NCBI RefSeq assembly: GCF_004375085.3 | Contig: NZ_SNAQ03000003.1 | Location: 248,001 to 312,000 of the forward strand | DNA length: 64,000 bases | Origin: Lewinella sp. W8 | GTDB taxonomy: Bacteria; Bacteroidota; Bacteroidia; Chitinophagales; Saprospiraceae | Direction of reading: 5' to 3' | Part shown: positions 1-64,000 of the stretch, piece after piece | How the letters are laid out: the number at the start of each line of letters is the position of its first letter | Position numbering within the stretch: the stretch's first letter is position 1 | Translations under genes and position numbers: made by a program | The notes under the pieces: generated by a model | What the model saw: only the letters and a program-made list of their open reading frames with translations | Databases searched by the model: none | Told to the model about the DNA's origin: nothing

Positions 1-409
1 AGGTCCATTCGAGTTTCGTCCATTCCGTACTAACCGTATAGTTCGTAGAATAGAGCGCGCTCGGTTGGGTGGAAAAGCGAATCTCCGTACCGGCCGTTGC
101 GGCCTTTACCCAGACGGAATAAGTGTATTCTTCTCCAATTTGAGTAGGGATGAGGTCGCTGGCTAACTGTAGATGCCACGGCTCACCGACCATGGTAACT
201 GTACCAACGAGCCCTCTTGCATCACTGCGGAAGTCACCCTCAGCAGTCCCTTCGGAGAAGGTTCCACTGATTTCATTGAAGATATTCCAACCCGTAAAAG
301 TATTGCCTGTGCCTTCTTCAAAGCCAGGATTCGGGATAAGATTTTGTGCCTGACTGGTCGTGCCCGAAAATAGAATAAGGACCAGTAGAAAGAAGTAATT
401 TCTTTGCAT
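1..409 (-). CDS. Secreted protein with N-terminal CBM4/9-like module (partial; probable glycoside hydrolase)
   Basis: The start is the ATG at 409-407, and the gene runs off the left edge after 136 codons. The product begins MQRNYFFLLVLILF, a Sec signal peptide ending near SQAQ. It is followed by NLIPNPGFEEG, the typical opening of a CBM4/9- or CBM22-type beta-sandwich, with a later EYTYSVWVKA strand also typical of these modules. In Bacteroidota such a module usually precedes a GH10 xylanase catalytic domain, but that part lies outside the window, so the enzyme class is inference. The three minus-strand neighbours (esterase, GH9, GH43) support a xylan/cellulose role. The protein is presumably extracellular or in the outer envelope. 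Confidence 0.7.
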   Translation of the reverse strand, partial: MQRNYFFLLVLILFSGTTSQAQNLIPNPGFEEGTGNTFTGWNIFNEISGTFSEGTAEGDFRSDARGLVGTVTMVGEPWHLQLASDLIPTQIGEEYTYSVWVKAATAGTEIRFSTQPSALYSTNYTVSTEWTKLEWT

Positions 410-545
410 GTGATTTAATTTTTAATGGGAAATTGTAACAGTCAATGGGTCGTTGAAAAGCTTTATCTATAAGTTTAGATTTTAAAGCCAGGGGCAAAAG
501 AGCCAAACAATCGATTTTGCACCGCTAGTCAAAGACAGAAGTAAC

Positions 546-1490
546 TTATTTTCTGGAGTTAGGATCCAAAAAGCCGTTAACTTCCAACCAGTACGTGAAA
601 GCATCAAACCAGCGATTACTGGTGCGGTCGGGGTTGCCCAACCCGAACCCATGACCGCCGTTTTGGTAAAGGTGGAATTCGACGGGAATACCAGCTTTAT
701 ACCAGGATTCTATTACACCAAACTGACCCCGGAACAGAAAATCATCGGTAGCAATCACGCTGAACATCGGCGGTGCATTTTCGGGAACCTCTACTGGGCC
801 CATGCCTCCATAAACTGGTCCAATGAAAGCCAAATCCATAGTTTTGGAATGCAGGGTGGAATGCATCGTGAGACCGGCACCGGCGGAGAAACCAATCATT
901 CCGATCCGGTCAGTATCCACGCCCCACTCGTCGGCCCGATCTACGATCATCTTGTAGGCCGCCTCAGCGTCGGCCAACTGATTGGATAAATCCCACCGTG
1001 GGCGGGGATCCGGAGTTTCCTCTTTATTTGTGTCAGGTTGAGGTACTCCCCGAGGTCGGTTCATCCAGGCAGTGAAATCTTCTAATTTTTCAGCGGTGGG
1101 GTGCAGCCGGTACTTCAGTACAAAGGCGGCGATACCCTGCTCGGCAAGTGCTTCGGCTACTTCCCAACCCTCGTTGCCCAGGGAGAGCCAGTGGAAACCG
1201 CCCCCCGGAGCGACGATTACTGCCGCACCGTTAGCTTTACCCGGTTTTGGCAGGAAAGGGGTAAGCGTAGCAGTTGTAATGTTACGGGCCATTGGGTCCC
1301 CCCATTGCCTAAACCACGACTCTGAGGCTGGTTGATCTTTAACACCACCGGTGCCAAGGAGAATGGCGTTGGGTTCTTCGGGTGCTTCAAGAGGGTAGAT
1401 AGTCCCGTCCTGCGCCGGCAGAATTAGCGCACAAAACAGCAAACATCCCAGCAGGACGGTTTTAAGTTGAAATGAATTTGGATGAATCAC
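546..1490 (-). CDS. Acetylxylan-esterase-like alpha/beta hydrolase
   Basis: A 314-residue secreted serine hydrolase with an N-terminal signal peptide (hydrophobic residues 11-25, cleavage near PAQ). The alpha/beta-hydrolase landmarks are visible. An oxyanion-loop motif PGGGFHWLSLGNEGW sits at 95-109, the nucleophile elbow GFSAG at 200-204 makes Ser202 the nucleophile, an acidic residue lies at ATDD (249-250), and His280 is in NGGHGFG. The pattern matches the esterase/lipase family (COG0657) often annotated as acetylxylan esterase or 'xylanase' in polysaccharide-utilisation clusters. It most likely removes acetyl groups from xylan in the periplasm or outside the cell. It shares strand with the GH9 and GH43 genes, so co-expression is plausible. 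The exact substrate cannot be read from sequence. Confidence 0.8.
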   Translation of the reverse strand: MIHPNSFQLKTVLLGCLLFCALILPAQDGTIYPLEAPEEPNAILLGTGGVKDQPASESWFRQWGDPMARNITTATLTPFLPKPGKANGAAVIVAPGGGFHWLSLGNEGWEVAEALAEQGIAAFVLKYRLHPTAEKLEDFTAWMNRPRGVPQPDTNKEETPDPRPRWDLSNQLADAEAAYKMIVDRADEWGVDTDRIGMIGFSAGAGLTMHSTLHSKTMDLAFIGPVYGGMGPVEVPENAPPMFSVIATDDFLFRGQFGVIESWYKAGIPVEFHLYQNGGHGFGLGNPDRTSNRWFDAFTYWLEVNGFLDPNSRK

Positions 1491-1598
1491 AATATAATGA
1501 TTTTAATAAATATTTAATTTGTTTATGTTAAAGCCAAAAGCCAAAGGGGAGTGCTCGGGTTCATGCTTTGCTACCCAGGGGATCGATGAGGAACCCAA

Positions 1599-4133
1599 CT
1601 ACTTAACGATCGATTTAAATACCGATCCAAAGATCAGATAGCTGGTGTTACCGCCGATGGTTCCCTCGTTCTGGCCCCAGAGGAAAGGCCAGTCGTCGTA
1701 GTTCTCGAAGTGGTCTGGCTGGCGGAAGAGAAGTCCCGGCGCTACGTTACCCGGGATGAAAGAAAAGTCGGCACGATTATTCCCGTAGAATACTTCCTTG
1801 GGCCGGGTAGCCCCCAGGGTAGATACCAGTGAATAATTGTGGTAGGGGTGGCAACCGAAGAGCCAGTTGGTAACCCTGAAGGCGGCTGCTTTGTCGACGA
1901 TGTCGGGGAAGTACTTGTTGGCAAAGCTTACCGTAGTACCAAAGCTGACGATCTGGCCGCTCCCCGCCCAGTTCCTCCGGCTGATCGGTACCCCGTATGG
2001 ATTGTCTTCCTCGAGCCCGTCAATGTACTCCTTGTACTTCATGACGTAGGGCCGCAACTTTTTCTTGTAAGCTTCGTCCATTTCCGGAATAGCATCCATC
2101 GCCGTCAAAAGCAACCAGTTGACGTTCTGATCCAGCGCCGGCCATAGTAACTCCTGAAACTTATCGGCATATTTTTGCTCGCCGGTAGCAATGTACAACT
2201 GTAGATTGGAGCCAATGTCCGCGCCCGCTCCCCAGCGTCGTTCCCGACTGTCAGCCGATTCTTTGGCGAGCAGTTCCGTTCCTTCTTGGAGCAGACGTTT
2301 CGATTGAGTTAGCGCCCGCGCTGCAAGCTCATCGTTGTACCCCCTCAGCGAACGGCTGGCTGCTGCCAGGGTGGTGGCCGCACGGAGATCACGCCGGGCG
2401 CTCCGACTGGTAAACGCCCACATATCGTCTTTAACCCCGCTCGATCGGCCATCTGTGGCAACCTCATAAGGGCCCAGCTCAGGGTTGTAGGGAAGTCCGT
2501 CGGTGATGGAAGCGGCATCGCCGAGGTGATGGTAATTATCAAGCACAGAGTTCGAAAGGGTTTGTGCCATATGTCCCAGAATCTCCGCCTGGGCAACCAG
2601 GTTCAGCGTACCGTGCTCCAGGTATTGGAGGATGTCAGGGACGCCATCCGGACGGTGAAGGTCAACGTAGCGCTGGTCCTCATCAACAAAGGTCTGGTCA
2701 CGGGTAGGCTGGAAGTACTCCCAGGTCCGGGCAAAGTTTTGGACAACGCCGAGGTTTGACCCGGTTTCGATATCAAAATCACCAGCATCAAAGAAGCCGC
2801 CTACATTGAGGCCGGGGATGTGTTCTAGGGCCTTGTACTTTGTGTCGGTAGTAGGCCCCTGGGCGTGCAGGTCAAAGTGATCGGTATTTGGCGGAGCCTG
2901 GAGGTACCCCTCCTTGAACGGTTCCCCGTGCCACATCCGGTAGCCTTCGTTCACGGCCATGTGGTTCATGTGGATGGGAATCCAGACATCGCTGGTCGCA
3001 TCGGTGATCTCATCGTAGACGTTTTCGCCGATGATGAAATTATTTGTTTTCACGTCGCCATACTGAATGAAGTACACGCCGGGATCCGTCACCTTAGTGA
3101 AATCAAACTTGACGTAATGGTACTTGAAGTAGTCACCCCACGACTTGACGGGGCCGATGAAGGCCTCGGTTACGGTACCGTCGATTCCAATTTTATGAAG
3201 GGAAGCGGTGGCCAGCGGCTCACTGTTTTTATCCAGTTCAATGACGGAGATTTTCGGCTGCACGGGAAGGTAACCAACCTGCGAAAGGCCGACGTTGGGT
3301 TCTCTAACCCAGTCTTCAATGGTGTTAGGTGTTACGACCCAGCTCAGCACTTTGCCGGTTTTCCCTGCGGGAAGAAGGCTACGCACAACGTACCAACCGT
3401 TCTGGGCCAGGATACGACCATCAAAAAGCATTAGGTCAGTATCTTCCGAGGTGATCCTGACCAGTCGTTCGGGATCATCGGGAGCCAAGAGTAAATCCCG
3501 TCCGGTTTCTAGGGGGAGTGGTTCGATGAACGAGCCGGTGCCCCGGTCATCGGCGGTAACGTAGCCCAAGAACTGCTTAAGCTTTTCTGAATTCGGTCGG
3601 GTTATTGTGTTGCCAACGACGTAGCGGGGAAGCCGGTTAAGGCGCCCGTCCATGAGGTATACTTTATTCCAGTATTGGGATGGTAAGAACTCCAGGTTGA
3701 AGCCGGCGTTTCCTTCCAGTTCGGCGGGAATGGCTTTGTCCAGGTAAACCGAAATCTCCACTCCTTTACCTTTTGGCATAACCACCACCCGGGATTCAAA
3801 GTCATAATCGTCGTACCGAAGAGTAGCCCCGATGGATTGGTTTACGGAGTCGACGGTTCGCTCCGGAATATCCGGCACCAAGTCCCATTGTTCTGGAGTA
3901 CTGGATAGCCGGATAGCTCCGCCCTGGGCCGTACGAACGCCGTGGTGAATCAGTTCAATACCAGCGTTCTTTTCGTCGTTAAATCCACCCGTAAAGAGGT
4001 TGTTGTAGACAAGTATATTGGTGCCCCTAGTTTCAAAATACTCAAGGCTATTTAGGGTCATTTCCTGTGCGTAAGCGTCAATTAACGGCATCAGTGATAA
4101 TGCAGCAAATGAAAAAAAAGCAAGTTTTCTCAT
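1599..4133 (-). CDS. Glycoside hydrolase family 9 (endoglucanase-like) with CelD_N Ig-like domain
   Basis: An 844-residue secreted protein with a signal peptide ending near DAYAQ. Residues about 20-270 form a beta-rich region. Then comes a CelD_N Ig-like domain starting at LSQVGYLP, and a GH9 (alpha/alpha)6-barrel from about residue 380 to the C-terminus. The GH9 hallmarks are present: GGFFDAGDFD near residue 445, whose Asp pair positions the catalytic water, and WGQNEGTIGGNTSYL near residue 820, whose Glu is the expected general acid. GNNRADFSFIPG near the C-terminus is also typical. The enzyme would cleave beta-1,4-glucan or mixed-linkage glucan. It is larger than single-domain GH9 enzymes because of the extra N-terminal beta region, whose role is unknown. 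Confidence 0.88.
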   Translation of the reverse strand: MRKLAFFSFAALSLMPLIDAYAQEMTLNSLEYFETRGTNILVYNNLFTGGFNDEKNAGIELIHHGVRTAQGGAIRLSSTPEQWDLVPDIPERTVDSVNQSIGATLRYDDYDFESRVVVMPKGKGVEISVYLDKAIPAELEGNAGFNLEFLPSQYWNKVYLMDGRLNRLPRYVVGNTITRPNSEKLKQFLGYVTADDRGTGSFIEPLPLETGRDLLLAPDDPERLVRITSEDTDLMLFDGRILAQNGWYVVRSLLPAGKTGKVLSWVVTPNTIEDWVREPNVGLSQVGYLPVQPKISVIELDKNSEPLATASLHKIGIDGTVTEAFIGPVKSWGDYFKYHYVKFDFTKVTDPGVYFIQYGDVKTNNFIIGENVYDEITDATSDVWIPIHMNHMAVNEGYRMWHGEPFKEGYLQAPPNTDHFDLHAQGPTTDTKYKALEHIPGLNVGGFFDAGDFDIETGSNLGVVQNFARTWEYFQPTRDQTFVDEDQRYVDLHRPDGVPDILQYLEHGTLNLVAQAEILGHMAQTLSNSVLDNYHHLGDAASITDGLPYNPELGPYEVATDGRSSGVKDDMWAFTSRSARRDLRAATTLAAASRSLRGYNDELAARALTQSKRLLQEGTELLAKESADSRERRWGAGADIGSNLQLYIATGEQKYADKFQELLWPALDQNVNWLLLTAMDAIPEMDEAYKKKLRPYVMKYKEYIDGLEEDNPYGVPISRRNWAGSGQIVSFGTTVSFANKYFPDIVDKAAAFRVTNWLFGCHPYHNYSLVSTLGATRPKEVFYGNNRADFSFIPGNVAPGLLFRQPDHFENYDDWPFLWGQNEGTIGGNTSYLIFGSVFKSIVK

Positions 4134-4226
4134 GCGAATGAGTTGATAGTAAATTAAAGACTAAATGACCAGGGAAGGGGCGCAGCATTTGAACCCTGGC
4201 TGAGCCGAAGAAGTGCTCGGCATCAA

Positions 4227-5918
4227 TTACTTACGGAAAATAGCGTCATCTCCCGAGTAGCGGAACCAATCGAAGGAGGCTGTGTTCTTGGACTTCGCTC
4301 CCGAAGAAGTCGCATACATCCCGATGGTAACCCCAACAAAGCCACCAGCTTCCTGTGTGCTTAGGTACTTGCCGGGCACCCCTTCGACAAGCGCGGTAAA
4401 GGCACCATCCTCACCAGCATAACTGAAGTTGTAAGCGTCGTTGACGAAGGAAACCTTTAGACGCAAAGCGCCATCAGGGGCGTTTGCGCTGGCCAAATCC
4501 TCGTTCCCGTCTTCGGTAGCCTTGAACAGCTTAACCACTTCTTTACCGTCGGCCATTGTCTTGACAAAAGTGTAATTGTGGCGTGAATTTTGGAAGACTA
4601 CCAGCCCAGCTTGCTCTCCCGAGTTCGCTGGGTCGAACGTTACCATGGTAGAAGCCTCACCCACTAGGTGGTGCTGGCGGAAACCTACGTAGCTGGGGTT
4701 CGATAGTTCGTTGACCGTAGTTGGGCGCAATTGAAGGTTAAGCGAACCGTTTTCTATGGCGTACCATTTTTCGGTGGGGGTTCTCATCATAAGGTAGCGA
4801 AGGTCGAGTTCACTGTTTGTGAACTCATCCTTAAAATCGAAGTTGCCGGCAAAAGGCGGTAGCGTCCCGTCGGCCGCTACACCGGAAGGCATCGGGTAGG
4901 CGTACTGTACTTCCTCGAAATCGGGATTAATGACCGGCCAGCCATCTTCCGTCCAGGTAACGGGTGCCAGAAAGGTTTCTCGACCCGTGTTGAAGAAGTT
5001 GCCTTCGTAAGGGCGGACGGCCAGGAAGACGGCCCACCAGTCACCGTTATCCATTTGCACCATGTCGGCATGGCCGGCGGTAGTGACGGGGTTAGCCCGG
5101 GAAGGATCGAGGTCACGCTGGGTCAAAATCGGGTTTTGGTCCCAGGGTTCGTACGGTCCCCAAAGGTCTTTACTGCGGAAGATTACCTCGGAATGCTGGG
5201 GGCCGGTACCGCCTTCGGCACACATTAGGTAATAGTAATCGTTGATGTCGTAAATGTGTGGTGCTTCGATCCAGACCGGCTCTTTACTTAGATCGGTGCC
5301 GCCATTGATCAGAATCTTATTCTCGCTTACCACTTTCATCTCCTCCCGGTCGAACTCGACCATCCGGATCGTGCGGTGACCATTGTAGAGCGATTTGTTT
5401 TCGGGAGGAATACTGTTGTAAACGATGTAGGTTTTATCCCCATCGAATACAATCGAGGGATCGATACCATCTACCTCCGGCAAAAAGTACGGGTCCGACC
5501 ACGGGCCGGCGGGATCGCTGGCCGTTACGATGTAATTCCCGCCAGCATCCGCCAAAGTACAGATCACGTAAAAGGTACCATCGTGGAAACTGATGCCCGG
5601 GGCGAAATTTCCCCTGGAAATCCCTAAGCCTTCTAATTTCATCTGGCTCGGCCGGTTCATGGCGTTGCCAATCTGCTTCCAACTAACCAGGTCGTTACTG
5701 GTAAAGATCGGAAGCCCAGGAAAGTAGGCAAACGTGGAGGTGGTAAGATAATACTGGCCGTTTGCTTTACATAGTGCCGGGTCGGGGTAAAACCCGGTTA
5801 GTACCGGGTTTTGAAAGGTTGGTATCTCCTGAACTGGATCGTTGTTTTGAGAGGGCATTTCCCCGCCTCCGCAGGAGGCAAACAATATTGTTAAAAAAAG
5901 TAAAAGTAGATGGCGCAT
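4227..5918 (-). CDS. Glycoside hydrolase family 43 lipoprotein (beta-xylosidase / arabinofuranosidase type)
   Basis: The chosen start is the ATG at 5918 (MRHLLLLFLT), not the upstream in-frame ATG at 5957. It places a lipoprotein signal at the N-terminus (LFASC, Cys16), and a possible -7 box lies just upstream. The five-bladed propeller signature is clear. The catalytic Asp46 is in GFYPDPAL, the pKa-modulating Asp153 is in GIDPSIV, and the general-acid Glu218 is in VWIEAPHIY. Residues about 375-563 form a C-terminal beta-sandwich like the GH43 C2 domain. The enzyme likely releases xylose or arabinose from xylo-oligosaccharides at the cell envelope. Which of the two sugars cannot be decided here. 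Confidence 0.88.
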   Translation of the reverse strand: MRHLLLLFLTILFASCGGGEMPSQNNDPVQEIPTFQNPVLTGFYPDPALCKANGQYYLTTSTFAYFPGLPIFTSNDLVSWKQIGNAMNRPSQMKLEGLGISRGNFAPGISFHDGTFYVICTLADAGGNYIVTASDPAGPWSDPYFLPEVDGIDPSIVFDGDKTYIVYNSIPPENKSLYNGHRTIRMVEFDREEMKVVSENKILINGGTDLSKEPVWIEAPHIYDINDYYYLMCAEGGTGPQHSEVIFRSKDLWGPYEPWDQNPILTQRDLDPSRANPVTTAGHADMVQMDNGDWWAVFLAVRPYEGNFFNTGRETFLAPVTWTEDGWPVINPDFEEVQYAYPMPSGVAADGTLPPFAGNFDFKDEFTNSELDLRYLMMRTPTEKWYAIENGSLNLQLRPTTVNELSNPSYVGFRQHHLVGEASTMVTFDPANSGEQAGLVVFQNSRHNYTFVKTMADGKEVVKLFKATEDGNEDLASANAPDGALRLKVSFVNDAYNFSYAGEDGAFTALVEGVPGKYLSTQEAGGFVGVTIGMYATSSGAKSKNTASFDWFRYSGDDAIFRK

Positions 5919-5958
5919 TGTAATCTTTGAATAAGGCTTACTAGTATTGCTTACCATA

Positions 5959-5966
5959 CAATATTA
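5959..5966 (-). promoter_or_regulatory. Possible -7 element for the GH43 gene
   Basis: On the minus strand this reads TAATATTG, one mismatch from the Bacteroidota -7 consensus TAnnTTTG. It would start transcription near 5952, which falls inside the longer reading frame and so favours the 5918 start. No convincing -33 TTG was found. Confidence 0.25.
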
Positions 5967-6093
5967 TGCATTTTTCAGTCTTACTTGTATTAAACTCTCC
6001 AATTGCAATCCATTGCTTATTGATTATTTTTTTTGCAATGAATGAAGCAATCGATTGTATGACAATGAAAACCCTTTGGCTGAGGTTTAATCT

Positions 6094-6234
6094 ATGGAGA
6101 TCGCAGAAGTACTAACGTCTGGTAGTATTACTGGGATTGGTAGTATGATTGATCGCCGCCTTGCCCAGGCGGAATTTCAACAGGTGGTCACCTACGTTGG
6201 GTTGCTGGAGTTGAGTGGACAGCCTTTGTTGTAG
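6094..6234 (+). CDS. Possible 46-residue ORF, unknown
   Basis: An ATG-to-TAG frame beginning MEIAEVLTSGSITG in the stretch between the divergent GH43 promoter and the DUF1853 stop. It has no recognisable motif, signal peptide or ribosome-binding site. It may be chance. It is listed because the surrounding 290 bases (5958-6247) hold no other gene. Confidence 0.15.
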   Translation: MEIAEVLTSGSITGIGSMIDRRLAQAEFQQVVTYVGLLELSGQPLL

Positions 6235-6247
6235 CCCTAGAGGTGCA

Positions 6248-7072
6248 TCACCAAAACGTCACGAAGCACTTCCCCAAACTTCCGTCAGCGGATTTCACCC
6301 AGGCCATGGGCGATCGTTCTTCCTCAATCTCTAGCCTAATCAGCGCGGCGGCTCTCCGATAGCTGATCCATTCCACCCGGGGATGCGGGGTAATGAGCCA
6401 GTCAAGTTTCTCGGGGAGGTAGAATTCCAGCGCTTCCAGTTCAGCAAACTCCCGGAAGGGTAGGTGAAAGCCAAAAACGCAATCGGGATTCAGGGGGCTG
6501 ACGTCCAGGTTTTGGTTACGATAGGGGAGGAACAGCTGTCCGCGGAAACATAGCTTCTGCACGATGTCGCCGGCGGCAAGTCCGTACGGCTTCAGGAAGT
6601 GCCGGGTATTGGGATGATGAAGGAGGGGCAATTGCCGCTGCCGAATCTTGTCCAGTTTCAGCAACAAGGTATCCTTGCGGTTGGGACCGATCCAGTAGGC
6701 GAGGGGATCCGCAGGTATATTCAGCGTATCGTAGAGGTAAAACTTATAAGCGATCTCGAGATGAATCGGCACGCCGTGGTCGTAGTACAGTGCATCGAGT
6801 TCGCCGAGGGTGCGTTTCTTGGCCTGGATTTGCAGACTTTCGGTTACCCACGAAATGCCATCGGCTTGTTGAAGATCATGGATGATAAATTCTTCGACGA
6901 GCTTACCGAGGCGCTGGTTTTTCCAATGATGATCCCTAACCAAATCGGGTGAGACTTCGAGAAGCTTAATCTGTTGGAATGAGGGCATCAAGGCACTTTC
7001 CCAAAGTGCGGGCGTTTGCCGGTAGCCTTGATAGCGTAAGTAAGCGCGTTGATTGCTTTCCATGGCTTCCAA
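6248..7072 (-). CDS. DUF1853 family protein (PD-(D/E)XK-like fold)
   Basis: A 274-residue soluble protein with no signal peptide. Its central region carries GELDALYYD followed by HLEIAYKFYL and YWIGPNRKDTLLLKLDK, which matches the conserved core of DUF1853. The GELD...ExxxK spacing resembles the PD-(D/E)XK nuclease-like active-site arrangement proposed for this family. No function has been established. The gene stands alone between the polysaccharide genes and the repeat-bearing intergenic region. It is probably resident chromosome rather than part of the metal island. Confidence 0.75.
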   Translation of the reverse strand: MEAMESNQRAYLRYQGYRQTPALWESALMPSFQQIKLLEVSPDLVRDHHWKNQRLGKLVEEFIIHDLQQADGISWVTESLQIQAKKRTLGELDALYYDHGVPIHLEIAYKFYLYDTLNIPADPLAYWIGPNRKDTLLLKLDKIRQRQLPLLHHPNTRHFLKPYGLAAGDIVQKLCFRGQLFLPYRNQNLDVSPLNPDCVFGFHLPFREFAELEALEFYLPEKLDWLITPHPRVEWISYRRAAALIRLEIEEERSPMAWVKSADGSLGKCFVTFW

Positions 7073-7133
7073 AAGTAGAACATTGCGCCGGTACCGGCTG
7101 AGTGGCTAAAGGGGAGTAAAAAAAATCGGCATT

Positions 7134-7148
7134 ATTATGTTAAGTAGA
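7134..7148 (+). repeat. 15-bp direct repeat, copy 1 (dif XerD-arm-like)
   Basis: The sequence is ATTATGTTAAGTAGA. The internal TTATGTTAAGT (7135-7145) differs at one base from the E. coli dif XerD arm TTATGTTAAAT. Similarity to copy 2 continues loosely about 20 bp downstream (GGAAATTTTCC versus GAAATATTTTCC). No good XerC arm is visible upstream. Confidence 0.6.
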
Positions 7149-7278
7149 GTTTTGTGGAAATTTTCCTCTGGATAGTGGTGAGGGGAGCGCCGCAGATTTC
7201 GGGTAAGCATTCGGTACCGAAATCGCGAAGGGGGAATCATTGCTGATTCGGTAGCCGCCTTTTGAAATACTTGCAATA

Positions 7279-7293
7279 ATTATGTTAAGTAGA
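7279..7293 (+). repeat. 15-bp direct repeat, copy 2 (dif XerD-arm-like)
   Basis: An exact copy of the 15-mer, 145 bp downstream of copy 1. The 7073-7560 stretch has no convincing gene. It contains these repeats and GC-rich spacers of unknown role. Confidence 0.6.
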
Positions 7294-7495
7294 ACTTCCC
7301 AGAAATATTTTCCCACCCAGCAGTGGGGGAGGCGGAGCGTATGACGAGGAGGGAGAATGCAAGGTGCGGAAGTACATCGAGACTAAAGGGTGAGTAGGGT
7401 CGGCCGTCGCACGGTAGGCAATCAACGCAGTTGTCGTGCAGTTCAAGAAAACCTTCAGGCGGCTAGATTTCCGATTGTTTTAGCCTATAATTTAT

Positions 7496-7510
7496 ATTAT
7501 GTTAAGTAGA
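7496..7510 (+). repeat. 15-bp direct repeat, copy 3 (best dif-like site)
   Basis: An exact copy of the 15-mer, 217 bp beyond copy 2. Here the six bases preceding the XerD-like arm are TTTATA (7491-7496), against TGTATA in E. coli dif. The 11 bases before that (7480-7490) end in ATAA like the XerC arm and match it at 6 of 11 positions. This copy could therefore be a complete Xer recombination site. Confidence 0.5.
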
Positions 7511-7560
7511 GTATTGCCCCCACTCGAAGGACTTTTCTATTGTCAAGGAGACGATAGCAA

Positions 7561-7586
7561 ACTATTTAAGAAAATACTTAAATAGT
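7561..7586. promoter_or_regulatory. Operator: perfect 10-6-10 inverted repeat upstream of arsR
   Basis: ACTATTTAAG at 7561-7570 and CTTAAATAGT at 7577-7586 are perfect complements around a 6-bp AT spacer. This is the size and AT-rich style of ArsR/SmtB-family operators. It ends 14 bp before the GTG of the ArsR gene and overlaps where the promoter should lie, so autorepression with release by metal is the likely mode. Confidence 0.75.
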
Positions 7587-7588
7587 CT

Positions 7589-7596
7589 TACCTTTA
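7589..7596 (+). promoter_or_regulatory. -7 element of the metal operon
   Basis: TACCTTTA resembles the Bacteroidota -7 box TAnnTTTG with one mismatch. Transcription would begin at about 7600-7603, essentially at the GTG start codon. This implies a leaderless or near-leaderless message. Confidence 0.4.
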
Positions 7597-7600
7597 CATC

Positions 7601-7978
7601 GTGAAATCACCAACCAATTCAAAAGCCTGCATACGCGCCCTGCGCGATGCAGAGCAAATTCGCCGCTGCAAAGACCTCATTCTCCAGCAGAACGAGGCAA
7701 TCACTAATTCCGCCGCTACTTTCAACCTCTGCGCCAGTCCGGTACGCTTATCTATTCTAAGATTGTTGGAGGAAGAACAAGAACTATGTGTTTGCGACCT
7801 GGCGGAAATACTGGACCTAAGCGTTCCTGCCGTGTCTCAGCACTTGCGTAAACTAAAGCAGGCCGAAGCAGTAACCTCCCGCAGATCGGGTAACACGATC
7901 TATCACACTGTAAAACCTGAGTTTAGCCTGCAACTTAGCCAAGCAACCTCGCTGCTCAGTACAACCGTAACAGCATGA
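7601..7978 (+). CDS. ArsR/SmtB-family metal-sensing repressor
   Basis: A 125-residue winged-helix protein starting at GTG 7601. The helix-3 metal-site motif ELCVCDL lies at 61-67 (Cys63, Cys65), the same arrangement as in arsenite-type ArsR sensors. Extra cysteines at 10, 23 and 44 could complete a site for a soft metal. The helix-turn-helix covers about 66-90 (LAEILDLSVPAVSQHLRKL), followed by a beta-wing around SRRSGNTIYH. It heads the divalent-metal operon, sits behind a perfect inverted-repeat operator, and its stop overlaps the next start (ATGA). It should repress the operon and let go on metal binding. Which metal it senses (Hg, Cd, Zn, As) is not readable from sequence. Confidence 0.88.
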   Translation: MKSPTNSKACIRALRDAEQIRRCKDLILQQNEAITNSAATFNLCASPVRLSILRLLEEEQELCVCDLAEILDLSVPAVSQHLRKLKQAEAVTSRRSGNTIYHTVKPEFSLQLSQATSLLSTTVTA

Positions 7979-8598
7979 AAAAGTCAGCCTTAGCATCCTC
8001 CACCGGACTCCTCGCCGCGGTAGCCGCATCCCTCTGCTGCATAGCCCCTCTTCTAGCCCTCTTGTCTGGTGGTACGGGCCTCATCTCCGGCCTCTCCTGG
8101 GTTGCTCCCCTCCGGCCTTACCTCATAGGATTGTCCGCCCTGGCGCTTAGTGCGGCTTGGTACTTCCACTTGCGTCCCGCCCCGGTGGAAGCTTGCGACT
8201 GCCCACCGGAAAAGCAATCTCTCCTCCAGTCCCGTGGTTTTCTGACGGTTGTTTCCGTGCTCGCAATCGTCTTTTTGGCAATTCCTTCCTTTACTGGTGG
8301 CAATACGCCAACCACCGTCGAAACCATCGAATCACTAACCGGAGCAGAAAAACTGATGACCGCCACCTTTGCGATAGAAGGCATGACCTGCGGCGGCTGC
8401 GAAAAGCATGTCTACAATGCGGTTCACAACGTTGAGGGCGTCTATGAAATCGCCGCCTCCTACGCTGATAAAAATACCGTGGTCATCTTCAACGCTGACC
8501 AAACAAGCCCCGAAGACATCGCCGCAGCTATCGGAACAACCGGCTACGTCGTTAGCGACTTTACCACCTCCCCTACCCCAAACAACGAAGCATTATGA
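7975..8598 (+). CDS. merTP: MerT-MerP fusion (mercuric-type ion transporter with HMA domain)
   Basis: 207 residues. The N-terminal half is MerT-like, with about three membrane segments, the vicinal cysteine pair Cys21-Cys22 (ASLCCIAP) in the first one, and a Cys74-x-Cys76 pair (ACDCPP) in the loop. After a third membrane segment (about 88-104), residues 128-195 form a MerP/HMA domain with GMTCGGC (Cys139, Cys142). MerTP fusions of this kind occur in Bacteroidota. They hand Hg(II) or a similar soft cation across the inner membrane. The ATG overlaps the arsR stop by 4 bp, and the 3' end overlaps the next gene. No mercuric reductase (merA) is present in the window, so the real substrate could be another divalent metal. 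Confidence 0.85.
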   Translation: MKKSALASSTGLLAAVAASLCCIAPLLALLSGGTGLISGLSWVAPLRPYLIGLSALALSAAWYFHLRPAPVEACDCPPEKQSLLQSRGFLTVVSVLAIVFLAIPSFTGGNTPTTVETIESLTGAEKLMTATFAIEGMTCGGCEKHVYNAVHNVEGVYEIAASYADKNTVVIFNADQTSPEDIAAAIGTTGYVVSDFTTSPTPNNEAL

Positions 8599-8816
8599 CC
8601 CCTACCACCGTCAAACTCCAATCCACGATTACTTGCCCGGAGTGTAATCATCAAGCGACCGAAACAATGCCTACCAGCGCCTGCCAGTTCTTTTACGAAT
8701 GTAAAGGTTGTGGAACCGTATTACGCCCTCACAAAGGCGATTGCTGCGTCTATTGCTCTTACGGAACCGAGGTCTGTCCACCCATGCAAGATGATGGAGG
8801 ATCTTGTTGTAAGTAG
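8595..8816 (+). CDS. GDCCVxC-motif small cysteine-rich protein
   Basis: 73 residues carrying ten cysteines. A CPEC pair (14, 17), a CKGC pair (36, 39), the signature GDCCVYCSYG (48-57) and a terminal CC make it a member of the GDCCVxC domain family. Some members of that family have selenocysteine at this motif. All positions here are ordinary Cys codons. The ATG overlaps the merTP stop by 4 bp, so translation is coupled. It is predicted to be cytoplasmic (no signal peptide) and probably binds a soft metal for hand-over or buffering. The biochemical role of the family is not established. Confidence 0.8.
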   Translation: MTPTTVKLQSTITCPECNHQATETMPTSACQFFYECKGCGTVLRPHKGDCCVYCSYGTEVCPPMQDDGGSCCK

Positions 8817-8867
8817 ATTCAACATCTCTTTCCCAACAACCTCTCTTCCTAAAGCGTTAACAGTCTA

Positions 8868-9203
8868 GTGCGACTCCTGACTCAAACACTCTCGCTATAC
8901 ATCTTCCTCCTGGCCTTCCTCCCCTGCCAAGACAATTTCTCGTTAATCCCCAACGAGGCCCCCACCTCCGTGCACGTCAATAACCCGGAGCACGACCACC
9001 CCGATTCTGAGCACGAAGACCACTGCACCCCCTTCTGTATCTGCGCTTGCTGCGGAGCCGTTCTCGACGCCCCTCCAACACTTCTCACGTTAGAAAAAGC
9101 TCAACCGCTCCCGCCCAAAGGCAACACTCAGCCCCAGGCTATCAAACACTGGAACCCCGGCATTTTTGCCGATAGCAGTTGGCACCCCCCCAGATTCGCT
9201 TAA
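8868..9203 (+). CDS. Small secreted Cys/His-rich protein (DUF6660-like, tentative)
   Basis: 111 residues with a GTG start at 8868. A signal peptide (about residues 1-20, ending AFLPCQ) could also be lipid-modified at that Cys. The mature part has an acidic His-rich run (EHDHPDSEHEDH) followed by CTPFCICACCG, then a proline-rich tail ending PRF. Small proteins of this kind are found directly upstream of CzcA/CusA genes in Bacteroidota, and the closest family name I can offer is DUF6660. The layout suggests a periplasmic metal-binding accessory feeding the RND pump encoded next. No enzyme activity is expected. Confidence 0.65.
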   Translation: MRLLTQTLSLYIFLLAFLPCQDNFSLIPNEAPTSVHVNNPEHDHPDSEHEDHCTPFCICACCGAVLDAPPTLLTLEKAQPLPPKGNTQPQAIKHWNPGIFADSSWHPPRFA

Positions 9204-9294
9204 ACCAATTCAAGGGATAACTCTGTCCCTACTCCACCCATTGGTTTAATCAATGGGCTGAACCCGCGCGCTTTACAGCCAAACTTTGTGAGAT

Positions 9295-9339
9295 CTGCCA
9301 CGTCTCCCCTCTCCCGAGGAGAGGGGCCGGGAGAGAGGG
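9295..9339 (+). repeat. 45-bp palindromic repeat element, intergenic copy
   Basis: The core CCCCTCTCC (9306-9314) and GGAGAGGGG (9318-9326) are perfect complements around CGA. The 45 bases are identical to 41306-41350 except for one base. It lies between the small Cys/His gene and the czcA fusion, 37 bp before the czcA start, so a transcript hairpin here could affect downstream expression. Confidence 0.85.
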
Positions 9340-9376
9340 CACAAGCGTACTTCAGCCCATACCCCAACAAGTTTTA

Positions 9377-12300
9377 ATGTTCGACAACATCATTGCCTAT
9401 TCCGTCCGGAATAAGCTGGTGGTCGGTTTATTCGTCCTGGCGCTCATCGCCTGGGGCGTTTACTCCCTCCGCCAAATCCCCATTGATGCCGTACCCGACA
9501 TCACCAACAATCAGGTACAGGTCATCACCTCTTCTCCCACCCTGGCTACTCAGGAAGTGGAACAATTCATCACCACCCCGGTCGAGCTCGCCCTGCAGAA
9601 CCTGCAGGACCTCGTCGAAATACGCTCCATCTCTCGCTTCGGGCTCTCCGTCGTGACGGTCGTCTTCGAGGAAAGCACCGACATCTACCTCGCCCGCCAG
9701 CTCGTCAGCGAGCATTTAGGGGAGGCGGAAGAAAATATTCCTGAAGGCCTCGGTACCCCCGAAATGTCCCCAATCTCTACCGGTCTGGGCGAAATCTACC
9801 AGTACGTCGTCCGCCCTGAACCGGGCTACGAGGATCAGTATTCGCCTACGGAACTTCGGTCTGTCCAGGATTGGATCGTCAGCCGCCAGCTCTCCGGCAT
9901 CGAAGGCGTCGTGGAAGTCAACACCATGGGCGGTTTCCTCAAACAGTACGAGGTAGCCGTCGATCCCAAATTACTCAAATCCGTCGGCGTCACCATCAAC
10001 GAGGTATTCACCGCGCTCGAGAACAGCAACGAAAACACCGGCGGCGCCTACATCGAAAAGAACCCCCGCACCTACTACATCCGTACCAACGGCATCGTCA
10101 CCGACCTGGCCGACATCCGCAAGATCGTTGTCGACGTCCGCGCCGGTCGGCCCATCCTGATCGAGGACGTGGCCACCGTCCAGTTCGGTAAAGCACCCCG
10201 CTACGGTGCCCTGGTCCGTAACGGCGAGGAAGCCGTCGGCGGTCGCGTCATGATGCTCAAGGGGGCCAACTCCGCCGCCGTGACCGAACGGGTCAAGGAG
10301 CGGGTCGTCCAGATTCAAAAGTCGCTCCCCGAAGGGGTTGTTATCGAGCCCTACCTCGTCCGTGACAAACTCGTCTCCACCGCCATCGGCACCGTCCAGA
10401 CCAACCTGATTGAGGGCGGTCTGATCGTCGTCTTCATCCTCATCCTGCTGCTCGGCAACTGGCGCGCCGGACTCATTGTCGCCTCCGTCATCCCCCTGGC
10501 CATGCTCTTTGCCATCAGCATGATGAACGTGCTCGGCATCTCCGCCAATCTCATGAGCCTCGGGGCCATCGACTTCGGCCTCATCGTCGACGGCGCGGTG
10601 ATCATCGTTGAATCCATCGTCCACCGGCTCCAGGTCGGTTTTGCCGGCAAGCAACTTTCCCAAAGCCAAATGGACAAGGAGGTAACTGGCAGTTCCATCA
10701 AAATCCGCAGCTCGGCCGCTTTCGGTGAAATCATCATCCTGATGGTCTACATCCCCATTCTTGCCCTGGTCGGCATCGAAGGGAAAATGTTCCGCCCCAT
10801 GGCCCAGACCGTCATGCTAGCCATTGCCGGGGCACTGATTCTATCGCTCACTTACGTCCCCGCCATGTCGGCCCTCTTCCTCAACAAAAAGATCACAGAC
10901 AAGCGGACCATCGCCGATCGCATCATCGGCTTTTTACAGCGACTTTATACCCCCGTTCTCCGCGCCGCCCTTCGCTTCAAAACGGCTTTCGTACTGGCTA
11001 CCATCGCCCTCTTTGCCATGAGTATCTTCGTCTTCTCCCGTATGGGCGGCGAATTCATCCCCACCCTGGAAGAAGGCGACCTGGCCATGCAACAGATCAT
11101 GCCGCCGGGCACCTCCCTCAGTCAGAGTATCGAAATGACCAAAAAGGTGCAGGACAAGCTACTCGCCGACTTCCCCGAAATGCTGGAAATCGTCACCAAC
11201 ATCGGTGCCGCCGAAATCCCCACCGACCCCATGCCCGTTGAGATCGGTGACTACACCATCGTCATGAAGCCAAAGGATGAGTGGACCACCGCAGGTAACC
11301 GTCAAGACATGTTTGAAGCGATCGAGGAATCCATGGAAGTATTCCCGGGCATCGGTCTCGAATTTTCTCAGCCCATCCAGCTTCGGTTTAACGAACTCAT
11401 GACCGGAGCTAAGGCCGACATCGCCATCAAACTCTATGGTGCGGATTTAGATGTGGCCTTCCAAAAGGCCAAGGAAGCCGAACGCATCATCTCCGGTATC
11501 CCCGGGGCCGGAACGGTAACGGTAGAGCAAACCATCGGTATGCCGCAGATCCTCGTTGATTTTAACTACCCCAAAATGGCGCAGTACGGCTTGCAAACGC
11601 GCGACATTAACCGTGTCATCGAAACCGCCTTTGCCGGAGCCACCGCTGGCACCGTTTATGAGGGGGAGCGCCGCTTCGACTTGACCGTACGACTCCAAGA
11701 AGGCAATCGCGCTGGCATCTCCGACGTTCGCAACCTCTTCATCCCACTCGAAAACGGTAGTCAGGTACCGCTCCGCGAGGTAGCCTCCGTTGAGCTCGTC
11801 GACGCGCCCATGCAAATCAGCCGCGAAAACACCAACCGACGCATCGTCATAGGTGTCAACGTAGGCGATTCTGACGTGGAAACACTCGTCCGAAACATCC
11901 AGTCCGCCCTAGACGAAAACATCGACCTCCCCGCCGGTTATTATTTCACCTACGGCGGCCAGTTCGAGAACCTCCAGGCAGCAAGCGCCCGCTTGTCCAT
12001 CGCCGTACCGGTAGCCCTGGCGCTCATCTTCATCCTGCTGTTTTTCACCTTCGGCAGCTTCTCCCAGGCCGCGCTCATCTTTGTCGCCATCCCGCTTTCC
12101 GCCATCGGCGGCATCCTCGCCCTGGAGCTGCGTGGTATGCCCTTCAGCATCTCCGCCGGCATCGGCTTCATCGCCCTCTTCGGCGTCGCGGTGCTCAACG
12201 GCATCGTCCTGATCGGCTATTTCAACCAGCTCAAAACGGAGGGCTGGGACGACGTCCGCGCCCGCATCATTGAAGGCACCACGGTCCGCCTGCGCCCCGT

Positions 12301-13708
12301 CATCATGACCGCTGCGGTAGCCTCCCTTGGTTTCCTGCCCATGGCCCTGTCCAACTCGGGCGGCGCGGAGGTACAACGGCCCTTAGCCACCGTCGTCATC
12401 GGTGGGCTGATCACCGCAACCTTTCTCACCCTCATCGTGCTGCCCATCCTTTACAGTTGGCTCGAAAACTGGAAGAAACGGCCGGGAAGCGTAGCTAAAG
12501 TAGCCGTCCTCCTACCGCTGCTGCTATGTTCTTTTGGGGCGCGGTCGCAGGTGCAAGGTGAGTTAGAGGAGCAAGGGAACCCCACCCCCATCACCCTGGA
12601 CGAAGCAGTTAACCTAGCCATCACCAGTAACCCGAACGTAGCCGCCGCCAACCGCCGGACCGAGCAAAGCCGGAGCCTCCAAAACCTCCCTTACTCCCCC
12701 GGCAACACCGACATCAGTTACCAGGGCGACGGACTGTTCCGCGAAAACGGCCAGCGCGTCAACCAACTCGCGATCGTGCAGCAGTTCGCCCATCCCGCTG
12801 GCATCCGGGCCACCAACGCAGTACAGGACGCCATCGTCCGCGCCAATGAACTCCGTGGTCAGCTCACGGCGGCAGAGCTGACCCTGGAAGTCCGCAACCG
12901 CTATTACGAGCTCCAGCAACGCGAAGCACTCTACCGTCTCTACCAGCGGTTGACGGCCACCTACGCGGAGTACTCCCGCATCGCCCTCGTCCGCGCTGAA
13001 GCCGGTGAGGCTAACCGACTCGAAGCGCTCCAGCTAAACGCCCGCCTCCGGGAACAACAGCTAATGGCCGAGCGGACTGAAATAGCCATCGCTTCCCTTC
13101 GCCAACAACTCGGCGTACTCATCGGTGCCGACGGAGAGGTGACCGCTTCCGACACCCTGACGTTGACCTCGCTACCGCCCGAACTGGACACTTCTGTCAC
13201 AACCTTGGTTGTCCAACTCGCCGAGCAGGACATCTCCGTCGCACGCACCGGCATCGAACGGACCCGCGCCGAACTCAAACCCGGCTTCCGCCTCGGTTAC
13301 TCCTTCCAACGCTACTTCGAGGGTGGCAACCTGAACGGCCTGGAAGCTGGCGTCAGTCTTCCACTATTCAACAAGGCTACCAAACGCCGTATCGAATCCC
13401 AGCAACTCGGCATAGCCGTAGCAGAATCCCAGCTGGAAGCCGCACGCTTGCGCCGTCGCGGTCAGCAACTCGCCGCCCGCGCCCAGTTACGCCAGTCCGA
13501 AGCAAGTCTGACCTACTACCGCGACCAGTTGTCCGCCGTCAACCCCGAGATCGTGCGCATTTCCCGCCTCAACTACCGGGCCGGCGAGGTCTCCTACCTC
13601 GAACTCCTTGGCGCACTTGACCTGCTGGCCGACAACCAGCTCGGCTACCTCAACGCCCTGCTGGACCACAACCAATCCGTAGCCCGGCTACAATTCCTCC
13701 ACCAATAA
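9377..13708 (+). CDS. czcA: CzcA-type RND metal efflux pump fused to a TolC-like outer-membrane factor
   Basis: 1443 residues in one uninterrupted frame. Residues 1 to about 1034 are a full-length heavy-metal RND pump with twelve membrane segments. The TM4 signature DFGLIVDGAVIIVES (about 398-412) is the HME1 type, associated with Zn/Co/Cd. From about 1037 a second hydrophobic, signal-like stretch (VAVLLPLLLCSFGARSQ) leads into a TolC/CusC-like outer-membrane factor of about 400 residues (TLDEAVNLAI onward, with coiled-coil helices rich in Arg, Glu and Ala). Such CzcA-TolC fusions are known in Bacteroidota. Whether the chain is cleaved at the internal signal or works as one polypeptide is not shown. 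The adaptor gene follows 13 bp downstream. Confidence 0.92.
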   Translation: MFDNIIAYSVRNKLVVGLFVLALIAWGVYSLRQIPIDAVPDITNNQVQVITSSPTLATQEVEQFITTPVELALQNLQDLVEIRSISRFGLSVVTVVFEESTDIYLARQLVSEHLGEAEENIPEGLGTPEMSPISTGLGEIYQYVVRPEPGYEDQYSPTELRSVQDWIVSRQLSGIEGVVEVNTMGGFLKQYEVAVDPKLLKSVGVTINEVFTALENSNENTGGAYIEKNPRTYYIRTNGIVTDLADIRKIVVDVRAGRPILIEDVATVQFGKAPRYGALVRNGEEAVGGRVMMLKGANSAAVTERVKERVVQIQKSLPEGVVIEPYLVRDKLVSTAIGTVQTNLIEGGLIVVFILILLLGNWRAGLIVASVIPLAMLFAISMMNVLGISANLMSLGAIDFGLIVDGAVIIVESIVHRLQVGFAGKQLSQSQMDKEVTGSSIKIRSSAAFGEIIILMVYIPILALVGIEGKMFRPMAQTVMLAIAGALILSLTYVPAMSALFLNKKITDKRTIADRIIGFLQRLYTPVLRAALRFKTAFVLATIALFAMSIFVFSRMGGEFIPTLEEGDLAMQQIMPPGTSLSQSIEMTKKVQDKLLADFPEMLEIVTNIGAAEIPTDPMPVEIGDYTIVMKPKDEWTTAGNRQDMFEAIEESMEVFPGIGLEFSQPIQLRFNELMTGAKADIAIKLYGADLDVAFQKAKEAERIISGIPGAGTVTVEQTIGMPQILVDFNYPKMAQYGLQTRDINRVIETAFAGATAGTVYEGERRFDLTVRLQEGNRAGISDVRNLFIPLENGSQVPLREVASVELVDAPMQISRENTNRRIVIGVNVGDSDVETLVRNIQSALDENIDLPAGYYFTYGGQFENLQAASARLSIAVPVALALIFILLFFTFGSFSQAALIFVAIPLSAIGGILALELRGMPFSISAGIGFIALFGVAVLNGIVLIGYFNQLKTEGWDDVRARIIEGTTVRLRPVIMTAAVASLGFLPMALSNSGGAEVQRPLATVVIGGLITATFLTLIVLPILYSWLENWKKRPGSVAKVAVLLPLLLCSFGARSQVQGELEEQGNPTPITLDEAVNLAITSNPNVAAANRRTEQSRSLQNLPYSPGNTDISYQGDGLFRENGQRVNQLAIVQQFAHPAGIRATNAVQDAIVRANELRGQLTAAELTLEVRNRYYELQQREALYRLYQRLTATYAEYSRIALVRAEAGEANRLEALQLNARLREQQLMAERTEIAIASLRQQLGVLIGADGEVTASDTLTLTSLPPELDTSVTTLVVQLAEQDISVARTGIERTRAELKPGFRLGYSFQRYFEGGNLNGLEAGVSLPLFNKATKRRIESQQLGIAVAESQLEAARLRRRGQQLAARAQLRQSEASLTYYRDQLSAVNPEIVRISRLNYRAGEVSYLELLGALDLLADNQLGYLNALLDHNQSVARLQFLHQ
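12537..12556 (+). repeat. Dispersed 20-bp motif, copy a (inside czcA-tolC linker)
   Basis: The sequence is gggcgcggtcgcaggtgcaa. It is the exact reverse complement of copy b at 13781-13800. It encodes GARSQVQ at the end of the internal signal-like segment. Confidence 0.8.
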
Positions 13709-13721
13709 TTCCATCGCCCCG

Positions 13722-14978
13722 ATGACAACCATAAAGCAACTAAGCACTGCCCTTCCCGCACTGCTCCTTATCCTCCTTCTTTGCACCTGCGACCGCGCCC
13801 AACCCCACGAAGAAGGGGACGGACACGACCACGACGCTCCCACCGAGAAAATGGCTTCCGATGATCACGACGGTCATGACCATGATGACGAACATGGCGA
13901 TCATGAGGAAGAAGAAGGCATTCACCTCACCACCGCCCAGATCGAAACGATGGACATCGGCTTCGGCGATTTTACCGACATCAAAATCAACGATTACGTA
14001 ACTGCGACCGGGACGATGGACCTTCCACCCAACGGCTACGCGGACGTGAGCGCCCGCGCCACTGGCTTCGTCCGCAACTCCCGAAACTACGTCGAGGGCG
14101 ACTACATCAAGCGCGGCGCCACTCTCGGCTACCTCGAAAACCCCGACTTCATCAACCACCAGCAACGCTACCTCGAACTCACGGCCGAGCTGGTTTTCCT
14201 GCGCGAGGAACTCGACCGCCAGGAAACCCTACTTGCTGCCGATGCCGGCATCCTGAAGAACGTCCAACGCCTCCGCTCCGACGTAGCTTCCAAAACAGCC
14301 CAATTGGCAGGTACCCGCCAACAACTGGAATACCTCGGCATAAGCACCGCCGACCTGACGACCGACAACATCACCAACCGCATCACCCTCTTCGCCCCCC
14401 GCTCTGGCTACATCACCACCATCGCGATGCACGACGGGATGTATGTGGAACCCGCCACCAAACTGATGGAGCTCATCGACCAGGATCACTTCCACCTCGA
14501 ACTCGACGTCTTCGAGCGCGACGTCGCCAAAATCAGCAAAGGGCAGCAACTCACCTATACCGTTCCCTCCCTCGGCCCGGGCCGCTACACGGCCGAGGTC
14601 CACGTAATCGGTAAGGAGTTCAATGAGGAAAACAAGACTGTGCGCGTCCATGCCCACCCGACCGGCGAACAACCGCCCTTCGTGCGGGGGCGCTTCGTGG
14701 AAGCTCGCATCTTCCTTACCGACCAAACCGTCCAGGCGCTCCCGGAAGAAGCCGTTTTGCGCGACGGAGAAATGGCCTATATTTTCATCGCCTCCACCGA
14801 AAGCACCGGCGACGAGGTAGAATTTGAACGTCTACCGGTCCGGGCGGGTATTACCGACAACGGATATACAGCCGTAACGCTCATCGAACCTCTACCTACA
14901 GGAATGCGCGTGGTTACGGAAGGTGCCTATTTCGTCTACGCGCAGAGCCAAGCCGGAGAATTGGAACACGAACACTAA
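13722..14978 (+). CDS. czcB: CzcB-type RND periplasmic adaptor lipoprotein
   Basis: 418 residues. The N-terminus is a lipoprotein signal (LLLILLLCTCDRAQ), followed by a long His/Asp/Glu-rich stretch (about 25-70, repeated DHDGHDHDDEHGDHEEE) that can bind divalent cations. Then come the membrane-fusion-protein domains: a barrel-sandwich half-motif (YADVSARATGFVRN), a coiled-coil hairpin (about 145-200), the returning lipoyl half (LFAPRSGYITTIAM), a beta-barrel, and a membrane-proximal domain ending in a His/Glu tail (ELEHEH). It bridges the inner-membrane RND pump and the outer-membrane factor encoded by the preceding fusion gene. Divalent metal specificity is inferred from its partner and the His-rich arm. 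Confidence 0.9.
   Translation: MTTIKQLSTALPALLLILLLCTCDRAQPHEEGDGHDHDAPTEKMASDDHDGHDHDDEHGDHEEEEGIHLTTAQIETMDIGFGDFTDIKINDYVTATGTMDLPPNGYADVSARATGFVRNSRNYVEGDYIKRGATLGYLENPDFINHQQRYLELTAELVFLREELDRQETLLAADAGILKNVQRLRSDVASKTAQLAGTRQQLEYLGISTADLTTDNITNRITLFAPRSGYITTIAMHDGMYVEPATKLMELIDQDHFHLELDVFERDVAKISKGQQLTYTVPSLGPGRYTAEVHVIGKEFNEENKTVRVHAHPTGEQPPFVRGRFVEARIFLTDQTVQALPEEAVLRDGEMAYIFIASTESTGDEVEFERLPVRAGITDNGYTAVTLIEPLPTGMRVVTEGAYFVYAQSQAGELEHEH
13781..13800 (-). repeat. Dispersed 20-bp motif, copy b (inside czcB lipobox region)
   Basis: The exact reverse complement of copy a, 1.2 kb away. On the plus strand it encodes the CTCDRAQ lipobox region. Confidence 0.8.
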
Positions 14979-14984
14979 ATCGTC

Positions 14985-15779
14985 ATGAACAAAAGTACCT
15001 ATAAAGTTACCTCCATGGACTGCTCCGCCGAGGAGCAAATGGTCCGTATGCAATTAGAGCCGCTCCCCCAGGTGGAGCGGCTCGATTTCGACTTGCCCGC
15101 CCGATTACTAACGGTCTATCACCACGACGCCGACACCCCCGTCACCCAGGCCCTCCACCAACTGGGGCTGGGCGATCAGCTCCTCAATACCGAAACTGCC
15201 GAACTTCCCCTGGCAGACGGTGATAGCGCTCAGCAGCGAAAGATTCTGTGGTGGGTGCTGGGTATCAACGCCGGCTTCTTCCTGGTCGAAATGACGTTCG
15301 GCCTGATCTCCGGTTCCATGGGCCTGGTCGCCGACTCGCTCGATATGCTGGCTGATGCTTTCGTCTACGCCCTCAGCCTGCTGGCCGTCGGTGCCGTGGC
15401 CACCCGCAAAAAACAGATCGCGGGCTACAGCGGCTATATCCAGATTGGTCTGGCCGTCTTCGGTTTCGTGGAAGTTATCCGCCGCTTCGCTGGCTATGGA
15501 GAAATCCCCAATTTTAAAACCATGATCGTCGTTGCCTCGCTGGCCCTGGTCGGTAACGCCGTCTGTCTGTGGCTGATTCAGAAAACCAAGCGCGGCGAGG
15601 CGCATATGGAAGCCAGTTACATCTTCACGTCCAATGATATCATCATCAACTTCGGCGTGATCCTGTCCGGCGTTCTCGTGTACCTCACCGCTACGCGCTG
15701 GCCGGACCTTATCGTCGGCAGTATAGTCTTTGCTGTCGTGCTGCGGGGAGCTTTTCGTATCCTGAAATTGTCCAAGTAA
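14985..15779 (+). CDS. CDF-family cation efflux protein with degenerate HMA N-terminus
   Basis: 264 residues. Residues 4-75 look like an HMA ferredoxin-like fold, but the metal loop reads MDCSAEE (Cys13 only), so the usual CxxC is lost. From residue 87 six membrane segments follow, with the CDF metal site ADSLDMLADAF (Asp117, Asp120/Asp124) in TM2 and a second acidic/asparagine site (FTSNDIIINF) in TM5. CDF proteins exchange a divalent cation for protons, exporting Zn, Cd or Co from the cytoplasm to the periplasm. The gene lies 6 bp after czcB. The cytoplasmic C-terminal CDF domain is absent or very short, so this is a compact member. Confidence 0.82.
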   Translation: MNKSTYKVTSMDCSAEEQMVRMQLEPLPQVERLDFDLPARLLTVYHHDADTPVTQALHQLGLGDQLLNTETAELPLADGDSAQQRKILWWVLGINAGFFLVEMTFGLISGSMGLVADSLDMLADAFVYALSLLAVGAVATRKKQIAGYSGYIQIGLAVFGFVEVIRRFAGYGEIPNFKTMIVVASLALVGNAVCLWLIQKTKRGEAHMEASYIFTSNDIIINFGVILSGVLVYLTATRWPDLIVGSIVFAVVLRGAFRILKLSK

Positions 15780-15798
15780 TTTTTCTAATTCTACCACC

Positions 15799-18315
15799 AT
15801 GAGTAAGCTACAACTGGACCTCCCCGTCCTCCTACCCCAAATCCTCGATGAGCGCGACCAGTGCGTTACCCGCCTGTTATCCGCCCTTAACGCCGAAAGC
15901 GGTATTGAGAAAGCTCACCTGAAAGAAGGTTCGCCGCCGGAAATTTGCATTCATTACGACCCCGATCAACTTGCCCTGGCGAAGGTCAATGCGATCGCCA
16001 AGCGGGCCGGCGCAGAAATAACTGAACGGTACCATCATCTACTGCTCGACGTAACGGGGATTCGCCACCAGCGCCACGCCCGGCAGCTAGGAAGCCGCAT
16101 AGGAAAGGCAACCGGAATACTGGAAGCCGTTGTTTCCGGGGCCGGCGTCGCCCGCATCGAGTACGATTCAACGCTGACTAACGAGCAGACTGTTCGCGCC
16201 GCCGTGGCGGAAACCGACCTAATTGTCATCGGAACCGCGCAAGCGAGCCCCGACCATGATGATCACGCGGGGCACGATCACGGACCGGGGGAACACGGAA
16301 ATAATAAGAAGGACGATCATGCGGGGCATGACCACGCCCCCGGAGCGCATGGCCATAACCACGATCACGGCGGCATCTTTGGCGAGAATACAGAATTGTA
16401 CTTCGCGATCGGCAGCGGGGTCTTCTGGCTCGTCGGACTTATCCTAAGTTTCCTGGGGAATATCCCTGAAGTAGTTTCAACGGTGCTGTTCGTCATCGCC
16501 ATCCTGCTGGGAGGTTACTTCATTCTTATCGAGGCTATTCAGACCATCCGTCAGGGTAAGTTCGAGATCGACTTCCTGATGCTCGTCGCCGCCGCCGGTG
16601 CCTGCGCGCTGGGCGAGTTCCAGGAAGCCGCCCTCCTGCTGTTCCTCTTCAGCATCGGCCACGCGCTGGAAAACTACGCGATGGGCCGGGCGCGCAAATC
16701 AATCGCCGCCCTCTCCGACCTGGCCCCGCCAACCGCGCTGGTCAAACGTGGCGGCACCACTACCGAAGTCGGGGTCGAGGAACTCGCGGTCGGCGACGTC
16801 ATCGTCGTCCGCCCCAACTCCAAAATCGCGGCCGACGGCGTGATCGTTAGCGGCACCTCCGCCGTCGACCAGGCCCCCATCACCGGAGAAAGCGTCCCCG
16901 TAGATAAGGCACCCCTCGCCAACCCTAACGCGGACGTAGACCTAGATACGCTCCCCGCCGAACACCGCGCCTTCGCTGGCACCATCAACGGTAGTTCCCC
17001 GCTGGAAATCCGGGTACTCAAACTGGCGGGTGACAGTACGCTGTCCCGCCTCGTCACCCTGGTCAAAGAAGCCGAAACCCAGCAGTCCCCCACCCAGCAA
17101 CTTACCGATAAGTTCGAGCGGTATTTTGTCCCTGCCGTCATCGGTCTGGTCTTCCTCCTGCTCTTCGCTTTCCTCGTAATCGACGAGCCGTTCTCCAAAA
17201 GCTTCTACCGCGCCATGGCTGTTCTCGTAGCCGCATCCCCCTGCGCCCTGGCCATCTCCACCCCCTCCGCCGTTCTGGCCGGAGTCGCCCGCGCCGCCCG
17301 CCAGGGCGTCCTTATCAAAGGTGGTCGCCCCCTCGAAGACCTGGGTGGTATCACCGCCCTGGCCTTCGATAAAACCGGCACCCTCACCGAAGGCAAACCC
17401 CGCCTGACCAAAGTGATCCCCGCCGATGGCCTCACCGAAAACGACCTCCTCACCGTAGCCGTTGCCGTCGAGGAACTGAGCGACCACCCCCTCGCCGCCG
17501 CCATCGTCGAAGGCGGTAAGGAACGCCTAAGCACTACGACTACCGTCCCTACCGCCAAGAAGCTCGAAGCCCTCACCGCCCGCGGCGTAAAGGCTACCGT
17601 CAACGGCCAAGCAGTTCACATCGGTAACCGCCGCCTGTTCCGGGAGCTCACCGGGACCGAGATACCCGCCACCATCGACCAGCAAATGGGCGAGCTCGAA
17701 GCCACCGGTAATACCGCCATGATCGTCCACCGGGGAGATACCTACCTCGGCGTCATCGCCGTCATGGACGTCGCCCGCCCCGAAGCCAAAGCCACCCTCG
17801 CCGCCCTCAAAGAAGTCGGCATCCAGAAAATGGTCATGCTCACCGGCGACCACCAAAAGGTAGCCGACGCCGTCGCCGCCGACATCGGCATCACCGACCC
17901 CCTCGGGGGCCTACTCCCCGAAGACAAGGTCGCCGCCATCGAACGCCTACGCGCCGAAGAAGGTATGGTCGCCATGATCGGCGACGGCGTCAACGACGCT
18001 CCTGCCATGGCCAAGTCAAACGTCGGCATCGCCATGGGCGCCGCCGGCTCCGACGTAGCCCTCGAAACCGCCGACGTAGCCCTCATGGCCGACCGGCTCG
18101 ATAACCTTCCCTTCGCCATCGGCCTGAGCCGTAAAGCCAAAGCCATTATCCGGCAAAACCTCGTCATGAGCCTCGGTATGGTCGTTATTCTCATCCCGCT
18201 CACACTGCTCGGTATTGCGGAGATCGGGCCGGCGGTGATTGCGCACGAGGGGTCTACTTTGGTAGTTGTGGGGAATGCGCTGCGGCTACTTGGGTACAAA
18301 GGACCAGGTAAGTAA
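15799..18315 (+). CDS. P1B-4-type heavy-metal ATPase (Co/Zn/Cd exporter)
   Basis: 838 residues. The TM6 motif is SPC (AASPCALA, near residue 479) and TM8 carries HEGST (IAHEGSTLVVVGNALRLL). Both are signatures of the P1B-4 subgroup, linked to Co, Zn, Cd or Fe export. The catalytic motifs are TGES, DKTGT (Asp near 524), the SDHPLA His-Pro pair and GDGVNDAPAMAKS. The N-terminus has two HMA-like folds in which CxxC is missing, then a long His/Asp/Gly linker (about residues 150-193) able to bind divalent ions. That linker is unusual for P1B-4 proteins, which are normally short at the N-terminus. The enzyme acts in the inner membrane, supplying the periplasmic RND system. Confidence 0.9.
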   Translation: MSKLQLDLPVLLPQILDERDQCVTRLLSALNAESGIEKAHLKEGSPPEICIHYDPDQLALAKVNAIAKRAGAEITERYHHLLLDVTGIRHQRHARQLGSRIGKATGILEAVVSGAGVARIEYDSTLTNEQTVRAAVAETDLIVIGTAQASPDHDDHAGHDHGPGEHGNNKKDDHAGHDHAPGAHGHNHDHGGIFGENTELYFAIGSGVFWLVGLILSFLGNIPEVVSTVLFVIAILLGGYFILIEAIQTIRQGKFEIDFLMLVAAAGACALGEFQEAALLLFLFSIGHALENYAMGRARKSIAALSDLAPPTALVKRGGTTTEVGVEELAVGDVIVVRPNSKIAADGVIVSGTSAVDQAPITGESVPVDKAPLANPNADVDLDTLPAEHRAFAGTINGSSPLEIRVLKLAGDSTLSRLVTLVKEAETQQSPTQQLTDKFERYFVPAVIGLVFLLLFAFLVIDEPFSKSFYRAMAVLVAASPCALAISTPSAVLAGVARAARQGVLIKGGRPLEDLGGITALAFDKTGTLTEGKPRLTKVIPADGLTENDLLTVAVAVEELSDHPLAAAIVEGGKERLSTTTTVPTAKKLEALTARGVKATVNGQAVHIGNRRLFRELTGTEIPATIDQQMGELEATGNTAMIVHRGDTYLGVIAVMDVARPEAKATLAALKEVGIQKMVMLTGDHQKVADAVAADIGITDPLGGLLPEDKVAAIERLRAEEGMVAMIGDGVNDAPAMAKSNVGIAMGAAGSDVALETADVALMADRLDNLPFAIGLSRKAKAIIRQNLVMSLGMVVILIPLTLLGIAEIGPAVIAHEGSTLVVVGNALRLLGYKGPGK

Positions 18316-18331
18316 TCGAAGCGTGTGTAAT

Positions 18332-18358
18332 GGGTGGCCGTGTTGGGAGCGGTCACCC
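18332..18358 (+). terminator. Hairpin after the P1B-4 ATPase
   Basis: GGGTGGCCG pairs with CGGTCACCC, with one unpaired position, around a 9-nt loop. It is followed by an AT-rich run without a true T-tract. It could weaken read-through into the second CDF gene. Confidence 0.35.
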
Positions 18359-18386
18359 GCATTAATAATAGACTTAATAACTAACC

Positions 18387-19007
18387 TTGAAACAAGAGAG
18401 AGAAGCGAATTTAAAGGGAGCCAGAACCCTCCAAATTTGGAACGTTCTCTACGACATCGTCGAAGTGATTGTCGCACTGATCGCTGGCATCACCGCCAAT
18501 AGCTCCGCCCTCATCGGCTGGGCGCTGGACAGCACGATTGAAGTGATCAGCGCGGCCACTTTGGGTTGGCGACTACACGGTGAATTACAGGGAATCAGTG
18601 ACGAGAAGGTTGAGCGCCGCAAAAAGATTACCCTCTATGTAATCGCCGCTTCCTTCACCCTGGTCTGTATCTTCATTTCCTACGATTCCATCACAAAAAT
18701 GATTAACCGGGAAACCGCTGAATGGAGCACGCTTGGATTGGTTATTTTGGGCGTTTCGCTGGTCGTTAATCCGATCCTTATCCACTACAAAAGGAAATAC
18801 GGCCATCAACTCGACAGCTCCGAATTGCTTGCCGACGCAAAGGATACCTTTATTTGCTTGTACCAAACGGTGGTGGTTCTTGCCGGCCTGCTCCTGGTCA
18901 ACTGGCTCGGTTGGTGGTGGGCCGATCCAGTTGCAGCCCTGCTCATCGTTCCGTATGCGGCAAAGGAGGGCTGGGAAGCTTATCAAAAGGGAAGGGAAAT
19001 AAGCTAG
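18387..19007 (+). CDS. Compact CDF-type cation transporter
   Basis: 206 residues with a TTG start at 18387; no ATG gives a complete protein. There are five to six membrane segments. The acidic pairs expected of CDF transporters are visible: LDSTIEVISA in the second segment and LADAKDTFICLYQT in the fifth. There is no cytoplasmic metal-binding C-terminal domain and no His-rich loop, so it is smaller than classic CzcD/ZitB. It likely moves divalent cations out of the cytoplasm. It is on the same strand as the upstream ATPase, separated by 71 bp that contain a hairpin. Confidence 0.7.
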   Translation: MKQEREANLKGARTLQIWNVLYDIVEVIVALIAGITANSSALIGWALDSTIEVISAATLGWRLHGELQGISDEKVERRKKITLYVIAASFTLVCIFISYDSITKMINRETAEWSTLGLVILGVSLVVNPILIHYKRKYGHQLDSSELLADAKDTFICLYQTVVVLAGLLLVNWLGWWWADPVAALLIVPYAAKEGWEAYQKGREIS

Positions 19008-19092
19008 GATGGGGCTATTGATGATAGTAGCTTATCTCAAAAATGTAGATTCGTTAACTCCACCGTAAATTCAACTTGCAAAAACCATTGAC

Positions 19093-19473
19093 ATGAAATT
19101 TTTCTGGAAAATGCCCCAAGGTTTGACACCTCATTACCGTTCCGAAATCGAAAAACATCGAAAGGCTCTCTCCGCAGGAAATCTCCCACGCGCCTGGCAA
19201 CACCTGGAACGGGCTCATATACTGGGCCAACCCTGGGCCGTAGAACACTCCGAAGTCCACTGGTTGATGCTTCGTTTCGGCTTTACCATCAAAAGCTGGA
19301 AAGAAATCCGCGGGCAGATACTGCGCCTGGTATTTGGCGGAGTAAAATCCTTTGTCGGTAAAGTTCCCACGGGTAATACCGGAGGAGCCGACGTTCCACC
19401 GCTGCAATCCATGGAGATTCCAGAGGATTTGCAGGAGATGTTGAACCCCTTCTCGCCATCCGTGAAAAGTTAA
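19093..19473 (+). CDS. DUF3703 family protein
   Basis: 126 residues. The segment WQHLERAHILGQPWAVEHSEVHWLMLRFGFTIKSWKEIRGQ, centred on about residues 36-75, matches the DUF3703 core with conserved His residues. The GNTGGADVPPLQSMEIPEDL tail is also conserved in this family. Members commonly sit in heavy-metal resistance operons beside CDF or Czc genes. The His/Glu pattern could suit metal binding, but no function is known. There is no signal peptide, so it is presumably cytoplasmic. It lies 12 bp before the methyltransferase gene, so the two are probably co-transcribed. Confidence 0.8.
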   Translation: MKFFWKMPQGLTPHYRSEIEKHRKALSAGNLPRAWQHLERAHILGQPWAVEHSEVHWLMLRFGFTIKSWKEIRGQILRLVFGGVKSFVGKVPTGNTGGADVPPLQSMEIPEDLQEMLNPFSPSVKS

Positions 19474-19485
19474 AACCAGTTAAGT

Positions 19486-20115
19486 ATGAACATGGCCGAA
19501 TCTTACTACGATAAGTTCTCCCGCGTCTACGACCTCCTCTCCCCAGATTGGTACTACCGCAAACCGCGCAAATTTGCCATTCAGGCATTGGCGCTGGGGG
19601 AAGGGCAAACCGTTCTTAACCTCCCCTGCGGTACCGGCCAAAACTTCCGCTACTTTCAGCAATACCTGAACGGCTCTGGGAAAATAGTCGGCGTCGACCT
19701 CTCTTCCGGGATGCTCCAAAAAGCCCGTGGGAAAATTGCGTCCAATGGTTGGGATAACATCAGCCTTTTCAAAGACGATGCCACCAAGGTCGACGAAAGT
19801 TGGGTCCAGCACCATCTTGGCGAAGGAGTCAAGTTTGACGCTATCCTCTGTGACCTCGGGCTATCCGGATTCCCCGAATGGCGGAATGTCATCGATAACC
19901 TTCTTCCCCTCTTACGGCCAGGCGGAAGGTTTGTCATCATGGACTGGTATATCGAGCAGCCTGGTCTGCGCGCGGAATTCATCAAATGGATCGGGGGTGG
20001 TGAGGTGGACCGGCAGCTTTATCAGTATTTGGCGGAACGGGTAGACAGTTTTCAGTTGGAGGACTCATTTAAAGGGGGGGATGTATTTGTGGCTTTTGGG
20101 AAAAAGCCAAAATAG
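19486..20115 (+). CDS. Class I SAM-dependent methyltransferase
   Basis: 209 residues with a Rossmann-type methyltransferase fold. Motif I is LNLPCGTGQNF (about 46-56), an acidic residue at the end of beta-2 is VGVDLSSGM, and motif IV is DAILCDLGLS. The GMLQKAR helix is typical of UbiE/COQ5-like and small-molecule methyltransferases. The gene is the last of the divalent-metal operon, 12 bp after the DUF3703 gene. A metal- or metalloid-methylation role would fit the context, but the conserved Cys set of ArsM arsenite methyltransferases is not visible. The substrate therefore stays unknown. Confidence 0.75.
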   Translation: MNMAESYYDKFSRVYDLLSPDWYYRKPRKFAIQALALGEGQTVLNLPCGTGQNFRYFQQYLNGSGKIVGVDLSSGMLQKARGKIASNGWDNISLFKDDATKVDESWVQHHLGEGVKFDAILCDLGLSGFPEWRNVIDNLLPLLRPGGRFVIMDWYIEQPGLRAEFIKWIGGGEVDRQLYQYLAERVDSFQLEDSFKGGDVFVAFGKKPK

Positions 20116-20262
20116 TTTTCTGTATTTTATTCTACATACCGTCGTAGCATTTTGTCGACAACACTCATGTTGGGTTTATGGATCTAATCGTCTCACTTAT
20201 AGTCAAGGTCTCAACTCCTAAGCTCTCTCCCCGTTCAATCTCATACCGATTAACACCCCGGC

Positions 20263-20772
20263 ATGAAACTAGACTTAAGCGAAATATCAAATTGGGCCGA
20301 ATTTGAAGATTTGTCAGCGGCTTACTTTCGTGAAGTAAGCCAGCGGAACGACAATCAGCTCTCTGAAGTAATTGTAGAACCATCTGGACTAGGTCCGGAT
20401 GGAGGACGAGATATCCTTTTAAAGTTCCGTCTTCACGACTCTATCTATTCTTTTGAACGTAAGTGGGTCGTACAGTGTAAATTTTACAACAAGCCCGTGA
20501 CTAAATCGGTGTTATCCACAGTCAATATTCCAACGTTGATCCACGAATATGGTGCTGATGGTTACTTGCTTATCACCAATATTACTCCTACTTCAGGGGT
20601 AACCAATATGTTTGAGAATTTAGGGCAAAGGTGCAAATTTCGTTATTCGTACATGATTTGGGACAGCTCAGTCTTTGTGCAAAATTTACGCATGATGCCA
20701 AATCTGATCGAGCAGTATTTCCCAAGCTACCAGTTGTTTTTAGACCAGAAAAAACGGAAGTATAACATATGA
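20263..20772 (+). CDS. Mrr-like restriction endonuclease domain protein (defence candidate, gene 1)
   Basis: 169 residues, cytoplasmic. The N-terminal helix WAEFEDLSAAYF (with Glu15), then PSGLGPDGGRD (Asp50) and WVVQCKFYNK (Gln71-x-Lys73), give the D...QxK variant of the PD-(D/E)XK site seen in Mrr-type and type IV restriction enzymes. A later strand YLLITN is also typical. No DNA-binding domain is attached, so targeting probably comes from the partners. Its stop overlaps the next ATG by 4 bp. Base composition is visibly more AT-rich than in the metal genes on either side, suggesting separate acquisition. The predicted activity is DNA cleavage, inferred from the motif only. Confidence 0.7.
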   Translation: MKLDLSEISNWAEFEDLSAAYFREVSQRNDNQLSEVIVEPSGLGPDGGRDILLKFRLHDSIYSFERKWVVQCKFYNKPVTKSVLSTVNIPTLIHEYGADGYLLITNITPTSGVTNMFENLGQRCKFRYSYMIWDSSVFVQNLRMMPNLIEQYFPSYQLFLDQKKRKYNI

Positions 20773-21242
20773 AAGTCTTCCTATCATACTCACTCAATGA
20801 TGCCAAGGAATTTGTAGTTCCGCTAATCACGAGTGTGCTACAGCAAAAAGGTTTTACCGTCGTCGGCAGCTACTACTTGGCAACTGGGGTATATGACAAA
20901 TACACCTCTGAACAAATACGTACCTCTAACTTATTTATCGGGATACTAACCCTGCATGGTACCCAAAATGGTGAGGTCTACCAAGAGTGGGGCGTTGCTC
21001 TGAAAGCCAGAATTCCCGCAGTACTACTCATTGATGACCGACTGCCAGCGTACGACCCTAAGTTAGAGAGTCACCCCAACGTCCTCCGTTATAATTCGGC
21101 CAACCCCCACCCTGCTATTAGTCGTGTTCGACTTAATATGGAACCTGCAAAAAAAGATAAAACAGCAGTTGAAGAAGCTGCTCCTTGGGTTCTGGGTGGA
21201 ATCGCCCTCATCACATTACTTAAGCTACTAGGAGATGAATAA
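20769..21242 (+). CDS. TIR-like / nucleoside-deoxyribosyltransferase-like membrane-anchored protein (defence candidate, gene 2)
   Basis: 157 residues. The start MKVFLSYSLNDAKEFVVPLITSVL is a TIR/flavodoxin-like first strand and helix. The later GEVYQEWGVALKARIPAVLLIDD resembles the Glu-bearing helix and strand of TIR NADases and nucleoside 2-deoxyribosyltransferases, with Glu69 and Glu73 as candidates. Residues 138-154 (PWVLGGIALITLLKLL) form one C-terminal membrane helix, placing the domain in the cytoplasm. TIR-like proteins in bacterial defence degrade NAD or make nucleotide signals. Which applies here is open. It is translationally coupled to the upstream nuclease gene. Confidence 0.65.
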   Translation: MKVFLSYSLNDAKEFVVPLITSVLQQKGFTVVGSYYLATGVYDKYTSEQIRTSNLFIGILTLHGTQNGEVYQEWGVALKARIPAVLLIDDRLPAYDPKLESHPNVLRYNSANPHPAISRVRLNMEPAKKDKTAVEEAAPWVLGGIALITLLKLLGDE

Positions 21243-21283
21243 ATCTTAGGCGCCCTTGAATCTCCTTCCTGATACATATATTC

Positions 21284-24200
21284 ATGTCAAACAAACTAGG
21301 TAGAAACTCAAAATGCCCTTGTGGCAGTGGACAAAAATATAAACATTGCTGCTTAAAAAAAGGCATTAAGTTTGAGCGGAGTGAAGAAGCTCACGAGGAC
21401 AACAAAGAAGAAGACATACTATCATCTTTCTTTAGGAATTATTCTAGTATCGATACCGCTCTTACCATCTCAGCAGCAGCGCTTGCCCCAGCTAATCATG
21501 GTAAAGAAGTAAGACTTGATTATTTAGTATACCAAGCATTGAAACATGGAAGTGCTGAACATTCAAAAGGCGATGTTACACTGCTACGCGAGTTTACCGC
21601 AAAGCATTACCCATCATGCAGTTTAGAAGATCCTCCCGACTCCCTATTTACAGAAAATATCGTTTCAAGCCTTGGAAATACCACAGTCTATAACGGAAAT
21701 TTCATTAACGGAGGGTTCGTAGTGTCCCATCTGGTAAGGGCCGTTGATTACTTGGGTGGTGGCCTTCCTGTAAAGTTTGTCGAAATAGCAAGTGCTTCTT
21801 ACCGCCTGATGCTCGCGCTATCTAACATTGTAGCTAGTAAAGCTAACCAAGAGGCAAACCATTTTGGAGGCTACTATGAAAGTGATACTCCGATATTTTT
21901 TCCGGAAAACATAGATGAGCTCAAAGAGAGCTTGTTTTTTAGTAGAGAAAGAATTGAAAGTTTGATGGAGGAATTGAGTGTACCTTCCGAAGTCCTTAAT
22001 GTTTTTTTGACTCGGTCAGAAGACTTAGAGAAAAGTATAACTCTAGGAGATCAAAAAAATCCTTTATACTTAAGGCCTTTGGTTGTTGTGAACAGATGGA
22101 TTTTTTTAGCGCCACCAGGATCTATTCTATCAGCCTTAACCCATTTTATTTGGTCTAAAGCTAAACGTGCTGGGTGCCTCACGGCACTTGTACAACTGTA
22201 TCATATTGAAGTCTGGAAAACCGTAAATGTTTCACTGTTCAAAATGGGCCTTCTACCAGAGCCAATACCGGAAGAATGGAACTGTCCGGACTTCACATCG
22301 CCTACCGGATTGTTTAGAGCAGATGTTGATAAAATAGTGATTGCTGTACTTCTACCAGACATTGGTACTTCGTATGACGAAACACATATGGGGCATTTTG
22401 CTCCAGAAGGCATGATGAAGGAAGCTGCCTCTGGAGCTCTTAAATTGTTAAAAATTGCTAGTGAGAAACTCCCCTCTAATGATGTTGCAGTCATATATAT
22501 ACCCTCTGGTATTGGCCGTATGCTTAGCGTTAGTTACGAAAAAACAGCTGGAATAGAAGCGATGATCTCTCCTCGGGACTTGTTTGCCATCTCAAATAGT
22601 GAAGATCACGAGCAGCTATCATTTTGGTATTTTTTAGAGGCATGGAATCTTCTACAGTCTACAACTCAATTACAACCACTTGCTAATGTAACAGATTTTT
22701 ATGATCAATACAGAGACTTAAAATCGTTCTATTTTGGCGATGGGGCAAGGCCTGAATCAATCTTTCTAATAACAGGCACACTTGAAGTGGTTAGAGACGC
22801 AATTCTAAACACGGACGAACGAGCGGCACACAAGTTGATTCCAGAACACCCTGATCCTGTCATCCTCACGGTCAAGAAAGATGGAAATATAATTCCACGA
22901 TATTTTTCGATGGACCTTTTGAAGAGAGGCTTGTACTTTTTTCTGGCAGACTATCCAGTTGACCTGTGGATTTGCTGCAACAGGCTATCAGAAGACATGG
23001 GGTCAGCCAAACAAACATTCTGGCAGTTTTCGGAGGCAATCTGCTACTGGATGTGGGTGGTCCAAAGCGAATTGAAAAAAGACCTAAGCGTAATCACCAA
23101 GCCCACAATTTCAATCGATTTCGATTTGGAAGATATCCCATTATTTATGGATGAGGATACAAGGCTATCGCCTTCTCCTGAAATTTCGGACATAGTAAAG
23201 TTTCAGGTTACTCCGGAAAGTGTACTAATGGTCATCTCGGGGAAGGTTTCCGGCGCTCTAACTTCAGCGGATAACTCGGCAGAAAGAGAAATTCTTCGGT
23301 TACTATTAATGGCCATTGGACAATTGATCACTGAGAATGGTAGTATAAATACCCTTTCTTCTGAAAGAGTAGCAACCATTGTTGATCGGTCATTACCACT
23401 GGGTAAAAAGAAAATGATTATCGCTAGTTACACTTTTGACAACTATGCATTAAACCCGATAGGCGTAAAGTCAAAAGTTAGGTATCTGCAAGAAAGTAGA
23501 GAACAAATTCAGCTAGACAAACAACTAAGTTATCTTAACGATAGCACCCGACCGCCAATCGGTCCGGTAAAGGAAAAGAGAGAGCTAGCCGCAAATTTAA
23601 GCAGGGCATTCGTCAGTCCTCTTAAAGAATTAATAAGTCCATATGATACTAAGGCACTTTTGTCATATCTAATGGAAAACTACGATTCATTACTACATAA
23701 GGCCGCAGTTATACAGTTACAACTCCCCTCCCGGTTAGCTTGCTTTGAAGGGATAGAGGATACCGTATCGTCCCTGCTCAAAGAAGTCAATCGGTCCGAT
23801 AGTACGAGCTTGGCAACAAGGTGTTTGATAGAATTCATAGCTGCGGAACAGAAAAAAGGAGGGAAGAGAGAAGTTAGCATCCAAGTAGTCGATGATGCAT
23901 TAGCAATGATGTCACTCATCATTCTATGGGGGTCTACTGGAGACCAGGTCTTCCATAAATTATTCGATGTAGAGCTTTCGATCCTTGAATCTGGAAGAAT
24001 TGGAACAAATACGGAGCAAATAGCGGAGAGTTTTTTTAGACTCTATAAAGGAGCAAAAATCACTGGCTTCATGGAGCAAACGGATGAAGACTATCCAAAC
24101 TATTTTGGAGAGATAGAACCTGCAAGCGCAAAGCCGGTCCCTGCTAATCTAAATAAGGCTTTTGCTGAAGAGGCAGGAATACCTCTTGATAAATTAGGCG

Positions 24201-25099
24201 GGTTAATGCTTTCTTTAGCTGAGTATTCCCTCTCTAAAAACGAGTTGCTCACTGAGATGAAAAAGGAAGATATCCTACAACTCTTTTTGACAAATCCTGA
24301 GTCGTCAATAACCAAAGAAGAAATTTTATCTGGCTTGGATTTTTTAACGCTTACGTGTAGAGGAGAAGCAATGTCGAAACCTCCAGGTTTTGAGTACGCC
24401 GATATTCTTCCCTGGGGCTTCAACCGTAGGCTTAGCTACTTACAGCGTCCTATCATAGCATGGGAGACTGATAATGATCCGCTCTTGATGTGGACACCTC
24501 GTCATCTTGCTAGAGCATGGGAGTTCTTGAATTCCCTACTCTTATCAGACCGCTATAAAAGTACCGAAGGAGGCCCACTGCACAGTATTTTATCGAAAAG
24601 GGCAAAATCACGTGCTGCCACTGTAATATTAGGCGTTAAAGAATGGATAAAGACTGAGGATAATATCATAGTCGATACTGATGTATGGATTAAGCCAAAA
24701 GGTAAATTGAAACACACTGAAGATATCGGAGACTGCGATGTTCTGCTCATTGATCAAACCCGTCAGGTTATTTTCTCCATCGAATGTAAGAGAACCCATC
24801 CTGCTGGCAATACTCAGGAAATGGTAAATGAAGTGAAGACTTACTTTGGTGGAAAATCAGAGAACGGATACTTTAGCAAGCATATACGTCGAGATAAATG
24901 GTTGAAAAACAACTTAGAAAAAGTAGGGAAGGTTTACCAGGTCAATACTACTGGCTACATGGTAATCTCTCTTTTTCTTACGTATGAACCTCTCTCAATT
25001 CAGTTTATGACAATGCGAAAAACGCCGCTCCCTTTATTATCTCTTCCTGAACTGAGAAGGAAAACATATCAGGAGTTTTACGAAGGGTTAATAGAATGA
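21284..25099 (+). CDS. Giant SEC-C / PD-(D/E)XK nuclease-like protein (defence candidate, gene 3)
   Basis: 1271 residues. The first 25 residues hold a SEC-C zinc motif (LGRNSKCPCGSGQKYKHCC; Cys11, Cys13, His21, Cys22/23). About 1100 residues of mixed alpha/beta sequence follow with no family I recognise and no P-loop that I can see. Near the C-terminus DIGDCDVLLID (Asp1152) and FSIECKRTHP (Glu1167-x-Lys1169) form a D...ExK site of the PD-(D/E)XK type, followed by a helical segment. The gene is 41 bp after the TIR-like gene, and the three form a clear operon ending just before convergent metal genes. It could be a sensor-effector protein. Function is inference. Confidence 0.7.
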   Translation: MSNKLGRNSKCPCGSGQKYKHCCLKKGIKFERSEEAHEDNKEEDILSSFFRNYSSIDTALTISAAALAPANHGKEVRLDYLVYQALKHGSAEHSKGDVTLLREFTAKHYPSCSLEDPPDSLFTENIVSSLGNTTVYNGNFINGGFVVSHLVRAVDYLGGGLPVKFVEIASASYRLMLALSNIVASKANQEANHFGGYYESDTPIFFPENIDELKESLFFSRERIESLMEELSVPSEVLNVFLTRSEDLEKSITLGDQKNPLYLRPLVVVNRWIFLAPPGSILSALTHFIWSKAKRAGCLTALVQLYHIEVWKTVNVSLFKMGLLPEPIPEEWNCPDFTSPTGLFRADVDKIVIAVLLPDIGTSYDETHMGHFAPEGMMKEAASGALKLLKIASEKLPSNDVAVIYIPSGIGRMLSVSYEKTAGIEAMISPRDLFAISNSEDHEQLSFWYFLEAWNLLQSTTQLQPLANVTDFYDQYRDLKSFYFGDGARPESIFLITGTLEVVRDAILNTDERAAHKLIPEHPDPVILTVKKDGNIIPRYFSMDLLKRGLYFFLADYPVDLWICCNRLSEDMGSAKQTFWQFSEAICYWMWVVQSELKKDLSVITKPTISIDFDLEDIPLFMDEDTRLSPSPEISDIVKFQVTPESVLMVISGKVSGALTSADNSAEREILRLLLMAIGQLITENGSINTLSSERVATIVDRSLPLGKKKMIIASYTFDNYALNPIGVKSKVRYLQESREQIQLDKQLSYLNDSTRPPIGPVKEKRELAANLSRAFVSPLKELISPYDTKALLSYLMENYDSLLHKAAVIQLQLPSRLACFEGIEDTVSSLLKEVNRSDSTSLATRCLIEFIAAEQKKGGKREVSIQVVDDALAMMSLIILWGSTGDQVFHKLFDVELSILESGRIGTNTEQIAESFFRLYKGAKITGFMEQTDEDYPNYFGEIEPASAKPVPANLNKAFAEEAGIPLDKLGGLMLSLAEYSLSKNELLTEMKKEDILQLFLTNPESSITKEEILSGLDFLTLTCRGEAMSKPPGFEYADILPWGFNRRLSYLQRPIIAWETDNDPLLMWTPRHLARAWEFLNSLLLSDRYKSTEGGPLHSILSKRAKSRAATVILGVKEWIKTEDNIIVDTDVWIKPKGKLKHTEDIGDCDVLLIDQTRQVIFSIECKRTHPAGNTQEMVNEVKTYFGGKSENGYFSKHIRRDKWLKNNLEKVGKVYQVNTTGYMVISLFLTYEPLSIQFMTMRKTPLPLLSLPELRRKTYQEFYEGLIE

Positions 25100-25110
25100 A
25101 GATGCCTTGG

Positions 25111-25509
25111 TCAAGACCTATGTGGATTCATACTCCTCATACTCCAGTACAACCACCCCGCCAATCCCAAATCCACCACCACGCAGTACAACTCATACCC
25201 ATCCGGAATAACCGGTCCAGCAACCATGTAGAGGTATCCCAAATCCCAAGCAGCATGTAGCACAAGGCCCAGTGGAATCAATAGCGGATTCTTCCGCAAC
25301 CCACCGTAAGCTAGCAACCAAATAACCAAAGCCTGAACACTATTGACAATAAGTAAAGCGGTGTCACTCTCAGAAAAACCTACGTAAATGAACCCAATCG
25401 CCGTGAGCATCAAGCTACCGGCAGTCACTGTGTCGAGACGCAGCAATTCTATTGCACCAGCGATTACGCCAACGGTGATTAGACCAAGAAGAAGAATTGA
25501 AATTGTCAT
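25111..25509 (-). CDS. DUF6010-like small membrane protein
   Basis: 132 residues with four to five membrane segments. The conserved-looking features are HAAWDLGYLYM (His/Trp/Asp) and GYELYCVVVDLGLAGWLYW near the C-terminus, which resemble the DUF6010 family. No catalytic motif is evident. It lies 32 bp downstream of copA on the same strand and is probably carried on the same transcript. It is convergent with the defence block. Its link to copper is positional only. Confidence 0.55.
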   Translation of the reverse strand: MTISILLLGLITVGVIAGAIELLRLDTVTAGSLMLTAIGFIYVGFSESDTALLIVNSVQALVIWLLAYGGLRKNPLLIPLGLVLHAAWDLGYLYMVAGPVIPDGYELYCVVVDLGLAGWLYWSMRSMNPHRS

Positions 25510-25541
25510 GCGAGAAGTAACTTTTGTACCATGATGAGCAC

Positions 25542-27797
25542 CTACAACGAGGCAGACTTCAACCGTAAACTGTTAGCCACCACAGAAACGGAGCTCAACG
25601 CCATCGCTCCGCCTGCAATCATGGGATCGAGTAAAAAGCCATTGATTGGGTAGAGCAGTCCGGCGGCAATTGGAATGCCGATCAGATTATAAATGAAAGC
25701 CCAGAACAGGTTCTGACGGATGCCACGAACGGTTAATTTAGAAAGTCGGAGTGCTTTCGGAATTGCCGACAAGTCAGAAGTGATCAGCGTCATCTTGGCA
25801 ACGTCCATCGCAATGTCCGAGCCTTTCCCCATAGCTATACTTACGTCCGCCTGCGCCAGTGCGTGAGAATCATTGATGCCGTCGCCGACCATGGCCACTA
25901 CCCTACCATCGGCTTGCAGTCGCTCCACGAAGGCGGCTTTATCGGCCGGTAACACCTCGGCGCGGAAGTCCTTTAGCCCCACCTCTTTTGCGACGGCGGC
26001 GGCGGTCTGCTCGTTGTCTCCGGTCAGCATGTATACATCGATCCCCCGCTCCTGAAGCGTTGCAATTGCGCTACGGGAACTATCCTTGATCCGGTCGGCG
26101 ATAGCTATAATACCTAGCACGTTTCGTTCATTGGCTACATATATTACAGTATTCGCGGCCTCGCGTAATTTTTGGGCGCGGTCGCGGGTGCCGGGGGAGG
26201 TTGTAAGGCCGTGTTCGTTCATCAGCCGTTCATTGCCGACGTAGTAGGTTGTCCCTTCGTAACTGGCGCTGATCCCTCGGCCTGTAATACTGGTGAAATC
26301 ATCAAGGGCTACCGGTTTTGTCCCGGCTTCTTTTAACCAGGCAGTCACGGCTTCAGCAAGGGGGTGCTCGGACTTAGCTTCCGCCGCCAGCACCACGCTC
26401 TTCCAACCTTCCACTGCACCTGCGTCCGCGCCCGCTTCCCAATATTCTTTCGTCACGTTGGGTCTCCCCTCCGTAATCGTCCCGGTTTTGTCCAGTACGA
26501 TCGCGTCTACTTTATGACCTAGTTCCAGGCTCTCCGCGTCCTTGATCAGGATGTTATTTTCAGCCCCCTTGCCTATGCCGACCATGATCGCCGTCGGAGT
26601 CGCCAAACCCAGCGCGCATGGGCAGGCAATGATCAAAACCGCTACGCTGGTCAGTAAAGCGTGAGTGAAAGCATCCTCGCCACCCAGCACCATCCAGCTG
26701 ATGAAAGTGACCACCGCAATAACCATCACAATCGGAACGAATATGCCCGCAATCTTATCCACCAATTTCTGCACTGGTGCCTTGCTCCCCTGCGCCTGCT
26801 GCACCATCTTGATAATCTGCGCCAGTAAGGTCGCTCCCCCTACTTTCTCAGCAACGAACCGGAAACTACCCTTCTGATTAACCGTCCCCGCGAACACCGC
26901 TTCACCCTTGGCTTTGCGCACCGGCACCGGCTCCCCGGTAATCATACTTTCGTCAACAAAGCTATTTCCGTCCAGCACCTGACCGTCAACGGGTATTTTC
27001 TCTCCAGGTCGTAACAGTAACAACTGCCCCGTAGTGACGTCCGCAATCGCCATCTCTACCTCTTCTCCATCGACGATCGCTTTGACCGTCTGTGGTTGCA
27101 ATCCAATCAGTTTCTTGATTGCCGAAGACGTATTTGACTTTGCCCGCTCTTCGAGCAATTTACCGAGGGATATGAACGTGATGATCACCGTCGCCGCTTC
27201 GTAATAAACGTGGGGTTCCAGTCCCTGCCGCAGCCAGAACGCCGGATTCAGGGTGTTGAAAAGGCTGAACAGAAAAGCAATCCCCGTACTCAGCGCTACC
27301 AAGGTGTCCATGTTAGCCTGACCGTGACGAGCCTGTTTCCAGGCGTTAACGTAGAAGTGGCGACCAAACCAAAATAGAACCACCGAGGCGAGCCCCAGGC
27401 TTATCCACCGCCCCGCAGGCCAATCCATATAGAACATCCCGATAATGAAAACGGGAAGCGTGAGGATGGCTGACCATATCGTACGCTGCCTGATTTCCGC
27501 GTACTCCCGCTGTTTTATTTCTTCCTGAACCGCCGAAGGATCTTCTACATCTACAATCAGGTCATAACCGACCGCCTGAAGAGCGTTCCTCAATTCATTT
27601 GTTGTTATTTTACCATGGTCGAAATCTACCAGCGCGGTCGTATTGGCAAAATTGACGCTTACGTCGTTTACACCCGGTAATTTCTTGAGGATACTCTCAA
27701 CGCTGGAAGCGCAGCCGGCGCAACTCATTCCCGTGACCGGAAAGGATGCTTTTTCTGTAGATATTATACTTTTATCGTGATCGGTAACTACACTCAT
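25542..27797 (-). CDS. copA: CopA-type Cu(I)-exporting P1B-1 ATPase
   Basis: 751 residues. One N-terminal HMA domain has GMSCAGC (Cys26, Cys29), followed by eight membrane segments. The TM6 motif is CPC ([12 protein letters not shown], near 390), the P1B-1 signature for Cu(I)/Ag(I). The phosphorylation loop DKTGT lies near 434, with TGEP in the actuator, SEHPLA and [10 protein letters not shown]. The enzyme pumps Cu(I) from cytoplasm to periplasm. [10 protein letters not shown] replaces the usual GDGINDAPAL, a change also seen in some Bacteroidota copies. The gene precedes the DUF6010-like gene and follows the CopB-type ATPase on the same strand. Confidence 0.93.
26415..26433 (-). repeat. Dispersed 20-bp motif, copy c (inside copA)
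   Basis: On the minus strand this reads GGGCGCGGACGCAGGTGCA, encoding GADAGA within the nucleotide-binding domain. This is the same peptide as copy f in cusB. Confidence 0.75.
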
Positions 27798-27889
27798 TTT
27801 ACTTTCCTTTAGACTACAAAATTCGGTCGATGGAGTGCTGAATACGTTACAATATCATGGCTAATGATTACATCATTGTGTAAGCGCGT

Positions 27890-30208
27890 TTAGTTTAACT
27901 CCCGCTTCAACAACTGCGCGTTCACCGCACAAATCACCGTACTGATACTCATCAGCGCAGCTCCGAATGCCGGACTGATCACCAAACCAGGAACAAAGCC
28001 CGTGGCCAGGGGCAATGCTACCGCGTTGTATCCCGTAGCCCACCAGAGGTTTTGAATCATCTTTCGGTACGTAGCCTTGCCGAATAAGATCAGGTTGGCG
28101 ATGTCCTTCGGATCACTATCCACCAAAACGATATCGGCGGTCTCGGCCGCCACGTCGGTCCCGGAACCGATGGCGATACCGACGTCGGCGCGCGCCAGGG
28201 CCGGGGCATCGTTCACGCCATCACCCGTCATGGCCACAAACTCACCCGCTGCCTGCAGTTCCTTAATCTTGTCCTGCTTCTGATCCGGAAGGACCTCCGC
28301 CAAGTAGTCGTCCATACCTAACTCCTTAGCTACGGAGGCGGCGACCCGCTCATTGTCTCCCGTCAGCAGCAAGCATTTAATGCCGTTCTTTTGAAGCGTA
28401 TCAATCGCTCCCGCGGAAGATTCCCGAATTTGGTCGGCAAAGGTGACAAAGCCGACAAGTCGGTCGTCAACAACCAGGAAGATTTTTGTTTCTACCCCGT
28501 CATCACTGTCGTCCGGGGCCGTGATGCCAGCGGCTTCCAGCATCAGGTAGCCGCCGGCGCGGACCGCTTTGCTTTCCACCTTTCCGCTCACGCCTACTCC
28601 GGCTTCATATTTGAAGTCTTTACTCGTGGGTATTTCCAATCCGTCAGCTTTAGCCCGCCGTTGCAATCCCTTCGAAATGTGGTGCTCCGAACTGCTTTCC
28701 ACCGCCGTAGCGTAGCGTAATATCTTTGCCTCGTCCCAACCTTCAGCCAGCGGTACCACCCGGGTAACTTCGTGCGAGCCCTTAGTGAGCGTCCCCGTCT
28801 TATCAAAGACAATGGTGGTGATCTTGCGCGAGTTCTCGAAGGCCGTCCGGTTGCGGATTAGCAGACCGTGTTTAGCGGAAACGCTCGTGGAGATTGCCGC
28901 GACCAACGGAATGGCCAGCCCCAGCGCGTGCGGACAGCAGATGACCATCACAGTCACCATCCGCTCCAACGCAAAGGCCAACTCCTTGCCCATAAACATC
29001 CACACGGCAAAGGTGCCGAAGCCCGCCACCAGGGCAATGACGGTAAGCCACTTAGCTGCCCGATCGGCCAGGTGCTGGGTCTTTGACTTTTGCCCCTGAG
29101 CATCCTGGACCAGCTTAACAACTTTAGCTAAATAGCTGTCCTCCCCTACTCCTTTCACCTGGACCTTAATAGCGCCGCTGCCGTTGATGGAGCCTCCAAT
29201 AACCTCCGCCCCTTCAGACTTACTCACGGGTACACTCTCACCCGTCAGCATACTTTCGTTCAAGGAACTACTCCCCTCTTTGATCACTCCGTCAGCTGGA
29301 ACTTTCTCCCCTGGCTTAATCAGGATCAGGTCCCCGGTTTTTAATTCGCTGATCGAGACTATATTTGCTTGTCCGTTTTCATCAATCCGCGTTGCATCGT
29401 TAGGCATCAGTGCCGCCAACGCCTCCAGCGCTTTACTGGCCCCGAGTACCGAGCGCATCTCGATCCAGTGCCCAAGCAGCATCACCACGATGAGGGAAGC
29501 CAGTTCCCAAAAAAAGGTCTTTCCCTCCAGGCCAAATACCACGGCGGAACTGTAGATATATGCCGCTGAGATCGCAATCGCGATCAGCGTCATCATTCCT
29601 GGAGCCCGTTTACCCAACTCTTCCTTCAGGCCCTTTAGAAATGGCCACCCCCCGTAAAAGTAAATGATGGACGACAGCACGAACTGAAGGTACCGGTCCC
29701 CCGTAAACGTCCAGCTTACCCCCAGGAAGTTTTGGATCATCGGCGCTAGTAAAAGCACCGGCAGCATCAGTATCAGCGATACCCAAAACCGGCGTTTGAA
29801 ATCTTCGATCATCATCCGGTGGTGGTCACCGTGATTACCGTGTCCGGAATGGTCCATTTTTGAATGGTCCATGGTAGCGTGATCCATTTTACCATGGTCC
29901 ATCTGGCTGTGGTCCATCCCTTGGTGGTTCGCGTCGCTGATCGCCGCCTCATGTCCGTGCTCAGTAAGTTCCGCCAGATGATCTTTAGTCGCACTTGCCA
30001 CTTCCGCTGCCAGCGTGTAGTCACCGACTGCCGCAACCACTGCGTTGAGCTTTTCTACGGTAACGTGATGGTGCATAGTAATTACGGCCTGCGGTGGATC
30101 CAAACTGACCTGCACAGACTGAATACCAGATACAGCTTCCAGGGCCTTTTGGACCTTGGCGACGCAGTCGTCGCAAGTCATGCCGGAAATAGAATAAGTG
30201 TGAGTCAT
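27890..30208 (-). CDS. copB: CopB-type copper P1B-3 ATPase with HMA and His/Met-rich linker
   Basis: 772 residues. The HMA domain has GMTCDDC (residues 9-15). A linker rich in repeated MDHSKMDH-type units follows (about 95-130). The ATPase core has the TM6 motif CPH (CCPHALGLAIP, near 424), which marks the P1B-3 subgroup reported for Cu(II)/Cu(I)/Ag. DKTGT lies near 468, with TGES, SSEHHISKG and GDGVNDAPALARADVG. The His/Met linker resembles that of Enterococcus CopB. Together with CopA it clears cytoplasmic copper into the periplasm, where the multicopper oxidase encoded upstream can act. It is one strand unit with the neighbouring small CC protein. Confidence 0.92.
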   Translation of the reverse strand: MTHTYSISGMTCDDCVAKVQKALEAVSGIQSVQVSLDPPQAVITMHHHVTVEKLNAVVAAVGDYTLAAEVASATKDHLAELTEHGHEAAISDANHQGMDHSQMDHGKMDHATMDHSKMDHSGHGNHGDHHRMMIEDFKRRFWVSLILMLPVLLLAPMIQNFLGVSWTFTGDRYLQFVLSSIIYFYGGWPFLKGLKEELGKRAPGMMTLIAIAISAAYIYSSAVVFGLEGKTFFWELASLIVVMLLGHWIEMRSVLGASKALEALAALMPNDATRIDENGQANIVSISELKTGDLILIKPGEKVPADGVIKEGSSSLNESMLTGESVPVSKSEGAEVIGGSINGSGAIKVQVKGVGEDSYLAKVVKLVQDAQGQKSKTQHLADRAAKWLTVIALVAGFGTFAVWMFMGKELAFALERMVTVMVICCPHALGLAIPLVAAISTSVSAKHGLLIRNRTAFENSRKITTIVFDKTGTLTKGSHEVTRVVPLAEGWDEAKILRYATAVESSSEHHISKGLQRRAKADGLEIPTSKDFKYEAGVGVSGKVESKAVRAGGYLMLEAAGITAPDDSDDGVETKIFLVVDDRLVGFVTFADQIRESSAGAIDTLQKNGIKCLLLTGDNERVAASVAKELGMDDYLAEVLPDQKQDKIKELQAAGEFVAMTGDGVNDAPALARADVGIAIGSGTDVAAETADIVLVDSDPKDIANLILFGKATYRKMIQNLWWATGYNAVALPLATGFVPGLVISPAFGAALMSISTVICAVNAQLLKRELN

Positions 30209-30238
30209 AGTGCAAGTGGTTAGATTAGTTACCGGTAA

Positions 30239-30361
30239 TTATTTCAGGAACAGCATAGCAATTCCAAACAGTGCAAGGGCGATCAAGACTACCGTAGTGA
30301 TTCCATTAAGCAAGCGCTTTATGATGCCCGGGTTTTCGTCCGGCTTACAACAGTCTTTCAT
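30239..30361 (-). CDS. 40-residue CC-motif single-pass membrane protein
   Basis: ATG at 30361, TAA at 30239. The product starts MKDCCKPDENPGIIKRLL and continues as one hydrophobic helix (about 19-38, TTVVLIALALFGIAMLF) ending LK. The N-terminal Cys-Cys could bind copper on the cytoplasmic face. It sits exactly between the multicopper oxidase and the CopB-type ATPase, 30 bp from each. Small membrane proteins with an N-terminal CC are seen beside copper ATPase genes in Bacteroidota. Its role is unknown, though ATPase accessory or chaperone is a fair guess. Confidence 0.6.
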   Translation of the reverse strand: MKDCCKPDENPGIIKRLLNGITTVVLIALALFGIAMLFLK

Positions 30362-30391
30362 GTCAGTTAGTGTTCAAACTTAATTTACGCT

Positions 30392-32836
30392 TTAAAACCT
30401 GATGCTCAGCCCACCACCGTATCCAAAGCGGTTATCGTAGCTCCCCATCAGCGAGAAGTTCCGGCCCAGCATGTATTCCATACCGGCACTCCAAACCGTT
30501 TCCCCCCGGTAATCATTGTTGCCACCTTCACGACCTACTATCCCAAAGTCAGCCTGATACTCGTAGTAGCCAAAGGCCGATAAGCGCGGAAACAGCATGA
30601 GGCTACGCCCAATACCAATGCGCGGTCGCAGCTTATTATCTACCCGCATATCGATGTTGAACAAGTAAGGGCTCAGCCACCGAACACCAGCTACCGCTGT
30701 GATCGATGGATCGTCGAAGCTCTCCTCTACGCTATTCTCTACGTTGACACCACCAAATACCCGAACCCAGTCATAGACGTAACGCTCATAGGATATTTCG
30801 GCCTCGAAGTTCTTATTATAACCATATTCTACATTCAAATTGAACTGGTTACGAATATTGGACGATGTGAGGCTAAGACCACTCATGTGGGAAGCAACAT
30901 CCGCCATTCCCCAGGTGTAAAACTGATCGGTTTCCGCGATAAGGTGGCTCAGGGGCGCGTCTGCTAAACGCTCGTCGCGCGGCGTATCGTAACTGAAAAT
31001 GCGCGCCATACCTCCCATCATGTGGTAAAGGATATGGCAGTGAAAAAACCAGTCGCCGTACTCGTCGCCGTAGAACTCAATGGTAACTTCTTGCATCGGC
31101 GGAACATTAACGGTGTGCTTCAGCGGGGAGTGCTCACCGTTTTCGTTGATCACCCGGAAGAAGTGGCCGTGGAGGTGCATCGGGTGGTGCATCATCGTCA
31201 GGTTATTGAAAGTAAAGCGGGTCACTTCATCCGACTTAATCTTAATCTTATCGGTTTCAGCCAATCCAACTCCGTTCATACTCCAGATGTAACGATTCAT
31301 GTTTCCCGTCAGGTTTAGCAGAATCTCCGTAACCGGCGCATCTGCTGCGTAAGTCGTTTTCTCTAACGACCGTAGGTAGCTGTAGTCAAATGCACGACCC
31401 ATCATCTCGGCCGGAGGCATCATACCATCTTTCCCTTTATTCATGCCGGACATTTTGCCGTGATCCATGCCCGCCATTCCGGGGTGTTCCTTTTCATCCA
31501 TCTTCATCTCGCCCATCATTTTTGCGTGTTCTGAAGGACTCATGTTGCTGTGGTCCATGTCTTCCATTTCCGGCATTTTCTGCTGGTCCATCTTCATGTC
31601 ATCCATCTTGCCCTCTTCCATCTTCATACCGTCCATTTTACCACCCGACATATCCATGCCGCCCATGTCCATCTGCATCCCGTATTTCTTCTTGATTTCG
31701 TAGCGTTCGTCCTTTTTAGGATTGGCTTTCAATGCCGGAGCACCCATCCGCATATCCATCTTCGCCATCATCTTCATCATCCCGATTTTATCGGGGCGGG
31801 GAATTTCCATGGCGGGGTATAGTTGGCCCGTTCCCAGGGTAGTTGCCGCCATGCCGGAGCCATCGAAGGAGGAGGCTCTAACTTCGAGTTTTCCATCATC
31901 GGGAATAGTGACGATGAAGTCGTAGGTCTCTGCGGTGGCAATCAGGGTTTTATTCTTTTCAACCGGTACTACATCCAATCCGTCGGCGGAAACCAGTAAC
32001 GGTATAGATCCACCAAATGTAAGCCAGAAATAGGAGGAGGCTGAACCGTTAATGATGCGTAGACGTACCCGCTCTCCAGGCTTAAAGTCCGGATTATCCG
32101 AACTGGTTACTCCGTTGATAAGAAAGGCCGGGTAGTAAATATCGGCAATGTCCGCACCTTCCATCCGTTGCCGCCAAAAGTCTATTTGAGCCCCGAGCCC
32201 TCCGCGGGTAATCACCCGGTTAAGCGGGGTGGCGGTACCTTTTTTGATGCCGTACCATTCATTACCACGTTTCAAGTTTTTAAGTACGCTGTGGGGCTTT
32301 TCGTTCGTCCAGTCAGACAGCATCAGCACCAGGTCATTATCGTATTCCAGGGTCGGCACTTTCGGCTCAATAACGATGGAACCGTACACCCCGCTTTGTT
32401 CCTGTAGCATGGTGTGTGAGTGGTACCAGTAAGTACCGGATTGCTTCAGTTCAAATTCGTAGACGAAGCTTTCTCCAGGTTCAATCGGTGGAGTAGTCAA
32501 ATAAGGCACCCCATCGTAGAAGTTGGGCAGCAGGATGCCGTGCCAGTGTACGGAGGTCTCCACGTCCATCTTATTTATCACCGTAATACGAGCGAATTCC
32601 CCTTCCCTAAAGCGTAGTACCGGACCGGGAATACCACCGTTGACTGTCATACCCATCACGGACTTTCCGGCTTTATTGACCATCTGCTGGTCTATGATCA
32701 GTTGATACTCATGAACGGGAAGATTTTTGGGATTACCTTCCAGGGAACCTTTTGGTTGCACGCTTATTTGCTGAGCGGTACCCAGTAACGGGAATAAAAG
32801 AATTACCAACATGAAGGGTAAGTTGGAATATTTCAT
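30392..32836 (-). CDS. Multicopper oxidase (PcoA/CopA-like) fused to CopB-like outer-membrane domain
   Basis: 814 residues, signal peptide ending GTAQQ. The cupredoxin copper ligands are all present: HWHG and YWYHSHT in the first domain, HPMHLHG and HCHILYHMMGG in the last. Between domains 2 and 3 lies a Met/His/Asp-rich insertion of about 110 residues (MKMEEGKMDDMKMDQQ and similar), expected to bind Cu(I). After the oxidase ends (RIFSYDTP) about 190 residues of amphipathic beta strands end in SIRF, resembling CopB/PcoB outer-membrane barrels. The protein would oxidise Cu(I) to Cu(II) in the periplasm. The PcoA-PcoB join in one chain is an evident domain fusion. Confidence 0.88.
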   Translation of the reverse strand: MKYSNLPFMLVILLFPLLGTAQQISVQPKGSLEGNPKNLPVHEYQLIIDQQMVNKAGKSVMGMTVNGGIPGPVLRFREGEFARITVINKMDVETSVHWHGILLPNFYDGVPYLTTPPIEPGESFVYEFELKQSGTYWYHSHTMLQEQSGVYGSIVIEPKVPTLEYDNDLVLMLSDWTNEKPHSVLKNLKRGNEWYGIKKGTATPLNRVITRGGLGAQIDFWRQRMEGADIADIYYPAFLINGVTSSDNPDFKPGERVRLRIINGSASSYFWLTFGGSIPLLVSADGLDVVPVEKNKTLIATAETYDFIVTIPDDGKLEVRASSFDGSGMAATTLGTGQLYPAMEIPRPDKIGMMKMMAKMDMRMGAPALKANPKKDERYEIKKKYGMQMDMGGMDMSGGKMDGMKMEEGKMDDMKMDQQKMPEMEDMDHSNMSPSEHAKMMGEMKMDEKEHPGMAGMDHGKMSGMNKGKDGMMPPAEMMGRAFDYSYLRSLEKTTYAADAPVTEILLNLTGNMNRYIWSMNGVGLAETDKIKIKSDEVTRFTFNNLTMMHHPMHLHGHFFRVINENGEHSPLKHTVNVPPMQEVTIEFYGDEYGDWFFHCHILYHMMGGMARIFSYDTPRDERLADAPLSHLIAETDQFYTWGMADVASHMSGLSLTSSNIRNQFNLNVEYGYNKNFEAEISYERYVYDWVRVFGGVNVENSVEESFDDPSITAVAGVRWLSPYLFNIDMRVDNKLRPRIGIGRSLMLFPRLSAFGYYEYQADFGIVGREGGNNDYRGETVWSAGMEYMLGRNFSLMGSYDNRFGYGGGLSIRF

Positions 32837-32882
32837 GCTTTTTGTTTTAAGTTCTAAGGCTTAACCTCTGAAAGAGAATATC

Positions 32883-33374
32883 TTATTTCGATTGCTCCAA
32901 CCGATAGATAATTTTCTTCATTTGTGCAATCTCCCGCTCCTGCGCTTCAATAATTTCCTCCGCCAGTTTGATTGCTTCGGGGTCTTTCAAGTGAGCTTTC
33001 TGACTCACCATAATGGCCGAACTGTGGTGTGGAATCATCGCCTTCATCCATTGCACGTCGCTCACAAAAGTCTGTTGACGGAGACCAGCGTAGCAGAGTA
33101 CGAACGTAAGAACTGCTGCACCCAGAATAGCGTAGTTCCACCCCTTCTTCTTGTACATTCCCCACATAAATAAAAGCATTGTAAACGCCATCGGGGCGAT
33201 CATCAGGAAGGTCATATACGTTCGCGTTGGGGCCAGGTATATGTGGTCAAATACGTCTACATTTAGATACATAATGGCGTACATGAGGACGAACGAAGTC
33301 CCCATCATGATGCCAAACTTGAGGTAAGGGTTCATCCCTTTTTCATCATTCATTTCCTTGGCGTGATTCATCAT
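32883..33374 (-). CDS. DUF305 membrane-anchored protein
   Basis: 163 residues. Three membrane segments (about 18-110) precede the DUF305 signature WMKAMIPHHSSAIMVSQKA and a helical tail (EIIEAQEREIAQMKKII). The paired His residues of the MIPHH motif are the family hallmark and may bind metal. DUF305 proteins recur in copper resistance clusters. Two near-adjacent ATGs (33374, 33371) make the start uncertain by one codon. The gene follows the DUF3347 lipoprotein and precedes the multicopper oxidase, all on the minus strand. Confidence 0.82.
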   Translation of the reverse strand: MMNHAKEMNDEKGMNPYLKFGIMMGTSFVLMYAIMYLNVDVFDHIYLAPTRTYMTFLMIAPMAFTMLLFMWGMYKKKGWNYAILGAAVLTFVLCYAGLRQQTFVSDVQWMKAMIPHHSSAIMVSQKAHLKDPEAIKLAEEIIEAQEREIAQMKKIIYRLEQSK

Positions 33375-33412
33375 TGCTAGGTGGGTTAATATGTAAAGTT
33401 GAAGTTATTAGA

Positions 33413-33428
33413 GGCGCGGCCGCAGGTG
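33413..33428 (+). repeat. Dispersed 20-bp motif, copy d (intergenic)
   Basis: GGCGCGGCCGCAGGTG, a shortened variant in the 91-bp gap between the DUF305 and DUF3347 genes. It lies where the DUF305 promoter or leader would be. Confidence 0.55.
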
Positions 33429-33465
33429 TGGAGCTAAGTTGAAAAAGCAGTTTGGAAGGGCCGGG

Positions 33466-34029
33466 CTATTTTATTTCGGCCACTACCTTCCCACACTTCA
33501 GCATTTTATCGCCATAGTAAGGGTTACGAATGTCAGACACATCAGAGAACCAGTCTCCTCCCGCACCGTCGAAGGCCATCGGACAGTGCTGTTTGTAAAT
33601 AACACCATCCGTAATGCCATTGGTAAAAAGTGGCTCCAGGCCGGTTGTCAGCGCTGCAAAAGTGGATCGAACACCTGTGAGATCTTCTGCGGCTGCCACT
33701 TCCTGAGCAAGATCATGCAGTTCCGGCTTGTCGTTGCCTAAAGCTTCCGCCAGATTGCTCGCTGCTGATTTAGCGTCGTCAGTATCACTGTTCACCAGAG
33801 CCATTTGTAGTTTCAAATAGTATTGATAAACGGTTTCCGTCATCCCGTCCGTAAAAGTGGCGTCAAAGGCATCAGGAGTAGCGGCCTTTTCCGCTTTCAC
33901 CTCTTCAGGGGTATTGAGTTCAACATCTGTATGATTCGCCATTTCAGTAGCATGATCCGTATTGGTTCCGCTATTGCAAGCCTGTAAAATGGCTAAAGCA
34001 AGGAGTAGTACAATGGTTTGTAGTTTCAT
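33466..34029 (-). CDS. DUF3347 copper-associated lipoprotein (copy 1)
   Basis: The start was taken at 34029 (MKLQTIVLLLALAILQAC), which gives a lipoprotein signal. An in-frame ATG at 34092 would add a charged, unconserved lead. 187 residues. The helical DUF3347 domain (about 60-140) is followed by a C-terminal module with HCPMAF, GGDW, IRNPYYGDKMLKCG, whose Cys, Met and His residues look like a copper site. The same module recurs in the 34771-35358 protein and at the C-terminus of CusB. Location is the periplasmic side of a membrane. The likely role is periplasmic copper binding, inferred from family context. Confidence 0.82.
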   Translation of the reverse strand: MKLQTIVLLLALAILQACNSGTNTDHATEMANHTDVELNTPEEVKAEKAATPDAFDATFTDGMTETVYQYYLKLQMALVNSDTDDAKSAASNLAEALGNDKPELHDLAQEVAAAEDLTGVRSTFAALTTGLEPLFTNGITDGVIYKQHCPMAFDGAGGDWFSDVSDIRNPYYGDKMLKCGKVVAEIK

Positions 34030-34114
34030 CTTTCTTCTGTTTTTTATATAAAAGGCAATCGTCAGCAACCGTGTTCTTATCACATTTTGCATAGACTGTT
34101 CTAATTATGACCTT

Positions 34115-34681
34115 TTAGAGTTTATCAATAGGTCGAGGCTTATAATCATCCTTGGCTCGAAATTCGCTGGGCGTCTCTCCCGTCAGTTTCCGGAAGGAGA
34201 CCGAAAAATGACCTGGTGATTTATACTTAAGTCGCTTCGCTACTGCTTTAATCTTGATGTTCGTTTGAAACAGCAATCGCTTCGCCCGCTCTATCCGGTG
34301 AAGCTGGTAGAATTCTTCAATGGTTCGGTTTTCCGAACAGGAAAAATGACGACTTAGGTAGCTGTAACTCAACTCCACCTGGCGAACGATGAGCTCGGAA
34401 AGGGGGACATCCGTAGTCGCCAGATCGTCATACACATAGTCAATTACTGTACCCTTTACCTGAGCGATAAGGTTATATTCGTCTTGTCGCAAACGGAGCC
34501 CAACGCTACTTAGATGTTCGGATATATAGTCCAAAGAAGCATCAGCCGCTGGAGGTATTACCCGGACGTGTCCTAGTTCAATCTCACGTACGGTCCAACC
34601 AGCATCCTTTAGTATCTGCTCGACCGCCAGAATACAGCGGTGGCAAACCATATTGTCGATGTACAATATTCGTTCTTGCAT
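34115..34681 (-). CDS. AraC-type regulator with N-terminal CxxC metal domain (copy 1)
   Basis: 188 residues. The N-terminus, MQERILYIDNMVCHRC, has a CxxC (Cys13, Cys16) at the position of an HMA metal loop and fits a small ferredoxin-like fold to about residue 70. Residues about 85-180 are a double HTH of the AraC/XylS type (SYLSRHFSCSENRTIEEF, IKAVAKRLKYKSPGHFSVSFRKLTGETPSEFR). A second protein of the same design is at 36306-36884. It likely senses Cu(I) or another soft metal through the CxxC and activates nearby copper genes. It shares strand with the DUF3347 gene 85 bp downstream. Confidence 0.8.
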   Translation of the reverse strand: MQERILYIDNMVCHRCILAVEQILKDAGWTVREIELGHVRVIPPAADASLDYISEHLSSVGLRLRQDEYNLIAQVKGTVIDYVYDDLATTDVPLSELIVRQVELSYSYLSRHFSCSENRTIEEFYQLHRIERAKRLLFQTNIKIKAVAKRLKYKSPGHFSVSFRKLTGETPSEFRAKDDYKPRPIDKL

Positions 34682-34711
34682 TTCCGCAATGATTTATCGA
34701 TTAATAAAAGC

Positions 34712-34765
34712 GTGTGAAAGCCCCAACGACACGACAGATTCCTGCCGAAGGGGCTATTATCACAC
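34712..34765 (-). terminator. Two-part hairpin after DUF3347 copy 2
   Basis: Outer arms GTGTGA/TCACAC and inner arms AGCCCC/GGGGCT form a long stem downstream of the 34771-35358 stop on the minus strand. It separates that gene from the AraC-type gene. Confidence 0.5.
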
Positions 34766-34770
34766 TCACT

Positions 34771-35358
34771 TTATTTAATCGTTTCCATCACCCGGCCACA
34801 CTTCAGCATCCGGTCGCCGAAGTAGGGGTTACGAACCGCCTCGACGTCGCTCAACCAGTCTCCTCCGGCATTATTGAAAGCCATCGGGCAGTGCTGTAAA
34901 TAGAGTTCCATATCGTTTCCACCAAAGCGCTTTATAGCGCCAGCCAGTGGTGCTGACATAGCGGAGAAGGCCTGCCGTACGTCTTCCAGGCTTTTAGCTG
35001 CAACAGCCGTTTCGGTTACAGATTTCAACTGTTTTAAATACCCCATCCACTCCATATGGGCATCGCCCGTAACCAACTTCATGTCTACAGAAGAGAGCGC
35101 AAGCTGCATCGACGCGGCTGCGGTTTTGGCGGCACCCGCATCTGACTTAACCAACGCGTCTTTCATGCGGAGGTACTCCCGCGTAACGTTGCTCAACTGT
35201 GCCTGAAAGACACTATTGGTTGCTGCATCAGCGGCTTCGCCATGATGGTGCGCCGACTCAGCTTCGTGGCCAGCTTTAGAATGAGCGGATTGACTATTGC
35301 AAGCTGTTGCAAAAAAGCCCAGGAAAGCAAGGAGGAAAAATGATTTGAAGATATTCAT
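34771..35358 (-). CDS. DUF3347 copper-associated lipoprotein (copy 2)
   Basis: The start was taken at 35358 (MNIFKSFFLLAFLGFFATAC), giving a lipoprotein signal with FATAC. The longer frame to 35469 adds 37 unlikely residues. 195 residues. A short His stretch (SAHHHGE) precedes the helical DUF3347 domain. The C-terminal module reads LQHCPMAFNNAGGDWLS...RNPYFGDRMLKCG, near-identical in pattern to copy 1 and to CusB. It is a likely periplasmic copper-binding protein. It is followed by a hairpin terminator, so it may be a separate unit from the AraC-type gene downstream. Confidence 0.82.
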   Translation of the reverse strand: MNIFKSFFLLAFLGFFATACNSQSAHSKAGHEAESAHHHGEAADAATNSVFQAQLSNVTREYLRMKDALVKSDAGAAKTAAASMQLALSSVDMKLVTGDAHMEWMGYLKQLKSVTETAVAAKSLEDVRQAFSAMSAPLAGAIKRFGGNDMELYLQHCPMAFNNAGGDWLSDVEAVRNPYFGDRMLKCGRVMETIK

Positions 35359-35576
35359 GCTTCGATGAATTGAGAGAAGGCTACCATATTTAGGTACTTC
35401 TCGGATTTGATAAGATGTATTAATAGGAACCAAAAGACTCGGCTGTGCGAGGCGGTTCTGTGTTCGCAAGACGAACGGGAAAGTTTAAGATCAAGCCAGT
35501 AAGTGCGTCCCTTTCGGTCGCCCATTTGGCCTTTTCCAGATGCAATCCGCCTCGTGAATTGCACCATACATCAATA

Positions 35577-35996
35577 TCAAATCAAATACACCTGCCACTC
35601 GCTCTTCACGTCAACTACGAGCGGAGGCGGTCGGTAATTTTCAAGTTTATCCAATTTACGCGGACGCGTAGCGGTCGCTATCTCCGGAAATAGACGAAGT
35701 GGTAGATATGGAGAAGTAACCGGCGACAGTGGTAAATCACCGGAGGTTTCTATCTCCCTATCTTCATCCAAGTGGACATAATCAAACTCATCGCCACAAC
35801 AATTTTTTCGCTCCATCTCACACCCCTCTTTCGGGTGAGACGGGCACAATTCCTCCTTTTCAGCGTGGCAACTTTTAGCCGTGCCAAAAATGGCAAACGA
35901 CTTCAATTCTCCCTCACAAAAATGCCGACTCACCGGCACACCGACGGAGCCGCCGAGCACGTTGAAAGCCAACAAAAGGGAGAGTATTTTATTCAC
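35577..35996 (-). CDS. HYC_CC_PP family protein (copy 1)
   Basis: 139 residues with an N-terminal signal-like helix. The family landmarks are in order: SRHFCEGELKSFAIFG, a CH pair (SCHAE), KNCC, and a C-terminal ENYRPPP. Similar short secreted proteins accompany Cus/Czc systems in Bacteroidota, and the conserved Cys/His residues suggest a periplasmic metal-binding function. A second member is at 47488-47916, directly upstream of cusA. Here the gene follows a CopZ-like chaperone on the same strand. The biochemical role of the family is not known to me. Confidence 0.75.
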   Translation of the reverse strand: MNKILSLLLAFNVLGGSVGVPVSRHFCEGELKSFAIFGTAKSCHAEKEELCPSHPKEGCEMERKNCCGDEFDYVHLDEDREIETSGDLPLSPVTSPYLPLRLFPEIATATRPRKLDKLENYRPPPLVVDVKSEWQVYLI

Positions 35997-36011
35997 TTAA
36001 AAGCTTGTTTA

Positions 36012-36224
36012 TTAATGAACTGGTTCTGCCTCGTAGCCAGCACCTGCAACAACCGCCTTGACCTCATCCGCCGTTAGTACTTCTGTCTCTACGGTCAATG
36101 TACGGTCGGGGCTTTGCAAATCAACATGCCAATTTTTGATGGCTTCATTTCCATCAAGTGCAGGAGTAACACCACGCAAACAACCGCCGCAGTTGATGTT
36201 GGTCTTAAATTTCATCGTAGTCAT
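36012..36224 (-). CDS. CopZ-like HMA copper chaperone
   Basis: About 70 residues, one HMA domain with NCGGC (loop Cys-x-x-Cys) and a C-terminal strand GAGYEAEPVH. The start is uncertain between the ATGs at 36224 and 36215. An upstream GTG (36233) seems unneeded. No signal peptide is present, so it acts in the cytoplasm, ferrying Cu(I) to the CopA/CopB ATPases or to regulators. TGGxxC-type loops usually begin MxC. Here the residue before the first Cys is Asn, a tolerated variant. It lies 15 bp upstream of HYC_CC_PP copy 1. Confidence 0.82.
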   Translation of the reverse strand: MTTMKFKTNINCGGCLRGVTPALDGNEAIKNWHVDLQSPDRTLTVETEVLTADEVKAVVAGAGYEAEPVH

Positions 36225-36305
36225 AATGCACACTTTTTATTTTGTGTCGCAAAGTACGGGGCAAAGTCTCCTAACTCCGTTATAGCATTCTGGTCTATGT
36301 TTACA

Positions 36306-36884
36306 TCATTCCGCTTCTCCAAGCGCATCCAATGAGCGTCGATTTGGGTCTTTCAACTTTCGAAACTGTGTCGGCGTCATCCCCGTCTCCCGCTTAAACT
36401 GACCGGATAGATGAGCAGTACTACTGTAGTCTAAGTCAAAAGCAATCTCACTTAGGTTTTCATCTCCGTAAGACAGTAGTTCCTTTACCCGCTCAATCTT
36501 CTGCCGAATAAGAAATCGCTCGATGGTTTGCCCTTCATGGCTGGAGAAGAGTTTTGACAGCGCTGCGTAGTTCTGTCGTAGTTCCCGGGATAGGTAATCA
36601 GACAAATTCTCCTGTGATGGTTTGGTATTCCGGTTGCGGACCTGATCGATGATCAACGTCTTGATTTGCTCTACCCGTTGATCGTCAGCGTCCAGTAGCA
36701 ACTCAAACCCGTTCTCTTTCAGCACTTCAGCAATGCGTCGGATGCCCCCCTCATCCGGATGAGTAGCATAAGTCACCGTCCCCATTCCCACCGCTTCCGG
36801 CGGGTAGCCAGCAGCAGTCAGCTCTTCCCGAACAACACGGATGCACCGCGGACAAACAATGTTCTTGATCTTCAGTGTTGGCAT
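36306..36884 (-). CDS. AraC-type regulator with N-terminal CxxC metal domain (copy 2)
   Basis: 192 residues, the same architecture as the 34115-34681 product. KIKNIVCPRC (Cys11, Cys14) is an HMA-like metal loop, then a ferredoxin-like region to about residue 70. A double AraC HTH follows at about 95-180 (ALSKLFSSHEGQTIERF, LSEIAFDLDYSSTAHLSGQFKRETGMTPTQFR). The two copies are clearly diverged outside the motifs, so they may respond to different cues or control different promoters. It is directly upstream of the CopZ-like gene and 11 bp after the DUF6503 gene on the same strand. Confidence 0.8.
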   Translation of the reverse strand: MPTLKIKNIVCPRCIRVVREELTAAGYPPEAVGMGTVTYATHPDEGGIRRIAEVLKENGFELLLDADDQRVEQIKTLIIDQVRNRNTKPSQENLSDYLSRELRQNYAALSKLFSSHEGQTIERFLIRQKIERVKELLSYGDENLSEIAFDLDYSSTAHLSGQFKRETGMTPTQFRKLKDPNRRSLDALGEAE

Positions 36885-36895
36885 GGTTTCTTCGT

Positions 36896-37777
36896 TTATT
36901 GGTTAATAGCCGCACCACCACGTTGCCGGTCCTCGCGAACCTCCAACCTCCGCACCTCCTCCAGGTTAATCTCTGAAAGCAGATTCAATTCCCCGGCGTC
37001 AAAGCCAGCGGGCAGCTCTTTGATGGAGCGAGCCTTATTTCCCGGCGTATTCCAGTTGTGGTAATCGCGGACGATAATGCCATCCACTTCGCGTTCGTTA
37101 TTAGCTTCGCGTAAGCGAGGTGCTTTGCCACCAGGATGAGAATAAGCCAGGTACTTCAGCTGCCGGGTATCGGGTGTGAACCAGTACATATACTCGTCGT
37201 CGGCATCCTCTCCACCGTTGTCGGTAGTAAAGGCAATCTCGATCTGATCCAGCACCTCACCTTTAATCGTATCACGGCCCAGGTAGGTCGGGATCACGGC
37301 GGGGTCGTTCAGTACCCATGGCATGAATGCGAAATAAATGACCGAGTTGACGGAGTTGCTGTACGCTTTGCGTTTCTTCTCTGTAATGACCGCGATCTTA
37401 CCGTCGATATACCGCACCAGGCCGTTGTTGTCCAACACGTCGCGGGTCACTTCGGTAGTCGTAGAATCCGTCCACCAGCGTTCGTACGTAAAGGTTCCGT
37501 TCGTTTGCTGGTAGCGGTATTCTTTATCCCGGAAGCGAAAGGCAAAGGCCGCTTCGTTCATCCCTTCCAGACCGGCGGCGGCAGTAGCCGCTTCGATGAT
37601 GGCACGAGCTTGACGGTTGGCTTCCGTTTCGGGCGCACGCACCACCGCCTCGGTGGCTATTACCTCCGCCTCTTCAATCTCTGTAACAGAAGCTGGTTCC
37701 GCACAAGCGACGGTAAAACCCAACAATAAAACCAGAGCTAGATAGCAGCAAAGTGCCAAATTTGAGTTCATCATCAT
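36896..37777 (-). CDS. DUF6503 family lipoprotein
   Basis: 293 residues, lipoprotein signal ending VACAEP. After an acidic low-complexity stretch (EIEEAEVIATEAVV) the DUF6503 core begins near residue 55. FRFRDKEYRYQQ, a TYERWW strand, the SVNSVIYFAFMPWVLND block and a DEYMYWF strand are typical of this Bacteroidota family of beta-rich (LolA/LolB-like) envelope proteins. The family has no assigned function. It sits between the periplasmic HMA gene and the AraC-type gene, but family members elsewhere are not restricted to metal loci. A metal role is only contextual. Confidence 0.75.
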   Translation of the reverse strand: MMMNSNLALCCYLALVLLLGFTVACAEPASVTEIEEAEVIATEAVVRAPETEANRQARAIIEAATAAAGLEGMNEAAFAFRFRDKEYRYQQTNGTFTYERWWTDSTTTEVTRDVLDNNGLVRYIDGKIAVITEKKRKAYSNSVNSVIYFAFMPWVLNDPAVIPTYLGRDTIKGEVLDQIEIAFTTDNGGEDADDEYMYWFTPDTRQLKYLAYSHPGGKAPRLREANNEREVDGIIVRDYHNWNTPGNKARSIKELPAGFDAGELNLLSEINLEEVRRLEVREDRQRGGAAINQ

Positions 37778-37799
37778 CTTTTCAATTAATTATTATAAT

Positions 37800-37840
37800 C
37801 TACCGCTAACCAGCCGTTGTTGGCAGCCGGTTAGCGGTAG
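37800..37840 (-). terminator. Perfect 12-bp stem hairpin after the periplasmic HMA gene
   Basis: CTACCGCTAACC (37800-37811) pairs perfectly with GGTTAGCGGTAG (37829-37840) across a 17-nt loop. On the minus strand an AT-rich run follows. It lies between the HMA gene stop and the DUF6503 start. Confidence 0.65.
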
Positions 37841-37859
37841 ACGAACAAGATTGGAAGGG

Positions 37860-38246
37860 CTACTTTGTGCCTTCCTTTTTAGTACAGCTGGCACCTGCCT
37901 TCGGCGCGCAGCAGCCACCAGCCTTAGCCTCTTTAGGCTGGCAACAGGCCATCAGTTTAGCCTGAGCATCGGGATTCGGTGCTACATCGTCGGCCTGGTA
38001 GCCAGCGGCGGAGATGGCCTGACGCAGCTTGGCTTCATCTATTTTCTTGCCTTTGTAGGTGACGGTGACTTGCTTGGTCTCCAGGTCGAGTACGGCCTCT
38101 TTAACCCCGTCCAGGGCATTCAGTTGTTTCTCAATGGAGGCCTTACACATCCCACACTGGGCGTTGGTTTGGATGACGAGTGTTTTCGGCGGCGCAGCCA
38201 TGGCCACGAAGGCAAACACGAGGAGAAGGATAGGAAGAATACGCAT
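37860..38246 (-). CDS. Periplasmic HMA protein with Cys-rich tail (MerP-like)
   Basis: 128 residues with a signal peptide (MRILPILLLVFAFVAMAAP). The HMA domain carries NAQCGMC and ends GYQADDV. A 40-residue tail then holds ACCQPK, GGCCAPK and ASCTKK, giving five more cysteines. The Sec signal places it in the periplasm, so it should bind copper or another soft metal released by the ATPases. The Cys-rich tail is an addition not found in plain MerP. It is followed by a strong hairpin terminator. Confidence 0.8.
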   Translation of the reverse strand: MRILPILLLVFAFVAMAAPPKTLVIQTNAQCGMCKASIEKQLNALDGVKEAVLDLETKQVTVTYKGKKIDEAKLRQAISAAGYQADDVAPNPDAQAKLMACCQPKEAKAGGCCAPKAGASCTKKEGTK

Positions 38247-38305
38247 GGTTAAAATGGTTTATAAAAAGTGAAAGAAGGTCCGGCCAATAACTTTGAATGG
38301 CATTT

Positions 38306-38322
38306 GGGCGCGGACGCAGGTG
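38306..38322 (+). repeat. Dispersed 20-bp motif, copy e (intergenic)
   Basis: GGGCGCGGACGCAGGTG, 60 bp upstream of the periplasmic HMA gene and in its likely promoter region. Confidence 0.6.
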
Positions 38323-38374
38323 AAAAGTGAAGACCAACAGCAGGCTGGTCCGTAATCTTTGGGTGATTTATGTT

Positions 38375-38686
38375 TTACGTAGTATTCAGTTTCGCAATCA
38401 TTTCTTCGCTGAGGCTTTCAGAGTAAGGGCCATAGGCATCGATCAGAATGCCCTTTACGCCGCTTACACCGCAGATGGCGTAAATAATACTGTTGTCATC
38501 AGGCGAACTCATTCCCTCAAGTCGATAGAATCCGTCGATTTGAAAATCCGCAGGATGCAGCTCCAGTTGTAGTGACGGACACTCCAGGCACTTGGGCTTA
38601 AGGTTGAAGTCCTCTTTATACCCTTGAGTTCTCAGGTCCGCAATTGCATCTACTAGTGATTCATAGTCATTTTTTTCTAAATGCAT
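38375..38686 (-). CDS. Conserved small Bacteroidota protein (often labelled 'phosphoribosylpyrophosphate synthetase')
   Basis: 103 residues. The pattern fits a widespread Bacteroidota family of about 100 residues: YESLVDAIADLRTQGYKEDFNL, a CLEC pair (33, 36), LHPADFQIDGFYRLEG, then IIYAICG and AYGPYSE. Databases often attach a PRPP-synthetase name to this family. At this length, with no PRPP-binding loop visible, that name is not supported. The function is unknown. It lies 5 bp after the permease gene on the same strand, so the two are probably co-transcribed. Confidence 0.7.
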   Translation of the reverse strand: MHLEKNDYESLVDAIADLRTQGYKEDFNLKPKCLECPSLQLELHPADFQIDGFYRLEGMSSPDDNSIIYAICGVSGVKGILIDAYGPYSESLSEEMIAKLNTT

Positions 38687-38691
38687 GGTTG

Positions 38692-40008
38692 TTATTTTTT
38701 AGCGTTGTTATCCGTACGTGTACGGAGGAAGAACCTTTCTCCCAGAAAGACAGCAGCGATCAGCCCTAGGGCCACATAGAGCACCAGGGGATCTCTCGAT
38801 GCTTTCACCCAGATGAATGCGGTCAAAACAATGCAATTCAGCACGATGGCAATAGTGACAATAATTGCGTTTGCGTCGATTTTATCGCGCAGATTTTTGA
38901 GCACACCCCACTGTACTATTGTATCCATCACGAGGTATAAAATAGCCCCCAGCGATGCGATCCTGGAAAGGTCGAAAAACACGGTTAGCACGATTGCGAC
39001 AACGACGGTATAGACCAACATATGCCGTTGGATATTTCCGCTCATACCAAAATGACGGTGGGGAATAAGATTCATTTTCGTTAGCATCGTCGTCATTCGG
39101 GAAACTGCGAACAAACTGGCAATCACCCCCGATATCGTTGCCACGATCGCCAGCGCCACGGTAAAAGTCAACCCCCACTTCCCAAACGCGGGCTTAGCAG
39201 CTTCAGCTAACGCAAAGTCTTTAGCAGCGATAATCTCCGGAACTGTCAAATTTACGGATACTGCCCAAGCGACCAGGGTATAAATCACCGCGCAGATGAG
39301 TAAAGAGAAAATGATGGCCCGGCCAACGTTCTTCTTAGGCTCTTCCACCTCCTCACCACTGTTGGTGATGGTAGTAAAGCCCTTGTAGGCGAGAATTGAC
39401 AAGGCAAGAGCGCCAAGATTATCAACAAGGGAGCTCTCGCCACCCTGAGCAGAAGGAAGTAAATCTGAAAATGAAAAATCCGCCAGCCATAACCCGCCAA
39501 TCGCAAAGAGGCTTATACCGCCAACTTTGATGATGGCCATCACAAATGAAGACTTTCCAAGTGTCTTGTTTCCAGAGAGGTTGATTCCGAAGGCTACTAG
39601 GATGAGGAGCACTCCCAGAACTGGCACCCAGAATTCACTCACCGGGCCAGAAAACAGCTGTAGGGTGTAAGTACCGAACGTTCGTGCTACCAGGCTCTCA
39701 CTGATCATCATAGAGAGCACCATCAATAGGGACGCTGCGGCCGTAATGGTTCCTTTACCGTAGGCCTCCGTGAGGTACATCGCTATTCCTCCTGCTGAAG
39801 GGTAGTTGTTTGACAACTTAACGTAAGCATAGGAACTAAATCCAGTGACGATCGCTCCGAATATGAAAGCAAAAGGAAGTAAACTCCCCGACAACTCAGC
39901 AACCTGGCCAAGAATAGCAAAAATACCGGCTCCAATCATTACCCCTGTTCCCAGAGATATTGCTCCGACCAAGCTAATACTGTCTTTCTTGTAGTTCTCT
40001 GATTGCAT
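38692..40008 (-). CDS. APC-superfamily amino-acid permease
   Basis: The start was taken at 40008 (MQSENYKKDSISL). The ATG at 40038 adds ten unconserved residues. 438 residues with about twelve membrane segments. The unwound TM1 motif GTGVMIGAGIFAILG is diagnostic of APC transporters, and YPSAGGIAMYLTEAYGKG follows in TM3. The EVEEPKKNVGRAII loop is also typical. It would import an amino acid or amine with protons. The substrate is not deducible. Its place among metal genes is unexplained. It may be unrelated cargo, or supply a metal-chelating amino acid. Confidence 0.82.
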   Translation of the reverse strand: MQSENYKKDSISLVGAISLGTGVMIGAGIFAILGQVAELSGSLLPFAFIFGAIVTGFSSYAYVKLSNNYPSAGGIAMYLTEAYGKGTITAAASLLMVLSMMISESLVARTFGTYTLQLFSGPVSEFWVPVLGVLLILVAFGINLSGNKTLGKSSFVMAIIKVGGISLFAIGGLWLADFSFSDLLPSAQGGESSLVDNLGALALSILAYKGFTTITNSGEEVEEPKKNVGRAIIFSLLICAVIYTLVAWAVSVNLTVPEIIAAKDFALAEAAKPAFGKWGLTFTVALAIVATISGVIASLFAVSRMTTMLTKMNLIPHRHFGMSGNIQRHMLVYTVVVAIVLTVFFDLSRIASLGAILYLVMDTIVQWGVLKNLRDKIDANAIIVTIAIVLNCIVLTAFIWVKASRDPLVLYVALGLIAAVFLGERFFLRTRTDNNAKK

Positions 40009-40075
40009 AATTAATTGACTTGCCGAAGCGCTCGGCATGGAGTGTTTGATAGCCCTTTTAATGTGTCATAAAGAA

Positions 40076-40122
40076 GCCCCCCAGGTAGGTTTTGCAACCT
40101 GAGAGTCAGCCTGGGAGGCCCT
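40076..40122 (-). terminator. Hairpin terminator of the cus operon
   Basis: GCCCCCCAGG and CCTGGGAGGC form a stem with one mismatch, and on the minus strand it is followed by CTTCTTT. It starts just after the HMBD lipoprotein stop (40134) and before the permease gene. Confidence 0.55.
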
Positions 40123-40133
40123 CTTAGATGATT

Positions 40134-40403
40134 TTAGTGCTTGTGGCCGTTTTCGGTATGTTCTTCCTGTTTAGCATAGGTCATCCCGCAAACCGGGCAC
40201 TCCCCGGGCTTATCGCTGCCGCTACCGTCACAGTGCATCGGGCAGACGTACGCAGAGGTATGTTCTTTGCCCTCGCCGTGCGGAGCAACGGTGGTGGTTT
40301 CGGTAGCAGTGTCGGTGGTCGCAGCGGAATCACCACAAGCTGTGAAGGCGAAGGTGAAAGACAGGACCAGCATCAGGGCGGTCATTGATTTGAAAAATCG
40401 CAT
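40134..40403 (-). CDS. Heavy-metal-binding-domain (HMBD) lipoprotein
   Basis: The start was taken at 40403 (MRFFKSMTALMLVLSFTFAFTACG), a lipoprotein signal. 89 residues. After a Thr/Ala-rich spacer the HMBD zinc-ribbon-like motif appears: YVCPMHC...GECPVCGMTY (CPMHC and CPVCGM), then a His-rich tail (HTENGHKH). The same domain is built into the N-terminus of CusB upstream. It is a likely periplasmic Cu/Ag-binding accessory to the CusABC pump. It is the last gene of the cus operon, separated from cusB by 144 bp containing a large hairpin. Confidence 0.82.
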   Translation of the reverse strand: MRFFKSMTALMLVLSFTFAFTACGDSAATTDTATETTTVAPHGEGKEHTSAYVCPMHCDGSGSDKPGECPVCGMTYAKQEEHTENGHKH

Positions 40404-40474
40404 GGTTGAGTAGATTTTGGAGCAGTACTCCGGGTAAATGGTTGGTTGTGATCGTCTTTTCCTCAACGGGCACT

Positions 40475-40546
40475 GTGCGCTGCTCATCCGATACATCTTT
40501 TGGCCTGGTGTAGCCGGACAAAAGTTCATCGGATGCGTCAGCGCAC
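40475..40546. repeat. 72-bp imperfect inverted repeat between cusB and the HMBD gene
   Basis: GTGCGCTG (40475-40482) pairs with CAGCGCAC (40539-40546). TCATCCGAT pairs with ATCGGATG further in, and CTTTTG pairs with CAAAAG at the apex. It starts two bases after the cusB stop. It could be an attenuating RNA hairpin or the remnant of a small inserted element. Confidence 0.55.
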
Positions 40547-40547
40547 T

Positions 40548-42362
40548 TTATAGTTCCTCGGTCACGCTCCCGCACTTCAGCATCTTGTCGCCGAAATAAG
40601 GGTTGCGAATCTGTTCTTCATTACTAAGCCAGTTGGCGCCGGCATTATCAAAAGCCATCGGGCAGTGTTGGACGTAATATTTGCCGTCTACGCCGAAAGC
40701 CGTCAAAGCATTAATCAGTGCTTGGGAGAGAAAGCCAAACTGCGCTCGCTGGGCTTCCACCTCATCCTTTTTCAGCAGCGTATTAGCGTGGGCTTCCATC
40801 GCTTCCATTTGCTTCATCCAGTAAACGTGTGCATCGCCTTTTACCTGCATCATGTCGACCTTGGCCAACATTTCTCTCAATGATGCCAGCAGCGTTTCGT
40901 CCGCCAGTTCGGTAGCGACCATCCGGTCTTTCAGCGGAAGGTAGGCTTCAACAACTTTACCCAACTGCGCTCGAAAAGCTTCCGGTGTATCCTCCCGGTA
41001 ATCAGGAACCTCCTCCGCTACCGGCGCGTCAGATTCCTGTCCTTGGATGAGCACATCCCGGTTCATCATACTAGCCTTATTGTTGAGCTGTGCCGAGGCG
41101 TCGATCTGAAAGGCCCCATTGACGACCACCCGGTCGCCAGCAGCCAGGCCCGAAGTAATTCGGTACCCCTCCCCTACTCGCTCACCAACGATAATTTCCC
41201 GAAACTCATAGGTAGGTACTTCCATGTCAGGCAACTCCACATAAGCGACGGAGCGCTCGCCCGTCCAAAGCACGGAGGAACGAGGAACAATCAGTTCATC
41301 GCCACCTGCCACGTCTCCCCTCTCCCGAGGAGAGGGGCCGGGGGAGAGGGAAACCGTCCCCTCGATAAACATCTCCGGCTTCAACCGTCCCAGGCGGTTG
41401 TTCACCTCCGCTCGCACAGCGGCTGTCCGCGTCTTCGGATCGATAACCGGATCTATGAAGGTCACCCGTCCATCATAAATTTCTCCTGGCTGAGAGGCAA
41501 CGGAAAAGGAAACCTTATCCCCTACCCTAATCTGTGCTAAATCCTGCTCATAAGCATCAAACAGCGCCCAAAGATTACTCAGGTTTGTGTAAGTATATAG
41601 CGCCCCACCAGCCTTGACGTACTCGCCAACCTCGGCCTTTGTTTCCAATATAGTCCCACTTCGGTCTGCATAGATTGGGAAAATATTGATGACTTTACTG
41701 GTTTTTTCGAGCTCGCCAATCTGCTCATCGGTCACCTCTAGGTTGCGCAGCTTAGCACGAGCAGCAGCCATCAACTCCGGATTAACGTCAACATATTTCT
41801 TAGCTTGCAACAACTCCTCTTGAGCAACTACCAAATCAGGAGAATACACCATAGCAATCCGTTGACCGGCTCGAACTTGCTCTCCCGCAAAAGAAACGAA
41901 CAGTCGCTCGACCCGCCCACCAAACTCCGAAACCTCGACGGCGGCAGTTCGCGCGTCCGGTGCAAGACGTCCAGTAAGCTTAATCCCTGCTCCCCCAACA
42001 CCTTTTGCACCTGCGTCCGCGCCCTCATCCACCAGCGCATCACCAACAATAACTGTCCGCACCCGTGCCATCGCCACTGCTGCCTCCGTCATTGTTAGCA
42101 CCGCCGGATCGGCTGAATTCCCAGATTCCAACGGGATAAGATCCATGCCGCAAAGCGGACAAGCGCCTGGGCCATCTTGCCGAATCTGCGGGTGCATTGA
42201 GCACGTCCAGATCTCAGCTTCGTCAACGCCTTCGTCCATTGTTGCGTGGTCATGATCAGCGTGTTCATCCATTGCTTCGGCCTCGCCACCAAACAGGAAA
42301 TAGCCGGCTAACAGCCCCAGGACTACTGCCACTACCAGGTAAATTATCGTTCTAATATTCAT
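40548..42362 (-). CDS. cusB: CusB-type RND adaptor with N-terminal HMBD and C-terminal DUF3347 domain
   Basis: 604 residues. An N-terminal membrane anchor precedes a His-rich stretch and an HMBD (WTCSMHPQI...GACPLCGMDLIPL, about 52-79). The membrane-fusion core follows: lipoyl halves (EVSEFGGRVERLFV, DRSGTILETK), a hairpin and a beta-barrel. Residues about 460-604 are a DUF3347 domain ending HCPMAFDNAG...IRNPYFGDKMLKCG. An extra in-frame stretch, SLSPGPSPRERGDVAG, interrupts the barrel between GTV and DELIVPRSSVLWTG, encoded by the 45-bp repeat at 41306-41350. The protein links CusA and CusC for Cu/Ag efflux. The triple-domain form suggests built-in metal loading. Confidence 0.9.
   Translation of the reverse strand: MNIRTIIYLVVAVVLGLLAGYFLFGGEAEAMDEHADHDHATMDEGVDEAEIWTCSMHPQIRQDGPGACPLCGMDLIPLESGNSADPAVLTMTEAAVAMARVRTVIVGDALVDEGADAGAKGVGGAGIKLTGRLAPDARTAAVEVSEFGGRVERLFVSFAGEQVRAGQRIAMVYSPDLVVAQEELLQAKKYVDVNPELMAAARAKLRNLEVTDEQIGELEKTSKVINIFPIYADRSGTILETKAEVGEYVKAGGALYTYTNLSNLWALFDAYEQDLAQIRVGDKVSFSVASQPGEIYDGRVTFIDPVIDPKTRTAAVRAEVNNRLGRLKPEMFIEGTVSLSPGPSPRERGDVAGGDELIVPRSSVLWTGERSVAYVELPDMEVPTYEFREIIVGERVGEGYRITSGLAAGDRVVVNGAFQIDASAQLNNKASMMNRDVLIQGQESDAPVAEEVPDYREDTPEAFRAQLGKVVEAYLPLKDRMVATELADETLLASLREMLAKVDMMQVKGDAHVYWMKQMEAMEAHANTLLKKDEVEAQRAQFGFLSQALINALTAFGVDGKYYVQHCPMAFDNAGANWLSNEEQIRNPYFGDKMLKCGSVTEEL
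41306..41350 (+). repeat. 45-bp palindromic repeat element, copy inside cusB
   Basis: It differs at one base from 9295-9339. Its length of 15 codons keeps the cusB frame open and adds an SLSPGPSPRERG-type peptide, a form familiar from other genomes where palindromic repeats insert into genes. The palindrome core is 41317-41337. Confidence 0.9.
42005..42024 (-). repeat. Dispersed 20-bp motif, copy f (inside cusB)
   Basis: On the minus strand this reads gggcgcggacgcaggtgcaa, one base different from copies a and b. It encodes GADAGAK in a Gly-rich loop before the first lipoyl half, 0.65 kb from the 45-bp element in the same gene. Confidence 0.8.
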
Positions 42363-42364
42363 CT

Positions 42365-43681
42365 TTATTGATTTATGAGGTAGCGATCAATTACCGCTCG
42401 TTGTGTAAGAATGATCGTTTGTGCCAGCACTGTTTTCGTGCGGTACCCGATCAGTTGGTTTTCCAATCGCAGTAGTTCATCAAAAGCCCGTTTGCCGTTA
42501 GTGAACTCACTCCTGGCAATCGATATAGTAGCATCAATCACCTGCGATTGTTCCCGTAGGAAGTACAGCTCATTGGCTGCGTTATCAATGGTGTTCAGAG
42601 CACGCCTGATCTCCGCGCGAAATTCGTTTTCTGTGGATTCCCTCCGGGCGTCCAGCGCAAGAATCCGGACTTCCTCTTCCTGGCGTTTGGCGGAGAATTT
42701 GCGTTTACTTAAAGGGATGGTCACCATAGCTCGGGGCAGAATCACATCACGGCCGTTACGCAGAGGGTCCAGATCGTCCCGGCGACCGGTCGCGATATAA
42801 TCAACGCCGACGCCAAAGTCGGGCCGCTGGTCCAGATCCGTTAGTTCAATAGCGGCTCGATTAGCCTTCTGCTGCAATCCATAAATACGCAATCCAGGGT
42901 GGTTGCTCAGGTCAGGATCGTCGGCCGCAAGATCTGGGGCAAAATCCAAGGTCTCCGCTACTCGTTCCGCAATAGCTACCCGGGCATCGACCTGAGTCTC
43001 TGCTGGGCGGTCCAGTAGCTCGTTGATCGTCACCATTTCCTGTTGGCCCAGGTAAATGAGCTCTTCTAATTGCCGCTCAATTTGTTGACGTTGCAACTGT
43101 ATACGGTAGACGTCCACCGAGCTTCCCTTCCCATTCTCAATTCGACTCAAGGCCAAACGGTCAAGACTGGTGTATAACGCGAGACTTTCACGGAGTACGA
43201 CTGCGCGGGCTTCTAAACCTGCCAGACTGTAATAGGCCCGCTCCAACTTGTAGATCAGCATCAGCTGACGGGCAGCTACCTTTTCTAATAGTGGTCGGGC
43301 ACGGGCATCCGCCGTAGCGGCCATCGCCGCTAGCTTCCCTGGCCAGGGCAACATTTGCGTTGCGCCGATCCGAAATTGCTGCGGTCCGGTCCGGGTTTCC
43401 ACCGGCAGGACAAAAACACCAGCACCAATTTCCAAGTCAGGTAATTGATTCTGCTGAGCACCAATCTTCATCGCTGCTTCGTAATCAAGTAATAAGGCCC
43501 TTAGCTCAGGGTTCTCCTGGCGTAATTCTGTCTTCAGGCTGTCCAGACTTTGAGCACTGACGCGGGGACAGAAGAAGAGTAGAAGCAGCAGGGTAAGAGG
43601 CACCTTTGCTTTGAGCATTCTCATCGGATGCATACTTATTGCTGACGCAGCCACAAGTAGGTTAATCATTAACTTCCTCAT
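42365..43681 (-). CDS. cusC: CusC/TolC-like outer-membrane factor
   Basis: 438 residues. The ATG at 43681 overlaps the cusA stop (ATGA), which favours this start by translational coupling. An internal ATG near 43624 would give a cleaner signal peptide (MRMLKAKVPLTLLLLLFF, cleaving after VSAQ). The mature part is helical with two outer-membrane-efflux repeats. NPELRALLLDYEAA and the helices around RIENGKGSSVDVYRIQLQRQQ are typical of the TolC family. It forms the outer-membrane channel of the CusA-CusB pump. It ends 2 bp before cusB. Confidence 0.87.
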   Translation of the reverse strand: MRKLMINLLVAASAISMHPMRMLKAKVPLTLLLLLFFCPRVSAQSLDSLKTELRQENPELRALLLDYEAAMKIGAQQNQLPDLEIGAGVFVLPVETRTGPQQFRIGATQMLPWPGKLAAMAATADARARPLLEKVAARQLMLIYKLERAYYSLAGLEARAVVLRESLALYTSLDRLALSRIENGKGSSVDVYRIQLQRQQIERQLEELIYLGQQEMVTINELLDRPAETQVDARVAIAERVAETLDFAPDLAADDPDLSNHPGLRIYGLQQKANRAAIELTDLDQRPDFGVGVDYIATGRRDDLDPLRNGRDVILPRAMVTIPLSKRKFSAKRQEEEVRILALDARRESTENEFRAEIRRALNTIDNAANELYFLREQSQVIDATISIARSEFTNGKRAFDELLRLENQLIGYRTKTVLAQTIILTQRAVIDRYLINQ

Positions 43682-46600
43682 GAGTTACTGAATTTCTGAT
43701 TCCATTTCAATTTGATTTCTTCGCGCATACACCACAATACCGGCACCGTAAACATCGTCACCACCTGTAGCGCCATACCCCCAAAACTGGGTATAGCCAT
43801 CGGCAGCATGATATCTGCTCCCCGGCCCGTAGCAGTGAGTACAGGCAGTAATGCCAGCAGCGTTGTAGCTGTTGTCATCATTGCCGGTCTCACCCGCCTT
43901 AGCCCACCTTCAATAACCGCTTCTCTGATCTCAGAAACTGTTTCAGGAGTATTCCTCACAAAGCTGTCCCGCAGAAAGGTGGCCACCAACACCCCATCAT
44001 CCGTCGCAATGCCGAATAAAGCCAGGAAGCCGACCCAAACGGCCACGCTCAGGTTAATCGTGCGCATCTGAAACAGGTCCCGCAGGTTCTCGCCGAAGAA
44101 ACTAAAATTCATAAAGTCAGGGTCAGCGTAGCCGCCAAGTAACAGGAAGCCTCCAGAGAAGGCCACGAATACGCCGCTGAATACCATCAGGGCTGTTGTT
44201 ATCGACTTAAACTGAAAATATAGAATCAAGAAGATCAGCCCAAGGGCGATTGGCACCACCAGGCTCAGTCGTTCATTAGCCCGGACCTGTTGTTCGTAGT
44301 TGCCGGCGAAACGGTAACTCACACCGGCCGGAATATCCAACTCTCCCGACTCCGTAAGCCCATCCAGGTAAGCCGTTGCGTTTTCGACTACCTCTACTTC
44401 GGAAAAACCATCTAGCCGATCGAAGAGCACATAACCCACTAAGAAACCGTCTTCAGACTTAATCGACTGCGGTCCTTGCTCGTAGCGGATATCGATCAAT
44501 TCCCCTAGTTTGATCTGACCGCTGCGCGTCGGAACAAGAATGTTTTTAATAGCTTCCGGATCATCCCGTAACTCTCGCGGATAGCGCAGACGGACCGCGT
44601 AGCGTTCCCGGCCTTCCACCGTAGTGGTCATCTTCATCCCTCCAACCGTAGCCATGATCTGTTGTTGAACGTCCGTTACATTCAGCCCGTAGCGAGCAAT
44701 TATTTCCCGCTTCACATCCAGTAGTAAATATGGCTTGCCAACAATGCGATCAGCAAAGACTGCGGCGTCTTTCACCCCATCGATATTTTTCAGCTCCCGT
44801 TCTAGTTCCAAGCCAAAAGCCTCGATGGTCGCCAGATCGGGTCCACGTACCTTAATTCCCATCGGTGCCCGCATACCGGTTTGCAACATCACCAACCGAG
44901 TTTCAATCGGCTGAAGCTTGGGCGCAGAGGTTACGCCTGGCAACTGAGCTGCACTAACGATATGACCCCAAATATCGTCAGGAGATTTAATGTGATCGCG
45001 CCATTGACGAAAGTACAGACCGTTTTCATCAGGAATCAGGTCTTCTACCGAGGCTTCTGTTGCTTGGTTAGCTGGCAGAGTGGTTCCGTTCTTCAACACA
45101 AACTCTCCTTTCTCATTTACCTTATATCGTAGCCGGTGCCCATCCTCATCCGTTGCGTATTCCGTCTTGTACAATATCATATTTTCGTACATCGAAAGCG
45201 GCGCGGGGTCCAGTGGGCTATTCACACGGCCCGCTTTACCGACAATCATCTCTACCTCGGGGATAGTTGTTATTGCCATATCTAGATTACGAACGTTTCG
45301 GAGGTTTTCCTCAATGCCGGCGTGCGGCATACTAGTTGGCATGAGCAAGAAAGCCCCCTCCCCAAGCGCGGGCATGAATTCTTCTCCAATACTACGGTAC
45401 GACTGAAAACCAGTAAAGATCAATAGTCCGATTACAACCAGAAACAGGACCTTAATCTTCAGCAAAAAGCCCAGTAATTTCGTGTAGAAATGAATCACCA
45501 GCCAGAAAAAGCCCAGTAAACTACCAGCTACTACTACAACAAAAAGGAAGTTCGTAACCTGACTCTTATTAACTCCAAGTGGAAGCCAGTAACCAGCAAG
45601 TAGCCAAGCAAGTACCAGCGCGATGGAGACATTGATCAGCGTTTGCAATCCTTGCTCTTTCCAAAGGTTCTTCACACCTGCAGATTCACCTTCTTTTGTC
45701 AAAGCAGACATAGCAATTCCAAGCACGCCTGCCAGAATCGTAACTAATCCTAGCCACCAAGCTACGACAAACCAGGCAGCAATACCCATCCCGATCAGGA
45801 TACTATTACCAATGATTTTTACCCGGTTACTATCCCGATCCCAGCCCAAAACTACATGGGCTAATGCGGGTATAAATGCTAGTGCAACAACGATCGCAGC
45901 AATCAGAGCAAAGGTCTTCGTAAACGCCAGCGGACGGAACAGCTTGCCTTCTGCCGCCTCCATTGTAAAAACCGGTAGAAAGCTAATAATCGTTGTCGCC
46001 ACCGCCGTCAGCACCGCCGATCCCACCTCTACAGTCGCTTCGTAAATACTCTCCAACCTACTCTCCCCTTCTGGCGGATCATTCAGCCGGTAAACCATAC
46101 TCTCTGTCAGGACAATCCCCATATCCACCATCGTCCCGATTGCGATGGCGATACCTGAGAGGGCCACAATATTGGCATCCACCCCAAAGTAGCGCATCGC
46201 GATGAAACACATCAACACCGCCACCGGAAGCGTACCCGCCACGAGTAAAGAAGACTTCAGATTGAACAACAGTAAGATTACCACGATGGCCGTGATCAGA
46301 ATCTCTAACGTCAACGCTTCTTCCAGTGTCCCAATGGTTTCCCGAATCAATTGTGAACGATCATAGAAAGGAACAATGGTCACTTGGCTCATCGTACCAT
46401 CTTCTAATTCCCGTCTCGGCAAACCCGGCGCCAACTCTGCAATCTTAGCCTTTACATTATTGATCACCTCCAATGGGTTAGCCCCATAGCGCGCCACCAC
46501 TACCCCACCAACTGCCTCTGCTCCCGATTTGTCCAGGACACCTCGCCGGGCAGCCGGTCCAATCGTTACCCGCGCCACATCCCGGAGGTAAACAGGAACA

Positions 46601-47412
46601 TTGTTTTGCTCGCTGACGACGGCGAGCTCAAGGTCATCAAGATTTTGAAGGTACCCCAACCCGCGGACAAAATACTCAGCCAAATTTATCTCTAACGTCG
46701 CCGCCCCCACATCAAGGTTGGAACCCTTAACGGCTGCCATCACTTGACCGAGTGTAATACCGTACACCCGCATTTTCTCAGGGTCCACATCTACTTGGTA
46801 CTCTTTCACGAAGCCGCCAATGCTGGCTACTTCACTGACGCCGCCAGCCGCACTAAGACCGTAACGGACATAAAAGTCTTGTATACTCCTTAGTTCATCC
46901 AGGTCCCAGCCTCCAACGGGAGTACCGTCCGGTGCGCGGCCTTCCAACGTATACCAATAGACCTGCCCCAATGCCGTAGCATCAGGGCCGAGCGTAGGTG
47001 TGGCGTCCTCCGGCAACAACCCAGCTGGTAGGGAGTTCAACTTCTCAAGTATCCGGCTGCGTGACCAGTAGAATTCTACATCCTCCTCAAAAATCAGATA
47101 GATGCTTGAAAAGCCAAACATGGAATTGGAGCGGACCGATTTGACACCGGGAATACCCAATAACGACGACGTCAGCGGATAAGTAATTTGATCCTCCACG
47201 TCCTGCGGCGACTGTCCCATCCATTGGGTAAAGACAATCTGCTGGTTCTCCCCGATATCGGGGATGGCATCTACGGCCACAGGGTCTCGGGGTAGGCCAG
47301 AAATATTAAATTCAAAAGGTGCAGTGGCCAGACCCCAGCCCACGAAGAGCAGTAGCAACAGCCAAACCACCAGCTTATTCTCCAGGAAAAAGCGCACAAA
47401 AACGTTAATCAT
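43678..47412 (-). CDS. cusA: CusA-type Cu(I)/Ag(I) RND efflux pump
   Basis: The start was taken at 47412 (MINVFVRFFLENKLVVW). The frame is open to 47481 but the extra lead is unlike the family. 1244 residues, longer than E. coli CusA (about 1047) because of extra membrane-flanking loops around residues 560-640. The TM4 signature GIAIAIGTMVDMGIVLTES (near 424) is the HME4 type for monovalent Cu/Ag. Met-rich periplasmic segments (LLMPTSMPHAGIEE, LQTGMRAPMGIKV) fit Cu(I) relay. It pumps Cu/Ag from the periplasm through CusB and CusC. Confidence 0.92.
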   Translation of the reverse strand: MINVFVRFFLENKLVVWLLLLLFVGWGLATAPFEFNISGLPRDPVAVDAIPDIGENQQIVFTQWMGQSPQDVEDQITYPLTSSLLGIPGVKSVRSNSMFGFSSIYLIFEEDVEFYWSRSRILEKLNSLPAGLLPEDATPTLGPDATALGQVYWYTLEGRAPDGTPVGGWDLDELRSIQDFYVRYGLSAAGGVSEVASIGGFVKEYQVDVDPEKMRVYGITLGQVMAAVKGSNLDVGAATLEINLAEYFVRGLGYLQNLDDLELAVVSEQNNVPVYLRDVARVTIGPAARRGVLDKSGAEAVGGVVVARYGANPLEVINNVKAKIAELAPGLPRRELEDGTMSQVTIVPFYDRSQLIRETIGTLEEALTLEILITAIVVILLLFNLKSSLLVAGTLPVAVLMCFIAMRYFGVDANIVALSGIAIAIGTMVDMGIVLTESMVYRLNDPPEGESRLESIYEATVEVGSAVLTAVATTIISFLPVFTMEAAEGKLFRPLAFTKTFALIAAIVVALAFIPALAHVVLGWDRDSNRVKIIGNSILIGMGIAAWFVVAWWLGLVTILAGVLGIAMSALTKEGESAGVKNLWKEQGLQTLINVSIALVLAWLLAGYWLPLGVNKSQVTNFLFVVVVAGSLLGFFWLVIHFYTKLLGFLLKIKVLFLVVIGLLIFTGFQSYRSIGEEFMPALGEGAFLLMPTSMPHAGIEENLRNVRNLDMAITTIPEVEMIVGKAGRVNSPLDPAPLSMYENMILYKTEYATDEDGHRLRYKVNEKGEFVLKNGTTLPANQATEASVEDLIPDENGLYFRQWRDHIKSPDDIWGHIVSAAQLPGVTSAPKLQPIETRLVMLQTGMRAPMGIKVRGPDLATIEAFGLELERELKNIDGVKDAAVFADRIVGKPYLLLDVKREIIARYGLNVTDVQQQIMATVGGMKMTTTVEGRERYAVRLRYPRELRDDPEAIKNILVPTRSGQIKLGELIDIRYEQGPQSIKSEDGFLVGYVLFDRLDGFSEVEVVENATAYLDGLTESGELDIPAGVSYRFAGNYEQQVRANERLSLVVPIALGLIFLILYFQFKSITTALMVFSGVFVAFSGGFLLLGGYADPDFMNFSFFGENLRDLFQMRTINLSVAVWVGFLALFGIATDDGVLVATFLRDSFVRNTPETVSEIREAVIEGGLRRVRPAMMTTATTLLALLPVLTATGRGADIMLPMAIPSFGGMALQVVTMFTVPVLWCMREEIKLKWNQKFSNS

Positions 47413-47487
47413 AAAACGATACTTGACAAAAATCACAGAAGCCCCGGTCAGCGGTGGCTGGCGGGAGAATAAAATTGTCAAGTAGAA

Positions 47488-47916
47488 TTAAATGCGGAAT
47501 ACCTGGAACTCACGCACCGAGTCCAGTATCAAGGGAGGTGGGCGATAGTTCTCAAAGTTCGTGTTTTTGCGCGGCCGCGGATGCGGAGGTAGATAGTTAA
47601 AGAGCTGTGGGGGGAAGTCCGGTAGTACTGCTACGATGGCAGGCAGCGCCTCCACTACAGTTTGTTCCTGATCGTCGATCTGCACCAACTCGTGCTCGTC
47701 GTCACAGCACCCTTTCTTCTTACTGTCGTTCTCCTCTTCCACTGGCGCGGGGTGGAAAGGGCAATGCGCTTTCTTCTGCTCTTTATGGCACTTCTCCGCC
47801 TCGCCAAAGATGGCCACGGACTTCAACTCCCCCATACATAAATGACGGCTTACCGTCACACCAGCGGAGCCGAAGAGGACAAGAGAAGCCAATAATATGT
47901 GGAGAAGTTTGTGCAA
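47488..47916 (-). CDS. HYC_CC_PP family protein (copy 2)
   Basis: The chosen start is TTG at 47916 (LHKLLHILLASLVLF read as Met first), which gives a normal signal peptide and a length of 142 residues, matching copy 1 (139). The frame is open further upstream to 48093 but that lead is not conserved and no ATG lies closer. Landmarks are SRHLCMGELKSVAIFG, KCHKE, KGCCDDEHE and ENYRPPP. It is 75 bp upstream of cusA, so it is probably the first gene of the cus operon. Likely a periplasmic Cu/Ag-binding accessory. Confidence 0.72.
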   Translation of the reverse strand: MHKLLHILLASLVLFGSAGVTVSRHLCMGELKSVAIFGEAEKCHKEQKKAHCPFHPAPVEEENDSKKKGCCDDEHELVQIDDQEQTVVEALPAIVAVLPDFPPQLFNYLPPHPRPRKNTNFENYRPPPLILDSVREFQVFRI

Positions 47917-48209
47917 ACGTTTGTGATTTACATGTTCAAAGATACGGGCATTTGGCGGACATAGTTGGGTCGAGCATAATATAGACACTCCCTGCACAAT
48001 TTCGTAAGCATTAAGGCTTTTAGTTGTCGTAATTTTGTAGTCGCGAAAATTAGAATTTTTATAGGTTAAATCATAATCCTGGTTGTATAGCAATCTATAA
48101 GATATCCCTCCCCGATTTAAGTTGTGTTCCTATTCTGATTAGGTTACCGGTAACGCGAAAGCCCATGCTCAAGGGCAAGCCATTTTAAAGCAACAATCAT
48201 AATCTACTA
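47917..48209. other. Divergent intergenic region at the copper-island edge
   Basis: It holds the cus operon promoter side (minus) and the upstream region of the peroxidase fragment (plus). A 12-bp perfect palindrome GTTACCGGTAAC lies at 48143-48154. No gene or convincing promoter box could be called. Confidence 0.4.
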
Positions 48210-48488
48210 ATGTACACACCTTTTTATCAGAAGCTACTCCCATCACTCCTGTTTTTAGTCGCCATGACCGGATGCCTGCGTGATGAAGCAATCTCCAGTG
48301 TTGATACGGAACTGGAACGTACGTTAATCCGTCTAAGTGATATTGGCACGCTGAATGATTATATATTACCTGACGGTAGCAACCTGGCGGGCATCCCCGC
48401 CGGCATTGGCAACCCACTTACACTCGAAAAAGTAGAACTAGGCAAATTACTTTTTTTCGAAACTGCGCTTGGTCGCGACGCCCTTTAA
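48210..48488 (+). pseudogene. Truncated di-heme cytochrome-c peroxidase / MauG-like lipoprotein
   Basis: 92 residues. A lipoprotein signal (LLFLVAMTGC) and the N-terminal part of a bacterial cytochrome-c peroxidase remain, ending NPLTLEKVELGKLLFFETALGRDA. In intact members this is followed within about ten residues by the first heme motif CxxCH. Here the frame stops at 48488 in unrelated sequence. No heme site and no downstream remainder are in the window. The gene was therefore cut by an insertion or deletion joining plasmid-like DNA at about 48475-48490. Confidence 0.7.
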
Positions 48489-48551
48489 GTTTGGGTATAG
48501 TTAGGGGTGAAGCCGAAAGGAGTTCTTTCGCCGTTCCTGAAAATCATTGTC

Positions 48552-49574
48552 ATGCCACAACATCTAAAACGATCCTCCGATAGCCGTGTCCAGAAGTCCA
48601 ACCTTCTGGTTGACGCCAGGTACAAACTCAACATGTGGGAAACCCGCATCTTCATCAAGATGATCATGATGATCGATCACACCGACGAAGACAATAAGGA
48701 GTACCATATATACCCACGTGACATTATTAACGATTTTCAGCTGTTTACCGATAAGTCGGCCTACCGGTACATCCGTGAAGCCGCCGACTCGCTGCGTAAC
48801 CGCTCCATCACCTTTCCGGAGACGACCGAGAACGGAGATGTCTACGAGGTCAACACCAGCATCCTGACGGTTACCAAGAAGAAGATCAAAGGTAAACCGG
48901 ACGCTTTTATTAAGGTTAAGTTCGCTGCGGAACTAAAGCCTTACTATAAGGACGCTGACGGGAAGACCTTAAAACCACAACAAGCGGAGGCCTTTAGCAA
49001 GGCGGGAAAGGTTGTTCAGGTAATACCGATGCCTCGTACTTTTCACCTGTTCAACGTGGCGGACATCGATGGTATCGATTTCGAGTTTCCGGAGATCAAA
49101 GAGAACCCTAATAGTCCCATTCAGCAGTGCGACGATTTCGTGGCCACTTTCCACCAAGCTCCCGAGGTGCTCCATGATAACCTCGATGAAGCCTTCTACA
49201 GCGTCACCTACGACCGCATTAACATGCCACCACTACCGCGTTTTCACGCGCCGGAAGCCTACTATAAAACGCTCTTCCACGAGATGACCCATGCTACCGG
49301 TAGCGCCGGACGGCTGAAACGTCCCGGCATCACCCTTCCCCAGGAGCAGCGGCGTCCCGGCTCTGCTCCTTACGCCCTGGAGGAACTTACCGCCGAACTA
49401 GGGGCTGCCTATCTTTGCCAGATCGCTGGTATCAGCAGTCAGCCACTGGAAGAAAACGCGGCGGCTTATCTCGAGGGCTATCTCACGCATCTGCGGAAGG
49501 ATAAGAAGTTCTTGTTTCAGGCGGCTTCGGCGGTGCAGAAGGCGGTAGATTTCTTGCTCAAGGAAAAAGACTAG
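48552..49574 (+). CDS. Chimeric Rep_3 plasmid initiator / ArdC zincin protein
   Basis: The start was taken at ATG 48552. A GTG at 48507 is also in frame. 340 residues. Residues 1 to about 130 match the first winged-helix half of Rep_3 (RepB-like) plasmid replication initiators (NLLVDARYKLNMWETRIFI, DKSAYRYIREAADSL). The second half of Rep is missing. From about 131 the sequence is the metallopeptidase half of ArdC-type antirestriction proteins. It reads YYKDADGK, HLFNVADIDGID, then the zinc motif HEMTH (243-247) with the downstream EELTAELGAAYL. The ssDNA-binding half of ArdC is absent. A deletion seems to have fused two plasmid genes in frame. Activity is doubtful. Confidence 0.75.
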   Translation: MPQHLKRSSDSRVQKSNLLVDARYKLNMWETRIFIKMIMMIDHTDEDNKEYHIYPRDIINDFQLFTDKSAYRYIREAADSLRNRSITFPETTENGDVYEVNTSILTVTKKKIKGKPDAFIKVKFAAELKPYYKDADGKTLKPQQAEAFSKAGKVVQVIPMPRTFHLFNVADIDGIDFEFPEIKENPNSPIQQCDDFVATFHQAPEVLHDNLDEAFYSVTYDRINMPPLPRFHAPEAYYKTLFHEMTHATGSAGRLKRPGITLPQEQRRPGSAPYALEELTAELGAAYLCQIAGISSQPLEENAAAYLEGYLTHLRKDKKFLFQAASAVQKAVDFLLKEKD

Positions 49575-49587
49575 CGAAATATTTTAG

Positions 49588-49595
49588 TAAATTTG
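49588..49595 (+). promoter_or_regulatory. -7 element TAAATTTG upstream of the KilA-N fragment
   Basis: A perfect match to TAnnTTTG. Transcription from it would begin near 49602 and run through the palindrome at 49620-49655. No -33 element at proper spacing was found. Confidence 0.4.
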
Positions 49596-49619
49596 TTTCA
49601 TCTTAAAGGCACAATAAAC

Positions 49620-49655
49620 AATTCTAATTGGGTCGGATCCGACCCAATTAGAATT
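49620..49655. repeat. 36-bp perfect palindrome
   Basis: Bases 49620-49637 are the exact reverse complement of 49638-49655, with no loop and GGATCC at the centre. It lies 17 bp before the KilA-N fragment start. It could be an operator, a cruciform site or a hairpin in the leader RNA. There is no T-run to make it a standard terminator. Confidence 0.85.
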
Positions 49656-49672
49656 CAAGAATCAAGATCATC

Positions 49673-49825
49673 ATGAAGCGTATACCCATAGGTGAGAGCC
49701 ATATCCGCATCGACGAAGAGTCAGGATTCTTGTGCATCACGGACATGGCCGGTGTTATTGGTAATCCTCACGATAATATCAAAAACTGGATGCGATTGGG
49801 TAGCACTATCGAATTCTTCCAGGTG
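49673..49825 (+). pseudogene. KilA-N domain gene fragment
   Basis: ATG at 49673. Residues 1-50 include the KilA-N opening LCITDMAGVIGNPHDNIKNWMRLGSTIEFF, which is specific for this phage/mobile-element DNA-binding domain. After IEFF the family expects a WE-type continuation. Here the frame instead runs to 49978 through sequence that is antisense to the neighbouring minus-strand gene. The KilA-N gene was thus broken at about 49823 and only its 5' end remains. Confidence 0.6.
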
Positions 49826-50599
49826 GAGCGTGGTTGTCGCCGAATAATTATGGATACTGCAGTCCCCACGAAAGGTACATTCTTGCAAATTCAGGTAATC
49901 ACCGGTCTTGTTGTTTCTGAGCTCAAACCCGTTATGGAAATTGGCCATGATATACAGGCTTTCTTCTCCATTCAGTAATTGACAATCTGATAATAAAAAA
50001 CGGCCGAAAAAATCGTTGATGTCGATGTCTAATCCCTGTTCTGTTGTCGATTGAACAATGGAGAAAGGCGACTTAAAGTGGTTGCCATGGAGCCTAAGTG
50101 TCCCTTTGAATAGGCAATTGTCAAACATGTCCACATTTTCATTGAAACGACAGTTCGTGACGAGAATCTGCTTTTTAAACTCGCAGCTCACTAAACAAAC
50201 TTCATCGAAGAAACGAACGGCTTCCATCTCTACCTCATCCACAAATACGCAGTCGAACATTAGGAGCAACTTGCGAAAAACGTAGCGTTCAAACAGGCAG
50301 GCATAATCTGGGTGTCCGGGTTGATCCTCCAACTCAAGACCAGTAATAATGAAATTCTGCAGCATGATCTCCTCGCGGCGCGGATCATCATTTAGGTAGC
50401 TCAACAGCGTAACAAAGCTCTCAAAGCAGGCATGATTTCTCTTCCAGTCAATGTCCTTACTGTGAAACAAACAAAGGCCTTCTTCATCGTGTGGTAAAAC
50501 GAAATCATCGTCGTTTCCGGAAGGATCGAGGGCCGCAATGTAGGCAGGCCAAGAGCAGGTTTTCTCATCTCCCTTGACGCTATATACCTGTTTGCACAA
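49721..50599 (-). CDS. Beta-helix (pentapeptide-like) protein of unknown function, 3' end likely truncated
   Basis: Up to 292 residues, with the TTG at 50599 as the only workable start. The N-terminal part has CKQVYSVKGDEKTCSWPAY and GLCLFHSKDIDW, a possible Cys/His zinc site. Residues about 110-250 show a loose repeat of roughly 20 residues with Cys/Phe at regular positions (CVFVDE, SCEFKK, NCRFNE, NCLFKG, ECTFRG), as in right-handed beta-helix or pentapeptide-type proteins. The last 35 codons are antisense to the KilA-N fragment, so the natural C-terminus was lost at about 49823. Function not recognised. Confidence 0.55.
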   Translation of the reverse strand: MCKQVYSVKGDEKTCSWPAYIAALDPSGNDDDFVLPHDEEGLCLFHSKDIDWKRNHACFESFVTLLSYLNDDPRREEIMLQNFIITGLELEDQPGHPDYACLFERYVFRKLLLMFDCVFVDEVEMEAVRFFDEVCLVSCEFKKQILVTNCRFNENVDMFDNCLFKGTLRLHGNHFKSPFSIVQSTTEQGLDIDINDFFGRFLLSDCQLLNGEESLYIMANFHNGFELRNNKTGDYLNLQECTFRGDCSIHNYSATTTLHLEEFDSATQSHPVFDIIVRITNNTGHVRDAQES

Positions 50600-50699
50600 A
50601 ATGAACTAAGCTTTAGCTGCAACAAGATAGGGTAACCTCGTCTTTCTAATGTTCTTCGTACCTCCGCTAGCGCACCGAAAGCTACGGTAAGACTGCCAA

Positions 50700-53600
50700 C
50701 TACACATCATGAAACACCGTCGTACTCCCCGACCCCTGCGACAACAACCAACTCACCAGCGTTGCAATGCCCGCCGAGTAGGTCTGCCCCTCGGGGTTCC
50801 AGATGTTCTCGTCCATGGTGGGTTCAGTGTAGGCAATGTGGGGATCTTTTCCGTCCCAGAGCCGCTCAATGAGGCCATAGCCGTCGGCCCGGAGCATCTC
50901 CCGGATGAGGGTGAAGGCCGCCCGGCCGTCCCGGAGCCGGGCCTGATTGCTGCCCGCCAGGGTGGTCTTGTTGGAGCGTTCCAGCTGGAGGCGCTGCTGC
51001 AGCAGCGCCACGCGGTGATCCCGGATGGCGGTCACCTTCCCCCCTACCCGATCAAAACCCGTGAGCGCCACGTCGGTGCCGCCGTCAAAGGTCAGCCCCC
51101 GCCGGCGCATGGTCGTGGAACCGGTCAGCATCCACTGGTCGTCGATGATGACCGTCTGCGTGTTCAGTCCGCTCGGCCGACCGGGAAAGCCCATCGGATG
51201 AAAGACCACCGTACGGTCGTCCCGCAGCAAGGGAGTAGTCGTGCTGCTCCCCGAGGTTGTCGCTACGAATAATTTAAACCGCTCCGCGATTTCCTTTTTC
51301 CGCAACGGATGGTAGCGCCGGTCGTATTCCGGCACTTTGGGCACGCAGATCATCAGCTTCAGCGCCGGGACCTCGTTCATCCGGTCCTGAATCATCTTGA
51401 GTACATCCCGGGAATACTCATTGCCCGCGGTGCCGTAGCGCACCGGTCCCAGGGCGGGCGTTTCCAGGTAGATGAAGTTACGGGCGGATTGGATACCCTC
51501 TTCCAGCGCCCACAGGCTATCCCGCCGACCGTAACAGGCCGTGGACAGTTCCCGCAGGACCTCGCTGTACAGGCGTTCCCGTTGACTCTCCGACAGTGCA
51601 TTACCGTCTTTCTGTTGTTCCAACCAGTTCACCACTTCGGTTCGCAACCGCGTTACCCCGGTGCCCAGTACCCCCGGCAGAGACCCTACGTTGAGGCTGT
51701 TTACCCAGGCTTTTAACTGATCGACGAGAGCGTCAAAGGAGGTGGGAATGCTGTTGATGTTACCGTCCACCAGACTCTTCAGCAGGGCCAGTTCGGGGGT
51801 TTCGGCGTTGGGACTGATGGTCTGTAACACAACCGAAGCAAAGGGCCCGGCGTCGGCGGTCTGGTCGGTGCCGATGGCCAGGGCCGTAGGTTCAGCGGGC
51901 TCGCCCCAGTTGGTGTCGTCGACCAGGATGGGCAGTCGGGTGTAGAAACTCTCCGTACGCCGCAGCGCGTGGCGGGCCAGGGTGTAGGCCAGGCGCCCGT
52001 GTTGGGTGTAGAGCCCGGTACTCTGCGTTTCCCGGCTCCCCGGACTGCCGGGGGCACCCCGGCGGGGTTCGGCCGTGTGCAGGCTTCGGTCCACGCGACT
52101 GCCGCTAATCAGCCCCCGCCAGTTCGTTCCCCGGCGGCTTCCGGCGAGTATCTCCCGACGGAGCATCAACGGCAAGCGCGGAGCATCCCGACCGATGGGA
52201 TTGGTCTCCCCCATGGCCTGCAGCGCCGCATTGAGCAAATCCTCCGCCGAAGGAGAAGCGGGAAGGTTGACGGTCGGACCCGGCAGTCCCACCAGTCCGG
52301 CGTGTCCAATTCCCCGGCGCGCGACGTCCCGGAGCCCGTTGTCTACCGGCGTAGTGGTGTCGGCCACGGCGGTGGTGGAGATGGGAAGTTGTACGTTGCC
52401 GTAAATCCGACGGGTCCCGTTGCGCAGGACCACCACCAGGTCTACGTTAAGTTGCGGTTCCACGGCGGCCACGAAATTGCCGGGCGTGACTTCCAGACCC
52501 AGCGGATCCTCCAGGCGCAGCACCAGCAGTCCGTTGTAGGTTCGTCCGCTCAGGGCGGCGACTTCCGTTCCTACGGTGCCACCGGCACCGTCGCCCCGCT
52601 CTTCAGTAAAGTCGGTGCCCAACCTCCGGTGATACGCCCGTACGGCGGCCCCCACGGGCAATCCCGTCAGCGTCAGCAGCACGTTCACGTCCACCGGTTG
52701 CCCTTCGTCGATGAAGGCGGCGGTGGAATGTTCGATCAGCTCCGCCCGCAAGTTGGGGGGCAGGCTATCTTCCATGGTGGCCGTCAGGCCACCGGGCAGC
52801 GCGGGAAAATCGGGCCATTGGGTCGTCGCCAAATCCGGCGGTAGCGTGAAATCTTCTTCGATGGTCTCCCCCACCAGCAGGGCGTCGTCGGGACTTCCCT
52901 CCACGATCGCACTCAATCCCCCCATCACGTCATTACCGGAGGAAAGCAGCTGTATGTGGTCGTGTAGGCGGATGATCGGCTTGGGCTCAATTTTACTGCC
53001 GTTGAAGGCCGCATCCGGCGTACCGGTGAGGTAGGTGGTCAGGTCCAGCACCTCTAGCGTGAAGAAGTCGTGCTTCAGGGTAACGCCCCCGGGGAGGGCG
53101 GGCAGCCGCACCCGGTTGCTCAGCCGTCCGTAAGCGGCCGCACCGACCATCAGGAGCCGTGCCTGAGCGTCCGGGAAATCGCCACTGTTACCCGTGCCCG
53201 CCTTGCGGTTGATCTCCCGTAGAATGGTGGTATCCGTGCCGCTGAAGGCCGCGGCCGGAAAGATGCCCTGGGCGGTGAATGCGCCCGTACTCTCCAGGTT
53301 TTCCATCAGGTTCGTACCGTCGTATGGGGTCCCGTTCCGACGCACAAGCCGTACCAGAAAGCTACCGTTTGTCTCCAGGTCATTGATGGCCGTAAGCTGG
53401 TCGGGCGCACTATCGTCGGCCAGCAATACCTCGTGTTCTCCGGCCAAAGCCAGGAGGGCCGAAGCCACGCTGAGCGGGTCGATGGGATGGCCCTGCTCGT
53501 CGTAGATGGTCAGGTTGCCCGACATGCCGATGTCCTCCCCTACGTCAATTTGCCCGCCCAGTTGGGAGCCCGGAAAGCTCCCCTCGATGAAAAAGTAGTT

Positions 53601-53999
53601 GGGTACCGAACGCAGGCTTTCTCCCCGCTCGCGGCGGGGATTGTGGGTGGTGTTATCCTCCAGGAGGTTTGCGTACAGCCGACGGAGCCTTAGGTAGGCC
53701 CCCGGGTCCAGTTGGAGCACCAGGCCCTCCTGGGTCACCGCCGTGCCACCGGGTTGCATCAGGCTGACGGGCAGATTGTAGGGGGTACCACCGCCAACCT
53801 TGTGTACCAGCCCCCCAAAGGGTGCCAGCCAGTTAGCGCTGCTTTGCAGTTGCATGTTCTGGCGACTGTAAGTGATTTGTCCGCTGATGTCCGCCTGTGC
53901 CACGTCAACCCACCGCCGGCTGAAGCGTGGGAACGTCAGGCCGAAGGGTTGCAGCTGAAAATTATCGAGTCCTTGCCGGATGAGGGTTTCGCCTAGCAT
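50700..53999 (-). CDS. Giant unknown protein with degenerate phospholipase-D-like domain (module gene 3)
   Basis: 1099 residues, no signal peptide, no membrane helix. About 800 residues of beta-rich, Pro/Gly-rich sequence without recognised family come first. Residues about 815-985 then resemble a PLD fold: LWALEEGIQSARNFIYLETPALG and LKLMICVPKVPEY, then NTQTVIIDDQWMLTGSTTMRRRG. In active PLD enzymes the last block carries HxKxxxxD. Here the His and Lys are missing, so catalysis by the standard mechanism is unlikely. It is the third gene of a tight minus-strand set (18 bp after its neighbour). High GC like the flanking giant genes. Confidence 0.6.
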   Translation of the reverse strand: MLGETLIRQGLDNFQLQPFGLTFPRFSRRWVDVAQADISGQITYSRQNMQLQSSANWLAPFGGLVHKVGGGTPYNLPVSLMQPGGTAVTQEGLVLQLDPGAYLRLRRLYANLLEDNTTHNPRRERGESLRSVPNYFFIEGSFPGSQLGGQIDVGEDIGMSGNLTIYDEQGHPIDPLSVASALLALAGEHEVLLADDSAPDQLTAINDLETNGSFLVRLVRRNGTPYDGTNLMENLESTGAFTAQGIFPAAAFSGTDTTILREINRKAGTGNSGDFPDAQARLLMVGAAAYGRLSNRVRLPALPGGVTLKHDFFTLEVLDLTTYLTGTPDAAFNGSKIEPKPIIRLHDHIQLLSSGNDVMGGLSAIVEGSPDDALLVGETIEEDFTLPPDLATTQWPDFPALPGGLTATMEDSLPPNLRAELIEHSTAAFIDEGQPVDVNVLLTLTGLPVGAAVRAYHRRLGTDFTEERGDGAGGTVGTEVAALSGRTYNGLLVLRLEDPLGLEVTPGNFVAAVEPQLNVDLVVVLRNGTRRIYGNVQLPISTTAVADTTTPVDNGLRDVARRGIGHAGLVGLPGPTVNLPASPSAEDLLNAALQAMGETNPIGRDAPRLPLMLRREILAGSRRGTNWRGLISGSRVDRSLHTAEPRRGAPGSPGSRETQSTGLYTQHGRLAYTLARHALRRTESFYTRLPILVDDTNWGEPAEPTALAIGTDQTADAGPFASVVLQTISPNAETPELALLKSLVDGNINSIPTSFDALVDQLKAWVNSLNVGSLPGVLGTGVTRLRTEVVNWLEQQKDGNALSESQRERLYSEVLRELSTACYGRRDSLWALEEGIQSARNFIYLETPALGPVRYGTAGNEYSRDVLKMIQDRMNEVPALKLMICVPKVPEYDRRYHPLRKKEIAERFKLFVATTSGSSTTTPLLRDDRTVVFHPMGFPGRPSGLNTQTVIIDDQWMLTGSTTMRRRGLTFDGGTDVALTGFDRVGGKVTAIRDHRVALLQQRLQLERSNKTTLAGSNQARLRDGRAAFTLIREMLRADGYGLIERLWDGKDPHIAYTEPTMDENIWNPEGQTYSAGIATLVSWLLSQGSGSTTVFHDV

Positions 54000-54017
54000 A
54001 ATGAAGCACTTGGGATT

Positions 54018-57000
54018 TTAGGAAAAGTCGATCAAAAGGCTGGTACTACGCCCCAGAGGGTCGGTAAGCCGGACGGCGAGTTGCTCATAGTCTTCGTGTA
54101 CGCGAAGGAAAATGCTGTCCCGCTCCGGAAAAACGCCAACTTCTATGTCATCGGCGGGGTCGAAGGGGGCCGGGTGTCTGCCGCTGAATCGGCGGTCCAT
54201 AACGGGTAGCTCACTCAGTTTTGCCGAGAAGATGGTCCGCATCTTGGGTGGTGCATTGGGCGAGGTCGCAGGTGCCAACAGTTCTAGTTGGGCAAACTTA
54301 CCCTGAACCGTCTGGAAGGGAGCATCCGTTTCCAGCGTAGCGGTGTGGCAGTCCCAGCGCTTTAAGCTTCGCTGCCGACTGAGTTGCAGGGCCGGTGGGT
54401 TCATGGGGGGGAAGTAGGCTTCCACCGTGGGGGATCCCGTAGAGATCGATTGCCACAAGCCTTCAGGGCGGTCTTCCGGGCCCACCGCAACGGCCTGGTA
54501 GTAATAGGGCTCCCAGCTCGGGGAAGCTACGGGGTCGAGTAGCTTTTTCCCCGGAGAGGTGCTGCCGTCAAGGTTGGTCAGCTGGTAAGACTGCCACTCC
54601 GGGGCGGTTTCCGGGTAAACCGGTAGCCCCTTCATCTGCACCACATTGGAGGCGATCCGCTTTCGCACCCGGTAAAGCTTGAAGCCCGCGGGCTCCGGCC
54701 CGGCACCATCAAGCACCACCACTTCCATTCCGGGTACGCCCTTTTGTTGGGGCCTTACCCGGAGTACGGGTGGTCCCGGAACCTTCTGCTGGGGAACGGC
54801 GAAGAAGACGACGTTTGAGCGTTCGGACTCCACGTTGGCGGACGTCATGGCACTAACCCGATAGAGGAAAAGGACTTCACTCGCGCCCGGTAAATTAACC
54901 TGAACGGAGGTGGTGCGCAGGGGGTCGCGGTTGAGCCGTACGAAGGCCCTCAGGCTATCGCGATCGTTGTTGGGGTCGTTGAGCGCATCCCGTAATTCGG
55001 TGGCTCGTTCCACCAGGGAGTCGTTCGGGTCCTGGGGTAGCCCCAGGGTAGTACGTATGGCCGTTTCCGAGGCCTCCCACACCACGTAGCCCACCGCGCG
55101 AGTTACTGCGGGCCAACTCAGGGTGCCCCGGGCCACCTTTGTGGCGTCCGGTAGGCTTGTCCAGTTGATCGTGGCGGGCAGATTTAATTTTACTGGAGGG
55201 CGGGGGTCATCCATGCGGTCGCTGACCGGAGCGGTCCAACCGGACCACACGGCCGTTCCGGCCCGCACGGCATCCTGCGCTCGCGCCCTCGCCACGTAGG
55301 CTATGCGCGAAAGATTATTGGCCGGCGGCGGTGCGGGATTGTCCAACGGACCCGGAAAACTGGCCACCACATTATCCACGGTCACCCGGTAACGCCGGAT
55401 GTTGGGATCCGGAGAGGAGCCGCTCGGCGCGAGCTCGACCACCGACTGATTGCTACCGCTTACCTGTGGCACTCCGCTACCGGAGAAGGTAATGCGGACG
55501 ACCGGATCGTTGCCGTTGGCCGCCGTGAGGGCCAACCGGTCCGTAAAATTCGGCAGGGCCGTCTCCCGGTCGGCCGGATAAAACCCACCGGCAATTTCGA
55601 TGGCTTCCGGACTGCGTTCGGTCCAGTCCCAGCTCACGTCAAGGAGCAGCCGGGTGGCCACCTGACTGGAGTTACCGTTGGGCAGGGCCGGATCGTGTTC
55701 CAGCTTTACGGAAATCATCCCCGGTGGCTGGGTGGACAGGCCCTCGGCCAGATAATTGGTTTTTCCGTAACCGGACCACCGACCAAAAATGTCTCTTGCC
55801 GCCAGGTAATAGCTGCGATTTTCACTTCCGGCCAACGGTATCGGTGCGTTGGGCAGGACGTAGGCAATGCGTTGCTCCACGGCATTTTCTGCGGTGGGTA
55901 CGTTCAGGATTGCGGGTTGATAACTGGAGTTCCCCAGCCCTCGGTTCGTGTTGAGGACCTTCATCTGCCCTCCGGACGCCTGAAAGAGCCCGTAACTCAC
56001 GGGGAATGCCGGTGCCCGGCAACTTATCTCGACTGCCTCCGTGCTGTTACCGTCCCGGGTAAGCGGGCGATTCTGGTGGAGGCGTTGGGATCGTACCTGC
56101 AGCGGGGTGGCCGGCCGGTCCACGTGTTCGGCCAGGGCGGCGTATTCCTGTTTGATCGTAAACTGCTCGGGTAAGCCCGGGAAATTCGGTTTGATGGTGA
56201 AGGTATTGGTCACCATGTAGAAATAGTCCAGCCGTTCCTGGTTGACGCCGGAGTAGTCATAGGTACCGTACCCCAGGGCAATGCCGACGTAGTGGTCCAT
56301 GAGTGCGGCCAGGAGCGTCGTGCTCACCACGGGGATGAGGGCCGTTCCGGGGTCAATGTTTCCCGGATATCCTTCCTGCCGTAGCCCGTCCACCACCATC
56401 TGACTGAGGTAGGCCGGTTGCCGTTGCTGCGGGTCGGGGGAAGCATCATCACATTGTTCCAGGCATTTGCGAATGTGGGGAAGAATTCCTCCCTGGAATT
56501 GCTCCAGGTCAAAGAGGAAGTCCGCAGCCGGTGGCGGAAGCCAGTCCGTCGCGCTAACCCCGGGGTCGGTGGAAGGTGGCAGGGGCTCCTGGAGGTACCC
56601 CGCCAGTCCGAGCAGGGCCTCGTGAAACTGCCGCGGCGCCATGGGCGCTGCAACCATGCCCTGGGGAGAAGTGTCGTAGGCCGACGGATCAATACTTCCG
56701 GGATCCAGGGGTAGGCCCACCCTTTGCATCAGCTCCCAGTTGGGGGAGTTGATCAGCGCCGTTTGGTAGTAGACCCTGATTTCCCGCACCACTCCCCTAC
56801 CCGTAAAGCTATAGGCGGAGGTGAAGGGATGGTTGAAAAAGTAGGTGCCCGAAAGCGTAAGCAATTTGGTGGCTCCCGGAATCGGGATGCCCTGGGGCCC
56901 CAGCGGCGTGACGCTCAGGGTCTGGCCACTGGACAGATCAACGCTGATCAATCCGTGGTAAACGTACCCTCCGGGATTGTTGACGGTGAGTTGTCCGTCA

Positions 57001-57239
57001 ACCTGCCGTCGGTTAGTGATGACCTTTTGGTAGTTGAACTTGTTGCGGTGCCTCCAGAGCAAAAAGGGCTGGCGGGGAAGGCCGAAATTGGCTTCGTGGG
57101 TCCAGCGCATCATATTGATGCCCTTGGGGATGTTCCGCCCCCGGGCGATCCGGGTAGCCCGGTCGCTGGTAGGCTTGGGGTCAAAAGGCTCCAGGGGGCG
57201 ACTAAACAACCGAAATGAAGGATGTGCGATTCTTGCCAT
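54018..57239 (-). CDS. Giant unknown protein with fibronectin-III-like regions (module gene 2)
   Basis: 1073 residues, no signal peptide or membrane helix. The first 550 residues (starting MARIAHPSFRLFSRP) match nothing I recognise. The C-terminal half shows Fn3-like stretches: ATKVARGTLSWPAVTRAVGYVVWEAS and a linked EVLFLYRVSAMTSANVESERS, then VPGPPVLRVRP with GFKLYRVRKRI. It starts 3 bp after the upstream giant gene and ends 18 bp before the next one, so the three are co-translated. The repeated beta-sandwich content suggests a structural or adhesive component. A functional call cannot be made. Confidence 0.6.
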   Translation of the reverse strand: MARIAHPSFRLFSRPLEPFDPKPTSDRATRIARGRNIPKGINMMRWTHEANFGLPRQPFLLWRHRNKFNYQKVITNRRQVDGQLTVNNPGGYVYHGLISVDLSSGQTLSVTPLGPQGIPIPGATKLLTLSGTYFFNHPFTSAYSFTGRGVVREIRVYYQTALINSPNWELMQRVGLPLDPGSIDPSAYDTSPQGMVAAPMAPRQFHEALLGLAGYLQEPLPPSTDPGVSATDWLPPPAADFLFDLEQFQGGILPHIRKCLEQCDDASPDPQQRQPAYLSQMVVDGLRQEGYPGNIDPGTALIPVVSTTLLAALMDHYVGIALGYGTYDYSGVNQERLDYFYMVTNTFTIKPNFPGLPEQFTIKQEYAALAEHVDRPATPLQVRSQRLHQNRPLTRDGNSTEAVEISCRAPAFPVSYGLFQASGGQMKVLNTNRGLGNSSYQPAILNVPTAENAVEQRIAYVLPNAPIPLAGSENRSYYLAARDIFGRWSGYGKTNYLAEGLSTQPPGMISVKLEHDPALPNGNSSQVATRLLLDVSWDWTERSPEAIEIAGGFYPADRETALPNFTDRLALTAANGNDPVVRITFSGSGVPQVSGSNQSVVELAPSGSSPDPNIRRYRVTVDNVVASFPGPLDNPAPPPANNLSRIAYVARARAQDAVRAGTAVWSGWTAPVSDRMDDPRPPVKLNLPATINWTSLPDATKVARGTLSWPAVTRAVGYVVWEASETAIRTTLGLPQDPNDSLVERATELRDALNDPNNDRDSLRAFVRLNRDPLRTTSVQVNLPGASEVLFLYRVSAMTSANVESERSNVVFFAVPQQKVPGPPVLRVRPQQKGVPGMEVVVLDGAGPEPAGFKLYRVRKRIASNVVQMKGLPVYPETAPEWQSYQLTNLDGSTSPGKKLLDPVASPSWEPYYYQAVAVGPEDRPEGLWQSISTGSPTVEAYFPPMNPPALQLSRQRSLKRWDCHTATLETDAPFQTVQGKFAQLELLAPATSPNAPPKMRTIFSAKLSELPVMDRRFSGRHPAPFDPADDIEVGVFPERDSIFLRVHEDYEQLAVRLTDPLGRSTSLLIDFS
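54258..54277 (+). repeat. Dispersed 20-bp motif, copy g
   Basis: gggcgaggtcgcaggtgcca, identical over all 20 bases to copy i at 63390-63409. On the coding strand it gives LAPATSPN. Confidence 0.75.
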
Positions 57240-57242
57240 GAT

Positions 57243-60200
57243 TTATTCCTCCCAGGGAGCTTTTGCGTTAAGGGTAATGGTGATCAGGGGTTCCTGCTTA
57301 TTGGTCAGCCCGTAGAAACCGTTACCGGGCTGCTGGATGTTGAGCGTCAGATCACTTGATCCGCTACTGGGTAAGCTGGTCGGGTCAAGCAATACCAGGC
57401 AACGGGTGCCACTGGTCGACCGTACGAAGTAGTCTACGTGGTTCGAGCCGCTGGCTTCCAGTAATTCCAGGGATGCTTCCCTTCCGGTTTCCCAAATCTG
57501 GAAAGCGGGGTCGATTACGTTTCCGGCGCCGTCCTGCACCGACTTCTTCTCCGGTTTTACCCGGTCTTTCCACATGGGTTCTGCCGCATCAATAAGGATG
57601 GCCCGCGGTCGGAACCCGGCACCAGCGACTTCCCACAACTGCCAGATGCCGGTTTTGTTGGCCCCGGCCTGCGGGGTCATTCCGGCGGCCGTCAGTACGG
57701 ATTCCAGCATGGCATCGTCAATGAAGGCCACGTCTGGTCGGGAGGACTGACTGCCCGCAGCCGGTAGTCCCGCAAGCGGTTGCGTCAGGGCCATGGAGTG
57801 GACGGGAAGCGTATTGATGGACTGGGCGAAATCCGCCAAATCCGCAAACTGACTGGTTTTGAAGGCACGCCGGAAGGGAGGAACAACGGACGCTCCATCC
57901 GCTGGCGGTGGAGTGGGCAGTACCTCGATGTCGAAGGTGTAAGGCGTGCTTGGTTGCAGCTGGAACGGAGCTTCGTAGAGTCCGTGTTCGTTGATCATCA
58001 CCGAGCCACTGGCGCAGGGCAAAATACCCGCCGCAATCAGGTTTTCTACTGCTTCGCGGTACGGAGTGAGTACTTCGGCAGCCTGCCCCGCCAGCGCGGT
58101 GATGGCATCCGGACTTCCGTTTACGGCCCCCCCGTCTGCCTTACGAATTACGCCCCGCAACTGCTTGCCGTAGGCCTGGTACATTTCCAGCGTACCCCGG
58201 TCATTGAAGATCACCTTCAGCGGATCGTTGAAGAAGTGGTATTCTTCGTCCATTTCGGGGGTGGTGCCCAAAACGTAGGGTTTCAGTTCCGGTGGCGGCA
58301 CGTTATCGGTACGGAAAGAGAACTCTTGGGTGATGGTCTCTTCGTGGTCGTGGGGAATACCTTTGGCACTAACCGATTCTACCTTCGCCTTGTACTTGGC
58401 AATCAGGTGATAAACGCGGTTGGGTTTAAGTAAGGGACGGTCCGATTCCCCGTGGCCGAGGTAACCTTCCAGCGTATCCAACTGGGTTTGCTGCACGGCT
58501 TCAATGTGGGCGACCTGTTCGGCTTCGCTGAGGTGTAAACGTTCCACCGCCGCCAGATACATCGGCGGTACGTTAGGCGAAACCTTCGTGGTTACAAACC
58601 TTACCCGAACGCATTTCTCGGGGTTTTTCGGCTTGAAGGTGAAAACATGTTTTTCGTAAGCCTTGAAAAAATCCGAATGCAGGAAACGGGTGATTTCGAT
58701 GACCTTGTTTCTCCAGGGCAGTACGGGGTCGAGCCAGTCGGAGGGGAAATCCGATGCGCTACTGACGGGACTACCCAGAAAAGTTCGTAGCGGAGCTTCG
58801 TGCAGGACTTTGCCCTCTTCATCCAGTTCTTGCACCATGATGTGATTCTGGAATTTGATGAAAACGGCGATGTAGAAGTGGAGGTATTCTACGGCTCCCG
58901 TTTCCAGGTCGAGCAGGCACTCCAGGGGATTTTGCAGCAGGTATTCCTGAAGGATTTTGGCTAGCTCCTGGTTTTGCTCCAGCAGGGCGTCGCCGGTGCG
59001 GTCGTGCTGGCGTAGGGGGTAAGGGAATTGCAATGCCCGGTAGCAATGTGGCATTTTCTCCAGTCCCTTGTTACAGTTCCGGTAGTAACACAATTGGGTG
59101 ATCACGCCCTTTACCTTTCGGAAGGAAACCACGAGGGTATAGATGCCTTCGGCCTCGATGGTCAGCACGGCGGTTCCCATCCCGGAGGTCAAAAGCTCGC
59201 CTTCTTTCCCGGTGATGCGTTCACCCTTGGCGTTCAGGGCCGCCAAATCATAGGTTCCTTCCCCACGGAAAACTACCCGGAGGTCGATGCGGCACACCGA
59301 CTCTTTAAACTGGATGCTGAGTTTGCCGAATTCAACGCCCCTGGTGTTACCGAAATCAATGATGCGGGCATCCTTAATGGACACGCCTTCGTGTTCGATG
59401 GTATCGCGTGAGCCGGGTAAGAAAATGTCGGGGTTAAGTCTGCCCGGGAATCGAATCGTGGGCCCGGGGTTGACCATAACCATTCCCGGGTCGAGGGTTG
59501 GTGTCGACCTGATCTCGCGAAGAATGGCGGGGTCAATTACGGGACCTCTGGGATCGATGGAAATTCTGTTCGGTGGTGGCTGGGTGGGCAGTTCCGGTTT
59601 AAGGATTGCTTCCAGGCGCTCCCGCGGCGTAAGTGTAGTTTCGTCAACGGGACGGAAAACGTTTTCCCGAAGTCGTCGCAGGCTGCGATCGCGCTTCACG
59701 ACCAGCTCATCCTGCCAGTCCAGTAGTGGATGACGATCCGATTTTTCGGTGAAGTCAATACAGGTTTTTTCGGGCTTCTGGCCGTCCACCACCATCCGGT
59801 GGGAATAATCAATTTCTTCGGTGTATCGTCCTGGAGGAACGGGAATCCCCACAACCCTGGCGTCGGCTTTGCTGGCCAGGCCGTAGGCCTCCAGGGTGTT
59901 TTGCCAGGCGTCGGAGCCTCCCTGGGGCTCCCGGATGATCAGTTGGTCGTCGGGTTCACCCTCCCGCAGACTGTCGTCGGGATCTGGCTTGACGCAGCCC
60001 GTCAGGGTCCACCCGGAAGGTGAGGGCCCCAGCGGCTGGCCGCAGAAATGGAAGAATACGCTGGCCGGAGGTGCTGGTTTTTTACAAAGATTCTCCCACT
60101 GGACCTCAATTCGGCGGTTAAGTTCACTGCTTCTTTCGAGTGCGCGCGCGGCGGTCGTGGGTACCCGGGAGAATAGGGCCAGATCCACCGATTTATGGGC

Positions 60201-63200
60201 TTCGTTATTGAGTCCGCTACCGCTGTCTTCCTTGCGCCAGGTTGCCGGCACGGGATCCGGGTCATTGTAGGCGGAGCCATTTTGCTCGATCAGCGAAAGT
60301 TCGAGGAGCTCATATCTGATTTTGGTTTCTTCACTCAGCCGGACCCACCCCCCCGGCCGGAGGTCCGGGCTGGTCCCCAGCGGCTCGGTAAAGGTGGTAG
60401 TACCGGAAGTAACCGGAGAAGCGTAGAACTGAATGACGGGCACCGTGTCGATGGGTACCACGGGCAGGTCGGTCGTAACCCGGCCCTCGGCGGCGTTGCC
60501 GAGGCTGGCGTCAATCGGCCGGTCACCACCCTGCCCGGAAAGCAGTACCGGGGCGTAACTCTGCAGATACACGCCATTGATCAGGGGAGGCGCTTGCACC
60601 TTCCTGACGCCACGTTCAATGGTGATGTCGATGCAGGCGCTGACGCTGAAGAAGAAGAAGTCCACCTTACCGCACACCTCACCGTGGATGTAGATATAGA
60701 ACGGATCATTGTTCAGTCGGGTAATCTCTACGTCCAGGGTTCCACTGGCGCCGATACTGATGATGAATAGACGAAGTTCTCCCCGGAAAAACATGCTGCC
60801 CACCAGAATGAAGGGAGAAAAAGAAAGTCCGACGTGGAAACCGGCTCCAATTTCGAGGTACAATCGTGCGGGGCGGGACCCAAAAAGTAGGGAGGCTTCC
60901 ATACCCAGGGCGATGGCCACTCCCTGAAGCGTTTTATTCAAAATTGGCGCGCTACTTGGCACGTAGGGCAGCTGTCCGGGGAAGGTCAGCTCATGGCCCT
61001 GAATCATGAAGTAAGCACTACCCCGCACCATATTCAGGATGTTGGCGGAAACCGGAACGGCGTAGGTGCCGAGCCAGAAGTGCCAGTGGCTGGGGTCATC
61101 GAGTTTAAATAGGATCTCGATGGGGATTTTAAGTTGTAGCACTTCCTCAATCTCAAAGTCGATCAGGACGCCAATGGTGATCTTCTGCTGCTCAAAATCC
61201 AGATCGATCACGGCAATAATGCCGGTGGTTAGCTGAGCGGCATCACTGTCGACCCCTTCGGGCTTTACGCTGATGAATTTCATCTTCACCATGATGAGAA
61301 TGCGCGGCCCGGGTAATTCGAGCACGAACATTCCCTGGAAATTGGCCGTAAAGCCAGTGTCCATGGTGCCAAGAATAACGCCGACCCCGAAGGACCAACG
61401 GTCAAAGCTAGGCCCCCAGAGCGCCTGCCCGCCAGCATTGCGGAGTTGCGTCGGATCTCCGTCGGCCTTGACGAGCCAGCGCAGGGCCGGCCCAATCGGG
61501 TCGGCGGCCTGGGCGGGGTCCTCCAGTCGGCGGTAATGCATGGCGAAGAGCCCCATGATTCCGTAGAGACCCAGTCCCGAAGCCCCCAAGACAATGGGAG
61601 AGGGGAATTCAACGCGTAGGCCGACAAAAACGCCAACCCCTTCCCTGCCGGTGTTATTGTCCCGCAGGCTGGTAACGCCGACGCTTCCGGCGATGCGCAG
61701 TTTAACGGGCACGATGGTCAGATCTAATCCCCCCTCAATGCCCTTGGCCGTGATGGTGGACCCATCGGGTTGGGTGACCGGGCCATCGACGATGTTCACA
61801 AAACCATTACCCACCAGGGTGCCGGGAATATTGACCTTTACCCCACTGGGCATGATCTGGACGTTTCCGTCGCCGTCCAGTGGGATTTTTATCTTGAACT
61901 TGTCCACCGTAATCACCCCGAGATCGGCCTTGATCGACAGATCGATTTCCAGCGTCAGGGGGTTAAATCGCGCCAGACGCGCAGCCGTCACACCGAAAAG
62001 GTTTCCGAGGGGTGCGGGTAAGCTGAAGAGGCTGGGGTCGGTGAGGTTAAGGTCGTATCCCTTACTGGGGTCAAAGATTGGGGTGTAGTCCAGCCCCCCC
62101 GTAGTGGAATGGTGGTGGAGCTGGAAACCAATGGCTTTGTAGCGAACCTTGAGGGGCGGAGCCGTCGCGTTGGCTACGTTGCGGTCTGCGCCGATGCCGA
62201 TGCTGGGGACCACCAGGTCAAATTCGACCCCGTAGTCAAACATGATTGCGACCTGAATGGAATTGGGGCCGGGAGCACCGGGCTCGCTGAATTTCACCAT
62301 TAATTCGCCGCCATAAAGGACAACCCTTCGGGTCCGGACGATGCCTAACGCGCCGATGGCAACCGGCACGGCCAGGCTCGCTCCCAGACCAAGCCAGGCA
62401 CCTGCGTCCTCGCTATTATCTGCCGTGTTTACGGCGGCGGCGTTGATGATTGGCGCAAAGATCATCAGCGCTCCAAAAATGTTTTTGAAGGCATCCGACT
62501 GTGGTCCCGTACCGTTTTGCAGGTGCACCAGGCCGTCGGTGTCTCCGGGGTCCGACCCGAGGGCCAGCCCTACGCCGTATTCGCTGGTGGCCGTATTATA
62601 GGTGTAGAGCACCTTGAAGTCCACTACCCCATCCTCGTTGTTCTGGTTACCGTTGCCGTTGCGTAAAGCCAGCGCTCCAGCACTATTGCCCGACGCCGTC
62701 CGGAGTTGTTGCTCCATCGCCGTTTCGAAGTCCACCTTACCGTTCAGTTCGAGCAATACCATGGTGTTGCGCTCGAAGCGCACCCGAAAGCCCAGGCGGC
62801 GGATCACCGTCGGCATTTCGTTGGGCGGGGGATTGCCGGTTCTTTCGGGAGTCGGTGGCGGAACGACGGTTGGGGGTGTCGGTGGAGTGCCCCGGCCGAT
62901 GGTCGCCTGAATATTGATCGCCGTAGTAGCGGTGAAGGATCCGGTGATCCGGAAGGCCTGGAAGGTGCGTGTTGGCCCATTGGCGCTACCGCTGCCGGCG
63001 TAATTTTGGTTGCTATTGGCCTGTACGGTGTGGGTGGGGGTACTGATGCCCATCAGACTGGCCAGCTTGGTGAGCAGGGCGGCGCCAACCGCCGCCCGGT
63101 TTTCACTTAGTTTCTGGTCGTGGCTAAGGTTGGTTCGGTAACTGGCGAAACCATCTACCTGTGTAGTACCCGTCAGGTTCCCCAGGTGCGGCAGCCAGGC

Positions 63201-64000
63201 GTTAAATCGGGCTAGCTGGCTGACGAACTGCGGATCTCCACTGGCTGGACTGGCGGGTAAATTCAATCTCGGGCGCAGGGGGTCGGAGTTATCCAGGGTC
63301 AGCGCGTTAACGTCCGCCCGGTAGTTGGCCAGTTCGGCGGCGGTGTAGGGCTTATCGATGGTGAAGGTGACTTCCAGACTGGCGGCGGGGGGCGAGGTCG
63401 CAGGTGCCACGAAGGCCACGTTGTAGCTGGCGCCCTGGGGTAAGGAGAAGCTTAAATCCCGATCCTGGTTGGTAATCTGCTTGGTCAGATCCGGTAGTCC
63501 ACCACCCCGGGAGATGGTCAGGTCGCCGGCGCGGTTGCCGGCCACCGTGAGCCGTTCAACCAAGCCGCTCCGGGCGGGAACGTGATCCAGCCGGTGCTGG
63601 GCGGTAAAGCCGCTGACGGGCGTGAGTACGGCGGCGATGTAATCCGGCGACGGGTTGCGATCCTGTGGGGTGCCGGTCCCTCCCCGGCTGCTGTCGTTTT
63701 CCAGCCGCTGCACGTTGACGTTCAGCCATTCGGCGTACTTGCGGGGAGTGGGTGATAGGCTGTCCTCCACGTAAACCAGGTAGCGCTGGTCGGTGCCAAT
63801 GGTGTCAAAAACGGCCCGTCGCTGGGCCGATTGCCACACGTCCGAAGACCCCCGGAATACCCGAATGGTGTAGGGCGGATGGCCGCCACTGATGTCCACC
63901 GTAAGCACCGAGTTCTGGGTGACGGTGGCGCGCCCCGGCGGGGCACTCGGACTGGTGACGGAAGGCGGGCTGGCGGGGGCGGAAATGATGCCGTGCGTAA
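57243..64000 (-). CDS. Giant unknown protein with Ig/SprB-like, OmpA-like and beta-rich domains (module gene 1, 5' partial)
   Basis: At least 2250 residues. The frame stays open to the right edge, and the GTG at 63908 is only an internal codon. Near the visible N-terminus VLTVDISGGHPPYTIRVFRG looks like an Ig/SprB-type repeat. At about 63075-63170 VDGFASYRTNLSHDQKLSENRAAVGAAL resembles the peptidoglycan-binding OmpA C-terminal helix, followed by a proline-rich linker (TPPTPPTVVPPPTPE). About 650 residues of repeating amphipathic beta strands follow (GVGVFVGLRVEF, GEVCGKVDFFFFSVSACIDI), then an acidic, less repetitive C-terminal half. No catalytic motif was found. It heads the three-gene module. 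Confidence 0.65.
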   Translation of the reverse strand, partial: THGIISAPASPPSVTSPSAPPGRATVTQNSVLTVDISGGHPPYTIRVFRGSSDVWQSAQRRAVFDTIGTDQRYLVYVEDSLSPTPRKYAEWLNVNVQRLENDSSRGGTGTPQDRNPSPDYIAAVLTPVSGFTAQHRLDHVPARSGLVERLTVAGNRAGDLTISRGGGLPDLTKQITNQDRDLSFSLPQGASYNVAFVAPATSPPAASLEVTFTIDKPYTAAELANYRADVNALTLDNSDPLRPRLNLPASPASGDPQFVSQLARFNAWLPHLGNLTGTTQVDGFASYRTNLSHDQKLSENRAAVGAALLTKLASLMGISTPTHTVQANSNQNYAGSGSANGPTRTFQAFRITGSFTATTAINIQATIGRGTPPTPPTVVPPPTPERTGNPPPNEMPTVIRRLGFRVRFERNTMVLLELNGKVDFETAMEQQLRTASGNSAGALALRNGNGNQNNEDGVVDFKVLYTYNTATSEYGVGLALGSDPGDTDGLVHLQNGTGPQSDAFKNIFGALMIFAPIINAAAVNTADNSEDAGAWLGLGASLAVPVAIGALGIVRTRRVVLYGGELMVKFSEPGAPGPNSIQVAIMFDYGVEFDLVVPSIGIGADRNVANATAPPLKVRYKAIGFQLHHHSTTGGLDYTPIFDPSKGYDLNLTDPSLFSLPAPLGNLFGVTAARLARFNPLTLEIDLSIKADLGVITVDKFKIKIPLDGDGNVQIMPSGVKVNIPGTLVGNGFVNIVDGPVTQPDGSTITAKGIEGGLDLTIVPVKLRIAGSVGVTSLRDNNTGREGVGVFVGLRVEFPSPIVLGASGLGLYGIMGLFAMHYRRLEDPAQAADPIGPALRWLVKADGDPTQLRNAGGQALWGPSFDRWSFGVGVILGTMDTGFTANFQGMFVLELPGPRILIMVKMKFISVKPEGVDSDAAQLTTGIIAVIDLDFEQQKITIGVLIDFEIEEVLQLKIPIEILFKLDDPSHWHFWLGTYAVPVSANILNMVRGSAYFMIQGHELTFPGQLPYVPSSAPILNKTLQGVAIALGMEASLLFGSRPARLYLEIGAGFHVGLSFSPFILVGSMFFRGELRLFIISIGASGTLDVEITRLNNDPFYIYIHGEVCGKVDFFFFSVSACIDITIERGVRKVQAPPLINGVYLQSYAPVLLSGQGGDRPIDASLGNAAEGRVTTDLPVVPIDTVPVIQFYASPVTSGTTTFTEPLGTSPDLRPGGWVRLSEETKIRYELLELSLIEQNGSAYNDPDPVPATWRKEDSGSGLNNEAHKSVDLALFSRVPTTAARALERSSELNRRIEVQWENLCKKPAPPASVFFHFCGQPLGPSPSGWTLTGCVKPDPDDSLREGEPDDQLIIREPQGGSDAWQNTLEAYGLASKADARVVGIPVPPGRYTEEIDYSHRMVVDGQKPEKTCIDFTEKSDRHPLLDWQDELVVKRDRSLRRLRENVFRPVDETTLTPRERLEAILKPELPTQPPPNRISIDPRGPVIDPAILREIRSTPTLDPGMVMVNPGPTIRFPGRLNPDIFLPGSRDTIEHEGVSIKDARIIDFGNTRGVEFGKLSIQFKESVCRIDLRVVFRGEGTYDLAALNAKGERITGKEGELLTSGMGTAVLTIEAEGIYTLVVSFRKVKGVITQLCYYRNCNKGLEKMPHCYRALQFPYPLRQHDRTGDALLEQNQELAKILQEYLLQNPLECLLDLETGAVEYLHFYIAVFIKFQNHIMVQELDEEGKVLHEAPLRTFLGSPVSSASDFPSDWLDPVLPWRNKVIEITRFLHSDFFKAYEKHVFTFKPKNPEKCVRVRFVTTKVSPNVPPMYLAAVERLHLSEAEQVAHIEAVQQTQLDTLEGYLGHGESDRPLLKPNRVYHLIAKYKAKVESVSAKGIPHDHEETITQEFSFRTDNVPPPELKPYVLGTTPEMDEEYHFFNDPLKVIFNDRGTLEMYQAYGKQLRGVIRKADGGAVNGSPDAITALAGQAAEVLTPYREAVENLIAAGILPCASGSVMINEHGLYEAPFQLQPSTPYTFDIEVLPTPPPADGASVVPPFRRAFKTSQFADLADFAQSINTLPVHSMALTQPLAGLPAAGSQSSRPDVAFIDDAMLESVLTAAGMTPQAGANKTGIWQLWEVAGAGFRPRAILIDAAEPMWKDRVKPEKKSVQDGAGNVIDPAFQIWETGREASLELLEASGSNHVDYFVRSTSGTRCLVLLDPTSLPSSGSSDLTLNIQQPGNGFYGLTNKQEPLITITLNAKAPWEE
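62397..62414 (-). repeat. Dispersed 20-bp motif, copy h (degenerate)
   Basis: On the minus strand this reads AGCGAGGACGCAGGTGCC, encoding SEDAGAW. It keeps the GCAGGTGC core. Confidence 0.5.
63390..63409 (+). repeat. Dispersed 20-bp motif, copy i
   Basis: gggcgaggtcgcaggtgcca, exact match to copy g and in the same reading frame (VAPATSPP) although the surrounding proteins are unrelated. This points to insertion of a DNA element rather than protein homology. Confidence 0.75.

What the first reader, a model, noticed from the sequence alone, without database searches (positions are those of the whole stretch)
20263..25099. Candidate undescribed antiphage system: Mrr-like nuclease, membrane-anchored TIR-like protein, giant SEC-C/PD-(D/E)XK protein
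Three genes overlap or nearly touch (4-bp overlap, then 41 bp). The first has a GGRD...QCK nuclease site, the second a TIR/deoxyribosyltransferase-like fold with a C-terminal membrane helix, and the third a SEC-C zinc motif plus a C-terminal D...ECK site around about 1100 unassigned residues. Nuclease plus TIR-like plus large sensor is a common layout for bacterial defence, but I do not recognise this exact combination. The block sits inside a mobile-looking resistance island.
Basis: partly seen in the sequence, partly recalled or inferred. Interest (0 to 1): 0.8.

Follow-up and report, generated by a model that had tools for sequence, protein, structure and literature searches.

The report
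Diverged Upx antiphage nuclease beside TIR
The giant protein is a distant, zinc-knuckle-bearing relative of a known single-gene bacterial antivirus nuclease called Upx, and the two small genes in front of it look like local companions rather than parts of a conserved three-gene machine.

Summary
One undescribed three-gene system is not supported. The 1271-aa protein is homologous over its length to the described antiphage protein Upx: PADLOC and NCBIfam Upx models hit, a profile-profile match covers 1181 columns (E 1.3e-88), and a confident AlphaFold model (pLDDT 87) matches PDB 9wuf, "Cryo-EM structure of Upx", over 1102 residues (Z 33.9). It is a diverged variant (123 bits against NCBI's cut-off of 1900), in a mainly Bacteroidota clade where 19 of 22 proteins carry an N-terminal SEC-C knuckle. 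Its C-terminal PD-(D/E)XK residues are intact. In 56 other Upx-family loci no phmmer relative of ORF1 or ORF2 was detected; one locus has another Mrr-type neighbour and another a SEFIR/TIR neighbour. ORF1 is an Mrr_cat nuclease. ORF2 is TIR-like with a borderline C-terminal membrane helix. All three share a low-GC block (41% against 51-58%) inside a metal-resistance region, so they may have arrived together. Verdict: a known kind of defence gene in a new variant, with two probable defence neighbours.

The parts
20263..20772 (+). ORF1, 169 aa, Mrr-type PD-(D/E)XK nuclease (GGRD 47-50, QCK 71-73)
   Evidence: Pfam Mrr_cat 6.4e-7, residues 10-110; PADLOC PDC-M58A 5e-9; residue positions
20769..21242 (+). 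ORF2, 157 aa, TIR-like protein with a hydrophobic C-terminal helix (about residues 133-155)
   Evidence: Pfam TIR_2 1.2e-5, 26.2 bits, under the cut-off of 28; hydropathy 1.74; the single-sequence model is too poor to use, mean pLDDT 39.8
21284..25099 (+). ORF3, 1271 aa, Upx-family antiphage protein with an added N-terminal SEC-C
   Evidence: PADLOC Upx 7.7e-28; NF042954 Upx_antiphage 4.9e-36; model pLDDT 87.1 matching 9wuf Upx, Foldseek E 5.6e-45, TM 0.74, Z 33.9 over 1102 residues
21302..21355 (+). SEC-C zinc-knuckle motif, ORF3 residues 7-24
   Evidence: Pfam SEC-C 2.8e-7; by my motif pattern present in 19 of 22 members of this clade and 0 of 33 other rows of the tree
22178..22723 (+). Internal restriction-enzyme-like domain of ORF3, about residues 299-480, probably degenerate
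   Evidence: Model residues 244-425 align with nickase Nt.BspD6I, Z 10.7-11.0; D347 kept in 44 of 46 sequences, with no conserved (D/E)xK after it in the stretch inspected
24722..24790 (+). Catalytic core of the C-terminal PD-(D/E)XK nuclease of ORF3 (D1147, D1150, D1152, E1167, K1169)
   Evidence: D1150, D1152, E1167 and K1169 in 46 of 46 aligned sequences, window included, D1147 in 45 of 46; model residues about 1051-1200 match nuclease domains of EndoMS, McrC, Card1 and Can2, Z 7-9
20116..25110 (.). Low-GC block holding the three genes
   Evidence: 41.4% GC over 20263-25099 against 58.1% and 50.7% on either side; profile; exact ends not determined

Best explanation
ORF3 is a diverged, SEC-C-bearing member of the wider Upx family: a large single-protein antiphage nuclease. 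Shown by computation: full-length homology, a common predicted fold with Upx, and intact C-terminal PD-(D/E)XK residues. Inferred: the roughly 1000-residue body recognises an infection-associated feature, a degenerate internal restriction-enzyme-like domain (model residues 244-425) helps to hold nucleic acid, the SEC-C knuckle adds a binding contact, and recognition releases the C-terminal nuclease to cut DNA, stopping the phage or killing the cell. ORF1 (Mrr-type nuclease) and ORF2 (probably membrane-anchored TIR protein, probably using NAD+) are two further defence-type genes in the same low-GC block, possibly co-transcribed with ORF3, but not part of a conserved machine.
For: Upx models match colinearly, residues 540-1223. 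Profile-profile match of 15 SEC-C rows (window included) with 7 near-Upx rows: probability 100, E 1.3e-88, 1181 columns; L083 of the second set scores 1574.6 bits to NF042954 over positions 1-1240. Model against PDB 9wuf: E 5.6e-45, TM 0.74/0.74, Z 33.9 over 1102 residues; the alignment profile finds the 9wuf sequence at E 7.9e-261, ORF3 alone at 2.4e-15. D1150, D1152, E1167 and K1169 in 46 of 46 sequences. In 40 of 52 other Upx-family genes of at least 900 aa no same-strand ORF of 90 aa or more lies within 100 bp upstream, so the gene mostly stands alone (ORF starts are mechanical). No ORF1 or ORF2 relative at E <= 0.1 in 56 other loci. Neighbours of some relatives match Dsr2, Avs2, type I and type IV restriction, E1-E2 and bSEFIR models. 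PMC10855318 lists Upx under nucleic acid degradation (table passage seen).
Against: ORF3 scores 123.4 bits against NCBI's equivalog cut-off of 1900, so it is far from the Upx that model describes and could have another target or trigger. Many loci were picked by a pattern that holds D-x-G-D-x-D-V, so conservation of D1147, D1150 and D1152 is partly imposed; E1167 and K1169 are not in either pattern. ORF1 and ORF2 overlap, ORF2 ends 41 bp before ORF3, and no + strand terminator-like site lies between the three, so a joint function in this genome cannot be excluded. Two SEC-C-clade relatives do have a Mrr_cat or SEFIR/TIR neighbour. No activity was measured.
Confidence: 0.8

Rival explanations
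1. The three genes form one expanded Upx system: ORF3 senses and cuts, ORF2 (membrane TIR) depletes NAD+ or makes a signal, and ORF1 is a second nuclease, giving a layered response.
For: 4-bp overlap and 41-bp gap, same strand, same low-GC block. Two relatives in the SEC-C clade have partly similar neighbours: L049 (one of the six closest) has an Mrr_cat gene (2.5e-11) about 265 bp downstream, and L055 a SEFIR/TIR gene (1.6e-15) about 30 bp downstream.
Against: Neither neighbour is a detectable relative of ORF1 or ORF2: best phmmer E in 56 other loci is 0.24 for ORF1 (that L049 gene) and 0.45 for ORF2. They occur in different loci. Among 68 hand-picked neighbour proteins from 42 other loci, one TIR_2 and one Mrr_cat protein turned up (which lists 25 of 63 families).
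Confidence: 0.12
2. ORF1 and ORF2 are a separate two-gene defence unit (TIR enzyme plus nuclease effector, working like a TIR-signalling system) in front of a solo Upx gene. This is compatible with the best explanation of ORF3.
For: Overlapping stop and start. One other Bacteroidota-phylum genome has a PDC-M58A-type Mrr protein (L134 2245-3939) followed 410 bp on, same strand, by a SEFIR/TIR protein (L134 404-1834). ThsB1 is among ORF2's very weak hits (0.058).
Against: ORF1 is 169 aa and shows no ligand-binding domain beside the nuclease. No homologous ORF1-ORF2 pair was seen. ORF2 had no match at E <= 0.001 in 197 other genomes of the order; in 325 others of the phylum 3 matched at E <= 0.01, the best (1.1e-6, residues 3-119) being a 484-aa TIR_2/FGE-sulfatase protein.
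Confidence: 0.3
3. ORF1 and ORF2 are lone or decaying cargo genes with no joint role. Also compatible with the best explanation of ORF3.
For: No conserved partner found for either. The seven ORF1 relatives found by phmmer outside Upx loci are parts of longer ORFs, 244-1387 aa, so a stand-alone 169-aa copy could be a remnant.
Against: Both are open and keep their motif residues and overlap neatly. A stand-alone 190-aa Mrr_cat ORF exists elsewhere (L131 3923-4495).
Confidence: 0.4

Closest known systems
Upx (PADLOC PDLC02221; NCBIfam NF042954; PDB 9wuf)
   Same: Length, full-length colinear homology, overall predicted fold, C-terminal PD-(D/E)XK residues, mostly single-gene layout
   Different: 16% identity to 9wuf in the structural alignment, far below NCBI's cut-off, and an N-terminal SEC-C that none of the 13 rows of the near-Upx clade shows by my motif pattern; whether 9wuf's own N-terminus has one was not tested
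Mrr_cat restriction endonucleases and candidate PDC-M58A
   Same: ORF1 matches both models and has the GGxD...QxK site
   Different: ORF1 is short and stands alone; the seven phmmer relatives outside Upx loci are in longer ORFs, though a 190-aa Mrr_cat ORF exists in L131
TIR_2 proteins / Thoeris ThsB
   Same: ORF2 has a TIR-like N-terminal part with a candidate catalytic Glu, E73 (its role is recalled from TIR biology, not tested)
   Different: Just under the Pfam cut-off, ThsB similarity only 0.058, a C-terminal hydrophobic helix, and no ThsA match in ORF1 or ORF3
bSEFIR beside a Upx-family gene in Chryseobacterium (L055)
   Same: A TIR/SEFIR-type gene next to a SEC-C Upx-family gene
   Different: 484-aa bSEFIR protein (2.8e-99), downstream, not a detectable phmmer relative of ORF2

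Membership tests
Upx (wider family) | Full-length homology to Upx | tested here: met
   hhalign probability 100, E 1.3e-88, 1181 columns against 7 near-Upx proteins; 9wuf sequence E 7.9e-261 with the profile, 2.4e-15 with ORF3 alone
Upx (wider family) | Same overall fold as the solved Upx | tested here: met
   Predicted model: TM 0.74/0.74; Z 33.9, 1102 aligned, rmsd 5.3
Upx (wider family) | Intact C-terminal PD-(D/E)XK site | tested here: met
   D1150, D1152, E1167, K1169 present in ORF3 and in 46 of 46 sequences; D residues partly imposed by the search pattern
Upx equivalog as NCBI defines it (NF042954) | Score of at least 1900 bits | tested here: not met
   123.4 bits; hence filed as a variant of the wider family, not as an NF042954 equivalog. 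None of 7 other genomes or records holding relatives reached it either, best 1574.6
Upx (wider family) | Protects cells against phage | not testable with these tools
   No assay possible
Mrr-type restriction nuclease (ORF1) | Mrr_cat domain above the curated cut-off with D...QxK site | tested here: met
   29.9 bits against 21; D50, Q71, K73
TIR domain (ORF2) | TIR_2 above the curated cut-off | tested here: inconclusive
   26.2 bits against 28, E 1.2e-5
Thoeris | TIR ThsB plus a ThsA effector | tested here: not met
   ThsB1 0.058 for ORF2; no ThsA match at E <= 1 in ORF1 or ORF3; other genes of the genome not scanned
A conserved three-gene system | ORF1, ORF2 and ORF3 relatives recur together | tested here: not met
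   No ORF1 or ORF2 relative at E <= 0.1 in 56 other Upx-family loci, one of them (L104) a second copy of L041; loci are 5-20 kb and flanks vary

The most novel reading that the evidence does not exclude
A SEC-C-bearing Upx variant that in this lineage has recruited a membrane TIR protein and an Mrr nuclease as dedicated partners, giving a layered NAD+/DNA response from one transcript.
Probability: 0.1. Interest if true: 0.55.

Novelty: new variant of a known kind. Interest (0 to 1): 0.3.

Why it matters
It shows that Upx, which I recall as known from few tested examples, belongs to a broad and deeply diverged family found here in Bacteroidota, Actinomycetota, Chloroflexota, Pseudomonadota, archaea and others. 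One clade carries an extra zinc knuckle. NCBI's equivalog cut-off misses ORF3 and the relatives in the 7 genomes or records tested. The invariant residues and the internal degenerate nuclease-like domain give testable handles on how Upx works. The three-gene-system claim should not be carried forward without an experiment.

Tried and rejected
ORF3 as a single sequence found no relatives in genome contigs; alignment A2 then found 48 loci. In the first phylum search 125 of 395 genomes matched, but only the own genome, G351 and G306 matched beyond the first 81 residues; the other rows cover an N-terminal stretch with the SEC-C and were not counted as Upx. With A2 (SEC-C removed) 7 of 395 genomes of the class matched at E <= 1e-6, own genome included.

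Phage records gave no match for ORF3. Viral contigs gave none with A4 or with ORF1 and ORF2; those scans use a few short peptide patterns and are insensitive. Plasmids: 5 records for ORF3, 4 weak ones for ORF1, 0 for ORF2. A Salmonella plasmid piece of a Upx-like gene had no match in E. coli genomes. PDB sequences gave nothing useful for ORF1 or ORF2. The single-sequence model of ORF2 was not used. The BFVD search gave nothing at E <= 0.001. A similarity of model residues 464-654 to M1 aminopeptidases (Z about 7-9) is in the range the tool warns about; I drew nothing from it. Empty site: the left-flank methyltransferase was found in 1 of 60 other genomes of the family, beside metal genes but without the window's right flank in the 7.4-kb contig, and the right-flank DUF6010 gene in 0 of 60 others, so the block's ends stay undefined. 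No convincing repeat frames it, and no Rfam family reaches its threshold in 18000-27000. The ORF1 hit L093 looks spurious: it lies opposite a likely real gene. The DUF3198/1x9b similarity of the ORF1 tail is below its cut-off; ignored.

Literature: the first report of Upx (Gao et al. 2020, recalled) is not held. Listings showed no paper on a SEC-C Upx or on this trio; two searches listed only 20 of 199 and 12 of 3,294 papers, so this is a limited look. I read only passages on Upx in PMC10855318 and PMC12629846.
Full report
What is there. Three + strand ORFs lie at 20263-20772, 20769-21242 and 21284-25099, with a 4-bp overlap and a 41-bp gap. The block is 41.4% GC against 58.1% on the left and 50.7% on the right, and GC at third codon positions is 0.37-0.44 in the three genes against 0.50-0.73 in the eleven other window genes compared. 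A terminator-like site follows the gene to the left (20090-20109); none on the + strand lies between the three ORFs, and one lies inside ORF3 at 22368-22393. Such sites are hardly above chance (7 found, 4.0 expected, sd 2.2). So the three genes look like one low-GC stretch, possibly one insertion and one transcript, in a metal-resistance region. The host is probably a member of class Bacteroidia: a genome called 'same class' (G351) has a contig of the same length and content as SDWH01000033.1, 'Bacteroidales bacterium SW299' (inference).

The large protein. Pfam sees only SEC-C, but PADLOC (Upx, 7.7e-28) and NCBIfam (NF042954 Upx_antiphage, 4.9e-36) match residues 540-1223 to positions 545-1233 and 529-1206 of their models. 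With an alignment I found 48 loci in public genomes, 7 of 395 genomes of the class including its own, and 5 plasmid records with ORF3 alone. An AlphaFold model of residues 56-1255 on 46 sequences is confident (pLDDT 87.1, pTM 0.88). Its best match is 9wuf, 'Cryo-EM structure of Upx' (released 2026-02-11): Foldseek E 5.6e-45, TM 0.74 both ways, Z 33.9 over 1102 residues at 16% identity. The next Foldseek match has E 0.027. The family profile finds the 9wuf sequence at E 7.9e-261. A profile of 15 SEC-C rows, the window's included, against 7 near-Upx rows gives probability 100 and E 1.3e-88 over 1181 columns. ORF3 is therefore a Upx-family protein, but at 123.4 bits it is far below NCBI's cut-off of 1900.

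Where it sits in the family. A quick tree of 55 proteins puts ORF3 in a group of 22 (support 98) made of Bacteroidota or window-class genomes plus one Methanosarcina and one Helarchaeota protein; 19 of the 22 have the SEC-C by my motif pattern and none of the other 33 (the first 60 residues were left out of the tree). The label needs 4 changes, against 15.9 in shuffles. The near-Upx group (13 rows, with L083 at 1574.6 bits to NF042954) lies on the other side. The tree is a short search with long branches, uneven residue make-up in 45 rows and one support measure, so finer order is unsure.

Likely mechanism. D1150, D1152, E1167, K1169 and R1203 are kept in 46 of 46 sequences and D1147 in 45. 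The D positions belong to one of the two patterns used to find the loci, so their invariance is partly built in; E1167, K1169 and R1203 are not. The domain resembles nuclease domains of EndoMS, McrC, Card1 and Can2 (Z 7-9, partly in the range the tool calls common). A second restriction-enzyme-like domain lies at model residues 244-425 (Nt.BspD6I, Z 10.7-11.0), where D347 is kept in 44 of 46 but no conserved (D/E)xK follows in the stretch inspected: probably a degenerate, binding copy (inference). I infer a sensor-nuclease that cuts DNA on infection. The trigger is unknown.

The two small genes. ORF1 is an Mrr_cat nuclease (29.9 bits, cut-off 21) and matches the candidate PDC-M58A. Four of 325 other genomes of the phylum have a PDC-M58A match at E <= 1e-5 (0 of 14 control genomes), and in the order 4 of 197 others have a weak ORF1 match at E <= 0.01. 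ORF2 is TIR-like (26.2 bits, cut-off 28) with a borderline C-terminal membrane helix. In 197 other genomes of the order it has no match at E <= 0.001; in 325 others of the phylum there are 3 matches at E <= 0.01, all in frames of 460 aa or more.

Do they belong together? In 56 other Upx-family loci (one a second copy) the best phmmer matches were E 0.24 for ORF1 and 0.45 for ORF2. An earlier scan of the six-frame ORFs of loci L031-L088 agrees: at E <= 1 only the window and the own-genome locus L035 matched. Pfam on 68 hand-picked neighbour proteins from 42 other loci gave one Mrr_cat (L049, Niastella) and one TIR_2 (L055, Chryseobacterium, a bSEFIR protein) (one search lists 25 of 63 families). 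Both loci are in the SEC-C clade, which keeps the rival alive, but they are different loci and not detectable relatives of ORF1 or ORF2. In 40 of 52 cases no same-strand ORF of 90 aa or more lies within 100 bp upstream; in the other 12 the upstream gene varies and in one it is another Upx-family gene. Named neighbours of some relatives include Dsr2, Avs2, type I and type IV restriction and E1-E2 matches, so at least some sit among defence genes; I did not count defence neighbours per locus. PMC12629846 reports Upx almost only in one island hotspot in its Pseudomonas PAGI-1 set (passage).

Verdict. Interest is moderate to low: useful for mapping the Upx family, not a new kind of system.

Noticed in passing
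L048 4291-7947 and 7953-11669; L062 4420-8157 and 8988-12746: Two Upx-family genes side by side, 5 bp apart in a Pyrinomonadaceae genome and 830 bp apart in a Chitinophagaceae genome.
   Followed up: no
window 22178-22723: Second, apparently degenerate restriction-enzyme-like domain inside the Upx-family protein, resembling nickase Nt.BspD6I.
   Followed up: partly
window 48507-49574: One gene joins a Rep3_N plasmid initiator part to a zincin-like MPTase-PolyVal part, a hint of a plasmid or integrated element.
   Followed up: no
window 50700-57239: Two neighbouring large - strand genes (1099 and 1073 aa) with no Pfam family at E <= 0.001; a 2221-aa ORF follows at 57243-63908, not scanned.
   Followed up: no
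window 502-598: ARAGORN calls a tRNA-Pyl with anticodon cta, probably a false positive.
   Followed up: no
L134 404-3939: An Mrr-type protein (PDC-M58A match) followed by a SEFIR/TIR protein on the same strand in another genome of the phylum.
   Followed up: partly
L044, L052: Upx-family genes in a Methanosarcina and a Helarchaeota genome grouping with the Bacteroidota proteins, suggesting transfer between domains.
   Followed up: no

What the first reader, a model, noticed from the sequence alone, without database searches (positions are those of the whole stretch)
50700..64000. Three-gene module of giant proteins (1099, 1073 and >2250 residues) with no known function
The genes are separated by 3 and 18 bp and all are on the minus strand, with high GC and no transposase-like neighbours. 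The first has Ig/SprB-like, OmpA-like and long amphipathic beta regions, the second Fn3-like parts, the third a PLD-like domain. The two complete proteins lack signal peptides, so they may form a large intracellular or specially exported assembly. I know no system with this make-up.
Basis: partly seen in the sequence, partly recalled or inferred. Interest (0 to 1): 0.7.

Follow-up and report, generated by a model that had tools for sequence, protein, structure and literature searches.

The report
Conserved operon of three giant proteins
Three adjacent giant genes form an undescribed operon kept intact across many bacterial phyla; one protein carries a huge oily-faced beta-sheet and another looks like a phospholipase D that has lost its catalytic residues, which hints at an unknown lipid- or membrane-handling machine.

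Summary
The trio is real. The operon reads A-B-C on the minus strand: A is 2604 aa (57243-65057, running past the window edge), B 1073 aa, C 1099 aa. None has a signal peptide or a Pfam, NCBIfam, PHROG or PADLOC hit of its own.

A profile-guided genome scan found 49 further loci in at least six phyla. B follows A in 48 of 49, and C follows B in 23, always in that order and orientation. Pairwise tree distances of A, B and C correlate at 0.98, so the cassette is inherited as a unit. It is rare: one full copy in about 390 sampled genomes of the phylum. No other neighbour is conserved.

A's core is a very divergent relative of Pfam DUF6603 (uncharacterised; no paper found). AlphaFold predicts about 30 long antiparallel strands, many with an uncharged face; the best structural matches are outer-membrane barrels (at high rmsd) and ApoB. 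C is a two-lobed phospholipase D fold (Z 25 to human PLD2) lacking the catalytic His/Lys in every member. B is Fn3-like only by eye.

Most likely this is a lipid- or membrane-handling assembly (confidence 0.35); its biochemistry is inferred. Contractile-injection cargo is unlikely as a general role: 36 of 47 cassette genomes lack the marker gene.

The parts
57243..64000 (-). Gene A, giant protein of 2604 aa; the gene starts at window coordinate 65057, beyond the right edge
   Evidence: orthologues in 49 further loci
60498..62855 (-). A core, residues 735-1520: about 30-strand amphipathic antiparallel beta-meander, distant relative of DUF6603
63054..63248 (-). Degenerate OmpA_C-like stretch of A, residues about 604-668
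54018..57239 (-). Gene B, 1073 aa, conserved LRW....G.P..PF motif at the N-terminus, Fn3/Ig-like by eye
50700..53999 (-). Gene C, 1099 aa, pseudo-phospholipase D
50796..53039 (-). C residues 321-1068: two-lobed phospholipase-D fold
   Evidence: Z 25.3 to human PLD2, rmsd 3.3, 405 residues aligned
51141..51164 (-). C residues 946-953: position of the second HKD motif; the Asp is kept, His and Lys are replaced

Best explanation
The three genes encode a co-inherited assembly that most likely binds or handles membrane lipids (or another hydrophobic ligand). SHOWN: operon order, co-inheritance, absence of Sec-type N-termini, absence of the catalytic His/Lys in C, and one nearly uncharged face on many strands of A. 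PREDICTED by AF2: C has a phospholipase-D fold; A's core is a long antiparallel beta-meander. INFERRED: A's hydrophobic face is covered by lipid or a membrane (as in ApoB, FadL/LptD-type barrels or lipid-bridge proteins). INFERRED: C, descended from a phospholipid- or phosphodiester-cleaving enzyme, serves as a non-catalytic head-group-binding or anchoring module. INFERRED: B, an Fn3/Ig-like rod, links the two. Because no protein has a Sec signal, the assembly is probably cytoplasmic, at the inner face of the membrane, or exported by a non-Sec route.
For: Cassette A-B-C conserved across Bacteroidota, Acidobacteriota, Pseudomonadota and Gemmatimonadota, with A-B in Actinomycetota and Myxococcota. 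A/B/C tree distances correlate 0.977-0.984 against a permutation maximum of 0.18-0.31. C is a PLD fold (Z 25.3, rmsd 3.3, 405 aa) with no HxKx4D/E motif in the window protein or any of 24 homologues. A-core model: pLDDT 77, about 30 strands; best matches are OccK/OprD porins, LptD, FadL and ApoB100. The more hydrophobic face averages 10% charged/polar residues against 36% on the other. Mycetohabitans plasmids carry a differently ordered set of a DUF6603 giant, a PLD-like protein with an intact HSKLMIVD motif, and a protein partly related to B, so the DUF6603 plus PLD pairing recurs.
Against: No biochemistry. Matches to barrels have rmsd 10-12 A and low TM-scores (0.1-0.3), so the sheet's true shape is unknown, and a long antiparallel meander alone can give such Z values. 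Twelve of 30 strands are not clearly two-faced. The window's own A does not reach DUF6603 by HMM. C is missing from all 18 actinobacterial loci and some alphaproteobacteria, so it is not essential to the core. Retained lipid binding after loss of the active site is an assumption; PLD-fold enzymes also act on nucleic acids.
Confidence: 0.35

Rival explanations
1. An exported assembly: surface structure, released particle or effector complex that leaves the cell by a non-Sec route (contractile injection, lysis or another secretion system).
For: Ig/Fn3-like and beta-rich proteins without signal peptides are typical of exported particles. The own genome has an eCIS-like cluster. A distant giant in the same genome has a signal peptide and lies beside a predicted barrel protein. 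PLD folds occur in secreted effectors such as Pseudomonas PldA.
Against: No export gene is adjacent in any locus examined. Only 11 of 47 cassette genomes have the eCIS marker. No phage homologue of A, and none of A core or C in viral contigs.
Confidence: 0.25
2. A large intracellular scaffold not concerned with lipids (for example an enclosure or organising platform for other proteins), with C as a pseudo-enzyme anchor.
For: Pseudo-PLD proteins of the FAM83 family act as anchors (PMC6008594). No catalytic domain was found in A, B or C. A-B alone suffices in Actinomycetota.
Against: Gives no reason for the long uncharged faces of A's strands or for the recurring DUF6603 plus PLD pairing.
Confidence: 0.25
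3. A pore-forming or toxic/defensive module: A inserts into a membrane as a large barrel when triggered.
For: Barrel-like strand pattern (Z 14 to porins). The cassette is patchy and spread across phyla, as many defence or antagonism systems are.
Against: No PADLOC match, no conserved defence neighbours, no recognisable trigger or immunity gene. The sheet does not superpose well on a closed barrel.
Confidence: 0.15

Closest known systems
DUF6603 family (Pfam PF20248), uncharacterised giant proteins
   Same: A's core aligns by profile (98.5% probability over 343 columns) and 13 of 45 homologous cores hit the Pfam model; both are encoded among other giant genes.
   Different: The window protein itself does not reach the model. 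Several DUF6603 loci in sampled Bacteroidia are flanked by two other giant families that are unrelated to B and C by profile-profile comparison.
Phospholipase D superfamily (human PLD1/PLD2, Pseudomonas PLD)
   Same: Two-lobed fold, Z 25.3 and 21.0, rmsd 3.3-3.5.
   Different: No HxKx4D/E motif in any member of the C family; about 320 extra N-terminal residues.
FAM83 pseudo-PLDs
   Same: PLD-like domain without the catalytic His, probably non-catalytic (PMC6008594).
   Different: Vertebrate kinase anchors; no evidence of common descent beyond the PLD fold or of a kinase partner here.
Mycetohabitans plasmid cluster (DUF6603 giant + PLD-like + 1322-aa protein)
   Same: Same three kinds of part in one cluster; the 1322-aa protein matches part of B (E 6e-11).
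   Different: Different gene order (B-like, PLD, giant); the PLD is 509 aa and keeps an HxKx4D motif.
Lipid-bridge (repeating beta-groove) proteins and ApoB
   Same: Long amphipathic beta-sheet with a hydrophobic face; ApoB100 is among the best Foldseek hits.
   Different: No sequence relation found; groove geometry not demonstrated.

Membership tests
DUF6603 (PF20248) | Match of the protein to the curated Pfam model over its cut-off | tested here: not met
   Window A: no hit up to E 10; own genome no hit. 13 of 45 homologous cores hit, best E 4e-15. So A is a distant relative, not a scored member.
DUF6603 superfamily (distant relation) | Profile-profile similarity of the core | tested here: met
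   hhalign A family vs DUF6603 set: 98.5%, E 1.5e-15, 343 columns
Phospholipase D superfamily | Two-lobed PLD fold | tested here: met
   Predicted model only:
Phospholipase D superfamily | Catalytic HxKx4D motifs | tested here: not met
   0 of 24 homologues and not the window protein
OmpA_C peptidoglycan-binding domain | Pfam match over cut-off and conserved Asp/Arg | tested here: inconclusive
   E 0.002, below cut-off, in one homologue; motif N..LS..R kept, acidic residue replaced by Ser in the window protein
Transmembrane beta-barrel | Closed barrel | tested here: inconclusive
   Z 14 to OccK porins but rmsd 11-12 A
Transmembrane beta-barrel of the outer membrane | Sec signal peptide | tested here: not met
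   Simple N-terminal hydrophobicity test with two secreted controls
Extracellular contractile injection system component | Encoded beside eCIS genes, or found only in genomes with eCIS | tested here: not met
   No adjacency; Pvc16_N in 11 of 47 cassette genomes
Phage or tailocin structural module | Homologues in phages | tested here: not met
   No match for A in phages; none for A core or C in viral contigs (pattern-limited scans). B was not searched there.
Anti-phage defence system | Match to PADLOC models | tested here: not met
   (library of 2023)
Repeating beta-groove lipid-bridge protein | Continuous groove lined by hydrophobic residues | tested here: inconclusive
   Amphipathic strands shown; coordinates not available to measure groove shape

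The most novel reading that the evidence does not exclude
A previously undescribed, horizontally spread bacterial machine in which a giant signal-less protein holds lipids or a membrane patch on a 30-strand beta-sheet, gated or anchored by a catalytically dead phospholipase D: a bacterial lipid carrier or conduit operating from the cytoplasm.
Probability: 0.2. Interest if true: 0.85.

Novelty: new variant of a known kind. Interest (0 to 1): 0.6.

Why it matters
It shows that a set of giant uncharacterised bacterial proteins is a fixed three-gene unit carried across at least six phyla, and it gives concrete testable handles (a pseudo-phospholipase D and an amphipathic giant sheet). If the lipid reading is right, it would be a new class of bacterial lipid-handling machinery outside the known AsmA/TamB, Mla and Lpt routes. 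Even if not, it gives a first genomic context for a branch related to DUF6603, on which no paper was found in the library searched.

Tried and rejected
Pfam, NCBIfam, PHROGs and PADLOC scans of the three proteins: nothing above cut-off. PDB sequence searches, single and profile: none or chance-level hits. Single-sequence search of 295 Bacteroidia genomes for B and for C: only the own genome. Profile search of 395 genomes of the phylum for B: the own genome, plus four weak partial matches. Contractile injection, T9SS or S-layer neighbours: none beside the cassette; the eCIS marker test argues against a general link, although no matched background rate was measured, so whether 11 of 47 is an enrichment cannot be judged. 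Relation of B or C to the giant partners of ordinary DUF6603 clusters: none. Synteny with sister species to find an empty insertion site: the flanking mannonate dehydratase is only about 50% identical and the left-flank gene has no match, so no empty site could be defined. Large antisense ORFs in high-GC loci first masked B or C; this was solved by scanning all frames with profiles. L028 is titled Williamsia but groups with Chitinophagales in the A tree and is probably a mis-binned contig. The viral structure library gave nothing at E <= 0.001 for the A core.

Full report
OBSERVATION. The trio exists as described. The giant is complete in the contig: A = 57243-65057, 2604 aa; B = 54018-57239, 1073 aa; C = 50700-53999, 1099 aa. 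Intergenic gaps are 3 and 18 bp. Upstream lie a mannonate-dehydratase-like gene, an SDR gene and, further on, what look like pentose/hemicellulose-use genes (names by eye). Downstream lie a pentapeptide-like gene and a Rep3_N/MPTase-PolyVal ORF. Nothing resembling secretion or injection machinery is adjacent.

CONSERVATION. tblastn against plasmids found A-B-C in the same order on Rhizobium tropici pRtrCIAT899c, and A-B on Paracoccus aminophilus pAMI4. A profile-guided scan of one genome per species found 49 loci. Iterated profiles show B directly after A in 48 of 49; the exception, L057, ends with its contig. C follows B in 23. Order and orientation never vary in these 49, and many A-B gaps are -4 or -1 bp, as in translationally coupled genes. 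A few loci (L027, L052, L056, L069, L070) have broken frames or masked bases. All 18 loci titled as Actinomycetota (L028 left out as probably mis-binned) have A-B without C. Patristic distances of the A, B and C trees correlate at 0.977-0.984, against permutation maxima of 0.18-0.31; part of that reflects shared species history. The A tree mixes phyla (an acidobacterium beside Bacteroidota, another beside an alphaproteobacterium), consistent with horizontal spread. No other gene family recurs beside the cassette except among close relatives. In the window's own phylum it is rare: 1 of 295 Bacteroidia by single sequence; 1 of 395 genomes with a full-length B. In the order, one more genome carries it (G703).

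PROTEIN A. Conservation is highest at residues about 250-300, 1000-1050, 1150-1200, 1300-1500 and 1650-1700. The core (735-1520) is distantly related to DUF6603: 13 of 45 homologous cores hit the Pfam model, best 4e-15, and the profile-profile comparison gives 98.5%. The window protein itself does not hit. AF2 (39 sequences) gives pLDDT 77, pTM 0.57 and about 30 strands, many of 12-18 residues. Foldseek's best E-values (3e-4 to 8e-4) are SlpA/SDBC, ApoB100 and OccD2. VIA-align gives Z 14 to OccK2 over 283 residues, but with rmsd 11.8. I read this as the same up-down strand order with a different overall curvature, not as a proven barrel. Family-averaged hydrophobicity shows 18 of 30 strands two-faced at p < 0.1; the more hydrophobic face averages 10% charged/polar residues and the other 36%. 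An OmpA_C-like stretch near residues 604-668 is recognisable, but the acidic residue is replaced.

PROTEIN C. AF2 (22 sequences) gives pTM 0.81, pLDDT 71. Foldseek and VIA place residues about 321-1068 on eukaryotic-type phospholipase D: PLD2 Z 25.3, rmsd 3.3, 405 residues; Pseudomonas PLD Z 21.0. No member of the family has an HxKx4D/E motif. At the second-motif position the sequence is of the TTTVIVDD type, with the Asp kept. Only His934 is a fairly conserved histidine (16 of 20), and it is replaced in one clade. C is therefore best called a pseudo-PLD. A precedent for pseudo-PLDs acting as non-catalytic anchors is FAM83 (PMC6008594).

PROTEIN B. No fold was computed. Conserved motifs are LRW....G.P..PF.VWRR near the N-terminus and D.FG.WS in the middle. 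Big_6 is hit weakly in 2 of 36 members. A linker/rod role is a guess.

RELATED SETS. Mycetohabitans plasmids carry a B-like protein (partial match, E 6e-11), a PLD with HSKLMIVD, and a DUF6603 giant, in another order. Sampled Bacteroidia DUF6603 loci carry other giant partners. The window's own genome has a second, more distant giant with a recognisable signal peptide, beside an Fn3 protein and a predicted barrel protein. So the A-type core occurs both with and without export signals.

TEST OF EXPORT BY INJECTION. The own genome holds an eCIS-like cluster on contig C9. Pvc16_N occurs in 11 of 47 cassette genomes, so injection is not a general requirement. Phage homologues of A were not found, nor of the A core or C in viral contigs.

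MECHANISM. The best reading is a lipid- or membrane-handling assembly: hydrophobic sheet (A), phospholipase-derived binding module (C), linker (B). Steps shown: operon, co-inheritance, no signal peptides, no HKD motif. Steps predicted: folds. Steps inferred: lipid binding, complex formation, location. Confidence 0.35; export (0.25), non-lipid scaffold (0.25) and pore (0.15) remain open.

NOVELTY. The parts belong to known superfamilies (DUF6603-like, PLD), but the cassette is not described in any paper found (open-licence papers only). I rate it a new variant of a known kind at the level of parts, and leave the categorical reading to the novel case.

Noticed in passing
G000 contig C9:69461-93509 (loci L112, L113): Apparently complete extracellular contractile injection cluster in the same genome (Pvc16_N, sheath-like, gp25, VgrG-like and baseplate-like genes), not linked to the trio.
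   Followed up: partly
L095:4616-15177 (own genome C11) and L097 (sister species): Second, distant A-like giant (2224 aa) with a signal peptide, beside an Fn3 protein and a predicted barrel protein; a possible secreted counterpart of the trio.
   Followed up: partly
window 48507-49574: 355-aa ORF joining a Rep3 initiator N-terminal domain to a C-terminal MPTase-PolyVal zincin, next to the trio; may be a plasmid or mobile-element remnant.
   Followed up: no
window 49721-50599: 292-aa pentapeptide-like protein directly downstream of the trio; no match in six relatives of the same genus or family.
   Followed up: partly
L077-L084: Typical DUF6603 giants in other Bacteroidia often sit with two other uncharacterised giant families (about 970-1270 aa, YTF-like start; about 1600-2160 aa), unrelated to B and C by profile.
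   Followed up: partly
L085, L096: DUF6603-like giants next to 1500-2240 aa proteins with an N-terminal GIHLRW motif like that of B.
   Followed up: partly
window 502-598: ARAGORN calls a tRNA-Pyl (CUA anticodon); probably a false positive.
   Followed up: no
L028: Contig titled Williamsia (Actinomycetota) but grouping with Chitinophagales in the A tree; likely mis-binned.
   Followed up: partly
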